Shown here: positions 1 to 64,000 of the stretch, in pieces
How positions within the stretch are numbered: position 1 is the first letter of the stretch
Layout: every line of letters begins with the position of its first letter
From: Microbacterium sp. LWH3-1.2
GTDB lineage: Bacteria > Actinomycetota > Actinomycetes > Actinomycetales > Microbacteriaceae
Reading direction: 5' to 3'
DNA: 64,000 bases
NCBI RefSeq assembly: GCF_040675855.1
Contig: NZ_JBEGIK010000001.1
Location: 248,001-312,000, forward strand
Position numbers and translations under genes: made by a program
The notes under the pieces: generated by a model
Database searches by the model: none
What the model saw: the letters and a program-made list of their open reading frames with translations, nothing else
What the model was told of the DNA's origin: nothing

Positions 1-953
1 AGGGAATCAAGACAGGCGTCCGTCACGAGAGCGGCGCAGTAGCCGTCCCATGCGTTAGGCCCCGTAACCACTCCCTCGACCGCGTCCAGCGCCCACGCAA
101 CGAGCTCGCGCCGGTACGCATCGCCGAAGCGGACTGTGAAGTCCTTCTCTCGCACACCGGAGACGCGGAAGTCCAGGCTCACGGCGACAGGCGTCGCGTT
201 TGTCAGTCGGGCCATGCCCGAACGTCCGATGACGTCGCAGCCGATTTCGTACCCATAGGCGGCCTTGAGGAAGACCTCCGAGTAGATCATCACACCGGCA
301 GCAGTGCGGAAATAGAAGAACTGTGGGTCCAGCCAGTCTTCCAATCCGGTCTTTCCGCCATTTCCCGTCACGCGGACTTCGACGATGTCGTCGTCGAGGA
401 GCCAGCGGGTGCTGTCCACCTCGTGCACCACCGCTTCCGTGGTGTGGGCCGACGAGGTGACGGAGGGGGGAACGTCCGCGGCCCGATGCACGAACTGCAG
501 CGAGACGATCTCGCCCAGCTCACCCGTGTCCACCGCTGCCTTGAGATCCACGAACGCCGCGTCGTAGCGACGCATGAAGCCCACCTGAACAAATCGCCTG
601 CCGGCCCGGATCTCGGCGTCGAGGATCAGCTCGCAGTCTGCGGCGGTCATGGCCAACGGCTTCTCGCAGAACACCGGTTTGCGGTGCTCGATGCACGCCA
701 GCACCAGGGCGAGATGAGACTCTGCGCTCGACGCGATCGTGATCGCGTCGACGTCAGCCGATGCGATGAGTTCCTCCGCGCTGGCGAACACGCGAACGTC
801 GCCGGGCAGGGTCGCCGCGACTACCTGTGCACGCTCGAGGTTGGCGTCGGCGACGGCGACGAGGTCCCCCGCCCCTACGGAGCTCGCGATCGTCTTCACC
901 TGAGCGGATCCGACCATTCCCAGGCCGATTGCGCCGATGCGGATTCTCTTCAC
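1..953 (-). CDS. Gfo/Idh/MocA family oxidoreductase (3' end outside window)
   Basis: The frame is open from a GTG at 953 to the left edge (about 317 codons; the family is usually 330-380 aa), so only the last few residues are missing. The N-terminus carries a Rossmann GAIGLGMVG motif within the first 16 residues, and the family signature FCEKPLA follows near residue 93. These features fit NAD(P)-dependent sugar, inositol or pseudo-sugar dehydrogenases. The GTG start is supported by GGAG seven bases upstream; an ATG-only reading misses this gene. It is the last visible gene of a minus-strand unit, and its promoter may be the one at 1183-1210. The substrate cannot be told from the sequence. Confidence 0.88.
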   Translation of the reverse strand, partial: MKRIRIGAIGLGMVGSAQVKTIASSVGAGDLVAVADANLERAQVVAATLPGDVRVFASAEELIASADVDAITIASSAESHLALVLACIEHRKPVFCEKPLAMTAADCELILDAEIRAGRRFVQVGFMRRYDAAFVDLKAAVDTGELGEIVSLQFVHRAADVPPSVTSSAHTTEAVVHEVDSTRWLLDDDIVEVRVTGNGGKTGLEDWLDPQFFYFRTAAGVMIYSEVFLKAAYGYEIGCDVIGRSGMARLTNATPVAVSLDFRVSGVREKDFTVRFGDAYRRELVAWALDAVEGVVTGPNAWDGYCAALVTDACLDS

Positions 954-1182
954 TCTGCTTCTCCAAGATGCGCGGAACTCGCTGTGGCCCTTGAGGCGTC
1001 GGGTCGACGCTGCACCCCCTGCGCCTCGTCTGACACTCGCTCCTGGGTGTGTCGGATGACAGGACCCGCGGGTTGAGCGGGGTACTGCACGGTTAGGATC
1101 GGACGTCGGTGGCCCAGGCGACACCTTGTGGGTGTGAGGTCGAAGGCGGGTGATCGAGCATCGTTGCTCTGTCATAGAACCG

Positions 1183-1210
1183 ACTGTACAGCGGAACTGA
1201 AAAATGTCAA
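1183..1210 (-). promoter_or_regulatory. Sigma70-type promoter for the Gfo/Idh gene
   Basis: On the minus strand TTGACA (1210-1205) is followed after 16 bp by TACAGT (1188-1183). The -10 overlaps a CTGTACAG palindrome (1184-1191), a possible operator. The leader to the GTG at 953 would be about 220 nt. The rest of the 954-1286 gap shows no gene. Confidence 0.5.
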
Positions 1211-1286
1211 TCCCAGTTTAACTCCGGACAACCGACTTTGATGGCTCCGCCGCCCCGCAGACGGATCGCCCCGCAGCGATCTCCCC

Positions 1287-2045
1287 TCAGCCGTTGAACT
1301 GCCTGATGTCCAGTCTGTCGACGAAACCGGAGTCCGCAGCCGGATCGACATCCACCGGCTCAGGCCCTTCGATCAGAATCGTCTGGCCCACGGCGAGATC
1401 GGTGAGAGTCACACCGTGCCGATCTGCGAACATTTGCGCCCGCTTTACGTAAAGGTCGCGCCCGAGTTCATTCAGGAGTATGTCGTGCACGGGCACGGCC
1501 TGTCGTGGCCGCACGGCAATGATGAAGTCGACCATCTCCGACATCTTGTTCCAGGGGCCGTTGAGCGGGAACAGGAGCGTGTCCGGCGCCGGCCCGGCAG
1601 GGACGATGAAACTGTCGCCCGGGTGGTACACCAGCCCGTCGATGATGTAGCCGGTATTCGCGACGACCGGAATGAGGGTGTGGATCACGGCATGCTGGCC
1701 GCCGACCGTCCGCACCGAGAATCCCGCGCTGTCGAACTTCTCGCCGGCGCCGGTGGCGATGATCTGATCCTCGCCGACTCCCGCTGCCTCTGCCTCGGCG
1801 AGGAGCCGAGCCGAGGGGACCTGAGGTGCACGGACCGTCGCGTCAGGGTGCGCGGCGAGGTACTGGAGGACGGCATCCTCGTCGAGGTGGTCGGGATGCT
1901 GGTGCGTGATCAGAATGTGCTCGGCGCCTTCCAGAGCATTGGCCGGATCGGAATACTCGCCCGGATCTATGACGATCCGACGACCGTCCTTCTCAAGCCG
2001 CACGCATGCGTGTCCAAGTCTGGTCACATCGATGCTGATCGTCAT
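1287..2045 (-). CDS. MBL-fold metallo-hydrolase
   Basis: This 252-aa protein has the metallo-beta-lactamase zinc motif HxHxDH at residues 48-53 (THQHPDHLDED) and later conserved histidines around GGQHAVIH and VPVHD. The compact form without an extra domain resembles UlaG/YtnP-like hydrolases acting on lactone or ester bonds in the cytoplasm. A second, shorter homologue lies at 22423-23061; both begin with a strand, a short LGHA/FNHA stretch, a VRxEKDG segment and DPG. It stands alone on the minus strand, 210 bp downstream of the terminator of the RidA/monooxygenase unit. The substrate is unknown. The presence of the same pair of families (MBL and RidA) at both loci suggests a shared pathway. 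Confidence 0.85.
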   Translation of the reverse strand: MTISIDVTRLGHACVRLEKDGRRIVIDPGEYSDPANALEGAEHILITHQHPDHLDEDAVLQYLAAHPDATVRAPQVPSARLLAEAEAAGVGEDQIIATGAGEKFDSAGFSVRTVGGQHAVIHTLIPVVANTGYIIDGLVYHPGDSFIVPAGPAPDTLLFPLNGPWNKMSEMVDFIIAVRPRQAVPVHDILLNELGRDLYVKRAQMFADRHGVTLTDLAVGQTILIEGPEPVDVDPAADSGFVDRLDIRQFNG

Positions 2046-2115
2046 GAGCTCGCCCCTTCCGCTACCGCACCCGTCCGGACACCCTCGCCCGCGGCTTCCG
2101 CAATGCGATCGTCAC

Positions 2116-2144
2116 ATCGTCACAGTCGCGGAGCATGTTGTCAA
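2116..2144 (-). promoter_or_regulatory. Possible promoter of the MBL hydrolase gene
   Basis: On the minus strand a perfect TTGACA (2144-2139) is followed after 17 bp by a poor -10, GACGAT (2121-2116). The start codon lies 70 bp downstream. Only the -35 box is convincing. Confidence 0.35.
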
Positions 2145-2258
2145 CCTGTGCTTAACGTAAATGCGGCTTGTTGTGCGCTCATGCTGCAGTCGTTCGCAGC
2201 TCAGGGCTTGAAGGGGAACGCCTCGCCGGCGCATGACCGCGCCAGGGAGACAACGAAA

Positions 2259-2287
2259 AGAGGTGGGCACCTGCGGTGCCCACCTCT
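2259..2287 (-). terminator. Rho-independent terminator after the RidA gene
   Basis: A perfect 13-bp stem (2259-2271 with 2275-2287) closes a TGC loop. On the minus strand it is followed by TTTTCGTT. It lies 12 bp past the RidA stop codon and ends the monooxygenase-RidA unit. Confidence 0.85.
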
Positions 2288-2298
2288 CCTTCGACCGC

Positions 2299-2685
2299 TC
2301 AGACGGCGGCGATCGCGTCGATCTCGATCGTCGAGTCGTTGAACAGCGCCGCCACACCCAGCAAGGTGCTGGCGATCAGGTTGTCGGTGCCGACGATCTC
2401 GTCGCGCACACGACGGTAGATGCCGAGCTTCTCCTTGTTCAGGTCGGTGATGTAGACGTTGAAGCGCACGACGGAGGAGAAGTCGGCTCCTCCGGCCTTC
2501 AACGCGCGCTCCAGCTCGCGAAGGGTCAGTTCCGTTGCGCGCGCGAAGTCGGCGGGCACCGAACCATCCTGCTCGAATCCGACGGCGCCGGAGACGAACA
2601 GAAGGTCTCCTGCGGTGACCTTCACACTGTCAGCGATCCCGGGGACGACGGGCGCGGGGATGCGGGTGAAGCGTTCTTGCGACAT
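2299..2685 (-). CDS. RidA-family protein without the catalytic arginine (copy 1)
   Basis: The 128-aa protein is a full-length YjgF/YER057c/UK114 (Rid) member, recognised by PAPVVPGIADSV at the N-terminus, FVSGAVGF, VVRFNVYITDLN and the C-terminal TIEIDAIA. Classical RidA hydrolyses reactive enamine/imine intermediates as a trimer and needs an arginine in the PARS segment (Arg105 in E. coli). Here the aligned residues read IASTLLGV, so the arginine is serine. It therefore belongs with the non-archetypal Rid subfamilies, whose chemistry is mostly unknown. It follows the flavin monooxygenase gene by 48 bp, and the two are probably cotranscribed. Its closest relatives in the window are at 4105 and 23898. 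Confidence 0.9.
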   Translation of the reverse strand: MSQERFTRIPAPVVPGIADSVKVTAGDLLFVSGAVGFEQDGSVPADFARATELTLRELERALKAGGADFSSVVRFNVYITDLNKEKLGIYRRVRDEIVGTDNLIASTLLGVAALFNDSTIEIDAIAAV

Positions 2686-2733
2686 GTTTCTCTCTTCTTC
2701 TTACGGGGAACGCGAGGTGGGTACCGGGGACGA

Positions 2734-3963
2734 TCAGACGTCCATGACGATGGGGTCGTCCGTGCCGAGGAGGACCCGGCCGTAGTTCTCCTTGCCCACT
2801 GCGGAGGTCACGTACGCATGACGAGCCGCGATCTCCGAGTCGCGCCAGATCCGGGAAAGGACGTTCGGCTCCGCGAACGAGCCTGCACCGTTGAGGGACA
2901 TCAGGATGTCGATGGCCTCCTTGCACAGGTCGGCGACCACACCTACGTCGTTGCGGATTTGCGCACGCGTCTCCAGGGGCTGGAGTTCACGCGCGGCAGC
3001 GCTGCTGTCGATGAGGTCGGCCATGTTGGCGGCCAGGAGCTCGGCGAGACGGATTTTGGTCGTGGCCTCGGCGATGCCGACCTGATGCGACGGCGAGTTG
3101 CGTGCCTCCGTATAGCGCGTGTAGGCAACACCCTTGCTGGGCAGCTTCTGGAGGGTCAGCTCCAGCGCGTGGCGCGCCAGGCCCAGCTGCGGAGCGATGA
3201 GGATGATGGCGGCGAGCGGGATGAACGCCATCTGCGAGGTCAGCTCTTCAGTGAACGGAGTGATGTACTCGGCGTCGCGCATCGCGGCAAAGCCCTGCAC
3301 GCGGTGGTCGGGGACGAACTGGTTCTCCATCACGACGGTGTTGGAGGCGGTGCCCTTCATACCCGTGACGAACCACGTCTTCTCGATCGAGTACTGGTCG
3401 CGCGAGAACAGCGCGAGACCGCGCGGGTCCTCACCTTCGGGAACGTCGAGGGCGATGCCGAGGCACGCCCAGTTCGTCGCGTAGCTGCCGCTCGCCCACG
3501 GCCAGCGGCCGCTCACCAGGTAGCCGCCCTCGACGCGCTCCATCGTGCTGCCGGGTGTGAAGACAGCCGAGATGACCGAAGCCGGGTTGTCCCCCCAGAT
3601 CTCCTGTTGGGTCCGCTCGCCGTAGGTGGTTCCGAACCAGGTCGAGACGCTGACGAGGGCCGAGATCCATCCCGTCGCACCGTCCCCTCGGCTGACCTCT
3701 GCCAACACCTCGAGAGCCGTGCGGGCCGTGGTCTCCTGGCCGCCGAGGCGACGAGGCACGAACAGGCTCAGCAGGCCCTCAGAGACGAGTGCATCGATGA
3801 CCACCTGGGAGACCTGCTCCGCTGCGGCACCCTCTGCGGCGTGCTCCCGGATGAGCGGCACAAGCTTGGTCGCGCGAGCAACCAGTTCGTCGTCGACGGG
3901 CGTGTGCGCAGGGTCGACCCCGATCGCTTCGCGTGGTGCCGGAACAAGAGTGTCGATCGTCAT
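2734..3963 (-). CDS. Acyl-CoA-dehydrogenase-fold flavin monooxygenase (group D type)
   Basis: The 409-aa protein has the acyl-CoA dehydrogenase architecture: helical N-terminus (LVPLIREHA, LVSEGLLSLFVPRRLGGQE), a middle beta domain with SGRWPWASG and WFVTGMKGTASN, and a C-terminal helical bundle ending GAGSFAEPNVLSRIWRD. This pattern matches the HsaA/HpaB-C2/DszC-like flavin-dependent monooxygenases that use free reduced flavin from a partner reductase, rather than true acyl-CoA dehydrogenases. A candidate partner reductase is encoded at 23283-23852, next to another RidA. The ATG is preceded by GGAGGAAATC. It is divergent from the RidA gene at 4105. The likely reaction is hydroxylation of an aromatic or heterocyclic substrate; the substrate itself is not readable. 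Confidence 0.8.
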   Translation of the reverse strand: MTIDTLVPAPREAIGVDPAHTPVDDELVARATKLVPLIREHAAEGAAAEQVSQVVIDALVSEGLLSLFVPRRLGGQETTARTALEVLAEVSRGDGATGWISALVSVSTWFGTTYGERTQQEIWGDNPASVISAVFTPGSTMERVEGGYLVSGRWPWASGSYATNWACLGIALDVPEGEDPRGLALFSRDQYSIEKTWFVTGMKGTASNTVVMENQFVPDHRVQGFAAMRDAEYITPFTEELTSQMAFIPLAAIILIAPQLGLARHALELTLQKLPSKGVAYTRYTEARNSPSHQVGIAEATTKIRLAELLAANMADLIDSSAAARELQPLETRAQIRNDVGVVADLCKEAIDILMSLNGAGSFAEPNVLSRIWRDSEIAARHAYVTSAVGKENYGRVLLGTDDPIVMDV

Positions 3964-4057
3964 GATTTCCTCCGGGGGGGTCGATACGGCTGTCCGGGTG
4001 AGGCCAGCCCATGGTGGTCGGGTCAGTCGTCAAGTTATCATGTACGCTTCATCAACG

Positions 4058-4093
4058 TCCACTACCACTTCATTAGTCCACTATCACTTAATA
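4058..4093 (+). repeat. Imperfect direct repeat in a divergent promoter region
   Basis: TCCACTACCACTTCATTA (4058) is repeated as TCCACTATCACTTAATA (4077), a 19-bp period or nearly two helical turns. It ends at the ribosome-binding site of the RidA gene at 4105 and lies upstream of the divergent monooxygenase gene. It is a candidate binding site for a regulator that binds two tandem sites. Confidence 0.45.
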
Positions 4094-4104
4094 GGAGATG
4101 GCCG

Positions 4105-4476
4105 ATGACCGCCCAGCGTTTGACTCGCGTCCCCGCCCCCGTAGTACCGGGTATTTCCGACAGCGTGATCGACACGGCGACCGGGCTGGTCTACGTGTCG
4201 GGCGTCTACGTCCCCGTGCCGGACGACTTCGCGCGCTCCACCGAGCTGACGTTCCGCGCGCTGGAAGAGGCCCTTGTGCGTGCGGGAACGAACCTCAACA
4301 ATCTCGTCCGAGTGAACATCTATGTGAAGCACCTCGATGAAGAGAAGCTGCAGACCTATCGCCGTGTTCGCGACTCGATCATCAGTTCGGACCAGATGCC
4401 GGCCAGCACCCTTGTCGGCGTTCATTCCCTGTACAACCAGGCCACGATCGAGATCGACGCCATAGCCGTCCTATGA
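4105..4476 (+). CDS. RidA-family protein without the catalytic arginine (copy 2)
   Basis: The 123-aa Rid-family protein carries PAPVVPGISDSV, VYVSGVYV, LVRVNIYVKHLDEEK and ATIEIDAIAV. The segment aligned with the catalytic PARS motif of RidA reads PASTLVGV, so the arginine is again serine. Compared with copies 1 and 3 it has a short deletion after the VYVSG strand. AGGAG at 4093-4097 selects the ATG at 4105 over longer upstream frames. It is divergent from the monooxygenase gene. Its 3' end overlaps the convergent hydrolase gene by six bases, so neither gene has a terminator of its own here. Confidence 0.88.
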   Translation: MTAQRLTRVPAPVVPGISDSVIDTATGLVYVSGVYVPVPDDFARSTELTFRALEEALVRAGTNLNNLVRVNIYVKHLDEEKLQTYRRVRDSIISSDQMPASTLVGVHSLYNQATIEIDAIAVL

Positions 4477-5355
4477 CGCGTCGCGGTTCCGAAGGCCGGC
4501 GTAGTCACGGACGGCGCTCGCGATCTTCTCCCACGCCGGACTGCTCGGGTCGACCACGTCGAAGTGATTGGCGCCTTCCAACTCGATCAGGTCGATATCG
4601 TCGCCGAGTGCCGTGCCTGTGTCGCGGTAGCGCCGGTGGCTCTCGATGCGCCACGGGTTGTCCTTCGTCCCGATGATGAGGGTCTGCGGCACACCGAAGG
4701 GAAGGAGCCGGATCGCGGACGCGTCGCGCGCCCGGGCCGATAGCCCCGCAGGCTCATCTGCGCGGACCACTTGGAGGACGTCGGTCCGTCCCGCGCTGTG
4801 GGCGTGCTCGAGATCGAGCACTCCGGCAAGATCGATGACGCCCCGCACCCGCAGCGGGTCCTTCACGTACAAGGGGCTGACCGGAGAGAGGTTCCTCCGG
4901 CCCGCCGCCCACGTCGCGAGATGACCTCCAGAGGAGTGCCCCAGCAGAAGCACTCGGTCCAGATCGATCGGGTACTCCCGCGCAAGTTCGCGTGCGAAGT
5001 CCACCCCGCGCGAGATGTCGAGGAACATCCCGGGGAACTCGCTTCCGGGATTGTTGAGGCGGCGGAATTCGAGATTCCAGGTCGCCGCTCCCAGCGCCGT
5101 GACAGCTTCGGCAAGCCGCGCGACGTAGTCCGAAGAATAGCTGGACTCCCAGCCGCCGCCGTGGATGACGACCACCAGCGGGGCCTTCTCGTCGGTGTCG
5201 CTACGCGGCATCCGAAGATCACCGTACGTCAGCGCCTCGGATGAGTAGTGGATCCGCGCGTCGGGGAGCGTCGTTGGAAGCCATCCCACGACGTCCCGGT
5301 CGGAGAGATTGGCGAACGTCGGGGCGCTCGCCTCCTGTGCGTGGGGCGTGACCAT
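4471..5355 (-). CDS. Alpha/beta hydrolase, arylformamidase-like
   Basis: With the start chosen here the protein has 294 aa. It shows an oxyanion-hole HGGGW, the nucleophile motif GHSSGGH, and later GTKDNPW and GANHFDVVDP supplying Asp and His. The short form with HGGGW plus GHSSGGHLA resembles bacterial esterases of the kynurenine formamidase (KynB/AFMID alpha/beta hydrolase) group, which open an amide or ester bond in the cytosol. A frame extends 20 codons further upstream, but AGGAGG four bases before the ATG at 5355 decides the start. It is the last gene of the minus-strand transketolase/M24/hydrolase operon. The formamidase reading is an inference from motif spacing only. Confidence 0.82.
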   Translation of the reverse strand: MVTPHAQEASAPTFANLSDRDVVGWLPTTLPDARIHYSSEALTYGDLRMPRSDTDEKAPLVVVIHGGGWESSYSSDYVARLAEAVTALGAATWNLEFRRLNNPGSEFPGMFLDISRGVDFARELAREYPIDLDRVLLLGHSSGGHLATWAAGRRNLSPVSPLYVKDPLRVRGVIDLAGVLDLEHAHSAGRTDVLQVVRADEPAGLSARARDASAIRLLPFGVPQTLIIGTKDNPWRIESHRRYRDTGTALGDDIDLIELEGANHFDVVDPSSPAWEKIASAVRDYAGLRNRDAS

Positions 5356-5427
5356 CTGGCCTCCTCGAGCCGCGGGTCGATCGGCCGGGCGACGGGGCGC
5401 GCACCCCACTCCCACCGATGCGAATCG

Positions 5428-6366
5428 TCAACAGATTGCAGTCTCCGTGAAGGTGGCGCGCAGTTCGGCGCCGACGAGCCGACGAGCCGCTTCCGCGTCC
5501 TTCATCGCGCCGGCCATGTAGAAGAAGGGATGGACCTGTCCCTGGAAGCGCACGCACGTCACTTCGACCCCGGCGGCGTCGAGCGCGCGCGCATAAGCCT
5601 CGCCGCTGTCGCGAATCGGGTCGCATTCCGCTGTGACGACGGTGGTCCGCGGAAGACCCGCGAGATCGGTCCGCGTGCCGGGGTCCAGGCGCGGGTCCGC
5701 CTCCTGGACATGGCCTGCGTAAGTCGAGTAGAAGTACTCCATGTCTCGGGCCGTGAGGAAGTGACCCTCCCCGTAGTGGCGCCACGCATCCGACTCGCGG
5801 ATCAGGTCGCGATCGAGACACGGATAGATCAGGACCTGGTGGACGGGACGGTGGTCGCGGTCCTTGAGTGCCTGCGCGACGCCCGCGGCCAGATTGCCGC
5901 CGGCGCTGTCACCAGCGACGGCAACCGCCGCCGTGTTCACGTTGAGCCCGCTCTCGCCTGCGAGAATGGCGGCCGTCACAGCGACGGCGTCATCGTACGC
6001 AGCAGGGAAAGGGTGTTCGGGCGCGAGCCGGTAATCGACGCTGACGACGGTCGCGTGGGCGTAGACGGCAAGCGCACGCGCGGTGGAGTCAGCCAGTTCA
6101 AGATCGCCCAGCACCCATCCCCCGCCGTGGAAGTAGACCACGCACGGCTGGTCGGGTAAGTCCGATACGGCATAGACCCTGACCCCAACGCCGACGATCT
6201 GCGTGTCCACGACCTGCGCCACGGCGGGGCCGACGCCGGTCAGCGGCAACGCGTGCACCAGATCCTCCCGGTTCTTCGTCGCGGTCTGCGTGTCGAGGGG
6301 AGGGTTGTCGTTGACAAGTGCGAGGAATGCGCCCGCCTCGGCGTTCACCGGTGCCTGCGAGTTCAT
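5428..6366 (-). CDS. Alpha/beta hydrolase of the hormone-sensitive lipase family
   Basis: The 312-aa protein has the HSL-family signature: HGGGW at residues 80-84, DYRLAPEHPFPAA at about 111-123 and the nucleophile motif GDSAGGN with Ser154. Candidate Asp (AECDPIRDSG) and His (VHPFF) follow. Such enzymes are cytosolic carboxylesterases for short acyl or aryl esters. GGAG lies nine bases before the ATG. It sits between the M24 homologue and the second hydrolase, 72 bp before the latter, and is probably in the same transcript, although the 204-bp gap to the M24 gene leaves room for an internal promoter. Confidence 0.88.
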   Translation of the reverse strand: MNSQAPVNAEAGAFLALVNDNPPLDTQTATKNREDLVHALPLTGVGPAVAQVVDTQIVGVGVRVYAVSDLPDQPCVVYFHGGGWVLGDLELADSTARALAVYAHATVVSVDYRLAPEHPFPAAYDDAVAVTAAILAGESGLNVNTAAVAVAGDSAGGNLAAGVAQALKDRDHRPVHQVLIYPCLDRDLIRESDAWRHYGEGHFLTARDMEYFYSTYAGHVQEADPRLDPGTRTDLAGLPRTTVVTAECDPIRDSGEAYARALDAAGVEVTCVRFQGQVHPFFYMAGAMKDAEAARRLVGAELRATFTETAIC

Positions 6367-6570
6367 GCGGTCTCCTCGGATCGTGGCGTTGATCGGTGGA
6401 CGGGCGCTCGTTCGCGGACTCCCGAACGATCACTTCGTGACGATTCCTGACATCGCGGACTCGGTTTCCAGCGTAGGCGAAGCTCGCATCACGTGCAGCC
6501 AGACTACACACTCTGCGAGCTCCGCCCGGCGCGCTCGCTCACGTCGAGCGGAGCGCGGCATGGACCCTCG

Positions 6571-7887
6571 TCACGCGTTGTGACGGATGCCGGTGCCGAG
6601 GTTGTTGGTGTTGAAGGAGTGGCCGTTCCAGTAGCGGGTGCCTGCGACGAGGAGTTCGTCGGCGGGGAAGCGGGTGATGACTTTGCAGCCCTCGCTGGTC
6701 ACGACGACCTCTTCTTCGATTCTGGCCGCGGACGAGCCGTCCTTGGTGGGCCAGTACGTTTCGAGCGCGAAGACCATGCCCTCTTCGATCTCCACCGGGT
6801 GCTCGAGCGAGTGGTAGCGGCTGATGAGCGGCTGTTCCCACAGTGACAGGCCGATGCCGTGGCAGTACTGCAGGCCGAATGCCTCTTCCTCACTGTGGTA
6901 GCCGAGATCGGCTGCTGAGGGGAAGGCGCGAGCGATGTCGGCGCTCGACGCGCCGGGCTTGACCTGGTCGATGGCGGCGTCGATGGCCTCGCGGGCGCGG
7001 GTGTAGGCGTCGCGCTGGTTGGCGTTCGCGCTGCCGATGTTGAGCGTGCGGTAGTAGCAGGTGCGGTAGCCGTTGAAGGAGTGGATGATGTCGAAGTACG
7101 CCGTGTCGCCGGGCCGCATCATCCGGTCGGAGAACACGTGCGGGTGGGGGGAGCACCGTTCGCCGGCGATGGCGTTGACGGCCTCGACCTCTTCCGAACC
7201 CAGCTCGTAGAGCACACGGTTGACCAGCGCGACCGCGTCGTTCTCGCGGACGCCGACGTGCAGGAACCGGTAGAGCTCGTCGTAGGCGGCGTCCACCATC
7301 CCCGCGGCGTGTGAGAGGAGGGCGATCTCGTCCACGGTCTTGATGCGCCGCGCCCGCTGCATGAGGTCCTGGCCGTTGACGATGTGCAGGCCCTCGCCCT
7401 CGAACGCACGCAACACCGGGATCTCGACGACGTCGATGCCGATGGGGTCGTTCTGCAGGCCGTTTTCGCGCAGGATGTCGGCGATCCGCTTGGCGTTTCC
7501 GACCTCGACCCCCACTTCCTCGGGGATGGAGCCGCGCCACGTCGACAGGCCGGCGCGCCAATTGTCCTCGTCCAGCCACGGTGCGTGCATCTTGTGCTGG
7601 CGGGCCGCCGAGCCGATGTCCCACAGGATGGGGTCGTGGCCGCGCATCAGCAGCACGCACCGGAACAGCTTGTCCCGCGCCCAGTTCCCGATGTGGGTGG
7701 CAGTGGTGTAGCGGACGTTGTTCATGTCGAACAGGATCAGCGCACCGAGCGAGGAGCGCTCCAGCTCAGCCTGCGCACGGGCGAGGCGCTCGTCACGGAG
7801 GCGAGCGAAGTTGACCCGCTCCTCCCAGTCGACGCCCATGATCGCGCCGGGAGAAGAGACAGGCGTCTGAAGATGAGTGGTGGTCAT
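6571..7887 (-). CDS. M24-family metallopeptidase homologue with a Cys-substituted metal site (copy 1)
   Basis: The 438-aa protein has the creatinase-type N-terminal domain and a pita-bread C-terminal domain. The five M24 metal ligands map to Asp266 (YFDII), position 277, His343 (HGIGL), Glu376 (FALET) and a glutamate in RIEEEV (391-393). Position 277, normally the second aspartate in a D-x-x-RT context, is cysteine (GYRTCYYRT). The protein may be an aminopeptidase P/prolidase relative that hydrolyses an amide, or a lyase like DddP or a hydrolase like DoeA from the same family. The altered metal site argues against a standard peptidase. A paralogue with the same change is at 29838-31145. It lies 42 bp downstream of the transketolase genes, in the same operon. 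Confidence 0.85.
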   Translation of the reverse strand: MTTTHLQTPVSSPGAIMGVDWEERVNFARLRDERLARAQAELERSSLGALILFDMNNVRYTTATHIGNWARDKLFRCVLLMRGHDPILWDIGSAARQHKMHAPWLDEDNWRAGLSTWRGSIPEEVGVEVGNAKRIADILRENGLQNDPIGIDVVEIPVLRAFEGEGLHIVNGQDLMQRARRIKTVDEIALLSHAAGMVDAAYDELYRFLHVGVRENDAVALVNRVLYELGSEEVEAVNAIAGERCSPHPHVFSDRMMRPGDTAYFDIIHSFNGYRTCYYRTLNIGSANANQRDAYTRAREAIDAAIDQVKPGASSADIARAFPSAADLGYHSEEEAFGLQYCHGIGLSLWEQPLISRYHSLEHPVEIEEGMVFALETYWPTKDGSSAARIEEEVVVTSEGCKVITRFPADELLVAGTRYWNGHSFNTNNLGTGIRHNA

Positions 7888-7929
7888 GTCGTTCGGTTCC
7901 TTCGTCGAAGAGGCAGTCGGGCGCCGGGG

Positions 7930-8934
7930 TCAGACCGGCTGGTACTCGCCGACGGCGAGCTCGTGGCGTTCGGCGATGGGCGCCGCGCCGTCGCGGCCGA
8001 TGTGCGCCCAGATCGAGTCGATGAGCGCCTGGGTGGAGAGGCCGTACTTCTCGAACAGGTACGGGGCAGTGCGTGAGCCCTCAGCGAAGGTGTCCTGCAG
8101 TCCGACCCGGCGAAGTGGGCGGCCGAGGCCGGCTTCGGCGACCACTTCGGCGACGGCGGACCCGAGGCCACCGATCACGGAGTGGTTCTCCGCGGTGACA
8201 ACCACACGGGTCTGCTCCACCGCCTGCCGAATCGTTGCGGCGTCCAGCGGCTTCACCACCGGCACATGCACGATCCGTACCCCGACGCCGGCGTCCGCCA
8301 GCGTCCGGGCAGCGTCCAGGCTCGCAGCCAGCATCATCCCGTTCGTGACGAGGGCGACGTCATCCCCCTCGGTGAGCACGTGCGCCTTGTTGAGGCGGAA
8401 CGTGTGGTCCTCCTCGAAGATGACCGGGATCTCACCACGCTTGAGCCGCAGATACACGGGTCCGGGGATAGTGGCCAGGTGAGGGACGACCTGCGCGATC
8501 TCGACCGCGTCAGCGACGTCGATGACCGTGAAGTTCGGCAGAGCCCGCATGATGGCGACGTCCTCGATGGCCTGGTGACTGGGGCCGCCCGGACTGGAGA
8601 TGCCGGGCATGAAGCCCACCAGACGCACCGGCAGGTTCGGGTAGGCGACCGCGTTGACGATCTGGTCGTAGGGTCGCCGCGTGGCGAACACCCCGAAAGT
8701 ATGCACGAATGGCTGCAGACCCTCACGCGCCATCGCCCCGGCCATGCTGATCATGTTCGCCTCGGCCATACCGGCGTGCACGAAGCGCTCCGGGAACCGT
8801 GCCTGGAACAGATCGATCTCCGTCTGGCGGGTGAGGTCACCAGAGAGGCAGATGACGTCGTCCCGCCGCTCGGCAAGCTCAACAAGAGCTCGCCCGTACG
8901 GCTTGAGTTCGGTCGCGTACGGCGGCTTATGCAT
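7930..8934 (-). CDS. Transketolase, C-terminal subunit
   Basis: The 334-aa protein covers the pyrimidine-binding and C-terminal domains of transketolase: GDLTRQTEIDLF, HAGMAEANMISMAGAMAREG with the catalytic glutamate in the AEAN/AEQ position, ISSPGGPSHQAIEDVA and VVVTAENHSVIGGLGSAVAEV. Split transketolases of this kind occur in archaea and in catabolic clusters of bacteria. A longer frame exists upstream, but the ATG at 8934 overlaps the stop of the N-terminal subunit by eight bases and gives the conserved start. The two halves together transfer a C2 unit between a ketose and an aldose using thiamine diphosphate. Confidence 0.92.
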   Translation of the reverse strand: MHKPPYATELKPYGRALVELAERRDDVICLSGDLTRQTEIDLFQARFPERFVHAGMAEANMISMAGAMAREGLQPFVHTFGVFATRRPYDQIVNAVAYPNLPVRLVGFMPGISSPGGPSHQAIEDVAIMRALPNFTVIDVADAVEIAQVVPHLATIPGPVYLRLKRGEIPVIFEEDHTFRLNKAHVLTEGDDVALVTNGMMLAASLDAARTLADAGVGVRIVHVPVVKPLDAATIRQAVEQTRVVVTAENHSVIGGLGSAVAEVVAEAGLGRPLRRVGLQDTFAEGSRTAPYLFEKYGLSTQALIDSIWAHIGRDGAAPIAERHELAVGEYQPV

Positions 8935-9730
8935 CAGCGAGTTCCTCTCGGGCTGCAGCCGCCAACTCCGGCGGAAGCTTGATGAAGTGACCATCCGCGT
9001 CGGGCGGCAGCACATCGAGTCCGTGAACGGTGGAGGTGCGGGCGATGATGACCGACGGGCGCTCATCCTTCAACGCACTCTCGAACGCCGCGTGCACCGC
9101 GTCCACATCATGCCCGTCGACGTCGACGGCATGCCACCCGAACGCCGTCCACTTGTCGGCAATCGGCTCGATGGTCGTAATGGAGTCAACCGGTCCATCG
9201 ACCTGCGAGTTGTTCGCGTCGAGAATGACCACGAGGCTGCCCAGACGGTGATGAGCCGCGAACATGGCCGCCTCCCACACCTGACCCTCCTCCAACTCGC
9301 CGTCGCTGATAAGGGCATAGACACGTCCCTCGTTGCGCGAGAGGAGCCTGTCGGCATACGCGAAACCCGCAGCTCCGGACAGCCCCTGAGCCAGCGAACC
9401 ACACGTCAGATCCACCAGCGGAGTACGCTCAGTGCCGATCGCCTCAAGCTCCGAGCCATCCTGCCCGTAGGTGAGCAACTGCTCCTCGCTGAGGAGACCA
9501 ACCTCGGCAGCGGCAGCGTACGCCGCGATGATGTAATGCCCCGGAGAACAGATGAACCGGTCCACCCCCGGACGCAAATAGCTGCCATACAGAGCCGCAA
9601 CCGTCTCCGCGCTGGACAGCGCTTGCCCCAGGTAGCCGAATCCCTGCGGAGCAACCATGCCCACCGCACGTCGGCGGATGCCGCGTGCGAGCGAGACCGT
9701 GTCTCTCACCGGTGTCGACGTCGTCGTCAT
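8927..9730 (-). CDS. Transketolase, N-terminal subunit
   Basis: The 267-aa protein is the thiamine-diphosphate-binding half, with SPGHYIIAAYA, DLTCGSLAQGLSGAAGFAYA and the TPP/Mg2+ motif ISDGELEEGQVWE followed by LDANNSQVDG. The ATG at 9730, five bases after GGGAG, is preferred over a start 23 codons upstream that would lie across the promoter. It is the first gene of a minus-strand operon with the C-terminal half, an M24 homologue and two esterases. That context suggests a dedicated transketolase for a catabolic intermediate rather than the housekeeping pentose-phosphate enzyme. Confidence 0.92.
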   Translation of the reverse strand: MTTTSTPVRDTVSLARGIRRRAVGMVAPQGFGYLGQALSSAETVAALYGSYLRPGVDRFICSPGHYIIAAYAAAAEVGLLSEEQLLTYGQDGSELEAIGTERTPLVDLTCGSLAQGLSGAAGFAYADRLLSRNEGRVYALISDGELEEGQVWEAAMFAAHHRLGSLVVILDANNSQVDGPVDSITTIEPIADKWTAFGWHAVDVDGHDVDAVHAAFESALKDERPSVIIARTSTVHGLDVLPPDADGHFIKLPPELAAAAREELADA

Positions 9731-9770
9731 AGCTACTCCCGTTCTAGTGGCCAGGTGGCTATGCCAATTG

Positions 9771-9799
9771 ACAATATGGGTAAGGAGACTCGGTGTCAA
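9771..9799 (-). promoter_or_regulatory. Promoter of the transketolase operon
   Basis: TTGACA (9799-9794) and TATTGT (9776-9771) are separated by 17 bp on the minus strand. A TTGACA on the opposite strand (9768-9773) makes an inverted repeat with the -35 box, and minus-strand ATTGTCAAT covers the -10, a plausible operator for the divergent GntR regulator at 10684. The start codon lies 41 bp downstream of the -10. Confidence 0.7.
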
Positions 9800-10055
9800 G
9801 CCTGCGCTTCGCGGGTCAGGGCCTCGTCGGGCATAAGCCCCACCGAAGTGATCAACGGCCCGAGCGCCTCCACGGGTCCGCGCTCGGCTTCTGCAATCTC
9901 ACTTTCTGCATTGCCCGATCGCAGCTCGAACCCGGAGGTTTCAGACCCGGGCTGCACCCTTGACCTGGCTCGTGTCACCTTCGGCTGATTACCGATGTTG
10001 AGCGCCGTGGAACCTTGATTTCCGGGGTTCTTGGTGCGTCGGTCACGCACTAACG
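9800..10055. other. Spacer with an 84-codon unassigned frame
   Basis: A minus-strand frame (10050-9796) ends with a coding-like stretch (AERGPVEALGPLITSVGL) whose stop codon lies inside the -35 box of the transketolase promoter. I do not recognise it, and it has no ribosome-binding site. It may be the tail of a gene truncated by the adjacent insertion sequence. Confidence 0.3.
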
Positions 10056-10373
10056 GTGACTGTCCAGAATGCTTCGGTGGGCCTGTTCGTGCGGAAAGTG
10101 CGCACCGGGTCGGGCGCGACGGCGGTGCAGATCGCTCGGACGGATCGCGGCGTGCAGACCATCGTCGAGCACCTCGGCTCTACCCACGACGGCGCGCAGT
10201 TGGCTGCGCTGGTCGCGATCGCGCGGGAGCGGATCGCGGGCATGCAGCAACTCGACCTGGAGTCGTTGACGCCGGCGTCGCCGCCGCGTTCGGAAGGCCC
10301 GCCACCGCTCCTTCACTCGATCCCGACCAGGACAGCGGTCGCGGGGAGGAACAGGATGAAGAATGGACTCTAG
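10056..10373 (+). pseudogene. Truncated IS1634-family transposase (N-terminal fragment)
   Basis: From a GTG at 10056 the frame encodes VGLFVRKVRTGSGATAVQIA, then IVEHLGSTHDGAQLAALVAIARERI and QQLDLESL. This is the characteristic N-terminus of IS1634/IS1549-type transposases, which are normally near 500 aa. The frame stops after 105 codons and no catalytic DDE region follows, so only a dead 5' end remains. No terminal inverted repeat could be identified. It marks a past insertion between the transketolase operon and its probable GntR regulator. Confidence 0.75.
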
Positions 10374-10683
10374 TACACGTGCTCGCAGCAACAATCCACG
10401 GTTCCCGTGGCGGCCCTCCACGTCAAGCTAACCTTCGGGCTCGACCGCACCATAGCGCACCGAGGTCACCGCGCCCGGTGCTCCCAGAATCCATCCGCAA
10501 CACGCGAGCCGGCAAGAGGCGACTACGCCGGGATACTCTCGACACTCACGAGGCAGCGACAGCGGCGCACCAGCTAACCTGACACGATCCCGGCTTGATT
10601 CCGGAAGCCGTACTCACCACTACTGACGATGCTGATAATTTTGATCAGGCTTTTTGACTGCGCTGACAGGGAGGGGATAACGG
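10374..10683. other. Non-coding spacer before the GntR gene
   Basis: No gene or RNA is recognisable in these 310 bp. The only notable element is an AT-rich block near 10630 (TGATAATTTTGATCA), which could hold an operator or promoter for the GntR gene. Confidence 0.4.
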
Positions 10684-11427
10684 ATGGTCGATCCGAAGCC
10701 GTTGCAGACTTTCCCTGCGGTTCGCCCTGTCTCCGCCAGCCGCCTCGCCGATGAGGTGGTCGAGCAGATCAGAAATATCATCCTCAAGAATGATCTTTCT
10801 GAGGGAACTCGTCTGCCCTCAGAGCGTGATCTCGCCTCACAACTCGGCGCGAGTCGACCCATCATCGCTCAGGCGCTCAGGACGCTCTCGATGATGGGTC
10901 TGGTCGATATCCGACCGGGCTCGGGGGCGTACGTCATGCGGCGACCCGAGCATCTCATTGCGCAGTCCATGCAACTCATGATGGAGGTCGACGGCGACTC
11001 TCTTGACCATCTGCTGGATCTGCGGTTGTTGCTCGAGGACCGTGGTGCCGCGCTGGCCATCACAGGTGCCACGGAGACCGATCTCGGCAAAGTGCACCGG
11101 GCCCTCGATCGAATGACGAACGCGGCATCCGCGTCGAGTTGGGTCGCGGCAGACGCGGTCTTTCACGTCGCCCTGGTCCGTGCCGGTCAGAACGAGTACC
11201 TCGCCGCGATGTTCGAGGCGGTGCACACGACGGCCGTGAGCAACACCTATCGGACGTGGATCGAATCCGGCAAAGCACCCTCGTGGCTCTTTGTATCGAG
11301 AGACCGGCCGGACGAAGTGCATGTCGCCATGCTCGATGCGCTCCAGCGAGGTGACGCCGTCGCGATGCACGAACACGTGCTCGCACACCACGAAGCCATG
11401 CTGTCTCATCTCCGTGGCAGCTCTTAG
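10684..11427 (+). CDS. GntR-family (FadR/FCD type) transcriptional regulator
   Basis: The 247-aa regulator has the winged helix-turn-helix at about residues 20-85 (RLADEVVEQIRNIILKNDL, GTRLPSERDLASQLGASR, ALRTLSMMGLVDIRPGSGAYV) and a C-terminal helical FCD effector domain with DLRLLLEDRGAALA and the FHVALVRA metal/ligand region. Such regulators usually repress catabolic genes until a carboxylic acid binds. GGGAGGGG stands seven bases before the ATG. It is divergent from the transketolase operon, separated by about 0.9 kb of IS debris, and is the best candidate to act at the TTGACA/TGTCAA element there. Confidence 0.92.
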   Translation: MVDPKPLQTFPAVRPVSASRLADEVVEQIRNIILKNDLSEGTRLPSERDLASQLGASRPIIAQALRTLSMMGLVDIRPGSGAYVMRRPEHLIAQSMQLMMEVDGDSLDHLLDLRLLLEDRGAALAITGATETDLGKVHRALDRMTNAASASSWVAADAVFHVALVRAGQNEYLAAMFEAVHTTAVSNTYRTWIESGKAPSWLFVSRDRPDEVHVAMLDALQRGDAVAMHEHVLAHHEAMLSHLRGSS

Positions 11428-11455
11428 CCAGCGAAACTCGTAGCCAACCCGTGGG

Positions 11456-11716
11456 TCACGTCACTTCGACACGGCCGATCCCGAGCACAGCCTCCCCGCC
11501 CATCAGCATCCGGACCACACCGAGGCGGGGCAGGGGCGTCTCGGACACGTCGCGGCCGTTGGGTCCCGTGATCCAATGAATCGGCACGTCGATATGAGTC
11601 CCCCTGTGCTCGCCGATGTGAATGTCATTGGCGCGCCACGCGGGGCCACGCTCGATCTCCCAGAAGTGCCATGACCACGGCCTCTCAACGATGTTCTCTT
11701 CGTCAACGCCGACCCA
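11456..11716 (-). pseudogene. Remnant of a cyclase-family (PF04199-type) hydrolase
   Basis: In the minus-strand frame ending at 11456 the sequence reads GPAWRANDIHIGEHRGTHID followed by VPIHWITG. This contains the metal-binding HxGTHxDxPxH signature of the cyclase/kynurenine-formamidase-type superfamily. The frame opens directly after a stop at 11717-11719, has no start codon, and ends only 45 residues after the motif instead of the usual 130 or more. It is therefore truncated at both ends. It overlaps no other gene and fills most of the gap between GntR and aldehyde dehydrogenase. The remainder of 11428-11786 shows nothing else. Confidence 0.65.
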
Positions 11717-11786
11717 TCACCGAGTCGTTCTGGAACGTCAGGAATCGATCACGTGCAGATGGACATATGGCGGCAAGTCGGGGTCG

Positions 11787-13169
11787 TCAGGCGACCCAGA
11801 CGGTCTTGAGGTTACAGAACTCGCGGATGCCTTCGACCGATAGCTCACGGCCGTAGCCCGAGCGCTTGATCCCGCCGAACGGCAACTCGGGGTACGAGAT
11901 GGTCATGCCGTTCACGAACACGGCGCCCGCCTCGATCTCACGCTCCGCACGTGCGATCTCAGACTCGTCGTTACTCCAGAACGCGGACCCGAGCCCGAAC
12001 GGGCTGTTGTTCGCGACTTCCAATGCTTCGTCAAGGGAGGACACCCTATACAGCGACGCGACCGGGCCGAACGCCTCTTCTTGATACAGCCTCATATCCG
12101 GGCCGATGTCGGCGATCACGGTCGGCTCGTAGAACCAGCCCTCCTCCGAATCGCCACGACGTCCCCCAGCCAGGATCGATGCCCCCTTCTCACGGGCGTC
12201 CTCGACGAGCTCCTCGATGTCCTTTCGACCAGATTCGGTCGCGAGGGGCCCTACCTGGGTCGATGGATCGGCCGGGTTGCCCACCACCAACGCGGCCATT
12301 CGGTCAGCGAACAGGCGGGCGAAGTCGTCATAGACGTCCTCGTGCACGATGAACCGCTTCGCGTTGATGCACGCCTGACCGTTGTTGCTGGTCCGTGCTT
12401 TGACCGCCATCGCCACGGCATCGCCGAGCTGCGCCGACGGCATCACGATGAACGGATCCGAGCCTCCCAGCTCGAGCACGGCCTTCTTCAGCACATCGCC
12501 CGCGGCGGATCCGATCGCCCGGCCGGCGCCTTCCGAACCGGTCAGGGTGACCGCCGCGACCCGGGGGTCGCGGATCACCGCCTCGACGCGGCGCGACCCG
12601 ATCAACAGGGCCGAGAAGGCCCCTTCCGGGAACCCGGCTCGCGTGAACAGTTCGCCGAGGTACACCGCCGACTGCGGAACGTTGGAGGCGTGCTTGAGCA
12701 CACCGGCGTTGCCCGCCATCAACGCCGGCGCCGCGAATCGGACGACTTGCCAGATCGGGTAGTTCCACGGCATCACGGCGAGGACGACGCCGAGCGGGTC
12801 GAATCTGATGCGGGCCGCGGATGCAGAGACCGCAGCCGGGTTCTCGAGTTCTCGCCCGACGAGGAATGCTTCCGCGTTATCGGCGTAGAACCTCATCGCG
12901 TAGGCAGACTTCGTGACTTCGGCGCGAGACTGATCGATCGGCTTGCCCATCTCTGCGGTGATCACACCAGCGAGCTCGTCGATCTCGGACTCGATGAGGT
13001 CGGCGGCCGCGCGCATCAGGCGTGCGCGACCGTCCCACCCCAGTTCGGCGAGTTGAGGGACCGCCGCTGCGGCGGCGGCCAGCCGTGCCTCGACGGCCTC
13101 CTCGGAGTCCTCCTCGAACACGGCGATCTCGGCGCCCGTGGATGGGTCGATGCTGCGAATGGTTGACAT
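11787..13169 (-). CDS. NAD(P)+-dependent aldehyde dehydrogenase, succinate-semialdehyde type
   Basis: The 460-aa protein is a complete ALDH: PWNYPIW with Asn137, ELGGSDPF with the general base Glu233, NNGQACINAKR with the nucleophile Cys267, and GPVASLYRV near the C-terminus. The short N-terminus and the SNNGQACINAKRF context place it nearest succinate-semialdehyde dehydrogenases (GabD/Sad), but substrate use in this group is broad. It is the last gene of the E1-E2-ALDH operon, 27 bp after the acyltransferase gene, so it may feed or drain the 2-oxo acid step. Confidence 0.92.
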   Translation of the reverse strand: MSTIRSIDPSTGAEIAVFEEDSEEAVEARLAAAAAAVPQLAELGWDGRARLMRAAADLIESEIDELAGVITAEMGKPIDQSRAEVTKSAYAMRFYADNAEAFLVGRELENPAAVSASAARIRFDPLGVVLAVMPWNYPIWQVVRFAAPALMAGNAGVLKHASNVPQSAVYLGELFTRAGFPEGAFSALLIGSRRVEAVIRDPRVAAVTLTGSEGAGRAIGSAAGDVLKKAVLELGGSDPFIVMPSAQLGDAVAMAVKARTSNNGQACINAKRFIVHEDVYDDFARLFADRMAALVVGNPADPSTQVGPLATESGRKDIEELVEDAREKGASILAGGRRGDSEEGWFYEPTVIADIGPDMRLYQEEAFGPVASLYRVSSLDEALEVANNSPFGLGSAFWSNDESEIARAEREIEAGAVFVNGMTISYPELPFGGIKRSGYGRELSVEGIREFCNLKTVWVA

Positions 13170-13196
13170 GTGTCCTCTTCGGTGAGCGTTTGCGGG

Positions 13197-14540
13197 TCAA
13201 ACGAGGATGGTGAGGGGGTTCTCTATCCGGCGCTGGAACGCGGCCAGCCACTCTGCGGCGACCGCGCCATCCATTACGCGGTGGTCGGCGGAGAGCGTGA
13301 CAGTCATCACCTGCCCGACGGTGAGCTCGCCATCCGCCCCGACAACCGGCAGCCGACGTGCTGCACCAACGGCGAGGATGCCCGACTGCGGCGGGTTGAG
13401 GATGGCCGAGAACTGGCTCGTGCCGTACATGCCGAGATTGGAGACAGAGAAGCTTCCGCCTTCCAGCTCATGCTGCTTCAATCTGCCCTCTCGTGCGCGC
13501 CCCGCCATTTCTGCGACCGTTGCACTGATCTGACCGAGTGAGAGTCGTTCGACCTCACGCAGCACGGGCGTCATCAGCCCGCCCTCGGTGGCGACCGCCA
13601 CGGAGATGTCGACCGATGAGAATCGGCGAATACTGTCGTCGTTCCAGATCGCGTTCGCAACCGGCACGTCTACGAGAGCGCCAGCGACCGCCTTGAGGAC
13701 GAAGTCATTGACCGAGATCTTTCGGGCTGCGTTCTCGTTCACGGTCCGGCGCAGCGCGAGCAGTGCATCCACGCGACAATCAGCGAGGAGATAGAAGTGC
13801 GGGACCGTCGACTTGCTCTCCGTGAGCCGACGAGCGATCGCCTTTCGCATCCGGTTGAGCGGAACGTCCTCGAAGTTCGCCGACGGCTCCGGCGTGGCGT
13901 CCGGCATCGGCGCAGTGGGGGCCGGTGTCGGCGCCTTGGCAGTATCGGGCTGTGCCGGCTTCACCGCCTCGCGATCTGCCAGATGACGCTCGAGGTCCCT
14001 CCGCACGATGCGTCCCTGTGGCCCGGTGCCACGGATGTCGTCCAGGTCGGCTCCCGCATCGGCTGCAAGCCTCCGCACCAGCGGGCTGGCGAACAAGCGG
14101 CGCGCGGAGCTCTCTTCTGCCCCAGCTCCCCCGACGTCGACCGCAGCCGCCCGCTGCGTGACAGCATCGTCCGGGTTTGCCTGGGCTGCTTCGGCCGTCG
14201 CCGACGCGGCTGAGGGTGTCGGAGAGAGGGCCGCCGTGGCGTTGCCACCCGTGTGCACCCCGGCGGCGGCAAGCGCCGGTCCGATCGCGTCCTGGCCCTC
14301 ACCGTCGGCGAGAAGCACGAGGATCGGCTCTCCGACCGAGACGCTCGAGCCCTCCGAGACCAGGAGTCGGCCGATCGTTCCGGCGACTTCGGCGGTGAGT
14401 TCCACGATCGCTTTGTCGGTCTCGATCTCGGCCAGTCCCTGATTGACCGCAACCGGGGTGTCCTGAGCGACCAGCCAGGTCTGGATAGCAGCTTCTGTCG
14501 CGCCGGCGAGAACCTCCGGCATGCGAATCACTTCAGCCAT
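13197..14540 (-). CDS. Dihydrolipoamide acyltransferase (E2) of a 2-oxo acid dehydrogenase complex
   Basis: The 447-aa protein has one N-terminal lipoyl domain with Lys43 in EIETDKAIVE, an Ala/Pro/Asp-rich linker, a peripheral-subunit-binding domain (ASPLVRRLAADAGADLDDIRG at about 152-172), a second linker and the catalytic acyltransferase domain with His420 and Asp424 in DHRVMDG. It carries acyl groups from E1 to CoA. The gene follows the fused E1 gene by two bases. No E3 gene is present in this operon; the only dihydrolipoamide dehydrogenase of the window is at 28427. Specificity (acetoin, pyruvate, branched-chain) is not settled by sequence alone. Confidence 0.93.
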   Translation of the reverse strand: MAEVIRMPEVLAGATEAAIQTWLVAQDTPVAVNQGLAEIETDKAIVELTAEVAGTIGRLLVSEGSSVSVGEPILVLLADGEGQDAIGPALAAAGVHTGGNATAALSPTPSAASATAEAAQANPDDAVTQRAAAVDVGGAGAEESSARRLFASPLVRRLAADAGADLDDIRGTGPQGRIVRRDLERHLADREAVKPAQPDTAKAPTPAPTAPMPDATPEPSANFEDVPLNRMRKAIARRLTESKSTVPHFYLLADCRVDALLALRRTVNENAARKISVNDFVLKAVAGALVDVPVANAIWNDDSIRRFSSVDISVAVATEGGLMTPVLREVERLSLGQISATVAEMAGRAREGRLKQHELEGGSFSVSNLGMYGTSQFSAILNPPQSGILAVGAARRLPVVGADGELTVGQVMTVTLSADHRVMDGAVAAEWLAAFQRRIENPLTILV

Positions 14541-14542
14541 GA

Positions 14543-16720
14543 TCAGCCTCCGAACCCGGCCCGCACGGCCTCCAGGCCGGCCACGACTTCTTCAGTGCGG
14601 GCGATCGCTGCACGCTCGAGCACCTTGGAGATGCTCGGCGACGCTTCCTGCCCCATGACGCGCCCCACCGGCTGATCGAGCCAGTCGAAGTAGCGACGCT
14701 GAATCTCGTCAGCGAGCCAGGCACCGTACGACGTGCCCTGGGCGCCTTGCTCGACGACCAGGACGGCGTTGGTCTTCTTTATGCTCTCGCCGATCGTGTC
14801 CCAGTCGATGGAGGCGCGGTCCAGCCACCGAAGGTCGATCAGATCGGCATCTATGCCGGTCTGCTCTATCGCCTCGCGCGCGTGCCCGACCATCGACAGG
14901 TAGCTGATGACGGTGAGGTCCGCACCGGTTCGCACCAGTGCCGCACTGCCGGGAGGAATTATGTAGTCGAGGTGGCCGGCGGGCACCTGGTCGGCTTGGC
15001 CGTACAGATCGACGTGTTCGATGACCAGCACGGGATCTTCGAGTGCCAAGGCGGCGTTCATGAGGCCGACGTAGTCGGTGGCGTTGGAGGCGGCGACGAT
15101 CCGCCAGCCGGGGTTGGTCGCGAAGATCCCGGCCGGATCCATCAAGTGCTGGGAACCGTATCCCGACCCCATCGCCACTTTGGTGCGCAGAACCAGCGGC
15201 ACCGGATTCTGTCCGCCGAACATGTGGCGGGCTTTGCCGATCTGGTTGAAGACCTGATCAGCTGCAACCCACATGAAGTCGGGGTACATGAACTCGACCA
15301 CCGGCCGGAAGCGTCCGTCGAGGGCGAGCCCGCCGGCGAGCCCGGTGAACGCGTTCTCACTGATGGGAGTGCCCAGAATGCGGTCCGAGCCGTAGCGCTT
15401 GGCCAGCCCCTTCGTTGCTCCGTTCGTCCCGCCATTGAGGCGGTGCACGTCCTCACCCATCACGACGATGCGCTCGTCGACTTCCATGCGCCGGTCCATC
15501 ACCTGCGCGACCGCGTCGACGAACTTGAGCGCACGAGTCTCACTGACCTCACCCAGAAGGGGGAGCCCCTCGAGTTCGCTGGCGTCGCCGCGCACACCGA
15601 CATTCACGAAGCTGGTCTGGGGCCACAGGTCAGGCTTGATCCGGCGCTTGCCCGGTTTGTCCGGATCGGCTTCGAGCAGCTGCGAAACCGCGTCGGCCAT
15701 CGCGCGCTGCGCCGCTGCGCGCAGGTCCGCGATCTGCTCATCGGCGATCAGCCCGCGCTCCAGCATGCGCTGTGCGACCAGGTCGAGCGGGTCACGGGCG
15801 CGCCACGACGCTTCCTCTTCCTTACTGCGATACCCGAACGCGCTGCCCGGGTACGGCCCGTTCTGGTGGAAGAAGCGATAGACCTCGGCTTCGATCACGG
15901 TCGGGCCTTCGCCGGAGCGCATCCGCTCAGCAGCTTCCTGGGTGGCGAGGTACACGGCAAGCGGATCCATACCGTCGACGCGCCAAGACGGGATGCCGAA
16001 GCCCTGCCCGCGCACGGAGAATCGAGGATCCGCGGTGACCTCGTCGGCGCGCGTCGACACCGCGTAGAGGTTGTTCTCGATGAAGTAGGAAACCGGCAGC
16101 TTCCAGGCGGCCGCGAGGTTCATCGACTCGAGGACAGAGCCGATCTGGGATGCGCCGTCACCGAGGTAGTTGATGGTGAGGTCGGTGGTCCCGCTGTGCT
16201 TCTGCGCCCAAGCGTTACCCGCAGCCAGAGGTGCCCCGCCGCCGACGATAGCGTTGGTGCCGAGGGCTCCCGCCTCGAACCACTGCAGATGCATCGAGCC
16301 GCCGCGCCCGCCGCAGTACCCCTCCGCGAGCCCCAGGATCTCGGCGAGAGTGCGCTGAAGCACTTCCTGAGTCGCCGAGTCGATGGGGGCGTTGGGATCA
16401 ATGGTGCCCCCGGAGACGTGTGTGAGCGCCTTTGCGAGGAACTGATGGTGACCGCGGTGGGACCCGTTCACACCGTCCGTGGAGCGAAGCCCCACGATCG
16501 AGCCGACCGCACCGCCTTCCTGACCGATGCTCGAGTGCGCCGGTCCGTGAACCAGCCCCTCGCCTGCCAGTTCCAGCACGGTCTCTTCGAAAGCGCGGAT
16601 CAGGTGCAGCTGCGCGAGCATCGTCCCGAGCAAGACCGGGTCCACGGCATCCCAGTCCGCATTGGTCGTGGACAGTTCGAACCAGTCGACCCCTGTCTGC
16701 AGGCGCTTCTTCTTCGGCAT
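14543..16720 (-). CDS. Fused alpha-beta E1 of a 2-oxo acid/acetoin dehydrogenase complex
   Basis: The 725-aa protein joins the E1 alpha subunit (residues 1 to about 370) to the E1 beta subunit (about 385-725). The alpha part has GGRGGSMHL and the thiamine-diphosphate motif from GDG (187-189) to NN (216-217). The beta part has VVMGEDVHRLNGGTNGATKG, GTPISENAFTGLAGGLALDG and PVVEFMYPDFMWVA. Fused E1 proteins are known for actinobacterial acetoin- and 2-oxoisovalerate-type complexes. It leads the E1-E2-ALDH operon, whose promoter overlaps a GntR-type site, and is divergent from the VOC-GntR pair. A TPP-dependent decarboxylation or C-C cleavage of a 2-oxo or acyloin compound is expected. Confidence 0.9.
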   Translation of the reverse strand: MPKKKRLQTGVDWFELSTTNADWDAVDPVLLGTMLAQLHLIRAFEETVLELAGEGLVHGPAHSSIGQEGGAVGSIVGLRSTDGVNGSHRGHHQFLAKALTHVSGGTIDPNAPIDSATQEVLQRTLAEILGLAEGYCGGRGGSMHLQWFEAGALGTNAIVGGGAPLAAGNAWAQKHSGTTDLTINYLGDGASQIGSVLESMNLAAAWKLPVSYFIENNLYAVSTRADEVTADPRFSVRGQGFGIPSWRVDGMDPLAVYLATQEAAERMRSGEGPTVIEAEVYRFFHQNGPYPGSAFGYRSKEEEASWRARDPLDLVAQRMLERGLIADEQIADLRAAAQRAMADAVSQLLEADPDKPGKRRIKPDLWPQTSFVNVGVRGDASELEGLPLLGEVSETRALKFVDAVAQVMDRRMEVDERIVVMGEDVHRLNGGTNGATKGLAKRYGSDRILGTPISENAFTGLAGGLALDGRFRPVVEFMYPDFMWVAADQVFNQIGKARHMFGGQNPVPLVLRTKVAMGSGYGSQHLMDPAGIFATNPGWRIVAASNATDYVGLMNAALALEDPVLVIEHVDLYGQADQVPAGHLDYIIPPGSAALVRTGADLTVISYLSMVGHAREAIEQTGIDADLIDLRWLDRASIDWDTIGESIKKTNAVLVVEQGAQGTSYGAWLADEIQRRYFDWLDQPVGRVMGQEASPSISKVLERAAIARTEEVVAGLEAVRAGFGG

Positions 16721-16766
16721 CCTCGCCTCACTCCCTCACACGACCGGCGGTCGCCAGCCGATACAC

Positions 16767-16795
16767 AGAGTAGACAACGATTTTATCCAATACAA
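16767..16795 (-). promoter_or_regulatory. Promoter of the E1-E2-ALDH operon
   Basis: TTGTAT (16795-16790) is followed after 17 bp by TACTCT (16772-16767) on the minus strand, 47 bp before the E1 start. The spacer contains the GntR-like site at 16780-16791. Confidence 0.55.
16780..16791. promoter_or_regulatory. FCD/GntR-like operator, site A
   Basis: ATTTTATCCAAT agrees with ATTGTATACAAT, the operator type of several FadR/FCD regulators, at 10 of 12 positions. It sits between the -35 and -10 of the E1 operon promoter and shares TATCC with site B. Confidence 0.5.
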
Positions 16796-16842
16796 GCCCT
16801 TCGTCTGGCTTTGATGCCGCTGACTGAACTTCCAGCGATCTG

Positions 16843-16854
16843 ATCGGATACAAT
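16843..16854. promoter_or_regulatory. FCD/GntR-like operator, site B, over the -10 of the VOC-GntR unit
   Basis: On the minus strand the site reads ATTGTATCCGAT, again 10 of 12 to ATTGTATACAAT. It includes the plus-strand -10 candidate TACAAT (16849-16854), so binding would block the VOC-GntR transcript. Confidence 0.5.
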
Positions 16855-16882
16855 TTTACGAGGACAGCGACACGGAGGTCGA

Positions 16883-17422
16883 ATGAGCGCTCAACGAGGC
16901 ATCCCGGGCATTCGAGGCACGGACCACATCGGGTTCACCGTTCCAGACCTGGAGGACGCGCATACGTTTCTGGTGGACATCCTCGGCTGCGAAGAGATCT
17001 ACCGTCTGGGCGCCAAGCGCTCGGACGGTGACGACTGGATGCACACGCACCTGGGAGTCCACCCACGCACGGTTGTCAGGGAGATCCGCTTCTACCGGTT
17101 GGGTAACGGCGGGAACTTCGAGGTCTTCCTCTATCAGTCGGCCGATCGGCAGCGCACCCAACCCCGCAACAGCGATATCGGCGGGTATCACATCGCCTTC
17201 TACGTCGACGATCTCGATGCGGCCGTGCAGTATCTCCGCGACAACGATGTGGAAGTGATGGGGGAACCTACCGCAAGCAAGCAGTCGGCCGAAGGTCAGC
17301 GGTGGATCTACTTCCGCAGCCCATGGGGCTTGCAGTTCGAACTCGTAAGCTTCCCGCAGGGGAAAGCGTACGAGAAGGACGCTCCCCGCCTTCTCTGGCA
17401 CCCAGTCCACCCGGAGCGATGA
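16883..17422 (+). CDS. VOC-superfamily (glyoxalase/dioxygenase fold) protein
   Basis: The 179-aa protein has two beta-alpha-beta-beta-beta modules: GTDHIGFTVPDLEDA with the first metal-type histidine at the N-terminus, HPRTVVREIRFYRLG-GNFEVFLY in the middle, and GGYHIAFYVDDLDAAV with WGLQFELVSFP ending the second module. This is the ligand pattern of glyoxalase-I/methylmalonyl-CoA epimerase-like metalloenzymes. GGAGG stands four bases before the ATG. It is translationally coupled to the GntR regulator (ATGA overlap) and divergent from the E1 operon, so it probably acts on an intermediate of the same route. Confidence 0.85.
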   Translation: MSAQRGIPGIRGTDHIGFTVPDLEDAHTFLVDILGCEEIYRLGAKRSDGDDWMHTHLGVHPRTVVREIRFYRLGNGGNFEVFLYQSADRQRTQPRNSDIGGYHIAFYVDDLDAAVQYLRDNDVEVMGEPTASKQSAEGQRWIYFRSPWGLQFELVSFPQGKAYEKDAPRLLWHPVHPER

Positions 17423-18090
17423 GGCGAGCACGAGCGATGAACACGGCGACCCACGGAGCAACCGGCGCCGCGATTGCGGCACGACTCCGCGACGAGATTC
17501 TGGCCGGGACGTACGCACCTGGGGAGCGAATCCGCCAGGACGAACTCGCCGACCTCCACGGTGCGAGCCGACTTCCGGTTCGGGACGCGCTGCGTATCCT
17601 CGAGGCGGAAGGCCTTGTCAACCTGGTCGCGAACACGGGCGCGTGGGTATCGAAGATCAGCATGGCGGAGTGTGAGGAGATCTACCAGATGCGGGAGCGT
17701 CTGGAGCCGCTGCTGCTCCGGTTGAATGTCCCACTGATGACGACCGACGATGCCGACGGTCTGGACCTCCTCGCCGACGCCATGGAGGACGCCACCGATG
17801 TCGAGCGATTCCTGCGAATGGACCGCGAGTTCCACCTGTCCTGCATTGAAGCCGTGGAAACGAGCGTCCTCGGGACCACTGTGCTCAATCTCTGGAACAG
17901 GACTCAGCACTATAGGCGCGCCGCGACAAGACTGTTCTATCTCGAGGAAGACCGCAGCGTGCATTTCGATCATCACCTCATCGTCAACGCGATCCGGTTG
18001 GGCGATGCAGACGAGGCGGAGCAGGTTCTCTCACGCCACATTCGCCGGAGCCGGCTGGAACTCTCCCGGCACCCTGAGGTGTTCTCCTGA
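17419..18090 (+). CDS. GntR-family (FCD) transcriptional regulator
   Basis: The protein of about 223 aa has an N-terminal winged helix (AAIAARLRDEILAGTYAPGERI, DELADLHGASRLPVRDALRIL, EGLVNLVANTGAWV) and an FCD domain (IYQMRERLEPLLLRL, MDREFHLSCIEAV, HFDHHLIVNAIRLGD). The ATG at 17419 overlaps the VOC stop; an ATG at 17437 is an alternative, while a longer upstream frame runs into the VOC gene and is rejected. The two similar sites in the divergent promoter region (16780-16791, 16843-16854) are its likely operators, giving negative autoregulation together with control of the E1-E2-ALDH operon. Confidence 0.9.
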   Translation: MRRARAMNTATHGATGAAIAARLRDEILAGTYAPGERIRQDELADLHGASRLPVRDALRILEAEGLVNLVANTGAWVSKISMAECEEIYQMRERLEPLLLRLNVPLMTTDDADGLDLLADAMEDATDVERFLRMDREFHLSCIEAVETSVLGTTVLNLWNRTQHYRRAATRLFYLEEDRSVHFDHHLIVNAIRLGDADEAEQVLSRHIRRSRLELSRHPEVFS

Positions 18091-18154
18091 GCGCCGGCCG
18101 CGCCGAGCACGCGCTCTCCGCGCCCGTGCCGTAGGGGACTGGCAAAATGGACCA

Positions 18155-18571
18155 GTGACCGACACTCCGTTGCCCGAAGCCGCCCTCGCCTTCCTCCGAC
18201 AGCCGAACCCCGCCGTCATGGCGACGGTCACGGCGAAGGGCCGTCCCGTATCGGTGGCGACCTGGTATCTGATCGAAGACGACGGACTGCTCATGCTCTG
18301 CATGAACGCAGACCGCGCGCGCCTGAAGCACCTGCAGAACAACGGCCACGTGTCGTTGACCGTGCTCGCACGGGATGACTTCGGGACGCACCTGTCTGTC
18401 CAGGGGCACGTCGTGTCGATCAGGCCCGATGAGGGACTCGCAGACATCGATCGACTCTCGAGGCATTTCCTCGGCAAGGACTACCCCGCCAGGGAGAGCC
18501 CGCTCGTGACGGTCCACGTGGCGATCGACCGATGGTTCGGCTGGTCCGGAGGGCGTCAGTCGCACTACTGA
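18155..18571 (+). CDS. PPOX-class (pyridoxamine-phosphate-oxidase fold) F420/flavin-dependent enzyme
   Basis: From a GTG at 18155 the 138-aa protein shows the split-barrel flavin fold: LPEAALAFLRQPNPAVMATV at the N-terminus, GRPVSVATWYLIEDDGLLML, RARLKHLQNNGHVSLTV and a C-terminal VTVHVAIDRWFGW. This matches small actinobacterial PPOX-class proteins that bind F420 or flavin and reduce or oxidise small substrates. A longer upstream frame lies over the GntR gene in another frame and is rejected. It is 64 bp downstream of GntR on the same strand and may be part of that transcript. No strong ribosome-binding site is visible. Confidence 0.82.
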   Translation: MTDTPLPEAALAFLRQPNPAVMATVTAKGRPVSVATWYLIEDDGLLMLCMNADRARLKHLQNNGHVSLTVLARDDFGTHLSVQGHVVSIRPDEGLADIDRLSRHFLGKDYPARESPLVTVHVAIDRWFGWSGGRQSHY

Positions 18572-18622
18572 AACCGAGTCGCCACCAAAGCCCCCGTCCC
18601 CGGGAATGCGCGCGCGAACCCA

Positions 18623-19297
18623 TTACGTCTGCGTAGATTCCTCAGCGGATCCAGCGAGCACTGCCGGCTCTGTTCGCAGATCGACCGAGGTCGCTCGCCG
18701 CACATGCGCCGCCATCAACGCCTCGGCGAGCGGCGCGTCGCCCCGGGTGATGGCGGAATAGATCTCGCGGTGATCCCCCCACAGCAGCTCCGAGTTCGGA
18801 GCGATCATCGCGACATTGATCCACTCGGACCGGTTGGACAGCACATGGACAAAGGCCCCGAGGACGGAGTTGCCGCACGCCGAGGCGACAGCGTTGTGGA
18901 AGCGCGAGTTCAAGCGGTTCAGTCTGTGAAGCTCTCTCTCAGCGATCGCCTCGTCCCCCTCGGTCAAGATCGACCGAATCGTCGCCAGGTCCGCGTCCCC
19001 GCGGTGCAGCGCCGCCTCCCGCGCCACGTTCGGCTCCAGAAGGTTGCGCGCGTCACTGACCTCTCGAACGACGTTCTCAGTCAGAAGTTGCACAGTCGGG
19101 GAACCATACGGTCGCAGATCGATGAAGCCCTCCGCCGCGAGCACCCGCAGCGCCTCCCTCACCGGCACACGTGAGACGCCGAAGCGCTCCGCGAGCGCCG
19201 GTTCGGTAACCCGCGACCCCGGAGCCAGCTCGCCGGCAACGACCAAGTCGCGGATGGCATCGACCAACGTCCGGCCACGAATCGCCGACATCGTCAC
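18623..19297 (-). CDS. GntR-family (FCD) transcriptional regulator
   Basis: The 224-aa regulator starts at GTG 19297 behind AAGGGG (an ATG two codons later is possible). The wHTH is at about residues 8-72 (TLVDAIRDLVVAGELAPGSRV, LAERFGVSRVPVREALRVLAAEGF) and the FCD domain follows (EVSDARNLLEPNVAREAALH, LNSRFHNAVASACGN). The operon context is poor: a decayed TauE/SafE gene lies upstream and the PPOX gene is convergent. GTATAC boxes near 19571 and at 20488-20514 could be its operators, linking it to the gamma-glutamyltransferase gene, but that is only an inference from position. Confidence 0.9.
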   Translation of the reverse strand: MTMSAIRGRTLVDAIRDLVVAGELAPGSRVTEPALAERFGVSRVPVREALRVLAAEGFIDLRPYGSPTVQLLTENVVREVSDARNLLEPNVAREAALHRGDADLATIRSILTEGDEAIAERELHRLNRLNSRFHNAVASACGNSVLGAFVHVLSNRSEWINVAMIAPNSELLWGDHREIYSAITRGDAPLAEALMAAHVRRATSVDLRTEPAVLAGSAEESTQT

Positions 19298-19375
19298 GTC
19301 GACCCCTTCCGTACGACCGACACCTCACTCTACGCGCTCCTCGTCCACCCTGCTCGACTAAGAACCCGGGCGGGA

Positions 19376-19591
19376 TCACGAGGGAGAAGGAGTCGATGTG
19401 AGACCCCTCTGAGGTCCGTAGACGGTGTCCCGGACGCACGACCAGACATTGAGGACATTCGCCCATTCCGCGACGAGCGCATCCGCGCTAGTGATGTCAC
19501 AGTCGCAGACGAGGACGATGACCTCGGTAGATCCGGGCAGTCGCAACGAAGTGCGGAGTTGCTGCGATTCGTATACGGAATGCGACTCCAA
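19376..19591 (-). pseudogene. Possible decayed regulator fragment (Lrp/AsnC-like)
   Basis: A minus-strand frame encodes TEVIVLVCDCDITSADALVA and EWANVLNVWSCVRDTVYGPQ, which resembles the C-terminal effector domain of Lrp/AsnC regulators (alternating strand, helix, and a valine-rich end). No helix-turn-helix precedes it and frames break on both sides. Nothing else is recognisable between 19298 and 19779. Confidence 0.3.
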
Positions 19592-19779
19592 CCGATGTGG
19601 TGCGCCACGGGGACGGCGCCAAGACGCGCTGCTGCGATGGGTATGTGAGAGCGGCCACTGTCCTCTGCATCTCCGCCGGCGATCGGTGCAGCTTCTCGGA
19701 TCGCCTGGCGATGCCGATCACCCGATCCGCGGAGTGAGATCACGCCAAAGACAGCTCGCCCTGCGTGGCAGCCCCGCTG

Positions 19780-20468
19780 CTCAGGCCCTCGCTCTCCGGA
19801 CGGCTCGCACGGCTATCCGGATGGCGATGAACGCGAGGAAGACGGCGAAGAGCGCATTTCGCGGCGTGCGGGGCCAACAATGTCGCGACCCACGCACCCA
19901 CGGCCGTCGTCGCGCACGCCGCGACGCCGACCGCCGCGGCGGCGGCGAAGAGATCCACGTTGTCTCTCCGCAGGTTCCCTGCCGTCCCAGACACAGCTGT
20001 AGGAATCATCATGAGGAGAGAGGTGCCCCGCGCAGTGAGGCCACTCATGCCGAACGCGAACATCAACGTCGGCACCACGACGATACCGCCGCCCGCCCCG
20101 ATCAGACCGGCGACGATGCCGGTCCCGAGGCCCAAACGATCAGTCCCGCACCGCTGAGCCAGGAGAGTTCAAGGGCAACCTCACGGGAGGCGACGACCAG
20201 GAACAGGCTGACGATCACACCGAGGAGGAAGGTGACGAAGGCCCTACCGCAGCCGCGTATTCGACACCTTCGACAGAAGGCACGTGCCGATCTGGGCGCC
20301 TACGATCGCTCCCGCGGCGAGAATGAGGTCCGCGACCCGGTTCACCGAGCCGTTCAGCGCGTACTCGACCACCCTGACGGGTGCAGTGAGCACGATGACT
20401 GCCATGGAGGCGCCTGCCGCGCGCCGCTGGTCGGAGCCCAAGGGGAGGACCGGCATGGGCACGATCAC
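19780..20468 (-). pseudogene. TauE/SafE-type permease pseudogene with three frameshifts
   Basis: Successive minus-strand frames give adjoining pieces of a sulfite-exporter TauE/SafE family membrane protein. They are QRRAAGASMAVIVL and ILAAGAIVGAQIG ending NTRLR before a TAG; then in another frame FVTFLLGVIVSLFLVVASRE; then GTGIVAGLIGAGGGIVVVP; then NALFAVFLAFIAIRIAVRAV to a stop at 19780. Reading frames change near 20243, near 20140 and near 19860. The first transmembrane helix with its GGG motif is missing, so the 5' end is also truncated. Intact members have about 250 aa and eight helices. The gene is dead unless these are assembly errors. Confidence 0.8.
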
Positions 20469-20487
20469 TCGCCCCAGCGATAGGTCT

Positions 20488-20514
20488 CGTATACGTGCCC
20501 GCAGTTAGTATACG
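20488..20514. promoter_or_regulatory. Pair of GTATAC boxes upstream of the gamma-glutamyltransferase gene
   Basis: CGTATACG (20488-20495) and AGTATACG (20507-20514) lie 19 bp apart, 100 bp before the start at 20614. A third box, ATTCGTATACGGAAT, is at 19568-19582. The spacing fits paired sites of a dimeric regulator such as the FCD-GntR at 18623. Confidence 0.35.
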
Positions 20515-20613
20515 ATCTGACTCAGCATAGGATCTCGGTCCCCGCGCTCACCTGCTACGAAGCGTCCGGATCCGCGGGACCAGGCGCGCTCCAGGAAACG
20601 AACGGATCACCGC

Positions 20614-22386
20614 ATGCAGTTCACAACACGTCCGGAACTTGTCGGAACCTTCGGCATGGTGGCCTCGACTCATTGGCTGGCGTCCGCTGCCGGAATGGCC
20701 ATCCTCGAGGAGGGTGGCAACGCATTCGATGCGGCGGCCGCGGCCGGCCTCGTGCTGCACGTCGTCGAGCCCCACCTGAACGGGCTGGGCGGGGATACGC
20801 CGATCCTGGGTTTCGATGTCGAGTCAGGCGCGCCGTGGGTCCTCTGCGGGCAAGGCCCAGCACCCTCGGCGGCGACGGGCAGTGCGTTCGAGCAGCTGGG
20901 CTTGGACGTCATACCCGGTACCGGCCATCTCGCCGCGGTGATCCCTGGCTCGTTCGGCGCGTGGATGAGCATGATCGAGAGGCACGGAACGCTCCCGTTG
21001 GAGGCGATCACTCGGTTCGCCATCGGCTACGCGCGCGATGGCTACCCGCTGATTCCCGACGCCGCGACCGCGATCCGCTCGGTGACCGAGCTCTTCGCCC
21101 AGCACTGGCAGAGCTCCGCCGAGATCTATCTCACCGGGGAACAGGCGCCTCGAGCGGGAGCCCGGTTTCGGAACCTGACGCTGGCAGACACGTTGGAGCG
21201 GATCGTCCGCGAGGCGAACGCAGGTGGCGGCACGCGTGAGTCGGTGATCGCGCGCGCGCGGGAGGTCTTCTATCGCGGGTTCGTCGCGGAGTCGATCGAT
21301 GCATTCGTCCGGCAGCCTGTTCGGGATGTCACCGGGGAAGACCACGCTGGCCTGCTCACGGGAGAGGATCTCGCGCACTGGGTGCCTCGCTGGGAGGCGC
21401 CGGTGACGATCGAGTTCGGCGGCGTCACAGTCGCGAAGACCGGACCGTGGGGGCAGGGGCCGGTCCTCCTGCAGCAACTGGCTGCGCTGGCGCACCAGGA
21501 CGTCGGCGCGCCGGGCTCAGCGCAAATGGTGCATGCGGTAGCCGAGACCGCCAAGTTGGCCTTCGCCGACCGGGAAGCGTTTTACGGCGATCCGGATTTC
21601 GTCGACGTACCACTGACGGCGCTGCTGTCGGACGAGTACGCTCGCGAGCGAGCGACGCTTGTCGGCCCGGAGGCTTCCACTGAGCTCCGGCCCGGACGCC
21701 CCGGCGGACGAGAACCCCGGCTGTCCCCGGCCATCTTCAACGACCGCGCGATTCACGGCGTCGGCACGGGCGAGCCGACTCTCGGCAGCATGGGCCTCGT
21801 GCGCGGGGACACGTGCCATCTGGACGTCGTGGATCGCTGGGGGAACGTCGTCGCGGCGACGCCGAGCGGCGGATGGCTCCAGAGCTCACCTGCCGTCCCG
21901 GGCCTGGGCTTCTCACTCCCGACTCGCGCCCAGATGTTCTGGGTCGAGCCCGGCCTCCCGAATTCGATCGCACCTGGCAAGCGGCCCCGGACGACGCTGA
22001 GCCCCGGGATGCTGTTGCGTGATGGCACGCCCCACTTGGCATTCGGCACTCCCGGCGGCGATCAGCAGGATCAGTGGACCGTCCCGTTCCTCCTGAATCT
22101 GCTCGTACACAAGATGAACCTCCAGGAAGCCATCGATGCCGCCACCTGGCATTCGACGCATATGCCCTCTTCCTTCTTCCCGCGCACGTTCACGCCTGGT
22201 GGGCTGGTCGTGGAGGAGTCGCTCGGGTCGTCGGTCATCGACGACCTTCGTTGCCGCGGCCATGACATCGTGATCTCGAAGCCGTGGACTCTCGGCCGTC
22301 TGAGCGCCGCGGGCGTGCGCGACGACGGGATGCTCGTGGCGGCAGCGAACGCGCGGGGCATGCAGGGCTATGCCGCTGGTCGTTGA
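20614..22386 (+). CDS. Gamma-glutamyltransferase-family protein (Ntn hydrolase)
   Basis: The 590-aa protein is a full-length GGT homologue. It shows GMVASTHWLASAAGMAILEE, GGNAFDAAAAAGLVLHVVEP, LNGLGGD, and the autoprocessing site with the nucleophile Thr400 in RGDTCHLDVVD. The distal part carries RPRTTLSPGMLL and the glycine loop TPGGDQQDQW. Autocleavage before Thr400 would give a large and a small subunit. There is no signal peptide, so the enzyme is predicted cytosolic, unlike classical secreted GGT; cytosolic homologues act on gamma-glutamylated catabolic intermediates, cephalosporins or related amides. It is followed after 36 bp by the second MBL hydrolase on the same strand. Confidence 0.88.
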   Translation: MQFTTRPELVGTFGMVASTHWLASAAGMAILEEGGNAFDAAAAAGLVLHVVEPHLNGLGGDTPILGFDVESGAPWVLCGQGPAPSAATGSAFEQLGLDVIPGTGHLAAVIPGSFGAWMSMIERHGTLPLEAITRFAIGYARDGYPLIPDAATAIRSVTELFAQHWQSSAEIYLTGEQAPRAGARFRNLTLADTLERIVREANAGGGTRESVIARAREVFYRGFVAESIDAFVRQPVRDVTGEDHAGLLTGEDLAHWVPRWEAPVTIEFGGVTVAKTGPWGQGPVLLQQLAALAHQDVGAPGSAQMVHAVAETAKLAFADREAFYGDPDFVDVPLTALLSDEYARERATLVGPEASTELRPGRPGGREPRLSPAIFNDRAIHGVGTGEPTLGSMGLVRGDTCHLDVVDRWGNVVAATPSGGWLQSSPAVPGLGFSLPTRAQMFWVEPGLPNSIAPGKRPRTTLSPGMLLRDGTPHLAFGTPGGDQQDQWTVPFLLNLLVHKMNLQEAIDAATWHSTHMPSSFFPRTFTPGGLVVEESLGSSVIDDLRCRGHDIVISKPWTLGRLSAAGVRDDGMLVAAANARGMQGYAAGR

Positions 22387-22422
22387 TACCTCAACCCTCC
22401 ACTGAGAAAGGTCTGTCAGAAG

Positions 22423-23061
22423 ATGATCCTCACCAAGTTCAATCACGCCACCGTGCGGTTCGAGAAGGACGGTGTTTCGCTGGTAACCGACCCGGGCACG
22501 CCAACCCCGGAGTCGGAAGAGCTCCTGTCTTCCGCTGCAGCAGTCCTGGTGACGCACGAGCACTTCGATCACTGCGACGCGGATGCTCTGCGTCGGGGGC
22601 TCGACCGCAATCCGGATCTGCAGGTCTACGGACCGGCCCCCGTGGCCGAGCTCGTCGGCGACCACTCCGACCGATTCACCGAGGTTTCGCCCGGTGAATC
22701 GTTCACCATCGGCCCATTCTTCGTCGAGACGTTCGGAGGAACACATGCGGTCATCCACCCCGAGATGCCGGAGATGTCTAACATCTCCTACTTGATCGAG
22801 GGACGCGTGTATCACCCGGGCGATTCGTACGAGCTCCCCGGAGTCCCGGTTGAGACGCTGCTCATGCCAACGAGCGGTCCGTGGACGTCCATCCGGCAGG
22901 GCATCGACTTCGTCCGCGGCGTTGCTCCGACGCGCGCCTACCAGATTCACGAGTTCGAGCTCAGTGAGCCAGGGCAGGAGTACGCGCTCTACTTCCTGAA
23001 TCTGATTGCGCAGAGTGCTCCCATCACCAAGCTCGCGGTGGGTGATTCCATCGAGGTGTAA
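22423..23061 (+). CDS. MBL-fold metallo-hydrolase (second copy)
   Basis: The 212-aa protein has the zinc motif at His45-His47-Asp49-His50 (VTHEHFDHCD), GGTHAVIHPEMP and a YHPGDSYELPGVPVETLL segment closely similar to the YHPGDSFIVPAGPAPDTLL region of the first copy at 1287. It is 40 residues shorter because it lacks inserted loops and the C-terminal tail. The gene follows the GGT homologue on the same strand and precedes the flavin reductase-RidA pair, which has its own LacI-type promoter. A lactonase or cyclic-amide hydrolase role in the same route as copy 1 is inferred. Confidence 0.85.
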   Translation: MILTKFNHATVRFEKDGVSLVTDPGTPTPESEELLSSAAAVLVTHEHFDHCDADALRRGLDRNPDLQVYGPAPVAELVGDHSDRFTEVSPGESFTIGPFFVETFGGTHAVIHPEMPEMSNISYLIEGRVYHPGDSYELPGVPVETLLMPTSGPWTSIRQGIDFVRGVAPTRAYQIHEFELSEPGQEYALYFLNLIAQSAPITKLAVGDSIEV

Positions 23062-23115
23062 CGCGTCGGCTCACGCAGGGCCGATCGAGCTTCGGGGATA
23101 CCTCGCCGAAACGCC

Positions 23116-23144
23116 TTGGAAACGAGCCGCGTCTACGCTAACGT
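23116..23144 (+). promoter_or_regulatory. Promoter of the flavin reductase-RidA unit
   Basis: TTGGAA (23116-23121) and TAACGT (23139-23144) are separated by 17 bp. A LacI-type operator begins just downstream of the -10. Confidence 0.55.
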
Positions 23145-23148
23145 CTGG

Positions 23149-23164
23149 CGGCAAACGATTGCCG
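23149..23164. promoter_or_regulatory. LacI-type operator in front of flavin reductase
   Basis: CGGCAAACGATTGCCG is a 16-bp palindrome with central CG. Its core GCAAACGATTGC (23151-23162) resembles the core at 32095-32106 (GCAATCGATTGC) and that at 34109-34120 (GCAAACGATTGT). It lies over the expected transcription start. Confidence 0.65.
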
Positions 23165-23282
23165 TCTTCGGCGGGAGATCGGTGCGGGCGGATGCGCTTC
23201 GACCAGTCGGTCGTAGGGCTGAAAGCTAGCCCCGATCCGTCCCGTCGGTACTCGAACCGACGCATCACGTGAAGGCGGAACA

Positions 23283-23852
23283 ATGATCACCACTCACGCA
23301 GAGCCGCGTATCACCGCGGACGAGTTTCGACACGCGTTCCGATCTCACCCCGCGGGCGTCGCGATCGTCACCGCGGATGCCGGCGACGGCCCGGTCGCGA
23401 TGACGGTGAGCTCTGTGGCGTCTGTCTCGATCGATCCGCCGGCGCTTGTGTTCTCGGCCTCGGCGCTGTCGTCCAGTACGCCAACCATCTGCAAAGCCGA
23501 GACAGTCGTCGTACACATGCTGGCGGCCGACGAAGTCGCATTGGCCAAACTGTGTGCACGTCGCGGTGCCGATCGTTTCGGCCCGGACGTGGAGTGGGAC
23601 AGACTACCCACCGGCGAGCCCTACTATCCGGCCGCGACCTGGCTCCGCTGCAGAGTCAACCAACGCGTCGACGCGAACGGATCGAGTCTGATCGTCGTCG
23701 AAGCGATCCAGGCCAAGGGCACGAGCATCGACACGAACGGTGAGCCGAAGCCGCTCGTGTACCACAACCGCGAATGGCATGTCCTCAGTGAGAGATCCGC
23801 CCTTCCAGACGCGACCTCGCCCTTCTACGCCGTGTACGGACGAGTCGAATAG
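23283..23852 (+). CDS. Flavin reductase (NAD(P)H:FMN/FAD, two-component monooxygenase partner)
   Basis: The 189-aa protein has the split-barrel flavin-reductase fold of HpaC/HsaB type: FRHAFRSHPAGVAIVTAD, AMTVSSVASVSIDPPALVF, HMLAADEVALAKLCARRG and the C-terminal PLVYHNREWHVL. Such enzymes supply reduced flavin to monooxygenases like that at 2734. No monooxygenase is adjacent; instead a RidA gene follows by 45 bp, mirroring the monooxygenase-RidA pair at the left end. Control by the LacI-type site at 23149 is predicted. Confidence 0.9.
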   Translation: MITTHAEPRITADEFRHAFRSHPAGVAIVTADAGDGPVAMTVSSVASVSIDPPALVFSASALSSSTPTICKAETVVVHMLAADEVALAKLCARRGADRFGPDVEWDRLPTGEPYYPAATWLRCRVNQRVDANGSSLIVVEAIQAKGTSIDTNGEPKPLVYHNREWHVLSERSALPDATSPFYAVYGRVE

Positions 23853-23897
23853 GCGCATCCGCTCTTCAGACCGCCACCCCGCACGAGGAAGGACCAC

Positions 23898-24302
23898 ATG
23901 ACCAACGACCGAATCTCCCGCGTCCCCGCCCCCGTCATCCCGGGGATCTCCGACAGCGCCCGAGTCACAGCCGGCGACCTCGTCTTCATCTCAGGTCAGG
24001 TCGGATTCGAAGAAGACGGCTCCGTCCCGACTGACTTCACACGCGCCATCGAACTCACCTACGGCGAGTTCGAGCGCGCGCTGCACGCAGCCGGCGTGAC
24101 CTACGACGACCTCGTCCGCGTCAACGTATACATCACCGAGCTCGACCAGGAGAAGCTGTTCACCTGGCGCGAGACACGCGACGCGATCATCAACACCACG
24201 ACACCCTCGGCCAGCACCGTCATCGGCGTGCAATCGCTCTACCACCACTCAACCATCGAAATCGACGGAATCGCCGCCACGCCCCCGCGGCCCGCTGAGT
24301 AG
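23898..24302 (+). CDS. RidA-family protein without the catalytic arginine (copy 3)
   Basis: The 134-aa Rid-family protein has PAPVIPGISDSARV, FISGQVGFEEDGSVP, LVRVNVYITELDQEK and STIEIDGIAA. The catalytic-loop segment reads SASTVIGV, so the arginine of archetypal RidA is serine, as in copies 1 and 2. GAGGAAGGA precedes the ATG. It is the second gene of the flavin reductase unit. The partnership of Rid proteins with flavin enzymes at two loci suggests that they handle an imine or peroxy/hydroxylated product of the flavin chemistry. Confidence 0.9.
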   Translation: MTNDRISRVPAPVIPGISDSARVTAGDLVFISGQVGFEEDGSVPTDFTRAIELTYGEFERALHAAGVTYDDLVRVNVYITELDQEKLFTWRETRDAIINTTTPSASTVIGVQSLYHHSTIEIDGIAATPPRPAE

Positions 24303-24357
24303 CCGGCGCTGTCTACCGGGGGCCGCTCGCCGAGAACGATCTCTTCCCATCCCTCGG

Positions 24358-24855
24358 TCAGGGTTGCACCTGGGCGGGCACCTGCCCGAGCTCCCAATCT
24401 GGATCAAGCCGGTGGAGGACTCGTTCGAGGAGTGCCGCGAGGTGAATCAGGTCGTCGTGGTCGAGGTCGGCGAGGAGTGTATCGCGAGCGAGAAGGATGT
24501 GAGACGGGGTGGCAGCGAGCCAGGCCCGGCGGCCGTCGCGCGTAAGGTGCACGTCGATCGCCCTGCCGTCATCCGGACAGGCAAGTCGCTCGACGAGACC
24601 ACGCCGTTCGAGACGTGTGATGGCCTTGGAGAGCTTGGGCGCCGGTGAGCCGAGCGCGCAAGCCACATCGCCCATCCGCAGCGTCCGCTGGGGCGCGGCG
24701 ATCAAGACGCTGAGGATCCCGTACTCGAAGTTGGCGAGCCCGGCGGCCGTCGTCAGCTGCGTGTCCAGCGCCCGAGGCAGCGACTCAGCCACGGAGACGA
24801 GCGCGACCCACGCGCGGGCTTGGGTTGCATCCATCCGCGGTACGACGATGCCCAT
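24358..24855 (-). CDS. MarR-family transcriptional regulator
   Basis: The 165-aa protein has the MarR winged helix at about residues 40-110: YGILSVLIAAPQRTLRMGDVA, SPAPKLSKAITRLERRGLVER and a wing in DDGRAIDVHLTRDGR. A TSS seven bases past its -10 (24862-24867) would coincide with the ATG at 24855, so a leaderless transcript is predicted. A methionine seven codons downstream is an alternative start. It shares the palindromic operator 24878-24889 with the divergent oxidoreductase gene and probably represses both. Confidence 0.92.
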   Translation of the reverse strand: MGIVVPRMDATQARAWVALVSVAESLPRALDTQLTTAAGLANFEYGILSVLIAAPQRTLRMGDVACALGSPAPKLSKAITRLERRGLVERLACPDDGRAIDVHLTRDGRRAWLAATPSHILLARDTLLADLDHDDLIHLAALLERVLHRLDPDWELGQVPAQVQP

Positions 24856-24861
24856 GAAGGC

Positions 24862-24906
24862 AGAGTACCGGATCTATTTGCCTAGGCAACAAGGTCTGGA
24901 TAGGCT
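24862..24906. promoter_or_regulatory. Divergent promoters sharing one MarR operator (24878-24889)
   Basis: TTGCCTAGGCAA at 24878-24889 is a perfect 12-bp palindrome of the kind bound by MarR dimers. Its two halves are the -35 boxes of both promoters: plus strand TTGCCT, 17 bp, TAGGCT (24901-24906); minus strand TTGCCT, 16 bp, TACTCT (24867-24862). A bound dimer would block both directions. Confidence 0.75.
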
Positions 24907-24958
24907 CGTTGCCCGGAGCAGCATATGCGGCCTCCCTGATCGGTGGAAAGGATCTACG

Positions 24959-25582
24959 ATGACGAATGTGACCGTGATCGGCACGGGCAACATCGGATCA
25001 GCTGTGGCTGCGGTCGCCGCGAGGGGCGGCGCGGCGGTGCAGCTGCTGGGCCGAGACCCGGAAAAGACCTCGGGCGTCGCCGCCGGCGTCGGCGCGACCG
25101 CCGGTGAGGTCGGCGACGCCCTCACGGGAGACATCGTCGTGCTGGCAGTGCCGTACGCCGCGCTCGCGGAACTGACCGAGCAGTACCGTGACCAGGTGGA
25201 CGGCAAGGTAGTCGTCGACGTGACCAACCCGGTCGATTTCGCCACGTTCGATGATCTGACCGTTCCCGCCGACTCGTCAGCGGCCGCCGAGCTCCAGAAG
25301 AAGCTTCGGGGCGCGCATGTCGTCAAGGCGTTCAACACGAACTTCGCAGGGACGATCGCAACGGGGCAGGTCGGCGACCTACCGACCACGGTGCTCGTCG
25401 CTGGCGACGATGACGCGGCGAAGCAGTCGTTGATCGACCTCATTACCGCCGCGGGGGTCGAAGCTGCTTCGATCGGCTCGCTCAAGCGCGCCCGGGAACT
25501 GGAAGCGTTCGCCTTCCTGCAGATCACTCTCGCCGCCCAGGGAATCGTCGGCTGGGACGGCGGCTTCGCGCTCCGCAAGTAA
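24959..25582 (+). CDS. NADP oxidoreductase, coenzyme-F420-dependent-type dinucleotide-binding protein
   Basis: The 207-aa protein begins MTNVTVIGTGNIGSAVAAVA, a Rossmann motif of the F420H2:NADP+ oxidoreductase (Fno)/ProC_N superfamily, followed by LLGRDPEK, DIVVLAVPYAALAEL, VDVTNPVDF and VVKAFNTNFAGTIATG. The C-terminus ELEAFAFLQITLAAQ is typical of the small YpsC/Fno-like reductases. The start at 24959 follows AAAGGA; the longer upstream frame would run through the MarR operator and is rejected. It is expressed divergently from marR, so its substrate or product is likely the MarR signal. Confidence 0.85.
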   Translation: MTNVTVIGTGNIGSAVAAVAARGGAAVQLLGRDPEKTSGVAAGVGATAGEVGDALTGDIVVLAVPYAALAELTEQYRDQVDGKVVVDVTNPVDFATFDDLTVPADSSAAAELQKKLRGAHVVKAFNTNFAGTIATGQVGDLPTTVLVAGDDDAAKQSLIDLITAAGVEAASIGSLKRARELEAFAFLQITLAAQGIVGWDGGFALRK

Positions 25583-26582
25583 GTACGATCGTCGAGCGCG
25601 TTCATCTCGCCCCGCGCGAAGCTGCGGAGCACACGCTCCGCCGCCCCACGTCAGTCCGCCCACTCCTCACGGACGTGGAGAAGCCCCAGCGAACAGCGGC
25701 TCATGTCTTGCCTCGAGGTCGGCGCGCGGGTTGTCGCGCCGGGACCGCTCCAGGTCCGTGGCCTCCGCGCGGGCGAGGAAATCGTCGCCGTTTCGGCGGG
25801 CGCCTGGCCGGCGGCGTCCAGCTGCGCCGCTTGGACGGCGATGATCCTCGCGTCGGTCGTGTATCCCGCCGCGCGGGAGTTCTCCTGGTCGACGTCGCAG
25901 GTCACCGACACCACCGAGGACAGACGACGCAGGCTGTCATCGACCGGGTCGACACCGATCACGCCCTGCGCGAGCCCGTTCGCCAGCAGTTGGCTCGAGA
26001 TGCGCAGCGTGGCGCGGAGGGTGGAGTGGCAGTGACCGACCAAGGGGACGAATTTTCGGAGGCCGTTCGGCTCGTCACATGCGGCACAAACATGCACGAC
26101 CGGAGGCTGGCAGGCGCTATGCTGACCAGCATCCGGTCGAGAGAGTTCGATCCGAGTATCAGGCTCCCGGACGGACCGTCGCGGTCGGCACCCGAATCGC
26201 CGGCGTGAACGGCAGCGGGGCGCCAAGACTGGTCTGCACGCGACCCATCGATCCGACCATGCGGTGGTGGCTGATCTCGCGCAGGAATTTCCGACTGCGG
26301 AACTGACCGGATTCAACCGGTCGTCGCAACACCGGTTTGTTGGAGCAACAGTAGCTCCTCGTTGAATACTTCGGCTGGTGATGGAGAGCTTCTTCGACGG
26401 TAGCCGCCTCGATGGGTAGTAGCCCCTTAGCGATCTCAACCCAGAACGCCCTCTCGACCGGCCGCTGAAACTGCTGTCGGCGGCGTTCGAAAACTGAACA
26501 CTTGCGGCGGCGAAAAGTGAACACTCAGGAACGTATCAGAATGCGACCGGTCGCATTCTTTCAACGGGAGAGACGAACCTTC
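25583..26582. other. Decayed accessory DNA without an intact gene
   Basis: Long open frames occur on both strands, but none shows a family signature, a good ribosome-binding site or consistent codon use. Between 25690 and 26070 the minus strand has coding-like pieces in two frames (VIGVDPVDDSLRRLSSVVSV; then DDFLARAEATDLERSRRDNP), suggesting one frameshifted dead gene that I cannot name. Insertion-sequence remnants occupy 26308-26524. Confidence 0.5.
26308..26524 (-). mobile_element. IS30-like insertion-sequence remnants
   Basis: A minus-strand frame encodes RPVERAFWVEIAKGLLPIEA, which resembles the N-terminus of actinobacterial IS30-family transposases, then loses homology after 25 residues. 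Minus-strand GTGTTGCGACGACCGGTTGA (about 26314-26333) looks like an IS terminal sequence, and a TGTTCACTTTTCGCCGCC block lies at about 26501-26518. No complete transposase or matched inverted repeats remain. Confidence 0.45.
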
Positions 26583-28190
26583 ATGGTGGCATCGAAGCCT
26601 CAGTTGCTGACGAACGGACATATCTGGTCAGCGCATGACATAGAGCCTGCAACCGCTCTCGCAATTGTCGGCGACCGAATCGCGGCGATCGGAGATCAGT
26701 TCGACCTGAGAGAGCGCTTCGCTGACGCCGACGAACTCGACCTCGGCGGGCGAACTGTGGTTCCGGGAATCATCGACGGCCATGTCCACGCCATCCGCGC
26801 CGGCCACACCTGGGCTGCTGAGCTGCATTGGGAAGACCTCCGGGATCCGCGCGAGGCACGCGACCAGATCGTGCGCGCCGCCGCCACACAACCTCCTGGG
26901 ACCTGGATCACGGTCATCGGCGGCTGGCATCCGACGCAGTTCCACGGGCGTTGGCTCCCCGACCCTCAGGAGCTCGACGCGTGGGCGCCTGAGCACCCTG
27001 TCTACCTCCAAGCGCTCTACGAGATCGGGATCGCCAGCACCAGAGCGCTGCAAATCGTCGGTGAGGCACTCGAAGACGTCCCCGGGGTCGAGCGGGATGA
27101 GACGGGCGCGCCGACCGGGCGCATCGCCGGGCTGCCCGCGTTCTCGCTCTTCGTCGCGGCTGCCGAGCGCGGCACAGCGGCCACACCCGAGGAGGGCACG
27201 CGCCAGTTCTTCCGCGCGGTGGCGGCACGCGGGGTGACGGGTGTGATCGATGCGGGCGGATTCGGCATGAGCGCAGATCGCTACGCGCACGTCCGCGCGC
27301 TCCACGCCGCCGGCGACCTCGACATGCGCGTGCGCACGTTCTCGTCGGTGGTCGATCGCGGCGGTGAGGTCGCCGACGCGCGGGGGATCATCGATCGTAT
27401 CCGCAGCAGCTCCGACGACCCCTTCTTCCGGGAGGTCGGCCTCGGGGAAATCGTGCATTTCGGATGCCACGACTTCGAAGGTCTCGAAGACGTGACGATC
27501 GCGCCCTCCGTCTTCGGCGAGTTCCTCGAGATCAGTCGATACGCCGCCCGGGCCCGCACACCGATCCACGTTCACGCCGTCACAGAGCAGGTCGTGGACT
27601 TCGTGCTCACCGCGTGGGAGCAGGTTGACGCGGTCGTGCCGATTCGCGACCTGCGGTTCTCCATCGCGCACGCCGACCTCGCCTCCCCCACCGCCATCGC
27701 ACGGATGCGGGCGTTGGGCGTGGGCGTCATCCTCGATGGCCGGCAGACGCTGCGGGCCGAGTCGTCCGAGACGGCGTGGGGAGCTGACGCTCTCTCGTAC
27801 GCTCCCCCCATCAGCTCACTGCTCGACGGTCACGTGCCGCTGGGTCTCGGTACCGACGCGACGCGCGCCTCTTCCAGCGACCCATGGCTCGCCCTGTGGT
27901 GGCTGGTCGCGGGATCGTCTCTTGACGGCGTCCCCCGCCGCCACCAGACGCAGCTCATGACGCGACGGCAGGCATTGCACACGATCACTCGGGGAAACGC
28001 GTGGTTCACGAACGAGGAGGGCACTCGTGGACTGCTCGCCGAAGGAGCCTTGGCCGACATCGCCGTTCTCTCCCGCGACTACTTCACCGTCGAGCGGGAT
28101 GCCATTCCGGGGATCACCTCAGACCTGACGCTCCTGGGAGGCCGTCCGATCTACTCTTCCGGTGCGGTTTCCACCGAGGTCGTGCACTGA
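26583..28190 (+). CDS. YtcJ-like amidohydrolase
   Basis: With the start at 26583 the protein has 535 aa. It shows the amidohydrolase layout: a small N-terminal beta domain (LLTNGHIWSA, ALAIVGDRIAAIG), the metal motif DGHVHAIRAGH, the inserted YtcJ region with GWHPTQF, then HVHAVTEQ, SIAHADLASP and GLGTDATRASSSDP, and a C-terminal return to the beta domain (GALADIAVLSRDYFTV). Relatives hydrolyse N-substituted formamides, imidazolones or similar amides (AepA/NfdA group). GGGAGAG lies about nine bases before the ATG; an upstream frame starts inside the IS remnant and is rejected. It stands alone between the IS graveyard and the lpdA terminator. Confidence 0.88.
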   Translation: MVASKPQLLTNGHIWSAHDIEPATALAIVGDRIAAIGDQFDLRERFADADELDLGGRTVVPGIIDGHVHAIRAGHTWAAELHWEDLRDPREARDQIVRAAATQPPGTWITVIGGWHPTQFHGRWLPDPQELDAWAPEHPVYLQALYEIGIASTRALQIVGEALEDVPGVERDETGAPTGRIAGLPAFSLFVAAAERGTAATPEEGTRQFFRAVAARGVTGVIDAGGFGMSADRYAHVRALHAAGDLDMRVRTFSSVVDRGGEVADARGIIDRIRSSSDDPFFREVGLGEIVHFGCHDFEGLEDVTIAPSVFGEFLEISRYAARARTPIHVHAVTEQVVDFVLTAWEQVDAVVPIRDLRFSIAHADLASPTAIARMRALGVGVILDGRQTLRAESSETAWGADALSYAPPISSLLDGHVPLGLGTDATRASSSDPWLALWWLVAGSSLDGVPRRHQTQLMTRRQALHTITRGNAWFTNEEGTRGLLAEGALADIAVLSRDYFTVERDAIPGITSDLTLLGGRPIYSSGAVSTEVVH

Positions 28191-28200
28191 CGTTTCATCG

Positions 28201-28369
28201 GTCTCTGCTGCACTGGCCGATCGGATCGGTGGGCGAGATCCCGGATGCTGTCGCCGACGCGGTCTCGAAGATCGCGCGCGCGTCGGCCTTGGCGCCGATC
28301 GCCCGGATCCTCGACAGCCGCACCGCGTACGCGCTGGAAGACAAGCTCGCCCGCACCCTCGGCGCGTGA
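28201..28369 (+). pseudogene. C-terminal fragment of an unidentified protein
   Basis: The frame ends with LHWPIGSVGEIPDAVADAVS and KIARASALAPIARILDSRTA before a TGA at 28367, a helical, coding-like tail with very high GC at third positions. Upstream it is open only because it overlaps the amidohydrolase gene in another frame, where it looks random. The fragment therefore seems to be the 3' end of a gene that was cut off at about 28200, which marks a recombination joint. I do not recognise the family. Confidence 0.4.
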
Positions 28370-28377
28370 GACGAAGA

Positions 28378-28411
28378 AACGCCCCGGACCTTCGAGGAGG
28401 TCCGGGGCGTT
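28378..28411. terminator. Bidirectional rho-independent terminator
   Basis: A perfect 13-bp stem (28378-28390 with 28399-28411) encloses an 8-nt loop. On the minus strand it is followed by TTCTTCGTCT and ends the lpdA transcript 16 bp past its stop; it also serves the plus-strand fragment. Confidence 0.9.
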
Positions 28412-28426
28412 CCGCGTGTCAGCGGA

Positions 28427-29824
28427 TCAGAGGTTGATCATGTGGCCGGCGAGGCCGTGGAAGGCCTCCTGCACGGCCTCCGACAGCGTCGGGTGCGTGT
28501 GGACGTTGCGGGCGGCCTCGAGGGCGGTGAGGTCCCACTTCTGCGCGAGGGTGAGCTCGGGCAGCAGCTCGGACACGTCGGGGCCGATCAGGTGGCCGCC
28601 GAGCAGCTCGAGGTGCTCGCCGTCGGCGATGAGCTTGACGAAGCCGATGGGCTCGCCCAGGCCGTTGGCCTTGCCGTTCGCCGAGAACGGGAACTTCGCG
28701 ACCTTGACGTCGTAGCCGGCGTCGCGCGCCTGCTGCTCGGTGAGGCCGAACGAGGCGACCTGCGGCGAGCAGAACGTCGCGCGCGGCATCATGCGGTAAT
28801 CGCCCAGGGTCATGGTCTCGGCCTTGCCGATCGTCTCGGCGGCGACGACGCCCTGCGCCTCGGCCACGTGCGCGAGCTGCAGCTTCGCCGTGACGTCGCC
28901 GATCGCGTAGATGTGCGGAACGTTCGTGCGCATGTGGTCGTCGATGTCGATGGCGCCGCGGTCGGTGAGCTTCACGCCGGTGTTCTCGAGACCGAAGCCC
29001 TCGACGTTGGCGGCGAAGCCGATCGACATCATGACCTTGTCGGCGTCGATCGAGCCGGTGGAGCCGTCCTTGGCGGTGTAGGTCACGGTGACCTTGTCAC
29101 CGTGATCGGTGACCGTCTCCACCTTGGTCGAGGTGAGGATGTCGACGCCGTAACCCTTGTACTGACGCGCGATCTCCTTCGAGACGTCCGCGTCCTCGTT
29201 CGGCAGGGCACGGTCGAGGAACTCGATGATCGTGACCTTCACGCCGTAGTTCACCATCACGAACGCGAACTCCATGCCGATCGCGCCGGCGCCGACGATG
29301 ACGATCGACTGCGGCAGGTCACGGGCGAGGATCTGCTCCTCGTACGTCACGACGTTGCCCCCGATCTGCACGCCCGGCAGCAGACGCACCTTCGAGCCGG
29401 TCGAGATGATCGCGTTGTCGAACGTGACCCGCTCGGTGGCGCCGTCGGACTTCGCGACATCGATCGTGTGCGCGTCGACGAACGAACCACGCCCCTCGTA
29501 CTCGTCGACCTTGTTCTTCTTCATCAGGTAATGGATGCCCTTGACATGGGTGTCCGCCACCTTGCGGCTGCGGTCCCACGCCACACCGAAGTCGAAGCGC
29601 ACATCACCCGAGATGCCGAACAGATCGGCCTTGTGGTGGAACTGGTGCGCGAGGTCCGCGTTCTTCAGCAGAGCCTTCGAGGGGATGCAACCCACATTCA
29701 GACAGACACCGCCCCAGTACTTCTCTTCGATGATGGCGACCTTCAGGCCGAGCTGCGAAGCACGGACGGCCGCGACGTAGCCGCCGGGCCCCGCGCCGAG
29801 GATGGCGACGTCGTAATGAGGCAT
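28427..29824 (-). CDS. lpdA: Dihydrolipoamide dehydrogenase (E3)
   Basis: The 465-aa protein has the N-terminal FAD motif [14 protein letters not shown], the redox-active disulfide Cys41/Cys46 in [13 protein letters not shown], the NAD-binding [12 protein letters not shown], and the C-terminal active-site His444-Glu449 (THPTLSEAV). It reoxidises lipoyl groups of 2-oxo acid dehydrogenase complexes. Codon use is much more biased to GC-ending codons than in the two genes before it, as in a highly expressed core gene. It lies 13 bp after the M24 homologue on the same strand and could be read from the LacI-controlled promoter at 32111. It is the only E3 in the window and so the natural partner of the E1-E2 pair at 13.2-16.7 kb. 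Confidence 0.95.
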
Positions 29825-29837
29825 GCTCCCGGACTCC

Positions 29838-31145
29838 TCAGTACTGGTTCGCGACGAACAGCTCTTGCGCCGGGAACTTTGTCAGGACTTCGATCCCGTA
29901 GTCGGTGACGACCACTTCCTCTTCGATTCGCGCCGCCGAAACTCCATCCGATGCAGGGCAGTACGTCTCCATGGCGAAAACCATGCCCGCCTTCAGTTCG
30001 ACGGGGTCCTTCATCGAGTTCAGCCGCGAGATGATCGGCCGTTCGTGCAAACCGAGGCCCAGACCGTGGGCGAACTGCAACCCGAAAGCAGCGAGTTCAT
30101 TCTCGAACCCGAAGTCCTGCGCGGCCGGCAGCACACTCGCAACCTGATCGCTTCCGACGCCCGGCCTGATCGCGTCCAAGGCGATGTCCATCCATTCTCG
30201 CGCCTGCTTGTACGCGTCCCGCTGGCTCGCGGTCGCCCACCCCACCCCGAACGTGCGGTAGTAGCAGGTGCGGTAGCCGTTGAACGAGTGAATGATGTCG
30301 AAGAATGCTTGGTCACCCGGACGGATGATCCGGTCGGTGAAGTTGTGCGGGTGCGGGTTGCACCGCTCACCGGAGATGGCATTGACTGCCTCGACCTGGT
30401 CGGAGCCATACTCGTAGAGGCGCTTGTTCGCCAGAGCGACGATCTCGTTCTCACGCACGCCAGGCTTGAGGGCCTCGGCGATGTCCTGGTAGACGCCGTC
30501 AACCATCGCTGCGGCCTGATTGAGCAGCAGGATCTCATCCTGGTTCTTGATCACACGCGCGTCCAGCATCGACTGCTGCGCATCGACCACGCGCAGTCCC
30601 TGTCGCTGCATCTCGAACAGGAACGGCGGTTCGACGATGTCGACGCCTACCGGTGCGTCGGCCAGGCCGGCACCCTGCAGCAGAGAACGGATCTCGGACA
30701 CCGCGTCCCGCATGAGACCTGCGCCGCCCTCGGGATCGACGGCACCTCGGAAGCCGAGGAACCCGGCGCGATAGTTCTCCTCCGGCACCCAGTCCGAGTA
30801 GAGCTTGTGATGACGGACCGCGGAGCCGAAGTCCCAGAGGATCGGATCGTGATCACGCATGAGCAGGGTGTACCGGATCATCTTGTCGCCCAGCGCCCCG
30901 CCGATCCACGTCTGCGTGGTGTACCGGATGTTGTAGAAGTCGAACAGCAGGAATGCACCGCATTCGCTGTTCTCGAGCGCCAGCTTGGCGCGTGAGAGGC
31001 GATAGTTGCGCAGCCGGTCGAAGTCGACGCGATGCTCGTAGTCCACGCCGTTCTGACCCGGCGCACCCAACGGCCGCACACCGGCGGGCCGGGAAACCGG
31101 CCGCTCGAAGCGGCCGGCTCCCCCGTGAGAGTGGTGAGCCCCCAT
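29838..31145 (-). CDS. M24-family metallopeptidase homologue with a Cys-substituted metal site (copy 2)
   Basis: The 435-aa protein is a clear paralogue of the one at 6571: creatinase-type N-domain and a catalytic domain with [37 protein letters not shown] and RIEEEVVVT. Again the second metal-ligand aspartate of M24 enzymes is cysteine, with His and both Glu ligands kept. The ATG at 31145 overlaps the stop of the upstream oxidoreductase (TGATG); a GTG one codon earlier is possible. Conservation of the same substitution in two diverged copies argues that it is functional. The gene is in a unit with a 3-hydroxyisobutyrate-dehydrogenase-like gene and lpdA under a LacI-type operator. Confidence 0.87.
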
Positions 31146-32077
31146 CACTCGGCCTCGAGGCCGTCGCTCACCGACGCGTTCTCCGAGGCGATGTCGAGCG
31201 CGGAGCCGCGCGCAACCGTCAGCAGAAGCGTCGCGAAGTCCTGCTCGACGTTGCCGTTACCGACCTCCTGAGCGACGATGTTTCGCGTCACCGAGGCGAC
31301 AGGCATGACCACACCCAGATTGTGCGCCGCGGCGAGGCCGAGATCGAAGTCCTTCTGCAGCAGCACGTTGGTGAAGGTGGGCTTGAAGTCCAGGTTCACG
31401 AAGGCGGGGGTCTTGTACTGCGTGAACACGGAGCCCATCACCGAGTCGTTGAGGAATTCGAGGAACGCCTCACGAGTCACGCCCGCCTTCTCAGCGAGCA
31501 CGGTGATCTCGGCGAGCGACTGCGTCACAACGCCCAGGAATACGTTGTGCGCGATTTTGACTGTGCGTGCAACTTCCCCCTCGCCCACGTAAGTGACGCC
31601 TCGGCCCCAGGTCTGCAGCAGCGGCAGCGCGGTCTCGAAAACATCCCGCGGGCCCGAAACGGCGACGGTGAGCTTGCCAGCCGCGATCACCGCGGGATTG
31701 CCCGAGACCGGCGTTGCGAGGAAGCCCACGCCACGACCTTCAGCAACCGAGCGAACGCTCGCACTTGCCTCCGGCGACACCGTCGAGGCGTCGCCGATCA
31801 GCTTCGGCGCACGACCATCGTCAGTGAGCAGTCCACCTTCGCCGAGCATGACATGCTCGAGGTCCTTGGATGCAGACACCATGCTGAACACGATGTTGCG
31901 TCCCGCCAGCTCTACTGGCCGGTCGACGACAGTCGCGCCGAACTCGGTAAGAGGCTCGGCCTTCGCGCGAGTCCGGTTGTAGACCGCAACCTCGTATCCA
32001 GCATCAAGCAGGCGTTTGATGAGCTGGGAGCCCATTCGTCCAGCGCCAATCCACCCGACGGTCGGCTTCGTAGTCAT
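31145..32077 (-). CDS. NAD(P)-dependent beta-hydroxyacid dehydrogenase (3-hydroxyisobutyrate dehydrogenase-like)
   Basis: The 310-aa protein has GWIGAGRMGSQLIKRLLDAG at the N-terminus, VYNRTRAKAEPL, a substrate-binding DASTVSP, FLATPVSGNP, and the catalytic lysine in VKIAHNVFLG. This is the signature set of the beta-hydroxyacid dehydrogenase family (HIBADH, tartronate semialdehyde reductase, glyoxylate reductase). The start at 32077 follows GGGGAG; an upstream extension through the operator is rejected. It is the promoter-proximal gene of the M24/lpdA unit. The family oxidises a beta-hydroxy acid to a semialdehyde or performs the reverse. Confidence 0.92.
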   Translation of the reverse strand: MTTKPTVGWIGAGRMGSQLIKRLLDAGYEVAVYNRTRAKAEPLTEFGATVVDRPVELAGRNIVFSMVSASKDLEHVMLGEGGLLTDDGRAPKLIGDASTVSPEASASVRSVAEGRGVGFLATPVSGNPAVIAAGKLTVAVSGPRDVFETALPLLQTWGRGVTYVGEGEVARTVKIAHNVFLGVVTQSLAEITVLAEKAGVTREAFLEFLNDSVMGSVFTQYKTPAFVNLDFKPTFTNVLLQKDFDLGLAAAHNLGVVMPVASVTRNIVAQEVGNGNVEQDFATLLLTVARGSALDIASENASVSDGLEAE

Positions 32078-32094
32078 GTTTGCTCCCCTGCTAA

Positions 32095-32106
32095 GCAATC
32101 GATTGC
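32095..32106. promoter_or_regulatory. LacI-type operator before the dehydrogenase-M24-lpdA unit
   Basis: GCAATCGATTGC is a perfect 12-bp palindrome with central CG, the hallmark of LacI-family sites. It lies 4 bp past the -10 and 17 bp before the ATG at 32077. On the minus strand CAATCGATTGCTTAGCA is identical, over 17 bases, to the plus-strand sequence at 34178-34194. Confidence 0.8.
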
Positions 32107-32110
32107 ATCC

Positions 32111-32139
32111 ACCATAACGTCCGCGGTGATCTGGTGCAA
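32111..32139 (-). promoter_or_regulatory. Promoter of the dehydrogenase-M24-lpdA unit
   Basis: TTGCAC (32139-32134), 17 bp and TATGGT (32116-32111) precede the operator on the minus strand. A bound repressor would cover the transcription start. Confidence 0.65.
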
Positions 32140-32276
32140 CAGTCCGGTGGCGCGACGCCGTCGAGCAGCCCAATGCAACGCCCCGAACAGGACCGGTCGA
32201 GCCACCTCCCCAGCGCGTGCGCAAACACGAAGAAGTCAAAGCATCGCTCGGGATATCGCCCGATGCACGTTGCCTC

Positions 32277-33335
32277 TCAGAGTTGCTGGATGCCTTCGAC
32301 TGGCGCCGGCCCAGTCGAATCTCGCAAGACCAGGGACACGGGGAGCATGACGGTCTCGGCCATCTGATCACCGCCGTTGAGTGCATCGAGTAGCAGCCGT
32401 GCTGCGCGTTCCCCCATCGCGGTGGTCGGCACCCTAATCGTGCTGAGCGGCGGACAGAAGTCCTCGGCGAACTGGACGTCATTGAAGCCGATGACCGACA
32501 TGTCGCGCGGGCATTGGATGGCCATCTGCTTCATCGCACGCAGGATGCCAACTGCGATGAGATCAGTACTCGCGATGACACCCGTAATACCGTGACTGCG
32601 GTTACGCAAGAGCGGCAGCATCGCATCCCGGCCTGCCTCGATCGATAGTGCGTCCGCATTCACCACGGTCCCGACGACGCCCTCGTGAGCCGAACAGGAC
32701 GCTTCGAACGCCTGAGCGCGAGAGGCGCTGGTCGAGATGCTCATCGGGCCGGCCACGTGGACAAGGCGTCGATGCCCCAACTCGACGAGGGATTCGACAG
32801 CTGCAGCGATACCGCTTGCGTCGTTTCCCGCCACCAATGGATAGGGCACTGGCCCGGCGTCGCGGTTGAGCAGGACGACTTTCACGCCTGAGCGGTAGAG
32901 TTCCGCGATCGCCGTCTCTTCCCGCTGCCCGGAGGCGACGATGAGTCCATCCACGCGGCGGTCGAGCAGCGAACGGAGTGCCCCACTCTCACCTTCGGCG
33001 AAACCATCAGTGTTCGCAATGAGCGCCGAGTACCCGTGGGGCTGGAGATGCGCCTCGATGCCCCTCACCACCGGGGGGAAGAAGGGATTGGTGATGTCGG
33101 GGATGACCACGCCGATCGTCATCGAGTTCCTCGTACGGAGGCCACGCGCCAGGGCGTTGGGCACGTATCCCAGACGTTTGGCGGCCTCCTCGACCCTCAG
33201 AACGGTGTCGGCGTTGACCATCGCTCGGGTGCGAGCATTCAGTGCGCGGGACGCCGTCCCAGCGTGCACCCCCGCCAGTTGGGCCACCTCAGCGATCGTG
33301 GCGCGCCGGGCCTCCGCCACCCGCCACCCCCTCAT
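32277..33335 (-). CDS. LacI-family transcriptional regulator
   Basis: The protein (about 352 aa) has the LacI headpiece TIAEVAQLAGVHAGTASRAL with the hinge helix region AAKRLGYVPNALARGLRTR, then a periplasmic-binding-protein-type effector domain (IGVVIPDITNPFFPPVVRG, DGLIVASGQREE, TGVIASTDLIAVGILRAM, TTAMGERAARLLLDAL). The frame is open further upstream; starts at 33335 (ATG) or 33320 (GTG behind AGGGGG) fit the family better than the GTG at 33374. It lies between the dehydrogenase unit and the frameshifted RidA gene, each with a shared-type operator, and it is the natural candidate to bind RCAAWCGATTGY. Confidence 0.92.
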   Translation of the reverse strand: MRGWRVAEARRATIAEVAQLAGVHAGTASRALNARTRAMVNADTVLRVEEAAKRLGYVPNALARGLRTRNSMTIGVVIPDITNPFFPPVVRGIEAHLQPHGYSALIANTDGFAEGESGALRSLLDRRVDGLIVASGQREETAIAELYRSGVKVVLLNRDAGPVPYPLVAGNDASGIAAAVESLVELGHRRLVHVAGPMSISTSASRAQAFEASCSAHEGVVGTVVNADALSIEAGRDAMLPLLRNRSHGITGVIASTDLIAVGILRAMKQMAIQCPRDMSVIGFNDVQFAEDFCPPLSTIRVPTTAMGERAARLLLDALNGGDQMAETVMLPVSLVLRDSTGPAPVEGIQQL

Positions 33336-33597
33336 CGTACGACTGCTCTTCGCGCCACCGAAGCTCACGAGCACGTGTGATCCTATCGGTCTTGGCGTCC
33401 ATACAGACCGACACCCCGAATCGCCGGGTCATTGGCATTGCACTATCCACGTTGTCAAATGGGGAGCCCAGCGACCATGAGTCACGCCACAGCCAGCCGC
33501 CTTGACGCCCGCGTGATCCGACTTCCGAGCCGGCCTACATCTGAATCCGGACGCAATGTGGGCGCGAGAGCATCGGGCGGCGGGCACACATCGGCTA

Positions 33598-34049
33598 TCA
33601 GTCGAGCGTGCCCCGATCGACGCCCCTCGACGACATCGGCAATGGCACCACCGCCGTTGCACCTACCTCGACGAGCTTCTGAAGCGAACTGAACTTCGCG
33701 ACCTTCATTACGGTCGGCGGGGCGTCACCGAGCACCCTGCGTTGGACTTCGAAGAACGTTCGGATGTGCGACGCATCCGCAACGTATGCCGTCATCCGGA
33801 CGATGTCCCGCCAAGTCGCGCTTTCATGAGCCAAGACATGTTCGAGCCTCCCGAAAGCGTGCCGTGTCTGTTCGCGAAATCTCCAGGCGCGAGCAAGTCC
33901 GCGTTCGGTTCGTTGCTCGGAGCCCACGGGCCCACGCTGGAGAGATACAGGACCCTCGCCGCGGTCTCGGTGACGACAACGTCTTCGGATCGCGCACTCA
34001 TCCAGTCCGACGAAGACCAGTCATCGGCAATTCGTAGTGTTTGTGTCAT
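33598..34049 (-). pseudogene. RidA-family gene with a single frameshift (copy 4)
   Basis: From the ATG at 34049 one frame encodes MTQTLRIADDW through ARVLYLSSVGPWAP and LLAPGDF. A second frame continues with REQTRHAFGRLEHVLAHESA, WRDIVRMTAYVADASHIRTF and LVEVGATAVVP to a stop at 33598. Losing one base in the TTT/AAA run near 33877 explains the shift. Joined, the protein would have about 150 aa. Its sequence is distant from copies 1-3, and the segment aligned to the catalytic arginine reads PPTVMKV, so arginine is absent here as well. It is either a recent pseudogene or a sequencing error. Confidence 0.72.
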
Positions 34050-34108
34050 GGCCGTCCTCGGGTGTGTCGTCGCGTTCCCGTACATGTTCGCAAACGCGAA
34101 GGAGAACT

Positions 34109-34120
34109 GCAAACGATTGT
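34109..34120. promoter_or_regulatory. LacI-type operator, proximal site before RidA copy 4
   Basis: GCAAACGATTGT matches the core of the site before the flavin reductase (GCAAACGATTGC) except for the last base. It overlaps the weak -10 region of the minus-strand RidA promoter (TTGACG about 17 bp upstream). Confidence 0.5.
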
Positions 34121-34176
34121 GGCGTGGTACCGATGCGTCAAGCGGCCGCGAGAGCTTCCGAGCCTCAGACCTCAAC

Positions 34177-34194
34177 ACAATCGATTGCTTAGCA
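34177..34194. promoter_or_regulatory. LacI-type operator, distal site before RidA copy 4
   Basis: ACAATCGATTGC with the flank TTAGCA: CAATCGATTGCTTAGCA is a 17-base exact match to the operator region before the dehydrogenase gene at 32077, on the opposite strand. It is 128 bp upstream of the RidA start and could form a loop with the proximal site. Confidence 0.65.
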
Positions 34195-34199
34195 TTCTT

Positions 34200-34636
34200 G
34201 GCCCGCGTCCGCGGATCTCCGGACGCCCATCGCCCGCCAAGCACCGCGGCCGCATGAACTCGAGATCCGAGAATGGGATATGCGGGCGACCGCTCCGGCT
34301 CGGTTCTGCTCGACGACACCAGGTATTCGAATGACACGCGAGCCGCGGTTGCCGAAGCCGCATCCAGCCATTGAGGGAGTGCCGCCGGAGGGCGTCTATA
34401 CCCCCATGGGATAGGAGGATCACCGTGCACCCGTTGTGAGAGACTCCGACGTCATCACTGCCTGGGCTGGCACGATTGCGGCCGTGGACTGCACCCGAAC
34501 TCACCATCTGACTGTGCGCTCCCAGCTCAGGGCGAGCACGCACGACGAGATCGCTGGAGCTGTAGGAGACCGCTCGCATCAGGGACTTGAAGCGTGGTCG
34601 ACGGGCGGGCCGAGATCCCGTCCAGAGCTCGTCCGG
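34200..34636. other. Non-coding or decayed spacer
   Basis: No recognisable gene, RNA or repeat. Several open frames cross the stretch on both strands without family signature or ribosome-binding site. Confidence 0.45.
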
Positions 34637-35863
34637 TCATCCCTGGTGAGGACGGATGCCGAACGCAGCGCCGGCCGGGGCCGGGCTGTCCTGGTACGGG
34701 CTGGCGCCCACGAGGTTGTCGCCGCGGTTCGCGCCGGGGATGGCCTGCCGCGGCGCCTCGTCGCCGTACTTGGCGGCCACGAGGTTCGTGTGGGTGGGTG
34801 CGTCGGGCACCTCCGCGGGGCGGTTCTTCTGCAGCTCCTTGCGCAGCACCGGAACCACCTCGCCGCCCAGGATGTCGAGCTGCTCGAGCACGGTCTTCAG
34901 CGGCAGGCCGGCGTGATCGATGAGGAACAGCTGGCGCTGGTAATCACCGTACGTCTCGCGCATCGCCGCGTAGCGGTCGATCACCTGCTGCGGCGAGCCC
35001 ACCGTGAGCGGCGTCATCTCGCTGAAGTCCTCGAGCGACGGGCCGTGGCCGTAGACCGGGGCGTTGTCGAAGTACGGGCGGAACCGCGTCACCGCGTCCT
35101 GCGAGTTCGCCGCCATGAACACCTGGCCACCCAGGCCCACGATCGCCTGCTCGGGCGTGCCGTGCCCGTAGTGCGCGTAGCGCTGACGGTACAGCTGGAT
35201 CAGGCGCTGGTAGTGCTCCTTCGGCCAGAAGATGTTGTTCGCGAAGAACCCGTCGCCGTAGTACGCGGCCTGCTCGGCGATCTCGGGGGTGCGGATCGAC
35301 CCGTGCCACACGAAGGGCGCCACGCCGTCCAGCGGACGGGGTGTGGAGGTGAAGCCCTGCAGCGGCGTGCGGAACTGCCCCTCCCAGTCCACGACGTCCT
35401 CCCGCCAGAGGCGGTGCAGCAGATTGTAGTTCTCGATCGCCAACGGCAGGCCCTGGCGGATGTCCTTGCCGAACCACGGGTACACCGGGCCGGTGTTGCC
35501 ACGACCCAGCATCAGGTCGGTGCGACCGCCCGACACGTGCTGCAGCATCGCATAGTCCTCGGCGATCTTCACCGGGTCGTTCGTGGTGATCAAGGTCGTC
35601 GCGGTCGACAGGATGAGACGCTCGGTCCGCGCCGCGATGTACGCGAGTGTCGTCGTGGGCGACGAGGACCAGAACGGCGGGTTGTGGTGCTCACCGAGGG
35701 CGAAGACGTCCAGCCCCACCTCCTCGGCATGCTGGGCGATCCGCAGGGTCGCCTGAATCCTCTCCGCCTCACTGGGTGTCGTCCCGTCCGTCGGGTCCTC
35801 GGTGATGTCGCTCACCGTGAAGATGCCGAACTGCATCCCCGCCCACGTGGTGCTCTCGCTCAT
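34637..35863 (-). CDS. LLM-class flavin-dependent oxidoreductase (luciferase-like)
   Basis: The 408-aa protein has the bacterial luciferase-like TIM barrel: FGIFTVSDITEDPTDGTTPS, GLDVFALGEHHNPPFWSSSP, ILSTATTLITTNDPVKIAED and the LMLGRGNTGPVYPWFG region near the active site, ending with PLKTVLEQLDILGGEVVPVL. The start at 35863 follows GGAGAG; 18 upstream codons are rejected. The codon use is that of a core gene. It belongs to the group of stand-alone FMN/F420-type monooxygenases whose substrate cannot be assigned from sequence. A TGCAAATGAATGCA near-palindrome lies at 35914-35927 in its promoter region. Confidence 0.9.
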   Translation of the reverse strand: MSESTTWAGMQFGIFTVSDITEDPTDGTTPSEAERIQATLRIAQHAEEVGLDVFALGEHHNPPFWSSSPTTTLAYIAARTERLILSTATTLITTNDPVKIAEDYAMLQHVSGGRTDLMLGRGNTGPVYPWFGKDIRQGLPLAIENYNLLHRLWREDVVDWEGQFRTPLQGFTSTPRPLDGVAPFVWHGSIRTPEIAEQAAYYGDGFFANNIFWPKEHYQRLIQLYRQRYAHYGHGTPEQAIVGLGGQVFMAANSQDAVTRFRPYFDNAPVYGHGPSLEDFSEMTPLTVGSPQQVIDRYAAMRETYGDYQRQLFLIDHAGLPLKTVLEQLDILGGEVVPVLRKELQKNRPAEVPDAPTHTNLVAAKYGDEAPRQAIPGANRGDNLVGASPYQDSPAPAGAAFGIRPHQG

Positions 35864-35981
35864 GATCTCTCCGCTTCTGCGCCCCGGCTGGTTCCCGCTC
35901 CGGGCGAATCTGTGCAAATGAATGCATCTTCTGCAACGCGCCGCTTAGGCGGGCCACACGGGATCCCCGCTCCCAGGGCCG

Positions 35982-36015
35982 AGAGCGGATGCCTCTGGTT
36001 CGAGGCATCCGCTCT
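35982..36015 (-). terminator. Hairpin terminator after the YceI gene
   Basis: A perfect 14-bp stem (35982-35995 with 36002-36015) has a 6-nt loop and lies 15 bp after the YceI stop. There is no U-run, as is common for GC-rich actinobacterial terminators. Confidence 0.65.
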
Positions 36016-36029
36016 TCGGTCTGCGGTGG

Positions 36030-36596
36030 TCAGTCCTCCTGCAGCGCGCCCTCGAGCTCGAGGGTGATCGTGACGTCCTTGCCGACGAGTACGCCGCCGG
36101 TCTCGAGCGCGGCGTTCCAGGTGAGGCCGAAGTCCTCGCGATTGATGACGGTGGTCGCCGTCGCGCCGGCCTTGTAGCTGCTGTAGATCGGGTCCTTGCC
36201 GAATCCGCCGAACTCGAAATCGAAGGTCACCGGCTTCGTGATGCCGCGGATCGTCAGGTCGCCGTCAACCAGGAACTCGCCAGCCTCGAGGCGCACCCCG
36301 GTAGAGCGGAACTCGATCGTCGGGTACTGCTCGACGTCGAAGAAGTCCGCGGAGCGCAGATGTGCGTCACGGTTCTCGTCGTTCGTATCAAGCGATGTGG
36401 CGTCGACGGAAGCCTCGACGCGCGCCTCCAACGGGTTCTCCGGCGCATGCAGCGTCGCGCTCTTCACGCCGAACTTCCCCCGCACCTTCGCGATCATCAT
36501 GTGGCGAACGCTGAAGTGCACCTCGCTGTGCGCGGCGTCGAGCACCCAGGTGCCCGCCGTGTAACCGGGAACGTCGATCGTGCTGGTGTCAGTCAT
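36030..36596 (-). CDS. YceI-family protein (polyisoprenoid-binding lipocalin-like fold)
   Basis: The 188-aa protein matches YceI over its full length: GTWVLDAAHSEVHFSVRHMM, VEASVDATSLDTNDENRDAH, SADFFDVEQYPTIEFRST, DLTIRGITKPVTFDFEF and a closing REDFGLTWNAALETGGVLVG. The beta-barrel binds isoprenoid or amphiphilic ligands. No signal peptide is present, unlike E. coli YceI, so it is probably cytoplasmic as in many actinobacteria. The start at 36596 is preferred over an upstream extension of 74 codons. A promoter lies at 36679-36708. Confidence 0.93.
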   Translation of the reverse strand: MTDTSTIDVPGYTAGTWVLDAAHSEVHFSVRHMMIAKVRGKFGVKSATLHAPENPLEARVEASVDATSLDTNDENRDAHLRSADFFDVEQYPTIEFRSTGVRLEAGEFLVDGDLTIRGITKPVTFDFEFGGFGKDPIYSSYKAGATATTVINREDFGLTWNAALETGGVLVGKDVTITLELEGALQED

Positions 36597-36678
36597 GGCT
36601 GTCCTTCTCGTCAAGTCGCTTCGTCCGCCCTGTGCGGACATAGCAAGGCCAACATGGCGGCCCGGACACCTATTCCCG

Positions 36679-36708
36679 TGCATAGAAAAGCTCCTCCCGT
36701 GTGTCCAA
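36679..36708 (-). promoter_or_regulatory. Promoter of the YceI gene
   Basis: TTGGAC (36708-36703), 18 bp and TATGCA (36684-36679) on the minus strand, about 83 bp before the ATG. Confidence 0.45.
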
Positions 36709-36814
36709 GTGTTACGAGCGGAACCGGTTCGGGGCCTCGAGCGACCTGGTGTGGATGACCGCCTCGAGACCCTGCGAGCCGAGGAGCGGGGGTTGACGAG
36801 GCGCCGGACGCGGA

Positions 36815-37492
36815 TCACCCGCCGTCGCCTGGAGCGCCCATGATCGCGAGTGCGTCCAGATACATCTCGAGTTGCTTGGCGAAGACCTCCTCGTAGGTGA
36901 CCGACGCCAGCTCGGCCTTCACCGCTTCGGCATGAGGGAACTGACTCGGGTCCTTAGGCGCGTACACCTGGATCCAGCCCTCATCGACCTCGCGGGCGTC
37001 GGGCGCGCTGAGGCGCGCTCCGTGAGCTCCCGCCGAGCCGAGCACGAGGTTGGAGTAGACCTGGTACTGGACGACAGCCTGGCGTCCAGTCAATCCGGCT
37101 CGATGGATCGCCCTGAGAACCCACTCGACTGCCCGCAGTTCGTTCGTCCCGTTCGACACCAGGGAGAGGGAGATCGCGGCCGCCGCCGGATGCTCGTTGG
37201 CGGTGCGCCACGCCCGCCATGCGAGGTCCTGCAGGTCGATCCGCCAGTCGTCGGTCGGGGTGTACCCCTCGATCGAGATGCCGTCCAGGTGATCCGCGAG
37301 GGCGCGAAGCAGATCCTGACGACTCAGGAAGTGACGGTAGACGGCGGTCGGAGACGCCTTCAGTTCCTCACCGAGACGAGCGAAGGTCAGGGCGGGCTCT
37401 CCTTCGCCGTCCATCAGACGCAGCGCCGCCGCGACGATCTCATCTCGAGAGAGGGATCCGCGCTTGCGACGCACCCGTGTGATCTCAGTCAA
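36815..37492 (-). CDS. TetR-family transcriptional regulator
   Basis: The 225-aa protein has a TetR HTH at about residues 14-60 (SRDEIVAAALRLMDGEGEPA, FARLGEELKASPTAVYRHFL) and a ligand domain close to the TetR_C group (DDWRIDLQDLAWRAWRTANE). It begins with TTG at 37492. It is divergent from the DUF3237 fragment and the peptide ABC transporter operon, and the TGAC-TAT-GTCA palindrome at 37577-37587 in the shared region is its likely operator, overlapping the -35 box of that operon. Confidence 0.9.
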   Translation of the reverse strand: MTEITRVRRKRGSLSRDEIVAAALRLMDGEGEPALTFARLGEELKASPTAVYRHFLSRQDLLRALADHLDGISIEGYTPTDDWRIDLQDLAWRAWRTANEHPAAAAISLSLVSNGTNELRAVEWVLRAIHRAGLTGRQAVVQYQVYSNLVLGSAGAHGARLSAPDAREVDEGWIQVYAPKDPSQFPHAEAVKAELASVTYEEVFAKQLEMYLDALAIMGAPGDGG

Positions 37493-37575
37493 CTGCCACC
37501 CGCCTTCCGCACCCGCACATGCATGCGCATTCCCATTCTTTCTGTTCCCACCGCGTGTCCATTTAGTGAACAGTA

Positions 37576-37604
37576 TTGACTATGTCAGTCACTATGGCCA
37601 TACT
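37576..37604 (+). promoter_or_regulatory. Promoter of the peptide-type ABC operon with a TetR-type palindrome
   Basis: TTGACT (37576-37581), 17 bp and CATACT (37599-37604). TGACTATGTCA (37577-37587) is an 11-bp palindrome over the -35 box, and a wider AGTGA/TCACT repeat encloses it. Confidence 0.65.
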
Positions 37605-37648
37605 CGTTCCAACTTGCGATGGCGCAACGTGATGAGGACAGGAGCCTG

Positions 37649-37867
37649 ATGAGCACTCCCGAAGCCCCCGTGCTGCGCTTCGCATTCCAGGTCGTCGCCG
37701 AAGTGGGCGCCTACCTCCCGCTCGAGCATCGAGATCGCGAACTGCTCGAGTTCGTCCCGATCACGGGAGGCACCGTCGTGCGGCACCTCACACGCTCGGT
37801 CTTCGTCGATCGCGCGTTCGCCGATGAGCACGACACCACGATCGACGTCTTCGACGTCTTTGCCTGA
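37649..37867 (+). CDS. Short DUF3237-like protein, probably truncated
   Basis: The 72-aa product starts at 37649 behind AGGAG. Its first 45 residues (VLRFAFQVVAEVGAYLPLEH, then LLEFVPITGGTV) match the N-terminus of DUF3237 proteins, which are normally about 150 aa. After ITGGTV the homology stops and the chain ends 30 residues later with an acidic tail (TTIDVFDVFA). It is therefore a truncated member or a short variant. It is the first gene behind the TetR-controlled promoter, 42 bp before the ABC binding-protein gene. Confidence 0.55.
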   Translation: MSTPEAPVLRFAFQVVAEVGAYLPLEHRDRELLEFVPITGGTVVRHLTRSVFVDRAFADEHDTTIDVFDVFA

Positions 37868-37909
37868 CTCCTCCCGTCCCACCCGAGAAACCACCGAGAG
37901 AGGCCCAGC

Positions 37910-39466
37910 ATGTCCCGACGACTCACCTTGATCGGCGCGGCCGCCATCGCTGCGACGATCGCCCTGACTGCGACCGGCTGCACCGGTGGAGGCGGAGGTG
38001 AAGGCGACACAGCGGACGTCGACACGATCCGCACCACCATCGACATCCCCGCCACCTTCGACCCGAGCGTCACGCTCTCGCTGCCCGACTACCTCCTCGC
38101 GCGTGCCGCATACGACACCCTCGTGCGCAGGGATGCCTCGGGACTGGTTCCCGGCCTCGCGGCCGAGTGGACGTCGACGCCGACGCAGGCGGTGCTCACC
38201 ATCAGAGCGGGCGCGACCTGCGCCGACGGCACCGAGATCACGCCGACCGTGGTGAAGGACTCACTCGACTACTTCGTAGGCAACGGCTCGACCACCTCCT
38301 TCCAGGTGTTCGGCGGCCCTCCGCCGACGATCACCGCTGACGACGCGGCCGGCACCGTGACGATCGACCTGGGCAGCCCCTGGCCGGACCTCATCGCCGG
38401 GCTGAGCATCTCATCGACGGGTATCGTGTGCCCGGCCGGGCTCGCAGATCCTGAGGGGCTCGCCGACGGCACCGTGGAGGGCAGCGAATCGGGGCCGTAC
38501 ACACTGGAGTCCTTCGAGCCCGGCGTGAAGTACACCTACGCGCTCCGCGAGGACTACGACGCGTGGCCGGACTGGACGACGACGATCGATGGCCGCCCGG
38601 CGAGCACGCTGGAATACGTCGTCTCTCCCGACTCCACCGCCACCGCGAACCTCGTGCTCAGCGGTCAGCTCGACATCGCGAAAATCCAGGCTCAGACCAT
38701 CGAACGCTTCGACCGCATGGAAGGGTACGACGTCTCGGTCAACCGGTTCTCCGACTTCTACCTCCTCTTCAACGAGCGGCCCAGCAGTGTCTTCACCGAT
38801 CCCACCCTGCGCCTCGCGGTGGCGCAGGCACTGGACCGCGCGATGTTCGAAGAGGTCACCTCGCTCGGCACCGGCGAGATCCTGACCTCGCTGGCATCCG
38901 AGCAGATCCCGTGTGTCCCGGCCTCGAACCCGGCGATCCCCGAGCAGGATGTCGACGCAGCCACGGCGGCGCTGACCGGGGTGAGCATCCGGTTCGTGGG
39001 CCCCAATGTCGCCGGCCCTGCAGGCGCGGGCAACGAGTACATCGCCGAGGCTCTCCGGGCCGCGGGTGCCGAGGTGACGATCGAGAACACGGACGTGGGC
39101 TCGTGGATCGCGAAGGTCTTCGGCGAGCCGGATGCCTGGGACCTGACGATGTTCGCCGATCTGAACTTCCTGGGCTCGCTGACCAGCCCGCTGGGCAGCT
39201 TCGTCGGTCCGACGATCCAGGAGGGCGGCGGCAACGTCGGAGGTGCGACGAACGCCGCGGCGAACGAAGCCTTCGGCGCCTCGCTGACCGCGACGTCGGA
39301 GGACGAGCGGTGCGCGTTCCTGAACACCGCGGTGGACGCGCTGATCGAGAACGTCGACACGTTCCCGCTCGTGAACGACGCCTTCATCTACGTGCAGCGG
39401 CCCGGCTTCACGGTGCAGATGCTCGGAGGCGCGCTCGACGACCCGATATTCCGAATCGCTGACTGA
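37910..39466 (+). CDS. Peptide/oligopeptide-type ABC transporter substrate-binding lipoprotein
   Basis: The 518-aa protein has a lipoprotein signal (MSRRLTLIGAAAIAATIAL then TATGC with Cys24 as the lipidation site) and the SBP_bac_5 pattern (YDTLVRRDASGLVPGLAAEW, DPTLRLAVAQALDRAMFEEV, NDAFIYVQRPGF). Anchored to the outer face of the membrane, it binds peptides, opines or other amphipathic amides. It heads the operon with permease, fused permease-ATPase, ATPase and an amidase. A strong hairpin follows it, which could allow more binding protein than permease to be made. Confidence 0.93.
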   Translation: MSRRLTLIGAAAIAATIALTATGCTGGGGGEGDTADVDTIRTTIDIPATFDPSVTLSLPDYLLARAAYDTLVRRDASGLVPGLAAEWTSTPTQAVLTIRAGATCADGTEITPTVVKDSLDYFVGNGSTTSFQVFGGPPPTITADDAAGTVTIDLGSPWPDLIAGLSISSTGIVCPAGLADPEGLADGTVEGSESGPYTLESFEPGVKYTYALREDYDAWPDWTTTIDGRPASTLEYVVSPDSTATANLVLSGQLDIAKIQAQTIERFDRMEGYDVSVNRFSDFYLLFNERPSSVFTDPTLRLAVAQALDRAMFEEVTSLGTGEILTSLASEQIPCVPASNPAIPEQDVDAATAALTGVSIRFVGPNVAGPAGAGNEYIAEALRAAGAEVTIENTDVGSWIAKVFGEPDAWDLTMFADLNFLGSLTSPLGSFVGPTIQEGGGNVGGATNAAANEAFGASLTATSEDERCAFLNTAVDALIENVDTFPLVNDAFIYVQRPGFTVQMLGGALDDPIFRIAD

Positions 39467-39471
39467 CACCT

Positions 39472-39507
39472 GCTCCCGCGGCCGACCGTCACGTCGGCCG
39501 CGGGAGC
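39472..39507 (+). terminator. Intra-operon hairpin after the binding-protein gene
   Basis: A perfect 15-bp stem (39472-39486 with 39493-39507) and a 6-nt loop lie between the binding-protein and permease genes with no U-run. It is more likely an mRNA-stabilising or partial-termination element than a full stop, since no promoter for the permease genes is visible downstream. Confidence 0.7.
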
Positions 39508-39530
39508 CCCGATCACACCCGAGGAATCAC

Positions 39531-40550
39531 ATGTCCGGCGCAGAGCTCACCAGCCTTGCCGACGCACCTGCGCTCGGCATCCGACGGCGCTTCGTCCGCA
39601 GCTCCTGGGGCGGATTCGCCGTCCGACGCCTGGGCGGGCTCCTGCTCTCGCTGGCGCTTCTCGTGATCCTGACGTTCTTGATCGTGCCGCTCATCCCCGG
39701 CGACCCGGCGATCGCGATCCTCGGCCCTGATGCCACACCCGAGACCATCGCCGCCCTGCGGGAACGGCTCAACCTCGACTCGCCGCTCTGGACGCAGTTC
39801 GCGCTGTACGCCCAGGGCCTGTTCACCTTCGATCTCGGCGAGAGCTTCCGGTACGGCACGCCGGTGACGACGACGATCATGACGAAGCTCCCCTACACGG
39901 CCACCATCGCCTTCGGTGCGATCGCCGTGGTCATCGTCGTCGCGATCCCCCTGGGAATGTCCATCGGGGTCCTGACCCGCGGGGGCCGCCGACCCGCGCT
40001 GGCGACCGGCTTCGGGGCGCTCGCGGGCTTCCTCGCGTCGTTCCCCGCGTATGTGGCTGCGACCCTTCTCATCGTCGTCTTCGCCATCGGGCTGCAGATC
40101 CTCCCCGCGGGAGGTGCGACCGCGCCGGGAGCATTCGTGCTGCCGATCGCCGCCCTCGCACTCGGCCCCACATTCGCGGTCGCCCGCGTCGTGCGGCAGG
40201 AGACATTCGAGGTTCTGCAGCAGGACTACATGAGGACCGCGCGCGGACGGCGCATCAGCGCCGCGCGCCTCTACCTGCGGCACGCACTCCCCAACCTCAT
40301 GGCGTCGACACTCACGCTGACCGGGCTCATCCTGGCCGGCCTGCTGGGCGGCGCCGTGATCATCGAGACCGTCTTCAGCCTTCCCGGCCTCGGGCTCGAA
40401 GTCGTGCAGGCCATCATCTATCGGGACTACCCGGTGATCCAAGGCATCGTCCTGACGATCGGAGCCTTGGCGATCATCATCAATCTCGTGATCGACATCC
40501 TGCTCGGCCTGATCGATCCGCGCACTCTGGGAGGGCCGTCCGATGACTGA
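39531..40550 (+). CDS. ABC transporter permease, DppB type
   Basis: The 339-aa membrane protein has six predicted transmembrane segments (for example LLLSLALLVILTFLIVPLIP and TLTLTGLILAGLLGGAVIIE), the typical GDPAIAILGPDATPE loop after the first helix, and the EAA-type cytoplasmic loop (DYMRTARGRRISAARLYLRH). The stop overlaps the start of the next gene by eight bases, so translation is coupled. Confidence 0.93.
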   Translation: MSGAELTSLADAPALGIRRRFVRSSWGGFAVRRLGGLLLSLALLVILTFLIVPLIPGDPAIAILGPDATPETIAALRERLNLDSPLWTQFALYAQGLFTFDLGESFRYGTPVTTTIMTKLPYTATIAFGAIAVVIVVAIPLGMSIGVLTRGGRRPALATGFGALAGFLASFPAYVAATLLIVVFAIGLQILPAGGATAPGAFVLPIAALALGPTFAVARVVRQETFEVLQQDYMRTARGRRISAARLYLRHALPNLMASTLTLTGLILAGLLGGAVIIETVFSLPGLGLEVVQAIIYRDYPVIQGIVLTIGALAIIINLVIDILLGLIDPRTLGGPSDD

Positions 40551-42225
40551 TGCCACTCGACGCGGCTACCCCGTTCCACTGATCGCCGGTCTGGCGATGA
40601 TGAGCGTCCTGGTGCTGATCGCCATCCTCGCGCCGATCCTCCTCAGCGGCGCAGCCAACACCATCACTCCCGACACCCGCGCTCAGCCATCGGCCGAGCA
40701 CTGGTTCGGCACCGACGACCTCGGCCGCGACATCCTGGCCCGATCCCTCGTGGCCACGCGCCTCACCCTGGTGATGTCGGTGTCCGCGACTGCCATCGCC
40801 GTGGTCGCCGGCGTGCTCATCGGAGCGCTGGTGTGGCTCGCCCCCCGCTGGCTGCGCGAAACGGTGCTGCGCATCATCGACTCGACCGTCGCGTTCCCGT
40901 CGATCATCCTCGCACTCGTCATCGCCGCCATCCTCGGCCCGGCGACGTCGTCCGCGATCATCGCCATCGGGATCGCCGGCATCCCCGGGTTCGCGCGGAT
41001 CACGTCGAACATGACCGCCACGGTCGCCCACCGGGACTTCGTCGGGACGGCGAGACTGCTCGGCGTGCCCGGCTGGATGCTCTTCAGCAGGCATCTGCTG
41101 CCGAACATCGGCGGTCCGCTCCTGGTGCTGATCGCCTCCAGCTTCGCGCTGTCGCTGCTCGACATCTCGAGCCTGTCCTTCGTGGGCCTCGGCGTGCAGA
41201 GCCCCGACTACGACTGGGGGCGGCTCCTGAACGAGGGGCTGCCCGCGATCTACTCGCAGCCGATGCAGGTCGTCGCACCATCGATGATGCTGATCTTCGC
41301 CGGCGTCGCCGCGATGCTGACCGGCGACGGGCTCGCCGCCCGGATCGATCCCTGGGGGCGCCAGCCGCGGGTGCGCCGCAGCCGGCGTGCGGTGTCGACG
41401 AGCCCCTCGACCGCGCCTCTGGCGCTCGTGGAGGTACGTGATCTCACCGTCACGACGGCCACGGGTCGCGTGCTCGTCAAGGGCGTGGATCTCGAGATCG
41501 GCCCGGGTGAGATCCTCGGCCTCGTGGGCGAGTCGGGCTCCGGAAAGTCGATGACCGCCATGAGCCTGGCGCGACTCCAGCCCGAGAGCGTGAGCGTCGA
41601 CGCAGGCCTGATGCGTCTCGGCGACCTCGATCTGCGATCCGACCGTCACCGCGGCCGCCTTGCGAAGGAGATCGGCCTCGTGTATCAGGACCCCGGCTCG
41701 ACCTTCAACCCGGCACTCCGACTCGGCGTCCAGCTGACGGAAGTGGCGCGCGTGCATCTCGGCCTGTCGCGCAGACAGGCCGCCGACACGCTGGTCGACG
41801 CGCTGCGACGGATGCGTATCCGCAAGCCCGAGGAGCGCATGCATCACCACCCGTTCCAGCTCTCGGGCGGGATGCTCCAGCGGGCGATCATCGCGTCGTC
41901 TCTGGTCACCAACCCGCGGCTCATCATCGCCGACGAGCCCACGACCGCCCTCGACGTCACGGTGCAGGCCGAGGTGCTGCGCCACCTCAAGCGGATCAAC
42001 AAGAGCGAGGGCACGGCCATCCTCTTCATCTCGCATGACATCGCCGTCGTGGAGGCGCTGTGCGACCGAGTCATCGTGATGCGGCACGGCGAGATCGTCG
42101 AACGGCTGTCCGCCGCGGATCTCGCCGCCCGCAGAGTGCAGCATCCCTACACCCGTGCACTCCTTGATGCCACACCCACTCTCGCCCGCCAGAATCCGGC
42201 GATGTCCCAGGAGGTGACGTCATGA
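40543..42225 (+). CDS. Fused ABC permease (DppC) and ATP-binding protein (DppD)
   Basis: The 560-aa protein combines a DppC-type permease (residues 1 to about 275; HWFGTDDLGRDILARSLVAT and the EAA loop HRDFVGTARLLGVPG) with a DppD-type ATPase (about 290-560; Walker A GESGSGKS, signature LSGGMLQRA, Walker B LIIADEPTTALD). Such fusions are common in actinobacterial peptide and nickel-type importers. It overlaps its neighbours by 8 and 4 bases. Confidence 0.93.
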   Translation: MTDATRRGYPVPLIAGLAMMSVLVLIAILAPILLSGAANTITPDTRAQPSAEHWFGTDDLGRDILARSLVATRLTLVMSVSATAIAVVAGVLIGALVWLAPRWLRETVLRIIDSTVAFPSIILALVIAAILGPATSSAIIAIGIAGIPGFARITSNMTATVAHRDFVGTARLLGVPGWMLFSRHLLPNIGGPLLVLIASSFALSLLDISSLSFVGLGVQSPDYDWGRLLNEGLPAIYSQPMQVVAPSMMLIFAGVAAMLTGDGLAARIDPWGRQPRVRRSRRAVSTSPSTAPLALVEVRDLTVTTATGRVLVKGVDLEIGPGEILGLVGESGSGKSMTAMSLARLQPESVSVDAGLMRLGDLDLRSDRHRGRLAKEIGLVYQDPGSTFNPALRLGVQLTEVARVHLGLSRRQAADTLVDALRRMRIRKPEERMHHHPFQLSGGMLQRAIIASSLVTNPRLIIADEPTTALDVTVQAEVLRHLKRINKSEGTAILFISHDIAVVEALCDRVIVMRHGEIVERLSAADLAARRVQHPYTRALLDATPTLARQNPAMSQEVTS

Positions 42226-43061
42226 CCCGCACGGAGAGGCCCCTTCTGGAAATCACCGGCCTGAATGTGACGCTCAGCCACGGCGCGCGCGCGACGAGGA
42301 TCCTCCACGACGTCGACCTGGCGCTGACCCGCGGCTCCACCGTGGCGCTCGTCGGGGAGTCCGGGTCGGGCAAGTCCACGATCGCGAAGACGATCATCGG
42401 GATCCACCGGGCCCAGAGCGGCTCCATCCGATTCGGCGACGTCGAGCTCGTCGGCGCGGACCGTCGGACCCGCGGATCGGTACGGCGGCGGATCCAGCTC
42501 ATCCCGCAGAATCCCTACTCGTCGCTCGACCCCCGGCGAACGATCGGGCAGACGCTGGCCGAAGCGATCGATCCCGTGTTCGCCCGGGTCGCGCGCCACC
42601 GGGAGCATCTCGAAGCGGCTCTCACCGCGGTCTCGCTGGATGCGGAGGTGATGAGCCGCTATCCCCACGAGTTCTCGGGCGGGCAGCGCCAGCGCATCGC
42701 GATCGCGCGCGCTCTCGCCATCGACCCCGAGGTGATCATCGCGGACGAGATCACGTCGGCACTCGACGTGTCGACTCAGGCGGAGATCCTCGAGCTTCTC
42801 ACCCGACTGCGCGAGGAACTCGGCCTGACGATGCTTTTCATCTCGCACAATCTCGCCGTCGTCAGCCAGCTCTGCGACGAGGTCGTCGTGCTGCTGAACG
42901 GCGAGGTCATCGAAGCGGGGCCTGTGACATCCGTCTTCGCCGAGCCACGCGCGGAGTACACCAGAACACTCATCGAATCCGTGCCCGGCGGCGCGGCTTT
43001 CGATCTGTCCGGACCCGACGACGGTGTCCAATCGTCCACAGCGAGCCACCAGGAGGCCTGA
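42222..43061 (+). CDS. ABC transporter ATP-binding protein, DppF type
   Basis: The 279-aa ATPase has Walker A GESGSGKST, the Q-loop IPQNPYSSLDPRRT typical of DppF/OppF, signature FSGGQRQRIAIA and Walker B VIIADEITSALD (a rarer EIT instead of EPT). It pairs with the ATPase domain of the preceding fusion protein. The amidase gene follows one base after its stop. Confidence 0.93.
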   Translation: MTRTERPLLEITGLNVTLSHGARATRILHDVDLALTRGSTVALVGESGSGKSTIAKTIIGIHRAQSGSIRFGDVELVGADRRTRGSVRRRIQLIPQNPYSSLDPRRTIGQTLAEAIDPVFARVARHREHLEAALTAVSLDAEVMSRYPHEFSGGQRQRIAIARALAIDPEVIIADEITSALDVSTQAEILELLTRLREELGLTMLFISHNLAVVSQLCDEVVVLLNGEVIEAGPVTSVFAEPRAEYTRTLIESVPGGAAFDLSGPDDGVQSSTASHQEA

Positions 43062-43062
43062 G

Positions 43063-44481
43063 ATGACAACGAACCCGCAGCCCATCTGGCGCAACAGCGC
43101 CCGTGAGATCGCACGACTCGTCCGTGAGGGCGAGGTGACGGCGCTCGAGGTGGTCGAGTCGCACCTCGCACGGATCGCCGATGTCAACCCGCGGCTCGGC
43201 GCGCTCACCGTCGTGTTCGCGGATCGAGCCCGCGAACTCGCCGCGCAGCTGGATCGCCGCATCGCGGACGGCGAAGAGCTCGGCGACCTGGCGGGCGTGC
43301 CCATCTCCGTGAAGGAGAACATCGATCTGACCTGGTCGCCGACGACGGAAGGATGGACGTTCCTCGCGGACGCCCTCCCCTCAGAGGACGCCACCATCGT
43401 GCGCCGCCTCCTGGAAGCGGATGCGATCCCGATCGGCCGCGGCAACATGCCCGAGACCGGGTTGCGCTGGGACACCGACAACGAGCTGTTCGGGCGCACC
43501 TACAACCCATGGGACCGCACGCGGGTGCCCGGCGGGTCCAGCGGAGGCGATGCCGTCGCGGTCGCGACGGGCATGGTGGCACTCGGCCTCGGCAACGATT
43601 ACGGCGGATCGCTGCGCCTGCCGGCGTACGCCGCCGGTGTGACCGCGCTGCGGCCGTCGGCCGGGCGAGTTCCGGCAGCGGGGCCGGTGCAGCCCTCGCC
43701 TCTCACCGAGCAGTTCTTCTCCGTCAACGGCCCGATCGCGCGACACGTCGACGATCTCGACATGGCCTTCTCGCTCATGCATGGCGCGGATGGGCTCGAT
43801 CCTGCCACGGCATCCATCCCTCACCCGCACGGATACGACGGCATCCGAAAGGTCGCTCTGACGCGCGACCCGCTCGGCTGGGGCGTCGACCCGGAGGTGG
43901 CACAGGCGCTCACGATCGCCGCCGACGCGCTGAGCGACGCGGGGTGGGACGTGGACGAGGTGGAACCTCCCATGATCGAAGACGCCGCGGTGCTGTGGCG
44001 TCAGCTGTCGGTCACCGAACTCGTGGGCTTGTTCCAGCCGGGAGCACGCCCTGCTCCTCTGGGCGCTGGCGCCATGCAGTACTTCCTCGACAACGCCGAC
44101 GAGACGGCCGTGTTCGGTTCGGTCGGCGACTATGCCGACGCGTGGGGGCGACGGCTCGTCATCGCCGCTGCGTGGGAGCAGTTCCAGTCGGAGCACCCGA
44201 TCGTGCTCGGACCGGTCTCCACTCGCCGCATGCCGTTGATCGGCTACGACCTCTCCGGCCCGACAGCAACGACGCAGCTGTGGCGCGACCATCGGCTGCT
44301 CGTCACCGTGAACTTCCTCGGCCTCCCCTCGGTCGCGGTGCCCACCGGACTGGACGCTGACGGCATCCCCTCGGGTGTTCAGCTGATCGCGCCGCGCAAC
44401 GGTGATCACATCGCTCTGGCTGCGGCGCGCGACGTCGAGGCCGCGGTCGAAGCTGTGACGCCGATCTCCCAGCTGGCGTGA
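43063..44481 (+). CDS. Amidase-signature-family hydrolase
   Basis: The 472-aa protein has the Ser-cisSer-Lys triad of amidase-signature enzymes: Lys84 in SVKENIDL, Ser159 in PGGSSGGDAVAVATG and the nucleophile Ser183 in NDYGGSLRLP. It is cytoplasmic and follows AGGAGG. As the last gene of the importer operon it most likely hydrolyses an imported amide (an amino acid amide, N-acyl amine or similar) to ammonia or amine and acid. The NDYGGS loop differs from the usual SDxGGS/TDTGGS and may reflect the substrate. Confidence 0.92.
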   Translation: MTTNPQPIWRNSAREIARLVREGEVTALEVVESHLARIADVNPRLGALTVVFADRARELAAQLDRRIADGEELGDLAGVPISVKENIDLTWSPTTEGWTFLADALPSEDATIVRRLLEADAIPIGRGNMPETGLRWDTDNELFGRTYNPWDRTRVPGGSSGGDAVAVATGMVALGLGNDYGGSLRLPAYAAGVTALRPSAGRVPAAGPVQPSPLTEQFFSVNGPIARHVDDLDMAFSLMHGADGLDPATASIPHPHGYDGIRKVALTRDPLGWGVDPEVAQALTIAADALSDAGWDVDEVEPPMIEDAAVLWRQLSVTELVGLFQPGARPAPLGAGAMQYFLDNADETAVFGSVGDYADAWGRRLVIAAAWEQFQSEHPIVLGPVSTRRMPLIGYDLSGPTATTQLWRDHRLLVTVNFLGLPSVAVPTGLDADGIPSGVQLIAPRNGDHIALAAARDVEAAVEAVTPISQLA

Positions 44482-44671
44482 ACTCCCGGGATACCGCTCG
44501 CTGAAGAGCCGACCTCATCAGGCCGCGACGAGTGGGCGCATCTCGTGACCGACATCGTAGGCATCACCCCTGACGCTCGACCGAGTGGGAAGCGGATCTT
44601 CTTGGAACCTTCCCACTGGCCCACCCACACGGTGCAAGGGGTTGTGAGGGGGCCCGCTCCCGGGTACCTTA

Positions 44672-44691
44672 TTGATTGAACGACCAATCAA
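44672..44691. promoter_or_regulatory. TetR-type operator before the aminotransferase gene
   Basis: TTGATTGAACGACCAATCAA is a 20-bp near-palindrome (TTGATTG/CAATCAA arms, central CG) 36 bp before the start codon. Length and symmetry fit TetR-family dimers; the tandem TetR genes at 50097 and 50702 are the nearest candidates. The rest of the 44482-44726 gap holds no gene. Confidence 0.65.
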
Positions 44692-44726
44692 TTAACAATT
44701 GGGCAAGAAGAAGAGAGAGCTTGAAC

Positions 44727-46085
44727 ATGGCTGAACCAGATGCGGTGGAGCGGCTCATCGCTCAGGAGCAGACGGCGTTCTTGAAGCGTCAGCCGCGGAG
44801 TGCGGAGTTCGGAGCGGAGGCCGCGAAGTATCTCGCGGGCGGGGCGACGTCGAGCTGGCAGATCGCGAAGCCGCAGGCCGTCTGGATGACGCACGGTAAA
44901 GGGTCGAAAGTCTACGACGTCGACGGCAACGAGTACGTCGACATGCATGGCGGGTACGGTGCCTCGATCGCCGGTCACGCCCATCCGGCGATCGTCGAGG
45001 CCGTCAGCGATCGCGTGCGCCGCGGCACTCACTTCGCACAGCCGACCGAGGACGCGATCTGGGTCGGCCGCGAGCTGGCGAACAGGTTCGACCTGCCCCT
45101 CTGGCGGTTCGGGAACTCCGGCACAGAGTCGACGATGGACGCCGTTCACCTGATGAGGGCAGTAACCGGGCGCGACCTGATCCTCAAGCTCGAGGGCGGC
45201 TACGACGGACACCACGACTCCGTACAGGTCTCGGTCATGCCCGACGCGGCCGAGATCGGTCCCGCGGAACGTCCCACCGGCGTGATCGCGAACGGTGGAA
45301 TCCCCAAGGCGTTCACCGACCTGACCGTCGTCGTGCCCTTCAACGACCTCGAAGCGGTCGAGCGGGCACTCATCGAGCACGAGGGGCGGGTCGCAGGCAT
45401 GCTGCTCGAGCCCGTCATGATGAACGCCGGCATCATTCCGCCGGAGCCTGGATACTTGCAGGGCCTGAAGGTTCTGCTGCACCGGCACGGTGCGCTGATG
45501 GCGTTCGACGAGGTGAAGACCGGATTCACCACCGGCCCGGGTGGCGCGACCGCACTGTACGGGGTCACTCCCGACATCGTCTGTCTGGCGAAGGCCCTCG
45601 GCGGTGGCATTGCGGTCTCGGCCATCGGTGGTACCCGCGAGGTCATGAATGCCATCGTCGACGGCCGCTACGACCAGGTGGGGACCTTCAACGGCAACCC
45701 CCTCGCGATGGCTGCGGCGCGCGCAACGCTGTCCGGGGTGCTGACCGCGGACACCTACACCCACCTGGACTCCCTCGCCAGCTCGCTGCAGACGCAGATG
45801 GAGGCGACCATCGCCGAGCACGGCCCTGCGTGGAGTGTCGTGAGCGTCGGGGCGAAGGGATGCGTCACGTTCACGCCAGAGCGGGTGCGGAACTTCCGGG
45901 ACTTCCTGGGTGTGGACGACCGGTTCAGCCACGCGCACTGGCTGGTGCAGCATAACAATGGGGCGTTCCTGCCACCGTGGGGCAAGGTCGAGCAATGGCT
46001 GATCTCCGCTCAGCACACGCAAGACGACATCGACCTGTTCGCCCGCAACTTCCGGACCTTCGTGGAAGGCTCACTCGACCGGTAG
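44727..46085 (+). CDS. Class III PLP-dependent aminotransferase (GSA-aminomutase-like)
   Basis: The 452-aa protein is a full-length class III aminotransferase: YVDMHGGYGASIAGHAHPAI, FGNSGTESTMDAVHLMRAVT, LEGGYDGHHDSVQVSV, MAFDEVKTGFTTGPGGAT and the PLP lysine in CLAKALGGGIAVSAIGG. The N-terminal half resembles glutamate-1-semialdehyde aminomutases; in this context it more probably transaminates an amine or beta-amino acid. The start is fixed at 44727 by MAEPDAVERL behind AGAGAG, beyond the operator. It is convergent with the CoA-transferase gene, with a terminator between. Confidence 0.9.
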   Translation: MAEPDAVERLIAQEQTAFLKRQPRSAEFGAEAAKYLAGGATSSWQIAKPQAVWMTHGKGSKVYDVDGNEYVDMHGGYGASIAGHAHPAIVEAVSDRVRRGTHFAQPTEDAIWVGRELANRFDLPLWRFGNSGTESTMDAVHLMRAVTGRDLILKLEGGYDGHHDSVQVSVMPDAAEIGPAERPTGVIANGGIPKAFTDLTVVVPFNDLEAVERALIEHEGRVAGMLLEPVMMNAGIIPPEPGYLQGLKVLLHRHGALMAFDEVKTGFTTGPGGATALYGVTPDIVCLAKALGGGIAVSAIGGTREVMNAIVDGRYDQVGTFNGNPLAMAAARATLSGVLTADTYTHLDSLASSLQTQMEATIAEHGPAWSVVSVGAKGCVTFTPERVRNFRDFLGVDDRFSHAHWLVQHNNGAFLPPWGKVEQWLISAQHTQDDIDLFARNFRTFVEGSLDR

Positions 46086-46096
46086 CAGAACAAGGT

Positions 46097-46134
46097 GAAG
46101 GCCTCGGATCCCAAGCCCAGGATCCGGGGCCTTC
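46097..46134. terminator. Bidirectional hairpin terminator
   Basis: A 15-bp stem with one G-T wobble (46097-46111 with 46120-46134) and an 8-nt loop separates the convergent aminotransferase and CoA-transferase genes. Confidence 0.8.
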
Positions 46135-46183
46135 CGATGTTGCAAGTCTGGAGCGACGTTCGGGCCGAAATCATGGGCGTGCC

Positions 46184-48724
46184 TCAGGAGGGCAGGTATT
46201 CCCGGCTCCAGCTCTCGCTGATGACGCCCGAAGCAAGTAGTTCCTGGATCCGGCTGGGCTTATAACCGGCGGCGGTGAGGATCGCACGGGTAGATGTCCC
46301 GTACTTCTCAGCCGGCACCGGCGCGAGGATGGTTCCGTCGGTGAGCCGCACGGCGAGCGGGTCGAGCTGAGTCACGACGTGCCCGCTGGGGTGGTCGGGG
46401 AACCGGGAGAAAGCGTAGCTGCTCCTGGTACCGGTGCCTGGTGTGCCGTCCGCGTCGCGCGCGTACTCGGCGCGCAGACTACCGATGTCGACGCAGGCGA
46501 CGCCACCGATGCCGGCCGCTGTGAACCGCTCCTGCCACATCGCCGCACTGGCGCCGAGCAGGGCCAAGCTGAGGGTGTTCTCGAGCTCCTCCGACGCCAG
46601 GCCGCCGAGGGGTGGCAGTCCTTCGACGGCCGACAGGAGGTCGAGGTCGCGGTCCGGGACGACGAGCATGATGCTGCCGGACGCCGTCGGGTATATGCGC
46701 TCTTGCGGGCCGTATCCGCGCGTCTCCCGGCCGCTCGGTTCGTCGAACACACCACGGTCGGAGTAGGTGAAGAAGAACGGCAGCTGCGCGAGACCGGTCA
46801 GCGCCGACAGGGAGGTCCGGGCACGATCGACGTGGCCCGTGGTCTCGCGCTGGTAGAGGGCGCACGCCATGCCGAGCGCCGCGGCGAATCCGCACATCAC
46901 GTCGATGGTTCCCACATGGGCGTGTTCTTCGGGGGTTTCCATGGAACCGCCGAACCGCAGCATGATACCTGTTGCAGCCTGGACAAGATCGTCGTAACCG
47001 AGGTAGTTCGTCCGCGGGCCGGTGAGGACCCCGCTGAAACAGTCCAGCTGGCAGAATACGGCGCGGGGATTGATCGCATGCAGGGATTCGGCATCCAACC
47101 CCATCTGCCGGACCTGACGATCGGTCGCGTTCCAGATGACGACGTCGACGGACCGGACGAGGTCCTCGAGGATGGTCTTCCCCTCGGGGGATCGCAGGTC
47201 CACAAGCGCCGACTTCTTGCCGCGCATGTGGGTCATCCCGAAGACGACGTGGTTCCACGGATCGAACAGCGGCTGCGCGGGGTCGATCTTGATCACCTCG
47301 GCGCCGAACCGGTTGAGGAAGGAGCCCGAATGCGGGCCGGCGATGACGTTGCACAGGTCGAGCACCCGGACGCCCTGCAGCCACGGCGCGCCCGCTGGCG
47401 CCACCGTCTGCGGAGGTTCCTGGCGCAGGGTTCGCGCGAAGCGGTCCTTCGCGTCCGTGATCGAGCCCCACATCCGTGGAGTCGGGCACAGCATGTCCGT
47501 CGCGCTCTCGGTCAGCCAGGCGATCGGGCCAGGTTGGATCATAGGGCCGAGCACAGGGTCATCCACCTCGAGCACGAGCGCGGCTTCGCGGACGTGTGGG
47601 TCGTCGATCCACTCCGACAGCCAGTTCTGTGACGTTCCGGGGAACTGGCCCTCCCCGAAGATACGGTTCCATTCGTCCGAGGTCTTCGTCAGGAACACTT
47701 CTTTCATCCGCGCGGCAATCGTGTCCGCCCACTCCTTGGGGAGCGGATAAGAGCCGAGCGAGGCGGTGGAGGACCATTCCGATTTCGGCAGGTAGACGTC
47801 GTCCTCCTCTTTCAACCCGAGCGCGACCATCTCGTCATAGAGACCGAGCGCCTGCAGGCACCGCTTGGCGTGATAACGGTGGCTTGGGCATACGACGTAG
47901 AACATGCGGCCGTCGCTGCACCGATAGCTGCGATAGAACGGGTCGAGCAGTTCCTGGAGCTCGTCGTAGGTGACGTCCATCGTCAACCCGAGTTCGCGGC
48001 GGCGGAGGATCTCGAGCTCCCGCTGGGTCCTGTAACGGTCGGGATAGTCCTCGATGTGGATCGAGTTGTACGTCAGCCCCTCCATCGCAGCGCTCGCCAG
48101 CGGCACCTCGATGTGATCGCCTCTCCCGGTCTGGGAGCGTCCATACAGGGCGAGGGCAACCGACGCTGCGGCGATGCTCGTCGCGTACGCGGAGGCCAGA
48201 GGGAGAGGGGAGAAAGAGGGGTTGACCCCCATCAGCACCCGGTTCAGTCCCATGTCCGTGAACACCCCGGACGCAGCTGCGACGATCGACTCGAACGCCT
48301 TCCACTGGGACCGGAGCTCGTCGTCCGAGGCGAACCCCGGGATCGACAACGTGATCAGCCCCGGCTGCACCCGCCGTAGCTGCGCGAGGTCGAGGCCGAG
48401 CCGGGAGAGGACTCCCGGACGGAAGTTCTCCACCACGACATCTGCTTCCATCGCGAGAGTCCGCGCGTCGTCGAGGCCCTGGGCGGACTTCAGATCCAGC
48501 GGGACGATGAGCTTGTTGCGATTGAGCACTGCGGTGGCGGGACTGTTCCATCTCGGGCCATCGGGATGCTCGATCCTCACCACTGTCGCTCCGAGGTCGC
48601 CGAGAACCATCGCGACGGCGGGTCCTGCGATGTACTGCCCGAGATCGAGCACGTTGATCCCAGCCAGCGGAAGCTTCGAGGTGCGCTGAAGTGCGTCCGA
48701 CGAGGGGTGGTCAGCTGTGGACAC
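46184..48724 (-). CDS. Tandem-fused CaiB/BaiF (family III) CoA-transferase
   Basis: The 846-aa protein carries two family III CoA-transferase domains. Domain 1 (about 20-430) begins LAGINVLDLGQYIAGPAVAM, LGATVVRIEHPDGPRW and has DVVVENFRPGVLSRLGLDLA. Domain 2 (about 445-846) begins WLQGVRVLDLCNVIAGPHSG, FGAEVIKIDPAQP and has YPTASGSIMLVV. Members are usually 380-450 aa and act as interlocked dimers, so the fusion likely folds as one pseudo-dimer. It transfers CoA between carboxylic acids. The GTG start follows AAGGAG. It lies 69 bp downstream of the iron alcohol dehydrogenase gene in the same orientation. Confidence 0.92.
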   Translation of the reverse strand: MSTADHPSSDALQRTSKLPLAGINVLDLGQYIAGPAVAMVLGDLGATVVRIEHPDGPRWNSPATAVLNRNKLIVPLDLKSAQGLDDARTLAMEADVVVENFRPGVLSRLGLDLAQLRRVQPGLITLSIPGFASDDELRSQWKAFESIVAAASGVFTDMGLNRVLMGVNPSFSPLPLASAYATSIAAASVALALYGRSQTGRGDHIEVPLASAAMEGLTYNSIHIEDYPDRYRTQRELEILRRRELGLTMDVTYDELQELLDPFYRSYRCSDGRMFYVVCPSHRYHAKRCLQALGLYDEMVALGLKEEDDVYLPKSEWSSTASLGSYPLPKEWADTIAARMKEVFLTKTSDEWNRIFGEGQFPGTSQNWLSEWIDDPHVREAALVLEVDDPVLGPMIQPGPIAWLTESATDMLCPTPRMWGSITDAKDRFARTLRQEPPQTVAPAGAPWLQGVRVLDLCNVIAGPHSGSFLNRFGAEVIKIDPAQPLFDPWNHVVFGMTHMRGKKSALVDLRSPEGKTILEDLVRSVDVVIWNATDRQVRQMGLDAESLHAINPRAVFCQLDCFSGVLTGPRTNYLGYDDLVQAATGIMLRFGGSMETPEEHAHVGTIDVMCGFAAALGMACALYQRETTGHVDRARTSLSALTGLAQLPFFFTYSDRGVFDEPSGRETRGYGPQERIYPTASGSIMLVVPDRDLDLLSAVEGLPPLGGLASEELENTLSLALLGASAAMWQERFTAAGIGGVACVDIGSLRAEYARDADGTPGTGTRSSYAFSRFPDHPSGHVVTQLDPLAVRLTDGTILAPVPAEKYGTSTRAILTAAGYKPSRIQELLASGVISESWSREYLPS

Positions 48725-48793
48725 GCGTCTCCTTGATCCTGTAGCGACGGTCAGCCCGAGTCAGGACTGACGGATGAGGGGGCGGTCTCAGGT

Positions 48794-49966
48794 TCAGTGC
48801 GGTTGTGCGTCGAAGACCCGCGCATACAAGTCCTCGACCTGCTCGCGCGACGGCACGACGGGATTGTTGGCGGGAGATCCCGAGGCAATCGCCTGTTGCG
48901 CCATCGTCGGGATGAGAGCGTCCCAGACAGATCGGTCGATCCCATAGCTCGCCGGCGTCGGGACAGCGAGGTCCGCACACAGCTGCCGCAACCAGTCCAC
49001 AAGCCTCCTCGTGGCTGTCACGTCGCTCGCGTTCGGCCCTGAAGCTCCCAGAACACGGGAAATCTCGGCATATCTCTCGGGTGCGCCCGCGATCGAGAAC
49101 TCTGTGACTGTGGGAAGCAGCATCGCATTGGAGAGGCCGTGGGCGACATGGAGATTCCCCCCGATAGGGCGGCTCATCCCGTGGATCAAGGTGACGCTCG
49201 AGTTTGAGAACGCGATCCCCGCTTGCAGGGAGGCGAGCATGAGCGATTCCCGTCCGGCCCGGTTCCCGCCGTCGGCGTACACGTCCCGGATCGCAGCACC
49301 TCCGGTGCGGAGAGCGGCGAGCGCCATCGAGTCCGAGAACGGACTCGCCTTCCGGCTCACATATGCCTCGATCGCGTGGCACATCGCGTCCACTGCGGTA
49401 TCGGCGGTGAGGCGGGGCGGCTTCGACATTGTGAGCTCGAAGTCCAAGATCGCCGCCGCCGGAAGGAACCCGGGACCTGCGCAGAGCATCTTCTCATTCG
49501 TGTCACTGTCGGTGATGATCGAGAACTGCGTCGCCTCCGACCCGCTGCCCGACGTGGTCGGCACGGCAATCACCGGCAGCGCTGGCCCGTGGTTGACCCG
49601 CGGGGACTTGTAGTCCCTCATGTGGCCGCCCTGAGCGCTGAGCAGTGCGAGAGCCTTGCCCGTGTCGATCGGGCTTCCACCACCCACTGCGACGATCGCA
49701 TCCGCGCCGTGCGCACGCACCGCGGCCGACCCCGCGCCAAGTGATGCCGTCGTGGGGTCGGGCACGGTCTCCGCGAACACTGCCGCATGCGCACCAGCCG
49801 TGGCCAGGTGCTCGACGACGAGCGCGGCGACACCGGTCGAGACCATGAACGAATCCGTCACCACCAGCGGGCGTCGCGCCCCCAGCGCGGTGACGACCTC
49901 GCCCACCTGTGCGATCGCGCCGCCCCCGATCCTCATGACCCGAGGCATCAACACTGTTGCAACCAT
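48794..49966 (-). CDS. Iron-containing alcohol dehydrogenase
   Basis: The 390-aa protein matches group III (Fe) alcohol dehydrogenases: VVTDSFMVSTG, AIVAVGGGSPIDTGKALALL for NAD(P) binding, AVPTTSGSGSEATQFSIITD and the metal-binding histidines in AMCHAIEAYVS, LIHGMSRPIG and VAHGLSNAMLL. It probably oxidises an alcohol or reduces an aldehyde or maleylacetate-like ketone. It is divergent from two tandem TetR genes across a region with an AATA/TATT palindrome, and it precedes the CoA-transferase fusion. Confidence 0.93.
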   Translation of the reverse strand: MVATVLMPRVMRIGGGAIAQVGEVVTALGARRPLVVTDSFMVSTGVAALVVEHLATAGAHAAVFAETVPDPTTASLGAGSAAVRAHGADAIVAVGGGSPIDTGKALALLSAQGGHMRDYKSPRVNHGPALPVIAVPTTSGSGSEATQFSIITDSDTNEKMLCAGPGFLPAAAILDFELTMSKPPRLTADTAVDAMCHAIEAYVSRKASPFSDSMALAALRTGGAAIRDVYADGGNRAGRESLMLASLQAGIAFSNSSVTLIHGMSRPIGGNLHVAHGLSNAMLLPTVTEFSIAGAPERYAEISRVLGASGPNASDVTATRRLVDWLRQLCADLAVPTPASYGIDRSVWDALIPTMAQQAIASGSPANNPVVPSREQVEDLYARVFDAQPH

Positions 49967-49993
49967 GAGAGCAGTCCATCCTGTCGAGGCTAC

Positions 49994-50010
49994 AATAGTA
50001 GCGTATTATT
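49994..50010. promoter_or_regulatory. Candidate TetR operator between alcohol dehydrogenase and TetR genes
   Basis: AATAGTAGCGTATTATT is a 17-bp palindrome with 6 of 8 base pairs matching. It overlaps -10-like sequences in both directions (TACAAT on plus, TACTAT on minus). Confidence 0.45.
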
Positions 50011-50096
50011 AAGGGTGGCGACGGTGACTGCAGACCGAGCCGTCGCCCGCAATCGCGTGACGCGGAAGGCCGCCGGTACAATTCGGGCGGAGGCAC

Positions 50097-50705
50097 ATGT
50101 TGGCGGGCGACGAGGTCGAAGATCGGAAGCGAGCGGTGATGGCCGCGGCGGAGTCTCTCATCGCCGAGGAGGGCTACGAGACCGTTCGCCTACGCGACAT
50201 CGCTCGACGGGCTGGTGTGTCGATCGGATCGATCCAGCACTACTTCGACACTCGTGACAATCTCCTTTTGGAGACGGTGAGCGCGGCCAGTCTGCGACGA
50301 GCGCAGGAATGGACCCGGCTCGGCGTGGAATATGACGACCCGATTGCACGGCTGCGCGCGCTCCTCCGGGGATCGGTCACGGACCGCGAGCGGTGTGCCG
50401 CGTGGATGACGATGTGCTCCGCGGCGACCCGGCACCCAGAACTCGTGCCGCATGTCGCCAAGATCTACGACTCGTGGCGAGCGTCCTTAGCCCGCACGCT
50501 GCGCGACGGCATCGAAGCTGCCGTCTTCTCGCCGACCCAGCCGGACGACCAGGTTCTCGACACGATCATGGCGGTGATCGATGGCCTGATCGTCGACGCC
50601 GGCCTGAACATCCACCCGTTCGACCCAGAACGATCGGGAACGCTTCTCGAGCGGGTCGCCGGACTCCTCCTTCAGATCGATTTCACTGAGGTGCGTCGAC
50701 CATGA
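50097..50705 (+). CDS. TetR-family transcriptional regulator
   Basis: The 202-aa protein has a TetR HTH at about residues 10-55 (RKRAVMAAAESLIAEEGYET, LRDIARRAGVSIGSIQHYFD) and a BetI/PsrA-like C-terminal domain (SVTDRERCAAWMTMCSAATR). GGAGG precedes the ATG. It overlaps the second TetR gene by four bases and is divergent from the alcohol dehydrogenase/CoA-transferase operon, which it likely represses. Confidence 0.9.
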   Translation: MLAGDEVEDRKRAVMAAAESLIAEEGYETVRLRDIARRAGVSIGSIQHYFDTRDNLLLETVSAASLRRAQEWTRLGVEYDDPIARLRALLRGSVTDRERCAAWMTMCSAATRHPELVPHVAKIYDSWRASLARTLRDGIEAAVFSPTQPDDQVLDTIMAVIDGLIVDAGLNIHPFDPERSGTLLERVAGLLLQIDFTEVRRP

Positions 50706-51313
50706 CACCCCAAGCACCCAGCGCATCCCCCGCCCGCGGTGAAGCAGCCGCTGAAGCACGCAAGCAGCAGATCCTCATGGCAGCCGCCGACCTCATCGCC
50801 GACAAGGGATTCGCCGCCACTCGGGTGGGCGACATTGCCAAACGCGCGAAGGTCAGCCACGGGCTTGTCAATTTCTATTTCGGCAGCCTGGAGAACCTCC
50901 TGATAGAAGCGCTCCTTTCCACGGAGGAGCGCTTCTATGAGGTAGCCGACACCATCGTGACACAACCGACATCAGGCGCGGAGCGTCTGCGTCGCCTGGT
51001 GGAATGGGTGTTCTCCGAAGACAGTCGGCAGACTCGAGCCTGGACCCTCTGGCTCGAAAGCTGGGCTGAGGCCGCTCACCGAGACGTCGTCGCGGACGCG
51101 CGGGCCCGACAGGATGAGCGCTGGCGGACACTCTTCGACAACGCTGTCGCCGACGACTTCCCCGGGAGCGAGGAAGAACGTGAGTCCGCCATCCTCACGT
51201 TGGCAGCCCTGCTCGATGGCCTCATGGTGCAGGTCGCCCTCGAAGATCCGACCATCACAACGGCCAAGGCATACGAGCTGGGCGTCCGCTACGCGGAACG
51301 GATGATGAAGTAG
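50702..51313 (+). CDS. TetR-family transcriptional regulator
   Basis: The 203-aa protein has its own HTH (KQQILMAAADLIADKGFAAT, VGDIAKRAKVSHGLVNFYFG) after an N-terminal Ala/Ser/Pro-rich stretch, and a C-terminal domain resembling TetR_C_6/BetI-type regulators (ARQDERWRTLFDNAVADDF). It is translationally coupled to the first TetR gene. The two share little sequence outside the HTH, so they probably sense different ligands. One may act at 49994-50010 and the other at 44672-44691. Confidence 0.9.
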   Translation: MTPQAPSASPARGEAAAEARKQQILMAAADLIADKGFAATRVGDIAKRAKVSHGLVNFYFGSLENLLIEALLSTEERFYEVADTIVTQPTSGAERLRRLVEWVFSEDSRQTRAWTLWLESWAEAAHRDVVADARARQDERWRTLFDNAVADDFPGSEEERESAILTLAALLDGLMVQVALEDPTITTAKAYELGVRYAERMMK

Positions 51314-51458
51314 AGCCCAATGCGGCTGGTCGGGAACGCGGTGCCGGGTGCCGCAACATCGCGATCGCGAACGGCAAGCACTCCTGCGTCGCGCGGATCA
51401 GCGTCGCCGTGGATCCGCCTATGTGGTCTCCACTTGCTCGGTCATCAATCCTCTGTGA

Positions 51459-51474
51459 TGAAAACGTTGCAATT
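51459..51474. promoter_or_regulatory. LacI-type half-conserved operator before the LacI gene
   Basis: TGAAAACGTTGCAATT has the core AACGTTGCAAT found on the minus strand of the strong operator at 52589-52608. Only one arm is well conserved. It suggests weak autoregulation of the LacI gene 55 bp downstream. Confidence 0.45.
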
Positions 51475-51528
51475 CTATGACACGCTATTGAGCACAGGAA
51501 GGTCTGTCAAACAGAGGAATGCAAGACT

Positions 51529-52548
51529 GTGGAGATGCGAGCGAGGGACACCGTCACTGTGCGTGACGTGGCTGCCCGGGCTGGCGTGGGCCTCAGCACG
51601 GTCTCCAATGCCCTGAACCGTCCGCAGGTCCTCGCCGCCGAGACGCTGGCTCGAGTGCAGGCCGCGATCGATGATCTCGGTTACGTCCGCAATGACGCGG
51701 CCCGCTCGCTTCGCCTGGGCAGCAGTCGCGCGATCGGCGTGATTGTCAGCGAGGCCTCCAGCCCGTTCTTCGCCGACGTCACCCAAGCCGCAACGATCGC
51801 GTTGGGTGATCGCAACTATTCGACGCTCGTGGGAAACGCGGTCCAGAACGCGTCGATCGAGAAGCAGCTGATCGAGCTGTTCGAGTCGCAAAGGGTGCGG
51901 GGGCTGCTGATCGCGCCGATGAGCGGGAACCCGCCTGGTCTTTCTAGCATCGTCAACCGCGGGGTACCGGTGATCTTCCTCGATCTCTCGGCGGCCACGG
52001 ATCAGTTCTGCTCTGTGGCCGTTGACGACACACTGGGGGCTACTCTGGCCATGCAACACCTGGAGTCGTTGGGTCGCTCACGTATCGCACTCGTGCGAGG
52101 TCCGGAAGGACTCCCCCAGATCGCGAGCCGATCCGCCGGCGCCCTCGACTTCGCACAACAGGGCGGGATGCGGTGCGAGGAGATCGTCACCTCGGGCTAC
52201 TTCGTCCAGGCTGGCCTTGAGGCCGCGGCGGTCATCGCCAGTCGGCGACCGGACGAACGACCCGACGCGATCTTCGCCGTCAACGATCTTCTCGCCATGG
52301 GCGTCGTCTCCGGCCTTCTGGACCGGGGGATCGGTGTTCCGCGCGACATCGCCGTGGTCGGCTATGACGATGTCTCCGTCGCCGCAGTGGCGCGGGTGCC
52401 GTTGACAACGCTCCGTCAGCCCGCCCGCGAGATCGGCGCCCGTGCGGCAGCCCTCCTGATGGACGAGATCGAATCCCCCGAGACACACCAGCACGAATCC
52501 ACTCGATTCCTCCCTGAATTGATCGTTCGCGCCAGCACCGTCGGTTAA
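51529..52548 (+). CDS. LacI-family transcriptional regulator of the sugar ABC operon
   Basis: The 339-aa protein begins with the LacI headpiece VTVRDVAARAGVGLSTVSNA, hinge LGYVRNDAARSLRLGSSRAI and a sugar-binding core (IGVIVSEASSPFFADVTQAA, AIFAVNDLLAMGVVSGLLDR). The start is GTG 51529 or the ATG two codons later. The gene stands 94 bp before the binding-protein gene; the promoter and the operator CCATTGCAACGTTACAATGG lie between. Induction by the transported sugar or its derivative is the normal logic for this arrangement. Confidence 0.93.
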   Translation: MEMRARDTVTVRDVAARAGVGLSTVSNALNRPQVLAAETLARVQAAIDDLGYVRNDAARSLRLGSSRAIGVIVSEASSPFFADVTQAATIALGDRNYSTLVGNAVQNASIEKQLIELFESQRVRGLLIAPMSGNPPGLSSIVNRGVPVIFLDLSAATDQFCSVAVDDTLGATLAMQHLESLGRSRIALVRGPEGLPQIASRSAGALDFAQQGGMRCEEIVTSGYFVQAGLEAAAVIASRRPDERPDAIFAVNDLLAMGVVSGLLDRGIGVPRDIAVVGYDDVSVAAVARVPLTTLRQPAREIGARAAALLMDEIESPETHQHESTRFLPELIVRASTVG

Positions 52549-52549
52549 C

Positions 52550-52579
52550 TTGACAGGCTCGGTCCGGTCGACCTACACT
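52550..52579 (+). promoter_or_regulatory. Promoter of the sugar ABC/esterase operon
   Basis: TTGACA (52550-52555), 18 bp and TACACT (52574-52579). The -35 begins two bases after the LacI stop codon. Confidence 0.75.
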
Positions 52580-52588
52580 CCGATGCAT

Positions 52589-52608
52589 CCATTGCAACGT
52601 TACAATGG
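52589..52608. promoter_or_regulatory. LacI-type operator of the sugar ABC operon
   Basis: CCATTGCAACGTTACAATGG is a 20-bp palindrome broken by a single pair, with the central CG typical of LacI sites. It begins 10 bp past the -10 and so covers the transcription start. Confidence 0.85.
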
Positions 52609-52642
52609 CGACCGTGGTGAGGGGCAAGGAGGTCCCCACAAC

Positions 52643-53713
52643 ATGACCCGACACAGCAAGCGCGGGCTCGTCCCGCTGATGGCCGCGATGTTCGCGGTCG
52701 CCCTGGTCCTCTCCGGCTGTTCCGGCAGTGGGGCCGCAGCGCCGTCCGGCGGCTCGGCGGTCAACGCTGATGCCGAACCGCCGACCCCGCCCGCAGGCGT
52801 CGCCTCGTTCGAGCCGATCGAGGCGGGTTCCGGTGAAGGTCTCACGGTGGGCTTCACCCAGCTGACGCTCGCCGCGGCATTCCCGACAGCGCTGCAGGCA
52901 GGCATGGACGACGCAGCCGCTGAGGCCGGGCTGAACCTCATCACCTGCGACTCGAAGTTCGACACCGCGGCGGCGCTGGATTGCGCCCGCCAGTTCAAGA
53001 CCCAGAACGTCGACGGCCTGGTCACCTTCCAGGCGGACGCGGCCGCATCGCCGTCCATCTGCGAAGAGGGCGCGCAGGTCCCGGTCATCGCCATCGACAT
53101 CGTGCAGGACCCTTGCCAGAAGGTGTTCGTCGGCGCGGCCAACGAGTACGCCGGCCAGCTCATCGGCTACCACGTCGGGAAGTACTTCGCAGATGAATTC
53201 GACTGCGAGTACGACGCCTATGTCTCTCTGGAGTCCACCGCGGTCGGCGCGGTGAACGACGCTCGCATGGACGGGACGGAGGACGGCTTCGAGAGCGTCT
53301 GCGGACCCATCCACGACGAGAAGATCCTCGACACCGGCGCCGGCGGTCAGACCGACGTCGCACAGCGGCTGTTCACCGACACGCTCACCGCGCTGCCCGG
53401 CGCATCCAAGATCGTGGTCGTCGGCATCAACGAGGACGTCATCCTCGGCGCCCTCGCCGCTGCTCGCGCCCAGGACCGCACCGATGACCTCTATATCGGG
53501 GTGCAGAACCTGGACCCGGACAACTGCGCGATTCTCACGTTCGATCACTGGATCGGGAGCGCGGCGTACTTCCCGGAGAAGTATGCGCTGCTGATCATCC
53601 CCGCGATCATCAAGCTCATCAAGGGCGAGGAAGTGCCGGACGAGATCCTGGTGCCGCATGAGTTCATCACGAAGGACACCCTGCTGGACTACTACCCGGA
53701 TTACAGCTGCTAG
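52643..53713 (+). CDS. Sugar ABC transporter substrate-binding lipoprotein (RbsB/periplasmic-binding 4 type)
   Basis: The 356-aa protein starts at 52643 behind AAGGAGGT. It has a lipoprotein signal with the lipobox LSGC (Cys26) and a type I binding-protein fold (LTVGFTQLTLAAAFPTALQA, ALDCARQFKTQNVDGLVTFQ, KIVVVGINEDVILGALAAAR). It holds six cysteines in the mature domain, which is unusual for the family and may include disulfides. It is the first gene of an importer operon with RbsA- and RbsC-type partners, and its stop codon overlaps the start of the ATPase gene. Confidence 0.9.
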   Translation: MTRHSKRGLVPLMAAMFAVALVLSGCSGSGAAAPSGGSAVNADAEPPTPPAGVASFEPIEAGSGEGLTVGFTQLTLAAAFPTALQAGMDDAAAEAGLNLITCDSKFDTAAALDCARQFKTQNVDGLVTFQADAAASPSICEEGAQVPVIAIDIVQDPCQKVFVGAANEYAGQLIGYHVGKYFADEFDCEYDAYVSLESTAVGAVNDARMDGTEDGFESVCGPIHDEKILDTGAGGQTDVAQRLFTDTLTALPGASKIVVVGINEDVILGALAAARAQDRTDDLYIGVQNLDPDNCAILTFDHWIGSAAYFPEKYALLIIPAIIKLIKGEEVPDEILVPHEFITKDTLLDYYPDYSC

Positions 53714-55215
53714 TGACTGACTCCGTCTTCCTCAGCGCCCGTGGGCTCAGGAAGTCATTCGGCCAGGTCGAGGTCCTCCACGGTGTGGATCTCGACCTGG
53801 CGCCCGGCACCGTCACGGCGCTGCTGGGCGAGAATGGCGCCGGCAAGTCCACCTTCGTCCGCATCATCGCGGGCGACTACCAGCCCGACGGCGGCACCAT
53901 CCGCCTCGATGGGGTCGAAGAGCGCTACTCCGTCGCAGGCGCCCGCAAACGCGGCATCCGCCTGATCTCCCAGGAGATCAGTGACGCACCCACCCTCACT
54001 GTGGCCGAGAACGTCGTGCTCGGAGCGTGGCCGACCAGCACAGGCTTCGTGAACCGCAAGGCCATGCGAAGCGAAGCCCGACAGGCGCTGCATGCCCTGG
54101 GCGCCGACGACCTGGATCTCGACGCGATTCAAACCTCACTGCGGCTGGGTGAGCGGCAGATCGTGGAGGTCGCCCGCGCGATCCGCGGGCAGAGCAAGCT
54201 GGTCATTTTCGACGAACCGACCGCGGCGCTCTCGGACGCCGAGGCGAAACAGCTTTACCGGGTTATCGCCACGCTCACTGAGCGCGGCGTCGCCGTGCTG
54301 TACATCACCCACCGGCTCGACGAGGTCTTTGCGATCGCCGACCGCGTCTGCGTCCTGCGCGACGGGGTGATGGCCATGCAGACGCTGGTCGCTGAGACCA
54401 ACGCGCCCGCCGTGGTCGAAGCCATGGTCGGCCACAAAGTCGAGCGCGCCCGCGGCGCCGTGCGCGACTTCACGAGCGAAGCCGCTGCCCTGCAAGCGGC
54501 GGACCTGACCGGCCCCGGATACAGCGGCGTGAGCTTCACCGCCCACCGCGGCCAGATCCTCGGCCTCTATGGCAAGGTCGGCGCGGGCGTTATCGAAGTC
54601 GCCGAAGCACTCTTCGGAACGCGACCTATCGACACGGGCACCGTCGCCCTCGACGGCGCGGAACTGTCCCTGACCGGTCCGGCCGACGCCATTAGGCACG
54701 GCATCGGCTATCTTCCCCCCGACCGCGCGCGGGACGGGGCGTTCCTCATCCTGTCCGTTGCGGAGAACCTCACCGCACCCAGTTGGCGACGTCTGGCCAC
54801 CGCGCATGCATTCATGACACGCAGCATCGATGCGCTCGCCTACCGGCGCTGGCACAAGCCTCTCGGGGTGAGATCCACCGGCGACCCCAAGCAGAATCTG
54901 GGGACGTTGTCCGGCGGCAACCAGCAGAAAGTTCTCCTGGGTCGGTGGCTGGAAGCCGGCTCACGGGTGCTCATCCTCAGTGAGCCCACCCGTGGTGTCG
55001 ATGTCGGAGCCCGCGAAGAGATCTACGCGGTGCTGCGCGAACTTGCCGGCAACGGCACCACCATCATCATCGCCACATCCGATTATGAGGACATCGTGGG
55101 TGTTGCGGACACTGCGCTCGTCATGGTGCGCGGCGAGATCGTCGCACACATTCCTCACCAAGAAATCACCGTCAATTCCTTGACCGAGGCCGCCGGAGGC
55201 GCCATCCATGTCTGA
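53713..55215 (+). CDS. Sugar ABC transporter ATP-binding protein, RbsA/MglA type
   Basis: The 500-aa protein has two ATPase domains. The first carries Walker A GENGAGKS, signature LGERQIVEVARAI and Walker B LVIFDEPTAALS. The second has a degenerate Walker A (GKVGAGVIEVAE) but an intact signature LSGGNQQKVLLGRWL and RVLILSEPTRGVDVGAREEI. This asymmetry is normal for CUT2-family sugar importers. The GTG start overlaps the preceding TAG. Confidence 0.95.
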   Translation: MTDSVFLSARGLRKSFGQVEVLHGVDLDLAPGTVTALLGENGAGKSTFVRIIAGDYQPDGGTIRLDGVEERYSVAGARKRGIRLISQEISDAPTLTVAENVVLGAWPTSTGFVNRKAMRSEARQALHALGADDLDLDAIQTSLRLGERQIVEVARAIRGQSKLVIFDEPTAALSDAEAKQLYRVIATLTERGVAVLYITHRLDEVFAIADRVCVLRDGVMAMQTLVAETNAPAVVEAMVGHKVERARGAVRDFTSEAAALQAADLTGPGYSGVSFTAHRGQILGLYGKVGAGVIEVAEALFGTRPIDTGTVALDGAELSLTGPADAIRHGIGYLPPDRARDGAFLILSVAENLTAPSWRRLATAHAFMTRSIDALAYRRWHKPLGVRSTGDPKQNLGTLSGGNQQKVLLGRWLEAGSRVLILSEPTRGVDVGAREEIYAVLRELAGNGTTIIIATSDYEDIVGVADTALVMVRGEIVAHIPHQEITVNSLTEAAGGAIHV

Positions 55216-56185
55216 CACACTCACCGCGCCCAGCCTCACCCCCACTCCCACCCGCAACAGGCTGCGACTTCCGGAGACGCTGGCGCTGATCATCTTCCTG
55301 CTCGCCGAAGTCATCTTCTTCTCCGTCGCCTCCAAGTACTTCCTCAGCTGGGACAACTTCGTCAACATCTTCTCCGCCGTCGCCGTCACGGGAATCCTGG
55401 CTGCAGGCGCCACCATCCTGCTGATCGGCGGCCAGTTCGACCTGTCCATCGGCTCCGGTGTCGCCTGGGTCGGCCTGATGTTCGCCTTGACGAATCCGAT
55501 CCTCGGTACCCCGGCGGCGCTGCTCATCTCCTTCGGTAGCGGACTCCTGATCGGTGTCATCAACGGGTTCCTGGTCACCGTCGTCGGAGTCAATGCGCTG
55601 ATCACCACCCTCGGGACGATGGCCATTTTCCGCGGACTCACCATCTCCATCGGTCAAGGTCAGAGCATCGGCGTCACCGGTTTCGACTGGGCACTCATCC
55701 GCCCGTTCCTGGGCATTCCCCTTCCCGTGATCCTTTTCGTCCTCGTCGCCATCGTCGTCGCACTGCTGCTGCGCAACACGGTCTATGGGCGCAGCATCTA
55801 CGCCATCGGCGCGAACCCGTCCGCTGCACGACTGGTCGGACTGGGAAGCAAGCGGAACATCTTCATCGCCTTCCTCATTTCCGGACTCTGCATGGCCCTG
55901 GCCGGGCTGACCAGCGTGTCCCAACTCGGCGCCACCTCCGGGACCACCGGTCTCGGCATGGAACTGGCCGCGATCACCGCCGTCATCCTCGGCGGAACCA
56001 GCCTCACCGGCGGCGTCGGCTCGATGAGCGGCACGGTCCTCGGCCTGCTGATCGTCGCGGTCCTGGGCAACGGCATGACCCTGCTGAACATCAACTCGTC
56101 GTGGCAGCAGGTAGCCACGGGCATTCTGCTGATCCTCGCAGTGTCGTTCGACCGCCTCCGTCAGCGTCTGCTTCGCTCGCGATGA
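55208..56185 (+). CDS. Sugar ABC transporter permease, RbsC type
   Basis: The 325-aa membrane protein has the CUT2 permease pattern: ILAAGATILLIGGQFDLSIG, NGFLVTVVGVNALITTLGTM, GRSIYAIGANPSAARLVGL and ELAAITAVILGGTSLTGGVG. Eight to ten hydrophobic segments are evident. It overlaps the ATPase gene by eight bases and the following hydrolase gene by four. Confidence 0.95.
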   Translation: MSDTLTAPSLTPTPTRNRLRLPETLALIIFLLAEVIFFSVASKYFLSWDNFVNIFSAVAVTGILAAGATILLIGGQFDLSIGSGVAWVGLMFALTNPILGTPAALLISFGSGLLIGVINGFLVTVVGVNALITTLGTMAIFRGLTISIGQGQSIGVTGFDWALIRPFLGIPLPVILFVLVAIVVALLLRNTVYGRSIYAIGANPSAARLVGLGSKRNIFIAFLISGLCMALAGLTSVSQLGATSGTTGLGMELAAITAVILGGTSLTGGVGSMSGTVLGLLIVAVLGNGMTLLNINSSWQQVATGILLILAVSFDRLRQRLLRSR

Positions 56186-57117
56186 GCCAGCGCGACTCGC
56201 CTCGTATCCGACCCGTCAGCCTCGACCCCGAGCTCGCCGCCGCACTCACCCGGCGGTTCAACGTCCGCCGGCGTCCCGACGAAACACCAGAAGCCGTCGA
56301 ACGCCGCCGTCGCCGGGAATGGCACCACGAACGGCGTGAAGGAGCGGAGCCCCTCGGAGTCGAGGCGATCATCGGCGGGGTGCGTTGCCGCCTCTACGAA
56401 CCGTCCACCCCGGCTGGCGCGACCCTGATGTGGCTTCACGGTGGAGGGTGGCTGTATGGGGAGCCGGAGGGCGACGAAATGATGCTGCAACGCATCGCGG
56501 ATGAAGGTGACCTCAGAGTTGTCGCGCCGGACTACCGGCTCGCACCCGAGCACCCGTTCCCCGCCGCAGCCGATGACGCACACAACGTCTATCGCGAGCT
56601 CAGCGCCACAGAGCAGGTCATCGTCGCCGGCGCCAGCGCAGGCGCGACCCTCGCCGCTGGACTGTGTCTCCGCCTGCGTGACGAAGGCGACCCACTGCCC
56701 CTCTGCCAGCTCCTGATCTGCCCCGCACTGGACAACGAGGCCACCGACGACGACGCGGGGCCGCTGCGCCGCGAAGACATGAACATGTTCTGGTCCGCGT
56801 ACCTGCAGGCGCGAGGGCGGAAACCCAGCATCTACGCCGTGCCAGCCCATGCCGGCACGCTCGCCGGGCTCCCGCCGGCCTACGTCTTCACCACCTCCGG
56901 TGACCCGTTGCGACTGGAAGGATGGCGGTACGCCGAACGTCTCGCCGCCGACGGTGTCGAAGTCACCGCGCAGTTCCTCCCCGGCGGATACCACGGGTTC
57001 GAATACGAGGTACCGGATTCGGCGATCGCGCGGCGAGCAGTCGGGCAGTGGATCGAGGTGCTGCGTCGCGTCGCGACCACACATCAGCGCACCGAAGAGA
57101 ACAAGGAGCTCGCATGA
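56182..57117 (+). CDS. Alpha/beta hydrolase of the hormone-sensitive lipase family, importer-linked
   Basis: The 311-aa esterase has HGGGWLYGEPEGD, DYRLAPEHPFPAA, nucleophile motif AGASAGATLA and later TSGDPLRLEG and GGYHGFEY for Asp and His. It begins with an arginine-rich, possibly flexible segment (LTRRFNVRRRPDETPEAVER). The start ATG overlaps the permease stop, so the esterase is made with the importer. A role in removing acyl groups from an imported sugar ester is inferred from this coupling. Confidence 0.9.
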   Translation: MSQRDSPRIRPVSLDPELAAALTRRFNVRRRPDETPEAVERRRRREWHHERREGAEPLGVEAIIGGVRCRLYEPSTPAGATLMWLHGGGWLYGEPEGDEMMLQRIADEGDLRVVAPDYRLAPEHPFPAAADDAHNVYRELSATEQVIVAGASAGATLAAGLCLRLRDEGDPLPLCQLLICPALDNEATDDDAGPLRREDMNMFWSAYLQARGRKPSIYAVPAHAGTLAGLPPAYVFTTSGDPLRLEGWRYAERLAADGVEVTAQFLPGGYHGFEYEVPDSAIARRAVGQWIEVLRRVATTHQRTEENKELA

Positions 57118-57455
57118 GCGACGTCGCCGATGCTTCAACGCCGCAGCGGGTCTGTTTCCTCATGCAAGTCAAATCCGAGCGCGTGGCGGAGTACCTCACG
57201 GTGCATGAGGACATCTGGCCGGACATGCTGGAAGCTCTTCGTGAGACCGGGTGGACGAATTTCTCCCTCTTCCTGCGGCGGCGTGATGGGCTCGTCGTCG
57301 GCTACGTCGAGACAGCGGACTACGCCCTGGCGACTTCCGCGATGGCACGCAGAGAAGTGAACACCCGCTGGCAGCGAACGATGGCCGAGTACTTCGTCGA
57401 GGGCCGCCCCGACGAAGACGTCGACGTTCTCGAGGAATACTTCCACCTGCCGTAA
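57114..57455 (+). CDS. L-rhamnose mutarotase-family protein
   Basis: The 113-aa protein matches RhaM over its length: RVCFLMQVKSERVAEYLTVH, IWPDMLEALRETGWTNFSLF, LVVGYVETADY and the C-terminal EEYFHLP. The family interconverts alpha and beta anomers of L-rhamnose; the histidine in the HEDIWPDM segment belongs to the active site. The start overlaps the preceding stop (ATGA). It points to a 6-deoxyhexose-like cargo for the importer, although no rhamnose isomerase, kinase or aldolase gene is present in the window. Confidence 0.87.
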   Translation: MSDVADASTPQRVCFLMQVKSERVAEYLTVHEDIWPDMLEALRETGWTNFSLFLRRRDGLVVGYVETADYALATSAMARREVNTRWQRTMAEYFVEGRPDEDVDVLEEYFHLP

Positions 57456-57504
57456 TGCCTGCCACCGACGCTCAGACGAGCGTCTCCCCGCGTAAGAGGC
57501 CTGT

Positions 57505-58443
57505 ATGACGAACGACGCCGCGCCCGTGATGGTCGAATGGTTCGGAGCCGGTGGATGGACGCCCATCCCCGACCTCGTCGACGTTCTCGAGAAGGACCCA
57601 GCTGCATACGACGCACGGCCAGGGGCGAGGCCCGCTGAAGACAAAGCCCTCCTGGCGAAGGCAGGTGTCACCGTCACCGACCTCACGATCCCCGGCGACG
57701 TGCCCGTGCAAGCACGGCTCTACCGCCCCGCGGAGCCTCACGTATCCGCCGCGGTCGTCTGGGTTCACGGCGGCGGCTTCATCTTCTACTCACTCGACGG
57801 CCCCGAAGCGCACCACATCAGCTCCGTGCTAGCCGCCGGCGGCATCGCCGTTCTCTCGCTGGACTATCGGAAGGCGATCGGCGGCGTCCACTACCCCGCA
57901 CCCTCCGACGACATCCTCACCGGTTGGCTCTGGGCGACACAGAACCTGGACCGGCTGGGAATTGAACAGGTGGAAGAGCTCCATCTCGCCGGCGCCAGCG
58001 CCGGCGGTAACCTCGCAGCCGGTGTCGCGAAGCGCTTGCGAGACGGAGCCGGACCCCTTCCCGCATCAGTCGCGCTCGCTTACCCCTTCATCGGACCAAA
58101 CGCTCAACCCGTCGAGAACCCACCAACCGAAGCATTCCCGGACTGGTGGCTCGAACAAATGGCTCAGAACTACGTCGGAGACACCGCCCTCCTAACTGAC
58201 CCCTACGCCTTCCCACTGAATGGAACCGTCGCGGGGCTACCACCCACATTCCTCGTCCTGTCCGACATCGACACGATCCGCCCCTCCGGTGAGGCCTACG
58301 CGGCAGCACTGGAAAGCGCAGGCGTCGAGACACATGTGCACGTGGAACCAGGCACAACACACGGCCAACTCGATCGACCCGGCACGCGCGGCGCAGAAGA
58401 AACGATCGCGGCGATTCAGGACTGGCTGCTTCGCGAGAACTAG
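57505..58443 (+). CDS. Alpha/beta hydrolase of the hormone-sensitive lipase family, second importer-linked copy
   Basis: The 312-aa esterase has VHGGGFIFYS, LDYRKAIGGVHYPAP in place of the usual YRLAPE motif, nucleophile GASAGGNLAAG, LSDIDTIRPSGEAYA and a C-terminal histidine in GTTHGQLDRP. It is not close to the esterase at 56182. It lies 49 bp after the mutarotase gene and is probably the last gene of the operon. Two different esterases in one sugar-import operon suggest a cargo with more than one ester linkage. Confidence 0.88.
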   Translation: MTNDAAPVMVEWFGAGGWTPIPDLVDVLEKDPAAYDARPGARPAEDKALLAKAGVTVTDLTIPGDVPVQARLYRPAEPHVSAAVVWVHGGGFIFYSLDGPEAHHISSVLAAGGIAVLSLDYRKAIGGVHYPAPSDDILTGWLWATQNLDRLGIEQVEELHLAGASAGGNLAAGVAKRLRDGAGPLPASVALAYPFIGPNAQPVENPPTEAFPDWWLEQMAQNYVGDTALLTDPYAFPLNGTVAGLPPTFLVLSDIDTIRPSGEAYAAALESAGVETHVHVEPGTTHGQLDRPGTRGAEETIAAIQDWLLREN

Positions 58444-58509
58444 CTCGCTGCCGTCCACCCGCGAGGTGAAGGACACCGCATGGGCGGTGAAAGGGTTCCA
58501 ACGCTGCGG

Positions 58510-59670
58510 CTAGGACTCTCGGAGCGGCCCGGCGAGCCACGCGCCGGTCAGGCGCCCCCACCGCGTGGGATCCGTGTTCCACCCCAAGGCGTGATCAGCG
58601 CGGAATGTCTCGAGTTCGACTATGTCGGGGCGGAGCTGCGCGAGTCGACGGGCCGCAGCCGTCGGCGATGAAGTGTCGTCAGTCCCGTGGAGGATCAGCG
58701 TCGGAACGGACAGCTCCTTGGCACGCGTGATCCAGTCATAGCTGTCCAGGGCCAGGGCCGACTCTAGCCCGACGACTCGTACGAGCGCACTCCACTGCAG
58801 CCACGGGCGAGTAAGCCTACCCACGTGAGGTGGCAAGCCGGCGCGGGCGCAGTTCGCTTCAATCGTTGCGTACCAATCGAGCACCGGAGAGTCGAGGATG
58901 AGCCGATTGATGATGCCCTCGAACTCGAGATCGGCGGCCACCTGCAGCGCGATTGCGCCCCCCATCGACCACCCGAACAGGACGATTCGTTCGGCGCCAC
59001 GCGCGATCGCGAACCTCACCGCAGCGCGAACGTCGTCGGTCTCGGTGGCACCGAGTGTTGAGCGCCCCGATCCCGCGGTGGGGCCCTCGCGGTCGTTGCG
59101 GTAGGTGACGACGAGCGAGGTAAGTCCCACGTCAGCGGCGACTTGCACGCCGCGAAGCGTGCCGGCGCGAGGGCTGGAGAGGCCGTGGATGTGGACGGCC
59201 CAGGCGTTGGTCGCGTTGGAGGTAGGACGGATCAGCCAGGCTGGCGCAGGTCCGACAGGTGTCTCCACGATGACGTCCTCCGCGTGGAGACCGGCATCCG
59301 CCGGATCGCGGTAGTAGATGCCGCTCCACGACGCGCGGCGGCCAAGTCGGAGCGCGTCCTCTGGTTCGGCTGACTCCACCAGCCGCGTCACCGTTCCGGC
59401 GTCCTGGGCGACGACCGGCCCGAGCCGAACCCACCCTCCATCCTCAAGCCACAGGTTGTAGATGCCCGGCGCCGCCGTCGCTGACGTGCGGTCGAGAACC
59501 ACCGCGGTGTGATCCTCGTGCTGCACGATGTCCTGGATCTTGAGGTTGTAGTCCCTCCCTGACGGAGGTGCCGTGAGCTTGCGCGCGATCACGAACCCGA
59601 GAGTCGCGGCTCCGGCAACGATGGCAAGAGCGAACCCGGTGACGCCGGCGACCCACGCGTCGGCCCTCAA
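58510..59670 (-). CDS. Membrane-anchored alpha/beta hydrolase
   Basis: The 386-aa protein starts with TTG at 59670, has one N-terminal transmembrane helix (AGVTGFALAIVAGAATLGFV) and a serine hydrolase domain with HIHGLSSPRAGTLRG, nucleophile GWSMGGAIAL, LHGTDDTSSP and a C-terminal ADHALGWN. A domain of about 100 residues precedes the hydrolase core. The bulk probably faces outward. Its TTG overlaps the stop of the small gene upstream (TTGA), so the two are coupled. Relatives include DUF1749/FrsA-like and BAAT-type esterases; the substrate is unknown. Confidence 0.87.
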   Translation of the reverse strand: MRADAWVAGVTGFALAIVAGAATLGFVIARKLTAPPSGRDYNLKIQDIVQHEDHTAVVLDRTSATAAPGIYNLWLEDGGWVRLGPVVAQDAGTVTRLVESAEPEDALRLGRRASWSGIYYRDPADAGLHAEDVIVETPVGPAPAWLIRPTSNATNAWAVHIHGLSSPRAGTLRGVQVAADVGLTSLVVTYRNDREGPTAGSGRSTLGATETDDVRAAVRFAIARGAERIVLFGWSMGGAIALQVAADLEFEGIINRLILDSPVLDWYATIEANCARAGLPPHVGRLTRPWLQWSALVRVVGLESALALDSYDWITRAKELSVPTLILHGTDDTSSPTAAARRLAQLRPDIVELETFRADHALGWNTDPTRWGRLTGAWLAGPLRES

Positions 59671-59888
59671 CGCGTGCCCCTCGTCGTGGCACCCGCACTC
59701 GGCGCATCCGCGCTGGCGCCGCGCCCGAGCAGGTGCTTCTCAACTGCCTCAACCACCACACGCTCAGCATCGCTCATCTCGAACGGAACACGCGAGTCGA
59801 CGACGGCGTCTCGGATCTCGACGACTCGCCGGTGGAGCCGCGTCTCCGGATCCGAAGCGTTGAAGCAGGCCGCGTCCAGCAGGCTCAT
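59667..59888 (-). CDS. Small protein of unknown function coupled to the membrane hydrolase
   Basis: The 73-aa product (from ATG 59888) is charged and helical (LHRRVVEIRDAVVDSRVPFE, AERVVVEAVEKHLLGRG) with an Ala/Thr-rich tail and no membrane segment. I do not recognise the family. The stop overlaps the hydrolase start by three bases. The frame is open a further 41 codons upstream, but that part runs through the inverted repeat at 59910-59998 and is rejected. Confidence 0.6.
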   Translation of the reverse strand: MSLLDAACFNASDPETRLHRRVVEIRDAVVDSRVPFEMSDAERVVVEAVEKHLLGRGASADAPSAGATTRGTR

Positions 59889-59909
59889 CCCAGGCCGAAC
59901 ACGTTCGCT

Positions 59910-59998
59910 GTCTGAAGCGCTCTGGGTCTGATGGAGGCTCTGGTGTGTCCCGGGTTCCACGGCGTTCGAGCCTCCAACAAACTCAGGGCGCTTCAGAC
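59910..59998. repeat. 31-bp inverted repeat, insertion-sequence-end or MITE-like
   Basis: The sequence 59910-59940 is repeated in inverted orientation at 59968-59998 with 4 mismatches in 31 bases; both arms begin GTCTGAAGCGC and end TGGAGGCTC. The 27-bp spacer is too short for a gene. The arms look like terminal repeats of an IS3-type element whose interior is lost, or a miniature transposable element. A strong intrinsic hairpin would form in RNA. Confidence 0.65.
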
Positions 59999-60016
59999 CG
60001 CCGGAATGCAAGGCAC

Positions 60017-60048
60017 AGGGCGGGTCGCGCCGATGCGCGACCCGCCCT
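60017..60048 (-). terminator. Hairpin terminator after the NtaA-type monooxygenase gene
   Basis: A perfect 14-bp GC-rich stem (60017-60030 with 60035-60048) with a CGAT loop lies 9 bp past the monooxygenase stop. No U-run follows. Confidence 0.7.
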
Positions 60049-60056
60049 CATACGGA

Positions 60057-61466
60057 TCAGTGCCAGCCGGCGCCTGTCCCGTGGGTGCTGAGGACCTCTT
60101 CGGGTTCGAACGCCCCGCGGTAGGCGGCTGCCGGATGGCGGTCGGGCAGCCGCCCGTCCGTGTCAGGGAAGAGCCGCTCGCGCAGAGTTCCCGGTTCATA
60201 CTCACGCTGGGCGAGGCCGCGCTCCTGCAGAACAGGGATGACGTGCTCAACAAACTCGCGGTAGGACCCCGGGAAGTACTGGGCGATTACGTTGATGCCA
60301 TCGATTCCGGCGTCCTGCCATTCCTCCAGACGATCCGCGATCGACTCCGGCGTGCCGACCATACGGAGGTTGTACGACAGCGCCCCGGCGACGTCGGCCA
60401 CCGTGGCCTTCCTTCCCGGGTTGGCGTCTTCGAAGACGCGAGCGTAGCCCTGAATTCCGACTGCGTCGGTCTGCTCGATCGGCATGGTGGGGTCGTACTT
60501 AGCGAGGTCGATGCCCATGTCTCGGCTGATGTGGGCGGCCAACCCCTCGTAGCTGACCCACTCGTCGATCTCCGCCGCCTTGCGCTGTGCCTCTTCCTCG
60601 GTGCTGCCGATCACAAAGGACATTCCCTGGATGAACTTAAGGTCGTCGGCGCGGCGACCGTTCGTGACCGCGAGTGCGCGCTGATCGGCAATGCCTCGAC
60701 GCGCGCCCTCGACGCTGGGGAAGACGACGAACGTTCCTTCGGCGTGTCGGGCGGCGAAGTCTCTTCCACGGCCGGACGCGCCGGCCTGGTACAGTACGGG
60801 CGTTCGCTGGGGTGAGGGCGAGACGAGATGCGGCCCCATAACTCGATAGTTCTCGCCCTGATGGTGAATGCGGTGAATCTGGTCTCTATCGGCGTAGACC
60901 CCGCCCTCCCGATCGGCGAGCACCGCGCCCTCGTCCCACGATCCTTCCCAGAGTTTGTACACGACGTCCATGTACTCCTCGGCCCACTCGTATCGTCGGT
61001 CGTGCGCGACGATCTCGTCGAGTCCGTAGTTCTGAGCCGCGTTGTGCGACACGCTCGTGACGATGTTCCAGCCGATGCGTCCCTTACTGAGGTGATCGAG
61101 TGTAGAGACCTTGCGTGCGAAGCTGAACGGATGCTCGCTGAGGATCGAGCTGGTGAAGGTGAGCCCGAGGTTCGTCGTGGACGCGAGAAGCGCAGCGCAC
61201 AGCACTGCGGGATCGTTGCAAGGAATCTGCAGTCCCTCGCGGATGTAGGCGTCCCAGCTTCCGTCGAAGGCAGGGTCGATCCCGATTACGTCGGCGAAGA
61301 AGAGCGCATCGAACTTGCCCGCTTCGGCGATCCGGGCAAGCTCGACCCACGTGTCGAGATCATTCAGATGAACCTGGGTGGTCTCAGGGTTGCGCCAGGT
61401 CCCGTGGTAGACGTGCGACACCACATTCATGGTGAATGCGTTGAAGATAAGACGCTTGCGATTCAT
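60057..61466 (-). CDS. NtaA/SnaA/DszA-type flavin-dependent monooxygenase
   Basis: The 469-aa protein is a two-component LLM-class monooxygenase: KRLIFNAFTMNVVSHVYHGT at the N-terminus, FDALFFADVIGIDPAFDGSW, TFTSSILSEHPFSFARKVST, GRIGWNIVTSVSHNAAQNYG and VLYQAGASGRGRDFAARHAE. The NtaA/SnaA/SoxA/DszA group oxidises substrates such as nitrilotriacetate, EDTA, dibenzothiophene sulfone or pristinamycin precursors with FMNH2. The flavin reductase gene lies 32 bp upstream in the same orientation and supplies FMNH2. An AraC-type regulator is divergent. Confidence 0.93.
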   Translation of the reverse strand: MNRKRLIFNAFTMNVVSHVYHGTWRNPETTQVHLNDLDTWVELARIAEAGKFDALFFADVIGIDPAFDGSWDAYIREGLQIPCNDPAVLCAALLASTTNLGLTFTSSILSEHPFSFARKVSTLDHLSKGRIGWNIVTSVSHNAAQNYGLDEIVAHDRRYEWAEEYMDVVYKLWEGSWDEGAVLADREGGVYADRDQIHRIHHQGENYRVMGPHLVSPSPQRTPVLYQAGASGRGRDFAARHAEGTFVVFPSVEGARRGIADQRALAVTNGRRADDLKFIQGMSFVIGSTEEEAQRKAAEIDEWVSYEGLAAHISRDMGIDLAKYDPTMPIEQTDAVGIQGYARVFEDANPGRKATVADVAGALSYNLRMVGTPESIADRLEEWQDAGIDGINVIAQYFPGSYREFVEHVIPVLQERGLAQREYEPGTLRERLFPDTDGRLPDRHPAAAYRGAFEPEEVLSTHGTGAGWH

Positions 61467-61498
61467 GATTTCTCCTGCAGTGGTGGGCGGGTGAGGTC

Positions 61499-62044
61499 TT
61501 AGCTAGGTGCGACAGCCAGTGCGCGGGTTTGCCGATCGAGATAGATCATCGGCTCTGTGGCACCGGGGTCGTTCGAGGCATCGACGACGTTGCCGACGAT
61601 GATCGAGTGGGTTCCGTACTCGAGTCGTTGCGTAACGCTGCACTCGAACACCGCGAGCGCAGTGGTCAGCGACGGAAGGCCACTGGCAGTGCTGCCCCAG
61701 TCGGCGTGGGCGAACCGTTCCGCACGACTCCGGCTCCGCGCGAAAGCGTCGAGCACCTCGCCATGCTCGGTGGAGAGCACGTTTACGGTGAACCGACCTT
61801 CGGTCACGATCGGGTCATGTGCGGAGGCGCTCTTGTTCACGCACACGAGCAACGACGGCGGATCGAAGCTCACGGAGCTGACCGCAGTCGCCGCGAGCCC
61901 CGCCGGACCCGCATCACTCCGAGTCGTGACGAGCGCCACGCCGGAGGCTAGCTTTCGCATCCCGTCTCTGAACAGCATCGGATCCACAGCTCTTGATGGG
62001 TCTGGCGAGATAGGTCGCGCTGGCACGTTCGTGTCGTGGTTCAT
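61499..62044 (-). CDS. Flavin reductase, partner of the NtaA-type monooxygenase
   Basis: The 181-aa protein has the flavin-reductase split barrel: MRKLASGVALVTTRSDAGPA, ATAVSSVSFDPPSLLVCVNK, ERFAHADWGS and HSIIVGNVVDASNDP near the C-terminus. AAAGGAG precedes the ATG at 62044; a longer upstream frame is rejected. It is the first gene of a two-gene operon with the monooxygenase. It differs clearly from the reductase at 23283, so the window encodes two separate flavin-supply enzymes. Confidence 0.93.
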   Translation of the reverse strand: MNHDTNVPARPISPDPSRAVDPMLFRDGMRKLASGVALVTTRSDAGPAGLAATAVSSVSFDPPSLLVCVNKSASAHDPIVTEGRFTVNVLSTEHGEVLDAFARSRSRAERFAHADWGSTASGLPSLTTALAVFECSVTQRLEYGTHSIIVGNVVDASNDPGATEPMIYLDRQTRALAVAPS

Positions 62045-62298
62045 GTGGTGCTCCTTTCGTGTCGGCACCGGTGAGAGCAAAGTACGGTGGTGAGCGCGGC
62101 GCCTCCGCACACGTCGTTGATGTCTGCACATGTGTTCCAGCAACGGTGCAGGCGGGTTCCAATCGTCGAACGTCTGTGAGCACGTTGTTACACCCCCGAA
62201 ATCGCGGAGCAATCGGCCATGCGCACCGTCCCGTGAGTCTGAAAGGACGCATCCGTCGGAGACGGGTGCTTCGACGCGTTGAATCATCAGGAGCGCGC

Positions 62299-63309
62299 AT
62301 GGCGTACTGGACTCTGGACTCGCTGGCGCCACGGGAACGCTTCCCGTACTGGCGTGAGGTGCTCTGCCAAGCCTTCACTCCTCTTGCAGCGGACGTGGAC
62401 CGCGAAAAGGCGTTCGGTCACTCCGGCTGGGTGCGTTCGATGCCCGTGTCCGACACGAACGGCGCGGAGATCGCCTCACGCAGCCAGGTGATCTCCCACG
62501 GCCCACGCGAGGTCCGTCGTACTGATCGGCACCACATCTTCGTCAATGTCATGCTCGAGGGTTCGTGCATCGTCGAGCAGGATGGACGCTGCGCCTCGAT
62601 CGCGTCGGGTGGTTACTCCGTTGTCGACACGACCCGGGAGTACCGACAGCTGTACGTGGAGGACTCCCAGCGAGGGCGGTGGCGGGCTCTTTCGTACCGT
62701 CTGCCTCGTGAGTCGGTGATCGATCAGCTGTTTGAGCCGCTCGCCTCAACGGCCGAGTTGCACAGTGCTGCGCAAGGGGGGATGGCTGCCCTGGCCCTAT
62801 CGACAATGCTCAACGTCTGGCGCAACGCCGAACAGCTCGATCGAAGAGGGATGCTGGCCGCCGAGACATCGCTCCACGCGGTTCTCGTCGCGGCGATGAA
62901 CAAAGGCACCCCCCACGCCGAACGTGCCGATCGGGCCGCACGCGACGCAGCGATGCGCGCCGCCGTCGAGCGCCACATCGAGGCTGGCCTCCAAGGCCGC
63001 GATCTCTCGGCAACGTCGACCGCGCGCGCGTTCTCCATCTCGGTTAGAAAGTTGCACGGGCTGTTCGAGCAGGCAGATCGCAGTTACGCGCAGACGGTGA
63101 AGCACATGCGAGTCCGCGCTTGCGCCGAAGATCTGATGTCGGGGACAGCCGGCGCTATGACCGACATCGCGTTGAGATGGGGGTTCAGCGACCTGTCTCA
63201 CCTCAACCGGACATTTCGAAGCGAGTATGGATGCCTGCCTTCGGCATTACGGCGAGCGGCTCCGCGATCGAGTCCCTCGGGTTCCGTCATTGAGCGACAG
63301 CGCGGCTGA
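62299..63309 (+). CDS. AraC-family transcriptional regulator
   Basis: The 336-aa protein has an N-terminal effector domain of the AraC_binding_2 (FeaR/NphR-like) type (SLAPRERFPYWREVLCQAFT, HHIFVNVMLEGSCIVEQDGR) and a C-terminal double HTH (STARAFSISVRKLHGLFEQA, MTDIALRWGFSDLSHLNRTF). The start at 62299 follows AGGAG. FeaR-like regulators typically activate aromatic amine or amide pathways. It is divergent from the flavin reductase/monooxygenase operon, which it likely activates; the 254-bp region between them holds no other gene. Confidence 0.92.
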   Translation: MAYWTLDSLAPRERFPYWREVLCQAFTPLAADVDREKAFGHSGWVRSMPVSDTNGAEIASRSQVISHGPREVRRTDRHHIFVNVMLEGSCIVEQDGRCASIASGGYSVVDTTREYRQLYVEDSQRGRWRALSYRLPRESVIDQLFEPLASTAELHSAAQGGMAALALSTMLNVWRNAEQLDRRGMLAAETSLHAVLVAAMNKGTPHAERADRAARDAAMRAAVERHIEAGLQGRDLSATSTARAFSISVRKLHGLFEQADRSYAQTVKHMRVRACAEDLMSGTAGAMTDIALRWGFSDLSHLNRTFRSEYGCLPSALRRAAPRSSPSGSVIERQRG

Positions 63310-63858
63310 CGTCAGCGGTGGAGTCGGGCGATCGCATGGCAGTTCTTCCGCGACATCTCACATCGGCGAACGCGCCCCCGTGAGGCGGATCTTGCGCGAT
63401 CTGACCTTCCGCATGCATTCAGCGACATGCGTCGACCGTAGCTGACATCGACTCTCTGGACCGGGCACGCGTTGATCCTCGCCGTTGCCTCTAGGACCGA
63501 CGCCATTCACAGCGACACGCTCACCGAGCTACCGATACACCACTCTGACGGACGCAACCAGCGTCCACCGTCGCTCCGGGTACTCCACGTGGATTCGTGG
63601 CGGTTCGCGGCCGCGTTCGATGAGGTTCGAGATGCCCGCAGTCATTCACACAGACGCAATCGAGTCGCAAGCTGTGTCCTCTTCTCGCCAGCACCCGGCG
63701 TACGAACAACCGCGCAGAGGGTCTCCTTCGCGGCGACATCCTATGTCCGCATTGCTGAACCCGTCTCGTCTGCAACACCGGCGCCTCGCGTGCGTCGAAG
63801 GATGCGTCGACCCGCGATGGATAGCTGAAGGGGCACAAGCACTGAGTTCCCACACGAC
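63310..63858. other. Non-coding spacer
   Basis: About 550 bp without a recognisable gene, RNA or repeat. Open frames on both strands lack family signatures and ribosome-binding sites. Confidence 0.5.
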
Positions 63859-63889
63859 TTGACTTCGAGTGCGCTCGAACTCTTAGCCT
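63859..63889 (+). promoter_or_regulatory. MerR-type promoter with long spacer and dyad
   Basis: TTGACT (63859-63864) is separated by 19 bp from TAGCCT (63884-63889). The spacer holds the palindrome TTCGAG-TGCG-CTCGAA (63864-63879). A 19-bp spacer with a central dyad is the classic MerR-activated layout, here autoregulatory. Transcription would begin at or next to the GTG at 63897, giving a leaderless mRNA. Confidence 0.75.
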
Positions 63890-63896
63890 CTTCACT

Positions 63897-64000
63897 GTGA
63901 CGACGAACGAGAACGGGACCGCGGGTCTGACGGTCGCGCAGATGGCAGCTGCGACCGGGGTGTCGGCCCACACGCTGCGCTACTACGAGCGAGCCGGGCT
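63897..64000 (+). CDS. MerR-family transcriptional regulator (5' part)
   Basis: From GTG 63897 the frame encodes a short leader (VTTNENGTAG) and then the MerR helix-turn-helix LTVAQMAAATGVSAHTLRYY followed by ERAG at the window edge. The LRYYERAGL segment is diagnostic for the family. The promoter 8 bp upstream has the MerR dyad and spacing, so autoregulation is likely. The effector domain is outside the window. Confidence 0.9.
   Translation, partial: MTTNENGTAGLTVAQMAAATGVSAHTLRYYERAG

Follow-up and report, generated by a model that had tools for sequence, protein, structure and literature searches.

A predicted LacI-type regulon with RidA-family genes in Microbacterium sp. LWH3-1.2

Genes and putative operators at the locus

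The window, by which we mean the whole 64,000-nt stretch of Microbacterium sp. LWH3-1.2 DNA that was analyzed, contains a LacI-family gene, here called LacI1, and four exact copies of the motif RCAAWCGATTGY (Table 1). The four cores were found where the original prediction had placed them, and the LacI1 gene sits between the loci that carry them, also as predicted. The helix-turn-helix domain of LacI1 scored 41.1 bits against PF00356 (cut-off, 27), and its ligand domain, which resembles periplasmic binding proteins, scored 123 bits against PF13377 (cut-off, 26.5).

Table 1. Coordinates of the genes and predicted operators (window positions, unless a contig is named)
Feature	Position	Strand	Description
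Operator GCAAACGATTGC	23151..23162	+	120 nt upstream of flavin reductase start
Flavin reductase-like protein	23283..23852	+	PF01613, 102 bits (cut-off 27)
RidA-family protein	23898..24302	+	PF01042, 56 bits (cut-off 27.3)
Dihydrolipoyl dehydrogenase, operon gene 3	28427..29824	-	TIGR01350, 551 bits (cut-off 408.8)
M24-family metallohydrolase, operon gene 2	29838..31148	-	PF00557, 120 bits
HIBDH-like NAD-binding dehydrogenase, operon gene 1	31145..32077	-	PF03446 and PF14833; start codon checked
Operator GCAATCGATTGC	32095..32106	-	17 nt upstream of dehydrogenase start
LacI-family repressor LacI1	32277..33374	-	PF00356 and PF13377; recognition helix VHAGTASRAL
RidA copy 4, two frames	33598..34049	-	parts 33792-34049 and 33598-33927
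Operator GCAAACGATTGT	34109..34120		59 nt before RidA copy 4
Operator ACAATCGATTGC	34177..34188		127 nt before RidA copy 4
Distant RidA-family gene	C1:3434934-3435401 (L240:8935-9402)	-	own exact operator

The genes for the HIBDH-like dehydrogenase and the M24 enzyme abut or overlap by no more than 4 nt, and a gap of 13 nt follows before the dihydrolipoyl dehydrogenase gene. This arrangement suggested that the three genes probably form one operon. The M24 enzyme was strongly conserved (85-95% identity among the best 120 of 8000 scored homologs). It and another M24 metallohydrolase (6571-7887) had weak scores against the DddP model (99 and 120 bits), far under its cut-off of 600.

Both predicted sites of RidA copy 4 lie upstream of it. 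In the present assembly its two parts are in different frames and do not make one open frame. Pfam detected a RidA domain only in the C-part, and a homolog search with that part returned only itself among five candidates. Nine RidA-domain matches were found in the genome, three of which lie behind motif sites. The counterpart of the distant RidA gene in another genome (G439) is 82% identical and adjoins the counterpart of the dehydrogenase gene.

Several other features were observed in the neighborhood. A CE1758-family luciferase-like monooxygenase gene (34637-35863; TIGR04036, 705 bits versus a cut-off of 479) adjoins the regulon and has no operator match. A short TauE-like frame of 131 aa (19740-20135) aligned only piecewise with its counterpart in the related genome G329, and the gene is possibly broken in one of the two. 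At 7930-9799, a transketolase-like protein is split over two separate, adjacent genes. An operator before the E1/E2/aldehyde dehydrogenase operon (11787-16720) was considered and rejected, since neither the present genome nor G329 has one in the intergenic stretch. This divergent stretch (16720-16883), between the E1-type dehydrogenase gene and a glyoxalase-like gene, does hold an operator in several genomes with LacI2, a paralog described below. Words resembling ATTGGATA recur in it here, and are perhaps sites of the FCD/GntR regulator encoded at 17302-18090.

Occurrence of the motif in the genome

The motif gave six strand matches in the window, versus a mean of 0.07 and a maximum of 2 in shuffled sequences, and none of the 100 shuffles reached six. 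The 17-base identity claimed for the sites at 32095 and 34177 was confirmed as TGCTAAGCAATCGATTG, with the two copies on opposite strands (aligned by eye).

A scan of the whole genome (3,936,381 bases in two contigs), which had been proposed as a check, found the motif at only five places, four of them inside the window. It is thus not equally dense elsewhere. The reversed control pattern had no match across the whole 3.94 Mb. When one mismatch was permitted, nine more places appeared (reversed control, 3+2); judged by eye, seven of them fall within likely coding frames and two are intergenic.

The fifth exact site (C1:3435511) is about 3.15 Mb away from the window and 109 nt upstream of the distant RidA-family gene. 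An imperfect copy of the motif, TCAATCGATTCC, starts 19 bp from it. Each of the five sites precedes the leading gene of a unit, the distances being 17, 59, 109, 120 and 127 nt.

Site 32095 starts 4 bp past TATGGT, and site 23151 starts 6 bp past a weak TAACGT. The predicted spacing of 4-6 bp from a -10 box was therefore correct, but the boxes could not be called convincing: they are weak by consensus, and a scan for sigma-70-like promoters at 9/12 consensus matches found none in 32000-34400 or 22950-24400. TTGACA-like boxes preceded the site in upstream stretches of this genome and 11 relatives, with AATAAT-like boxes in four, all of these stretches having been selected for carrying the site. 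An operator placed at the transcription start would fit repression. DNA looping between 34109 and 34177 was considered and rejected: paired sites are 68 bp apart in this genome, 88 bp apart in G329 and 111 bp apart in G052, and none of these spacings is a whole number of helical turns.

Association of the motif with LacI1 orthologs

Because the motif was derived from one genome, other genomes with a LacI1 ortholog provided a fair test. At an E value of 1e-75 or better, orthologs were present in 11 of 366 genomes of the genus and 22 of 398 of the family, with the present genome included in both counts. The exact motif was found in 29 of the 31 other ortholog-bearing genomes. The two that lacked it were G464, which is 66% complete, and G098, where sites with two mismatches occupy the expected positions, including a palindrome 62 bp upstream of the HIBDH ortholog. 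The reversed control gave seven strand matches, in four of the 31 genomes. A scan of GTDB contigs for close relatives gave a best match of 43% identity.

The motif also lay close to the regulator gene. Among 86 distinct places in the ortholog-bearing genomes, 48 were no more than 2.5 kb from the ortholog gene. The count rose to 59 at a limit of 10 kb and to 63, spread over 28 genomes, at 20 kb, versus about one of 86 expected by chance within 20 kb (31 genomes totaling about 98 Mb, from rounded sizes). The other 23 were more than 20 kb away or on other contigs. As many as 31 of the 86 were within 300 bp of the ortholog gene; for autoregulation in the present genome, no site was found in the 223 nt before the annotated LacI1 start.

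An HIBDH ortholog (at least 59% identity) was present in 15 of 19 fetched regions (17 genomes), and in 12 of these 15 an exact site preceded this gene, or a RidA-HIBDH pair, by at most about 130 bp. The three others were from G098, G150 and G031. Site 32095 is thus conserved upstream of the HIBDH-like dehydrogenase gene in relatives.

Within the genus, 73 of 361 genomes contained the motif and 288 did not; it was present in 10 of the 11 that have the ortholog and in 63 of the 350 that lack it. The motif is thus not confined to genomes with an ortholog. Regions from at most 12 of these 63 genomes were examined, and in seven genomes the motif was near or together with LacI2 or other LacI genes; LacI2 was found in at least six of the 63 (G116, G120, G127, G327, G261 and G318).

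That the four sites resemble one another by chance would be conceivable, as the 12-mer was picked after the sequence had been read and single matches in ortholog-free genomes may mostly be chance. Its rarity in the genome, at five places per 3.94 Mb, and the independent ortholog test, in both the association and the closeness to the ortholog gene, led us to reject this explanation as having practically no likelihood. It is also improbable, to a lesser degree, that the sites are bound by a different LacI-family protein. The genome has 30 LacI-family matches, but the motif tracks LacI1 orthologs across genera, and LacI1 has the only VH-type recognition helix among the 28 helices read (L203 and L229 were left out). 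The VH helix is common to LacI1, its orthologs and LacI2; VH-type LacI genes were also found away from the motif (L196 and L252).

The original prediction had joined the units in the window in one regulon, with the regulator guessed from its adjacency in this single genome. Co-occurrence with LacI1 orthologs and closeness to them supported this link, for operators that are predicted, with three amendments: the distant RidA gene is added as a fifth member, RidA copy 4 is frameshifted in this assembly, and LacI2 clouds the assignment of site 23151.

Operator form and the LacI2 paralog

The consensus of 52 sites in 24 regions was about AnTGCAATCGATTGCAnT, an even palindrome with a central CG, of which the CG and the core were fixed by the search pattern and the flanks were free. 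The palindrome reached past the searched core, position -3 favoring A and position -1 favoring a pyrimidine. At position 2 from the center, 84% of half-sites had T and the other 16% had A.

By PurR numbering, we take the residues of LacI1 to be Arg20, Leu54 and Arg55. In the published LacI code (PMC2978694), Arg20 is linked to G at NT-6 and Leu54 to the central CG, and the base at NT-2 is tied to residues 55, 15 and 5. The Arg20 and Leu54 of LacI1 and the G and central CG of the motif are consistent with this part of the code. Among 18 of the 20 open-licence papers with CAATCGATTG in their main text, none was about a LacI protein by its title.

LacI2 is about 37% identical to LacI1, with the helix GVHVxTASRAL. 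It adjoins flavin reductase, RidA and M24 genes in several ortholog-free genomes with at least three motif places. Searches found it in 4 of 198 genus genomes at 1e-110 and in 4 of 18 chosen genomes at 1e-60 (G261, G318, G328 and G329). In the present genome none was found, the best match being LacI1 itself at 37%. LacI1 or LacI2 was present in 11 of the 12 genomes with at least three motif places, a set in which the count for G116 was helped by L243. G196 has three asymmetric places, and neither LacI1 nor LacI2 was found in it; G082, without LacI2, has two forward matches and one reverse.

The two paralogs differed in the form of their sites. The asymmetric form made up 19 of 20 sites in six LacI2 regions versus 10 of 38 in 19 LacI1 regions, in a count that omits the G329 and G328 regions, L190, the sites of the present genome, L241, L248-L252 and L254, and in which the LacI2 genomes are mutually related and the family LacI1 genomes were taken without a LacI2 search.

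This difference raised the question of whether site 23151, and perhaps 34109, is a leftover operator of LacI2, with only the symmetric CAATCGATTG sites belonging to LacI1. Besides the symmetry count, such a history would be in line with the absence of LacI2 from the present genome and with G328, G329, G127, G116 and G318, where LacI2 lies within a flavin reductase-RidA cluster that carries the motif. On the other hand, all five sites in the LacI1 region of G329 are asymmetric, whereas the flavin reductase-RidA site of that genome, aligned with 23151, is the symmetric GCAATCGATTGC. In G052, which lacks LacI2, a symmetric site heads a same-strand run that includes flavin reductase-RidA, and the operator at 23151 is still intact in the present genome. 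We consider the leftover unlikely, though clearly less so than binding by another LacI protein.

Since the LacI1 region of G329 holds only asymmetric sites, the specificities of LacI1 and LacI2 probably overlap. We think that site 23151 is served by LacI1, yet of the five sites it is the one of which we are least sure.

Proposed mechanism

Our main reading, to which we assign a probability of roughly 85% on sequence evidence, is that a LacI1 dimer binds five operators, represses four units and is released by an effector. The dimer would bind a palindrome of about AnTGCAATCGATTGCAnT at the four places in the window and at C1:3435511. Bound at or beside the promoters, it would repress the flavin reductase-RidA and dehydrogenase-M24-dihydrolipoyl dehydrogenase units, and likewise the distant RidA gene and RidA copy 4, which is frameshifted in this assembly. 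A small molecule, probably one that the pathway consumes or produces, would bind the ligand domain and free the operator. We infer the binding, repression rather than activation, and the inducer; relief of repression by an effector is common among LacI-type regulators.

LacI1 has a ligand domain of the sugar-binding type, yet no sugar gene is present in the four units. Because RidA proteins clear reactive imines and enamines, a nitrogen compound that yields such products is a plausible substrate. Searches by family, by structure and in the open-licence literature gave no match to a named pathway. The clusters of relatives also hold amidase, amidohydrolase and ABC transporter genes.

A more detailed history can be offered only tentatively, at somewhat below even odds. 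LacI2 may have been lost or never present here, and LacI1 may have captured the flavin reductase-RidA unit, whose operator stayed where it was; the paralogs would use almost identical operators, one with a lean toward the symmetric CAATCGATTG core and the other toward the asymmetric CAAACGATTG core, and the pathway would break down an imine- or enamine-yielding nitrogen compound and not a sugar.

The predicted regulon is compact and testable, with one repressor, five operators and four units that include three of the nine RidA-domain matches. The LacI1/LacI2 pair lets operator form be compared with recognition-helix residues. A conserved M24 enzyme and an HIBDH-like dehydrogenase would be tied to one regulated pathway, which should aid the search for the substrate.

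Comparison with known systems

In the Rut pyrimidine pathway, RutF is a flavin reductase and RutC belongs to the RidA family. The adjoining flavin reductase and RidA-family genes resemble this pairing, but the flavin reductase here scored only 55 bits against the RutF model TIGR03615 (cut-off, 254.75).

The domain layout of LacI1 is that of RbsR, CytR, PurR and CcpA, and its PDB matches were CcpA, RbsR, PurR and LacI. Among the NCBIfam equivalogs, no cut-off was reached, the best being RbsR (NF047341) with 223.3 bits versus 382. The core of the PurR operator, GCAAACGTTTGC, is close to the present motif. A published regulon of such make-up was not found among the open-licence papers listed.

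According to Ravcheev et al. (2014, PMC4052901), who reconstructed LacI-family regulons by comparative genomics, nearly 90% of the regulators are local and serve sugar utilisation, their motifs are mostly even palindromes with CG, and more than 75% of the sites are 30-140 bp upstream of starts. Like the local regulons described there, the present one has one LacI-type regulator, few operons, a CG-centered even palindrome and sites mostly at such distances from the starts. Unlike the sugar regulons described there, its four units contain no sugar gene and three contain RidA genes. Its sites are conserved beside the regulator gene across species, as in a local LacI regulon. The circuit thus looks like one of this ordinary, known type, of which the present regulon would be a new member.
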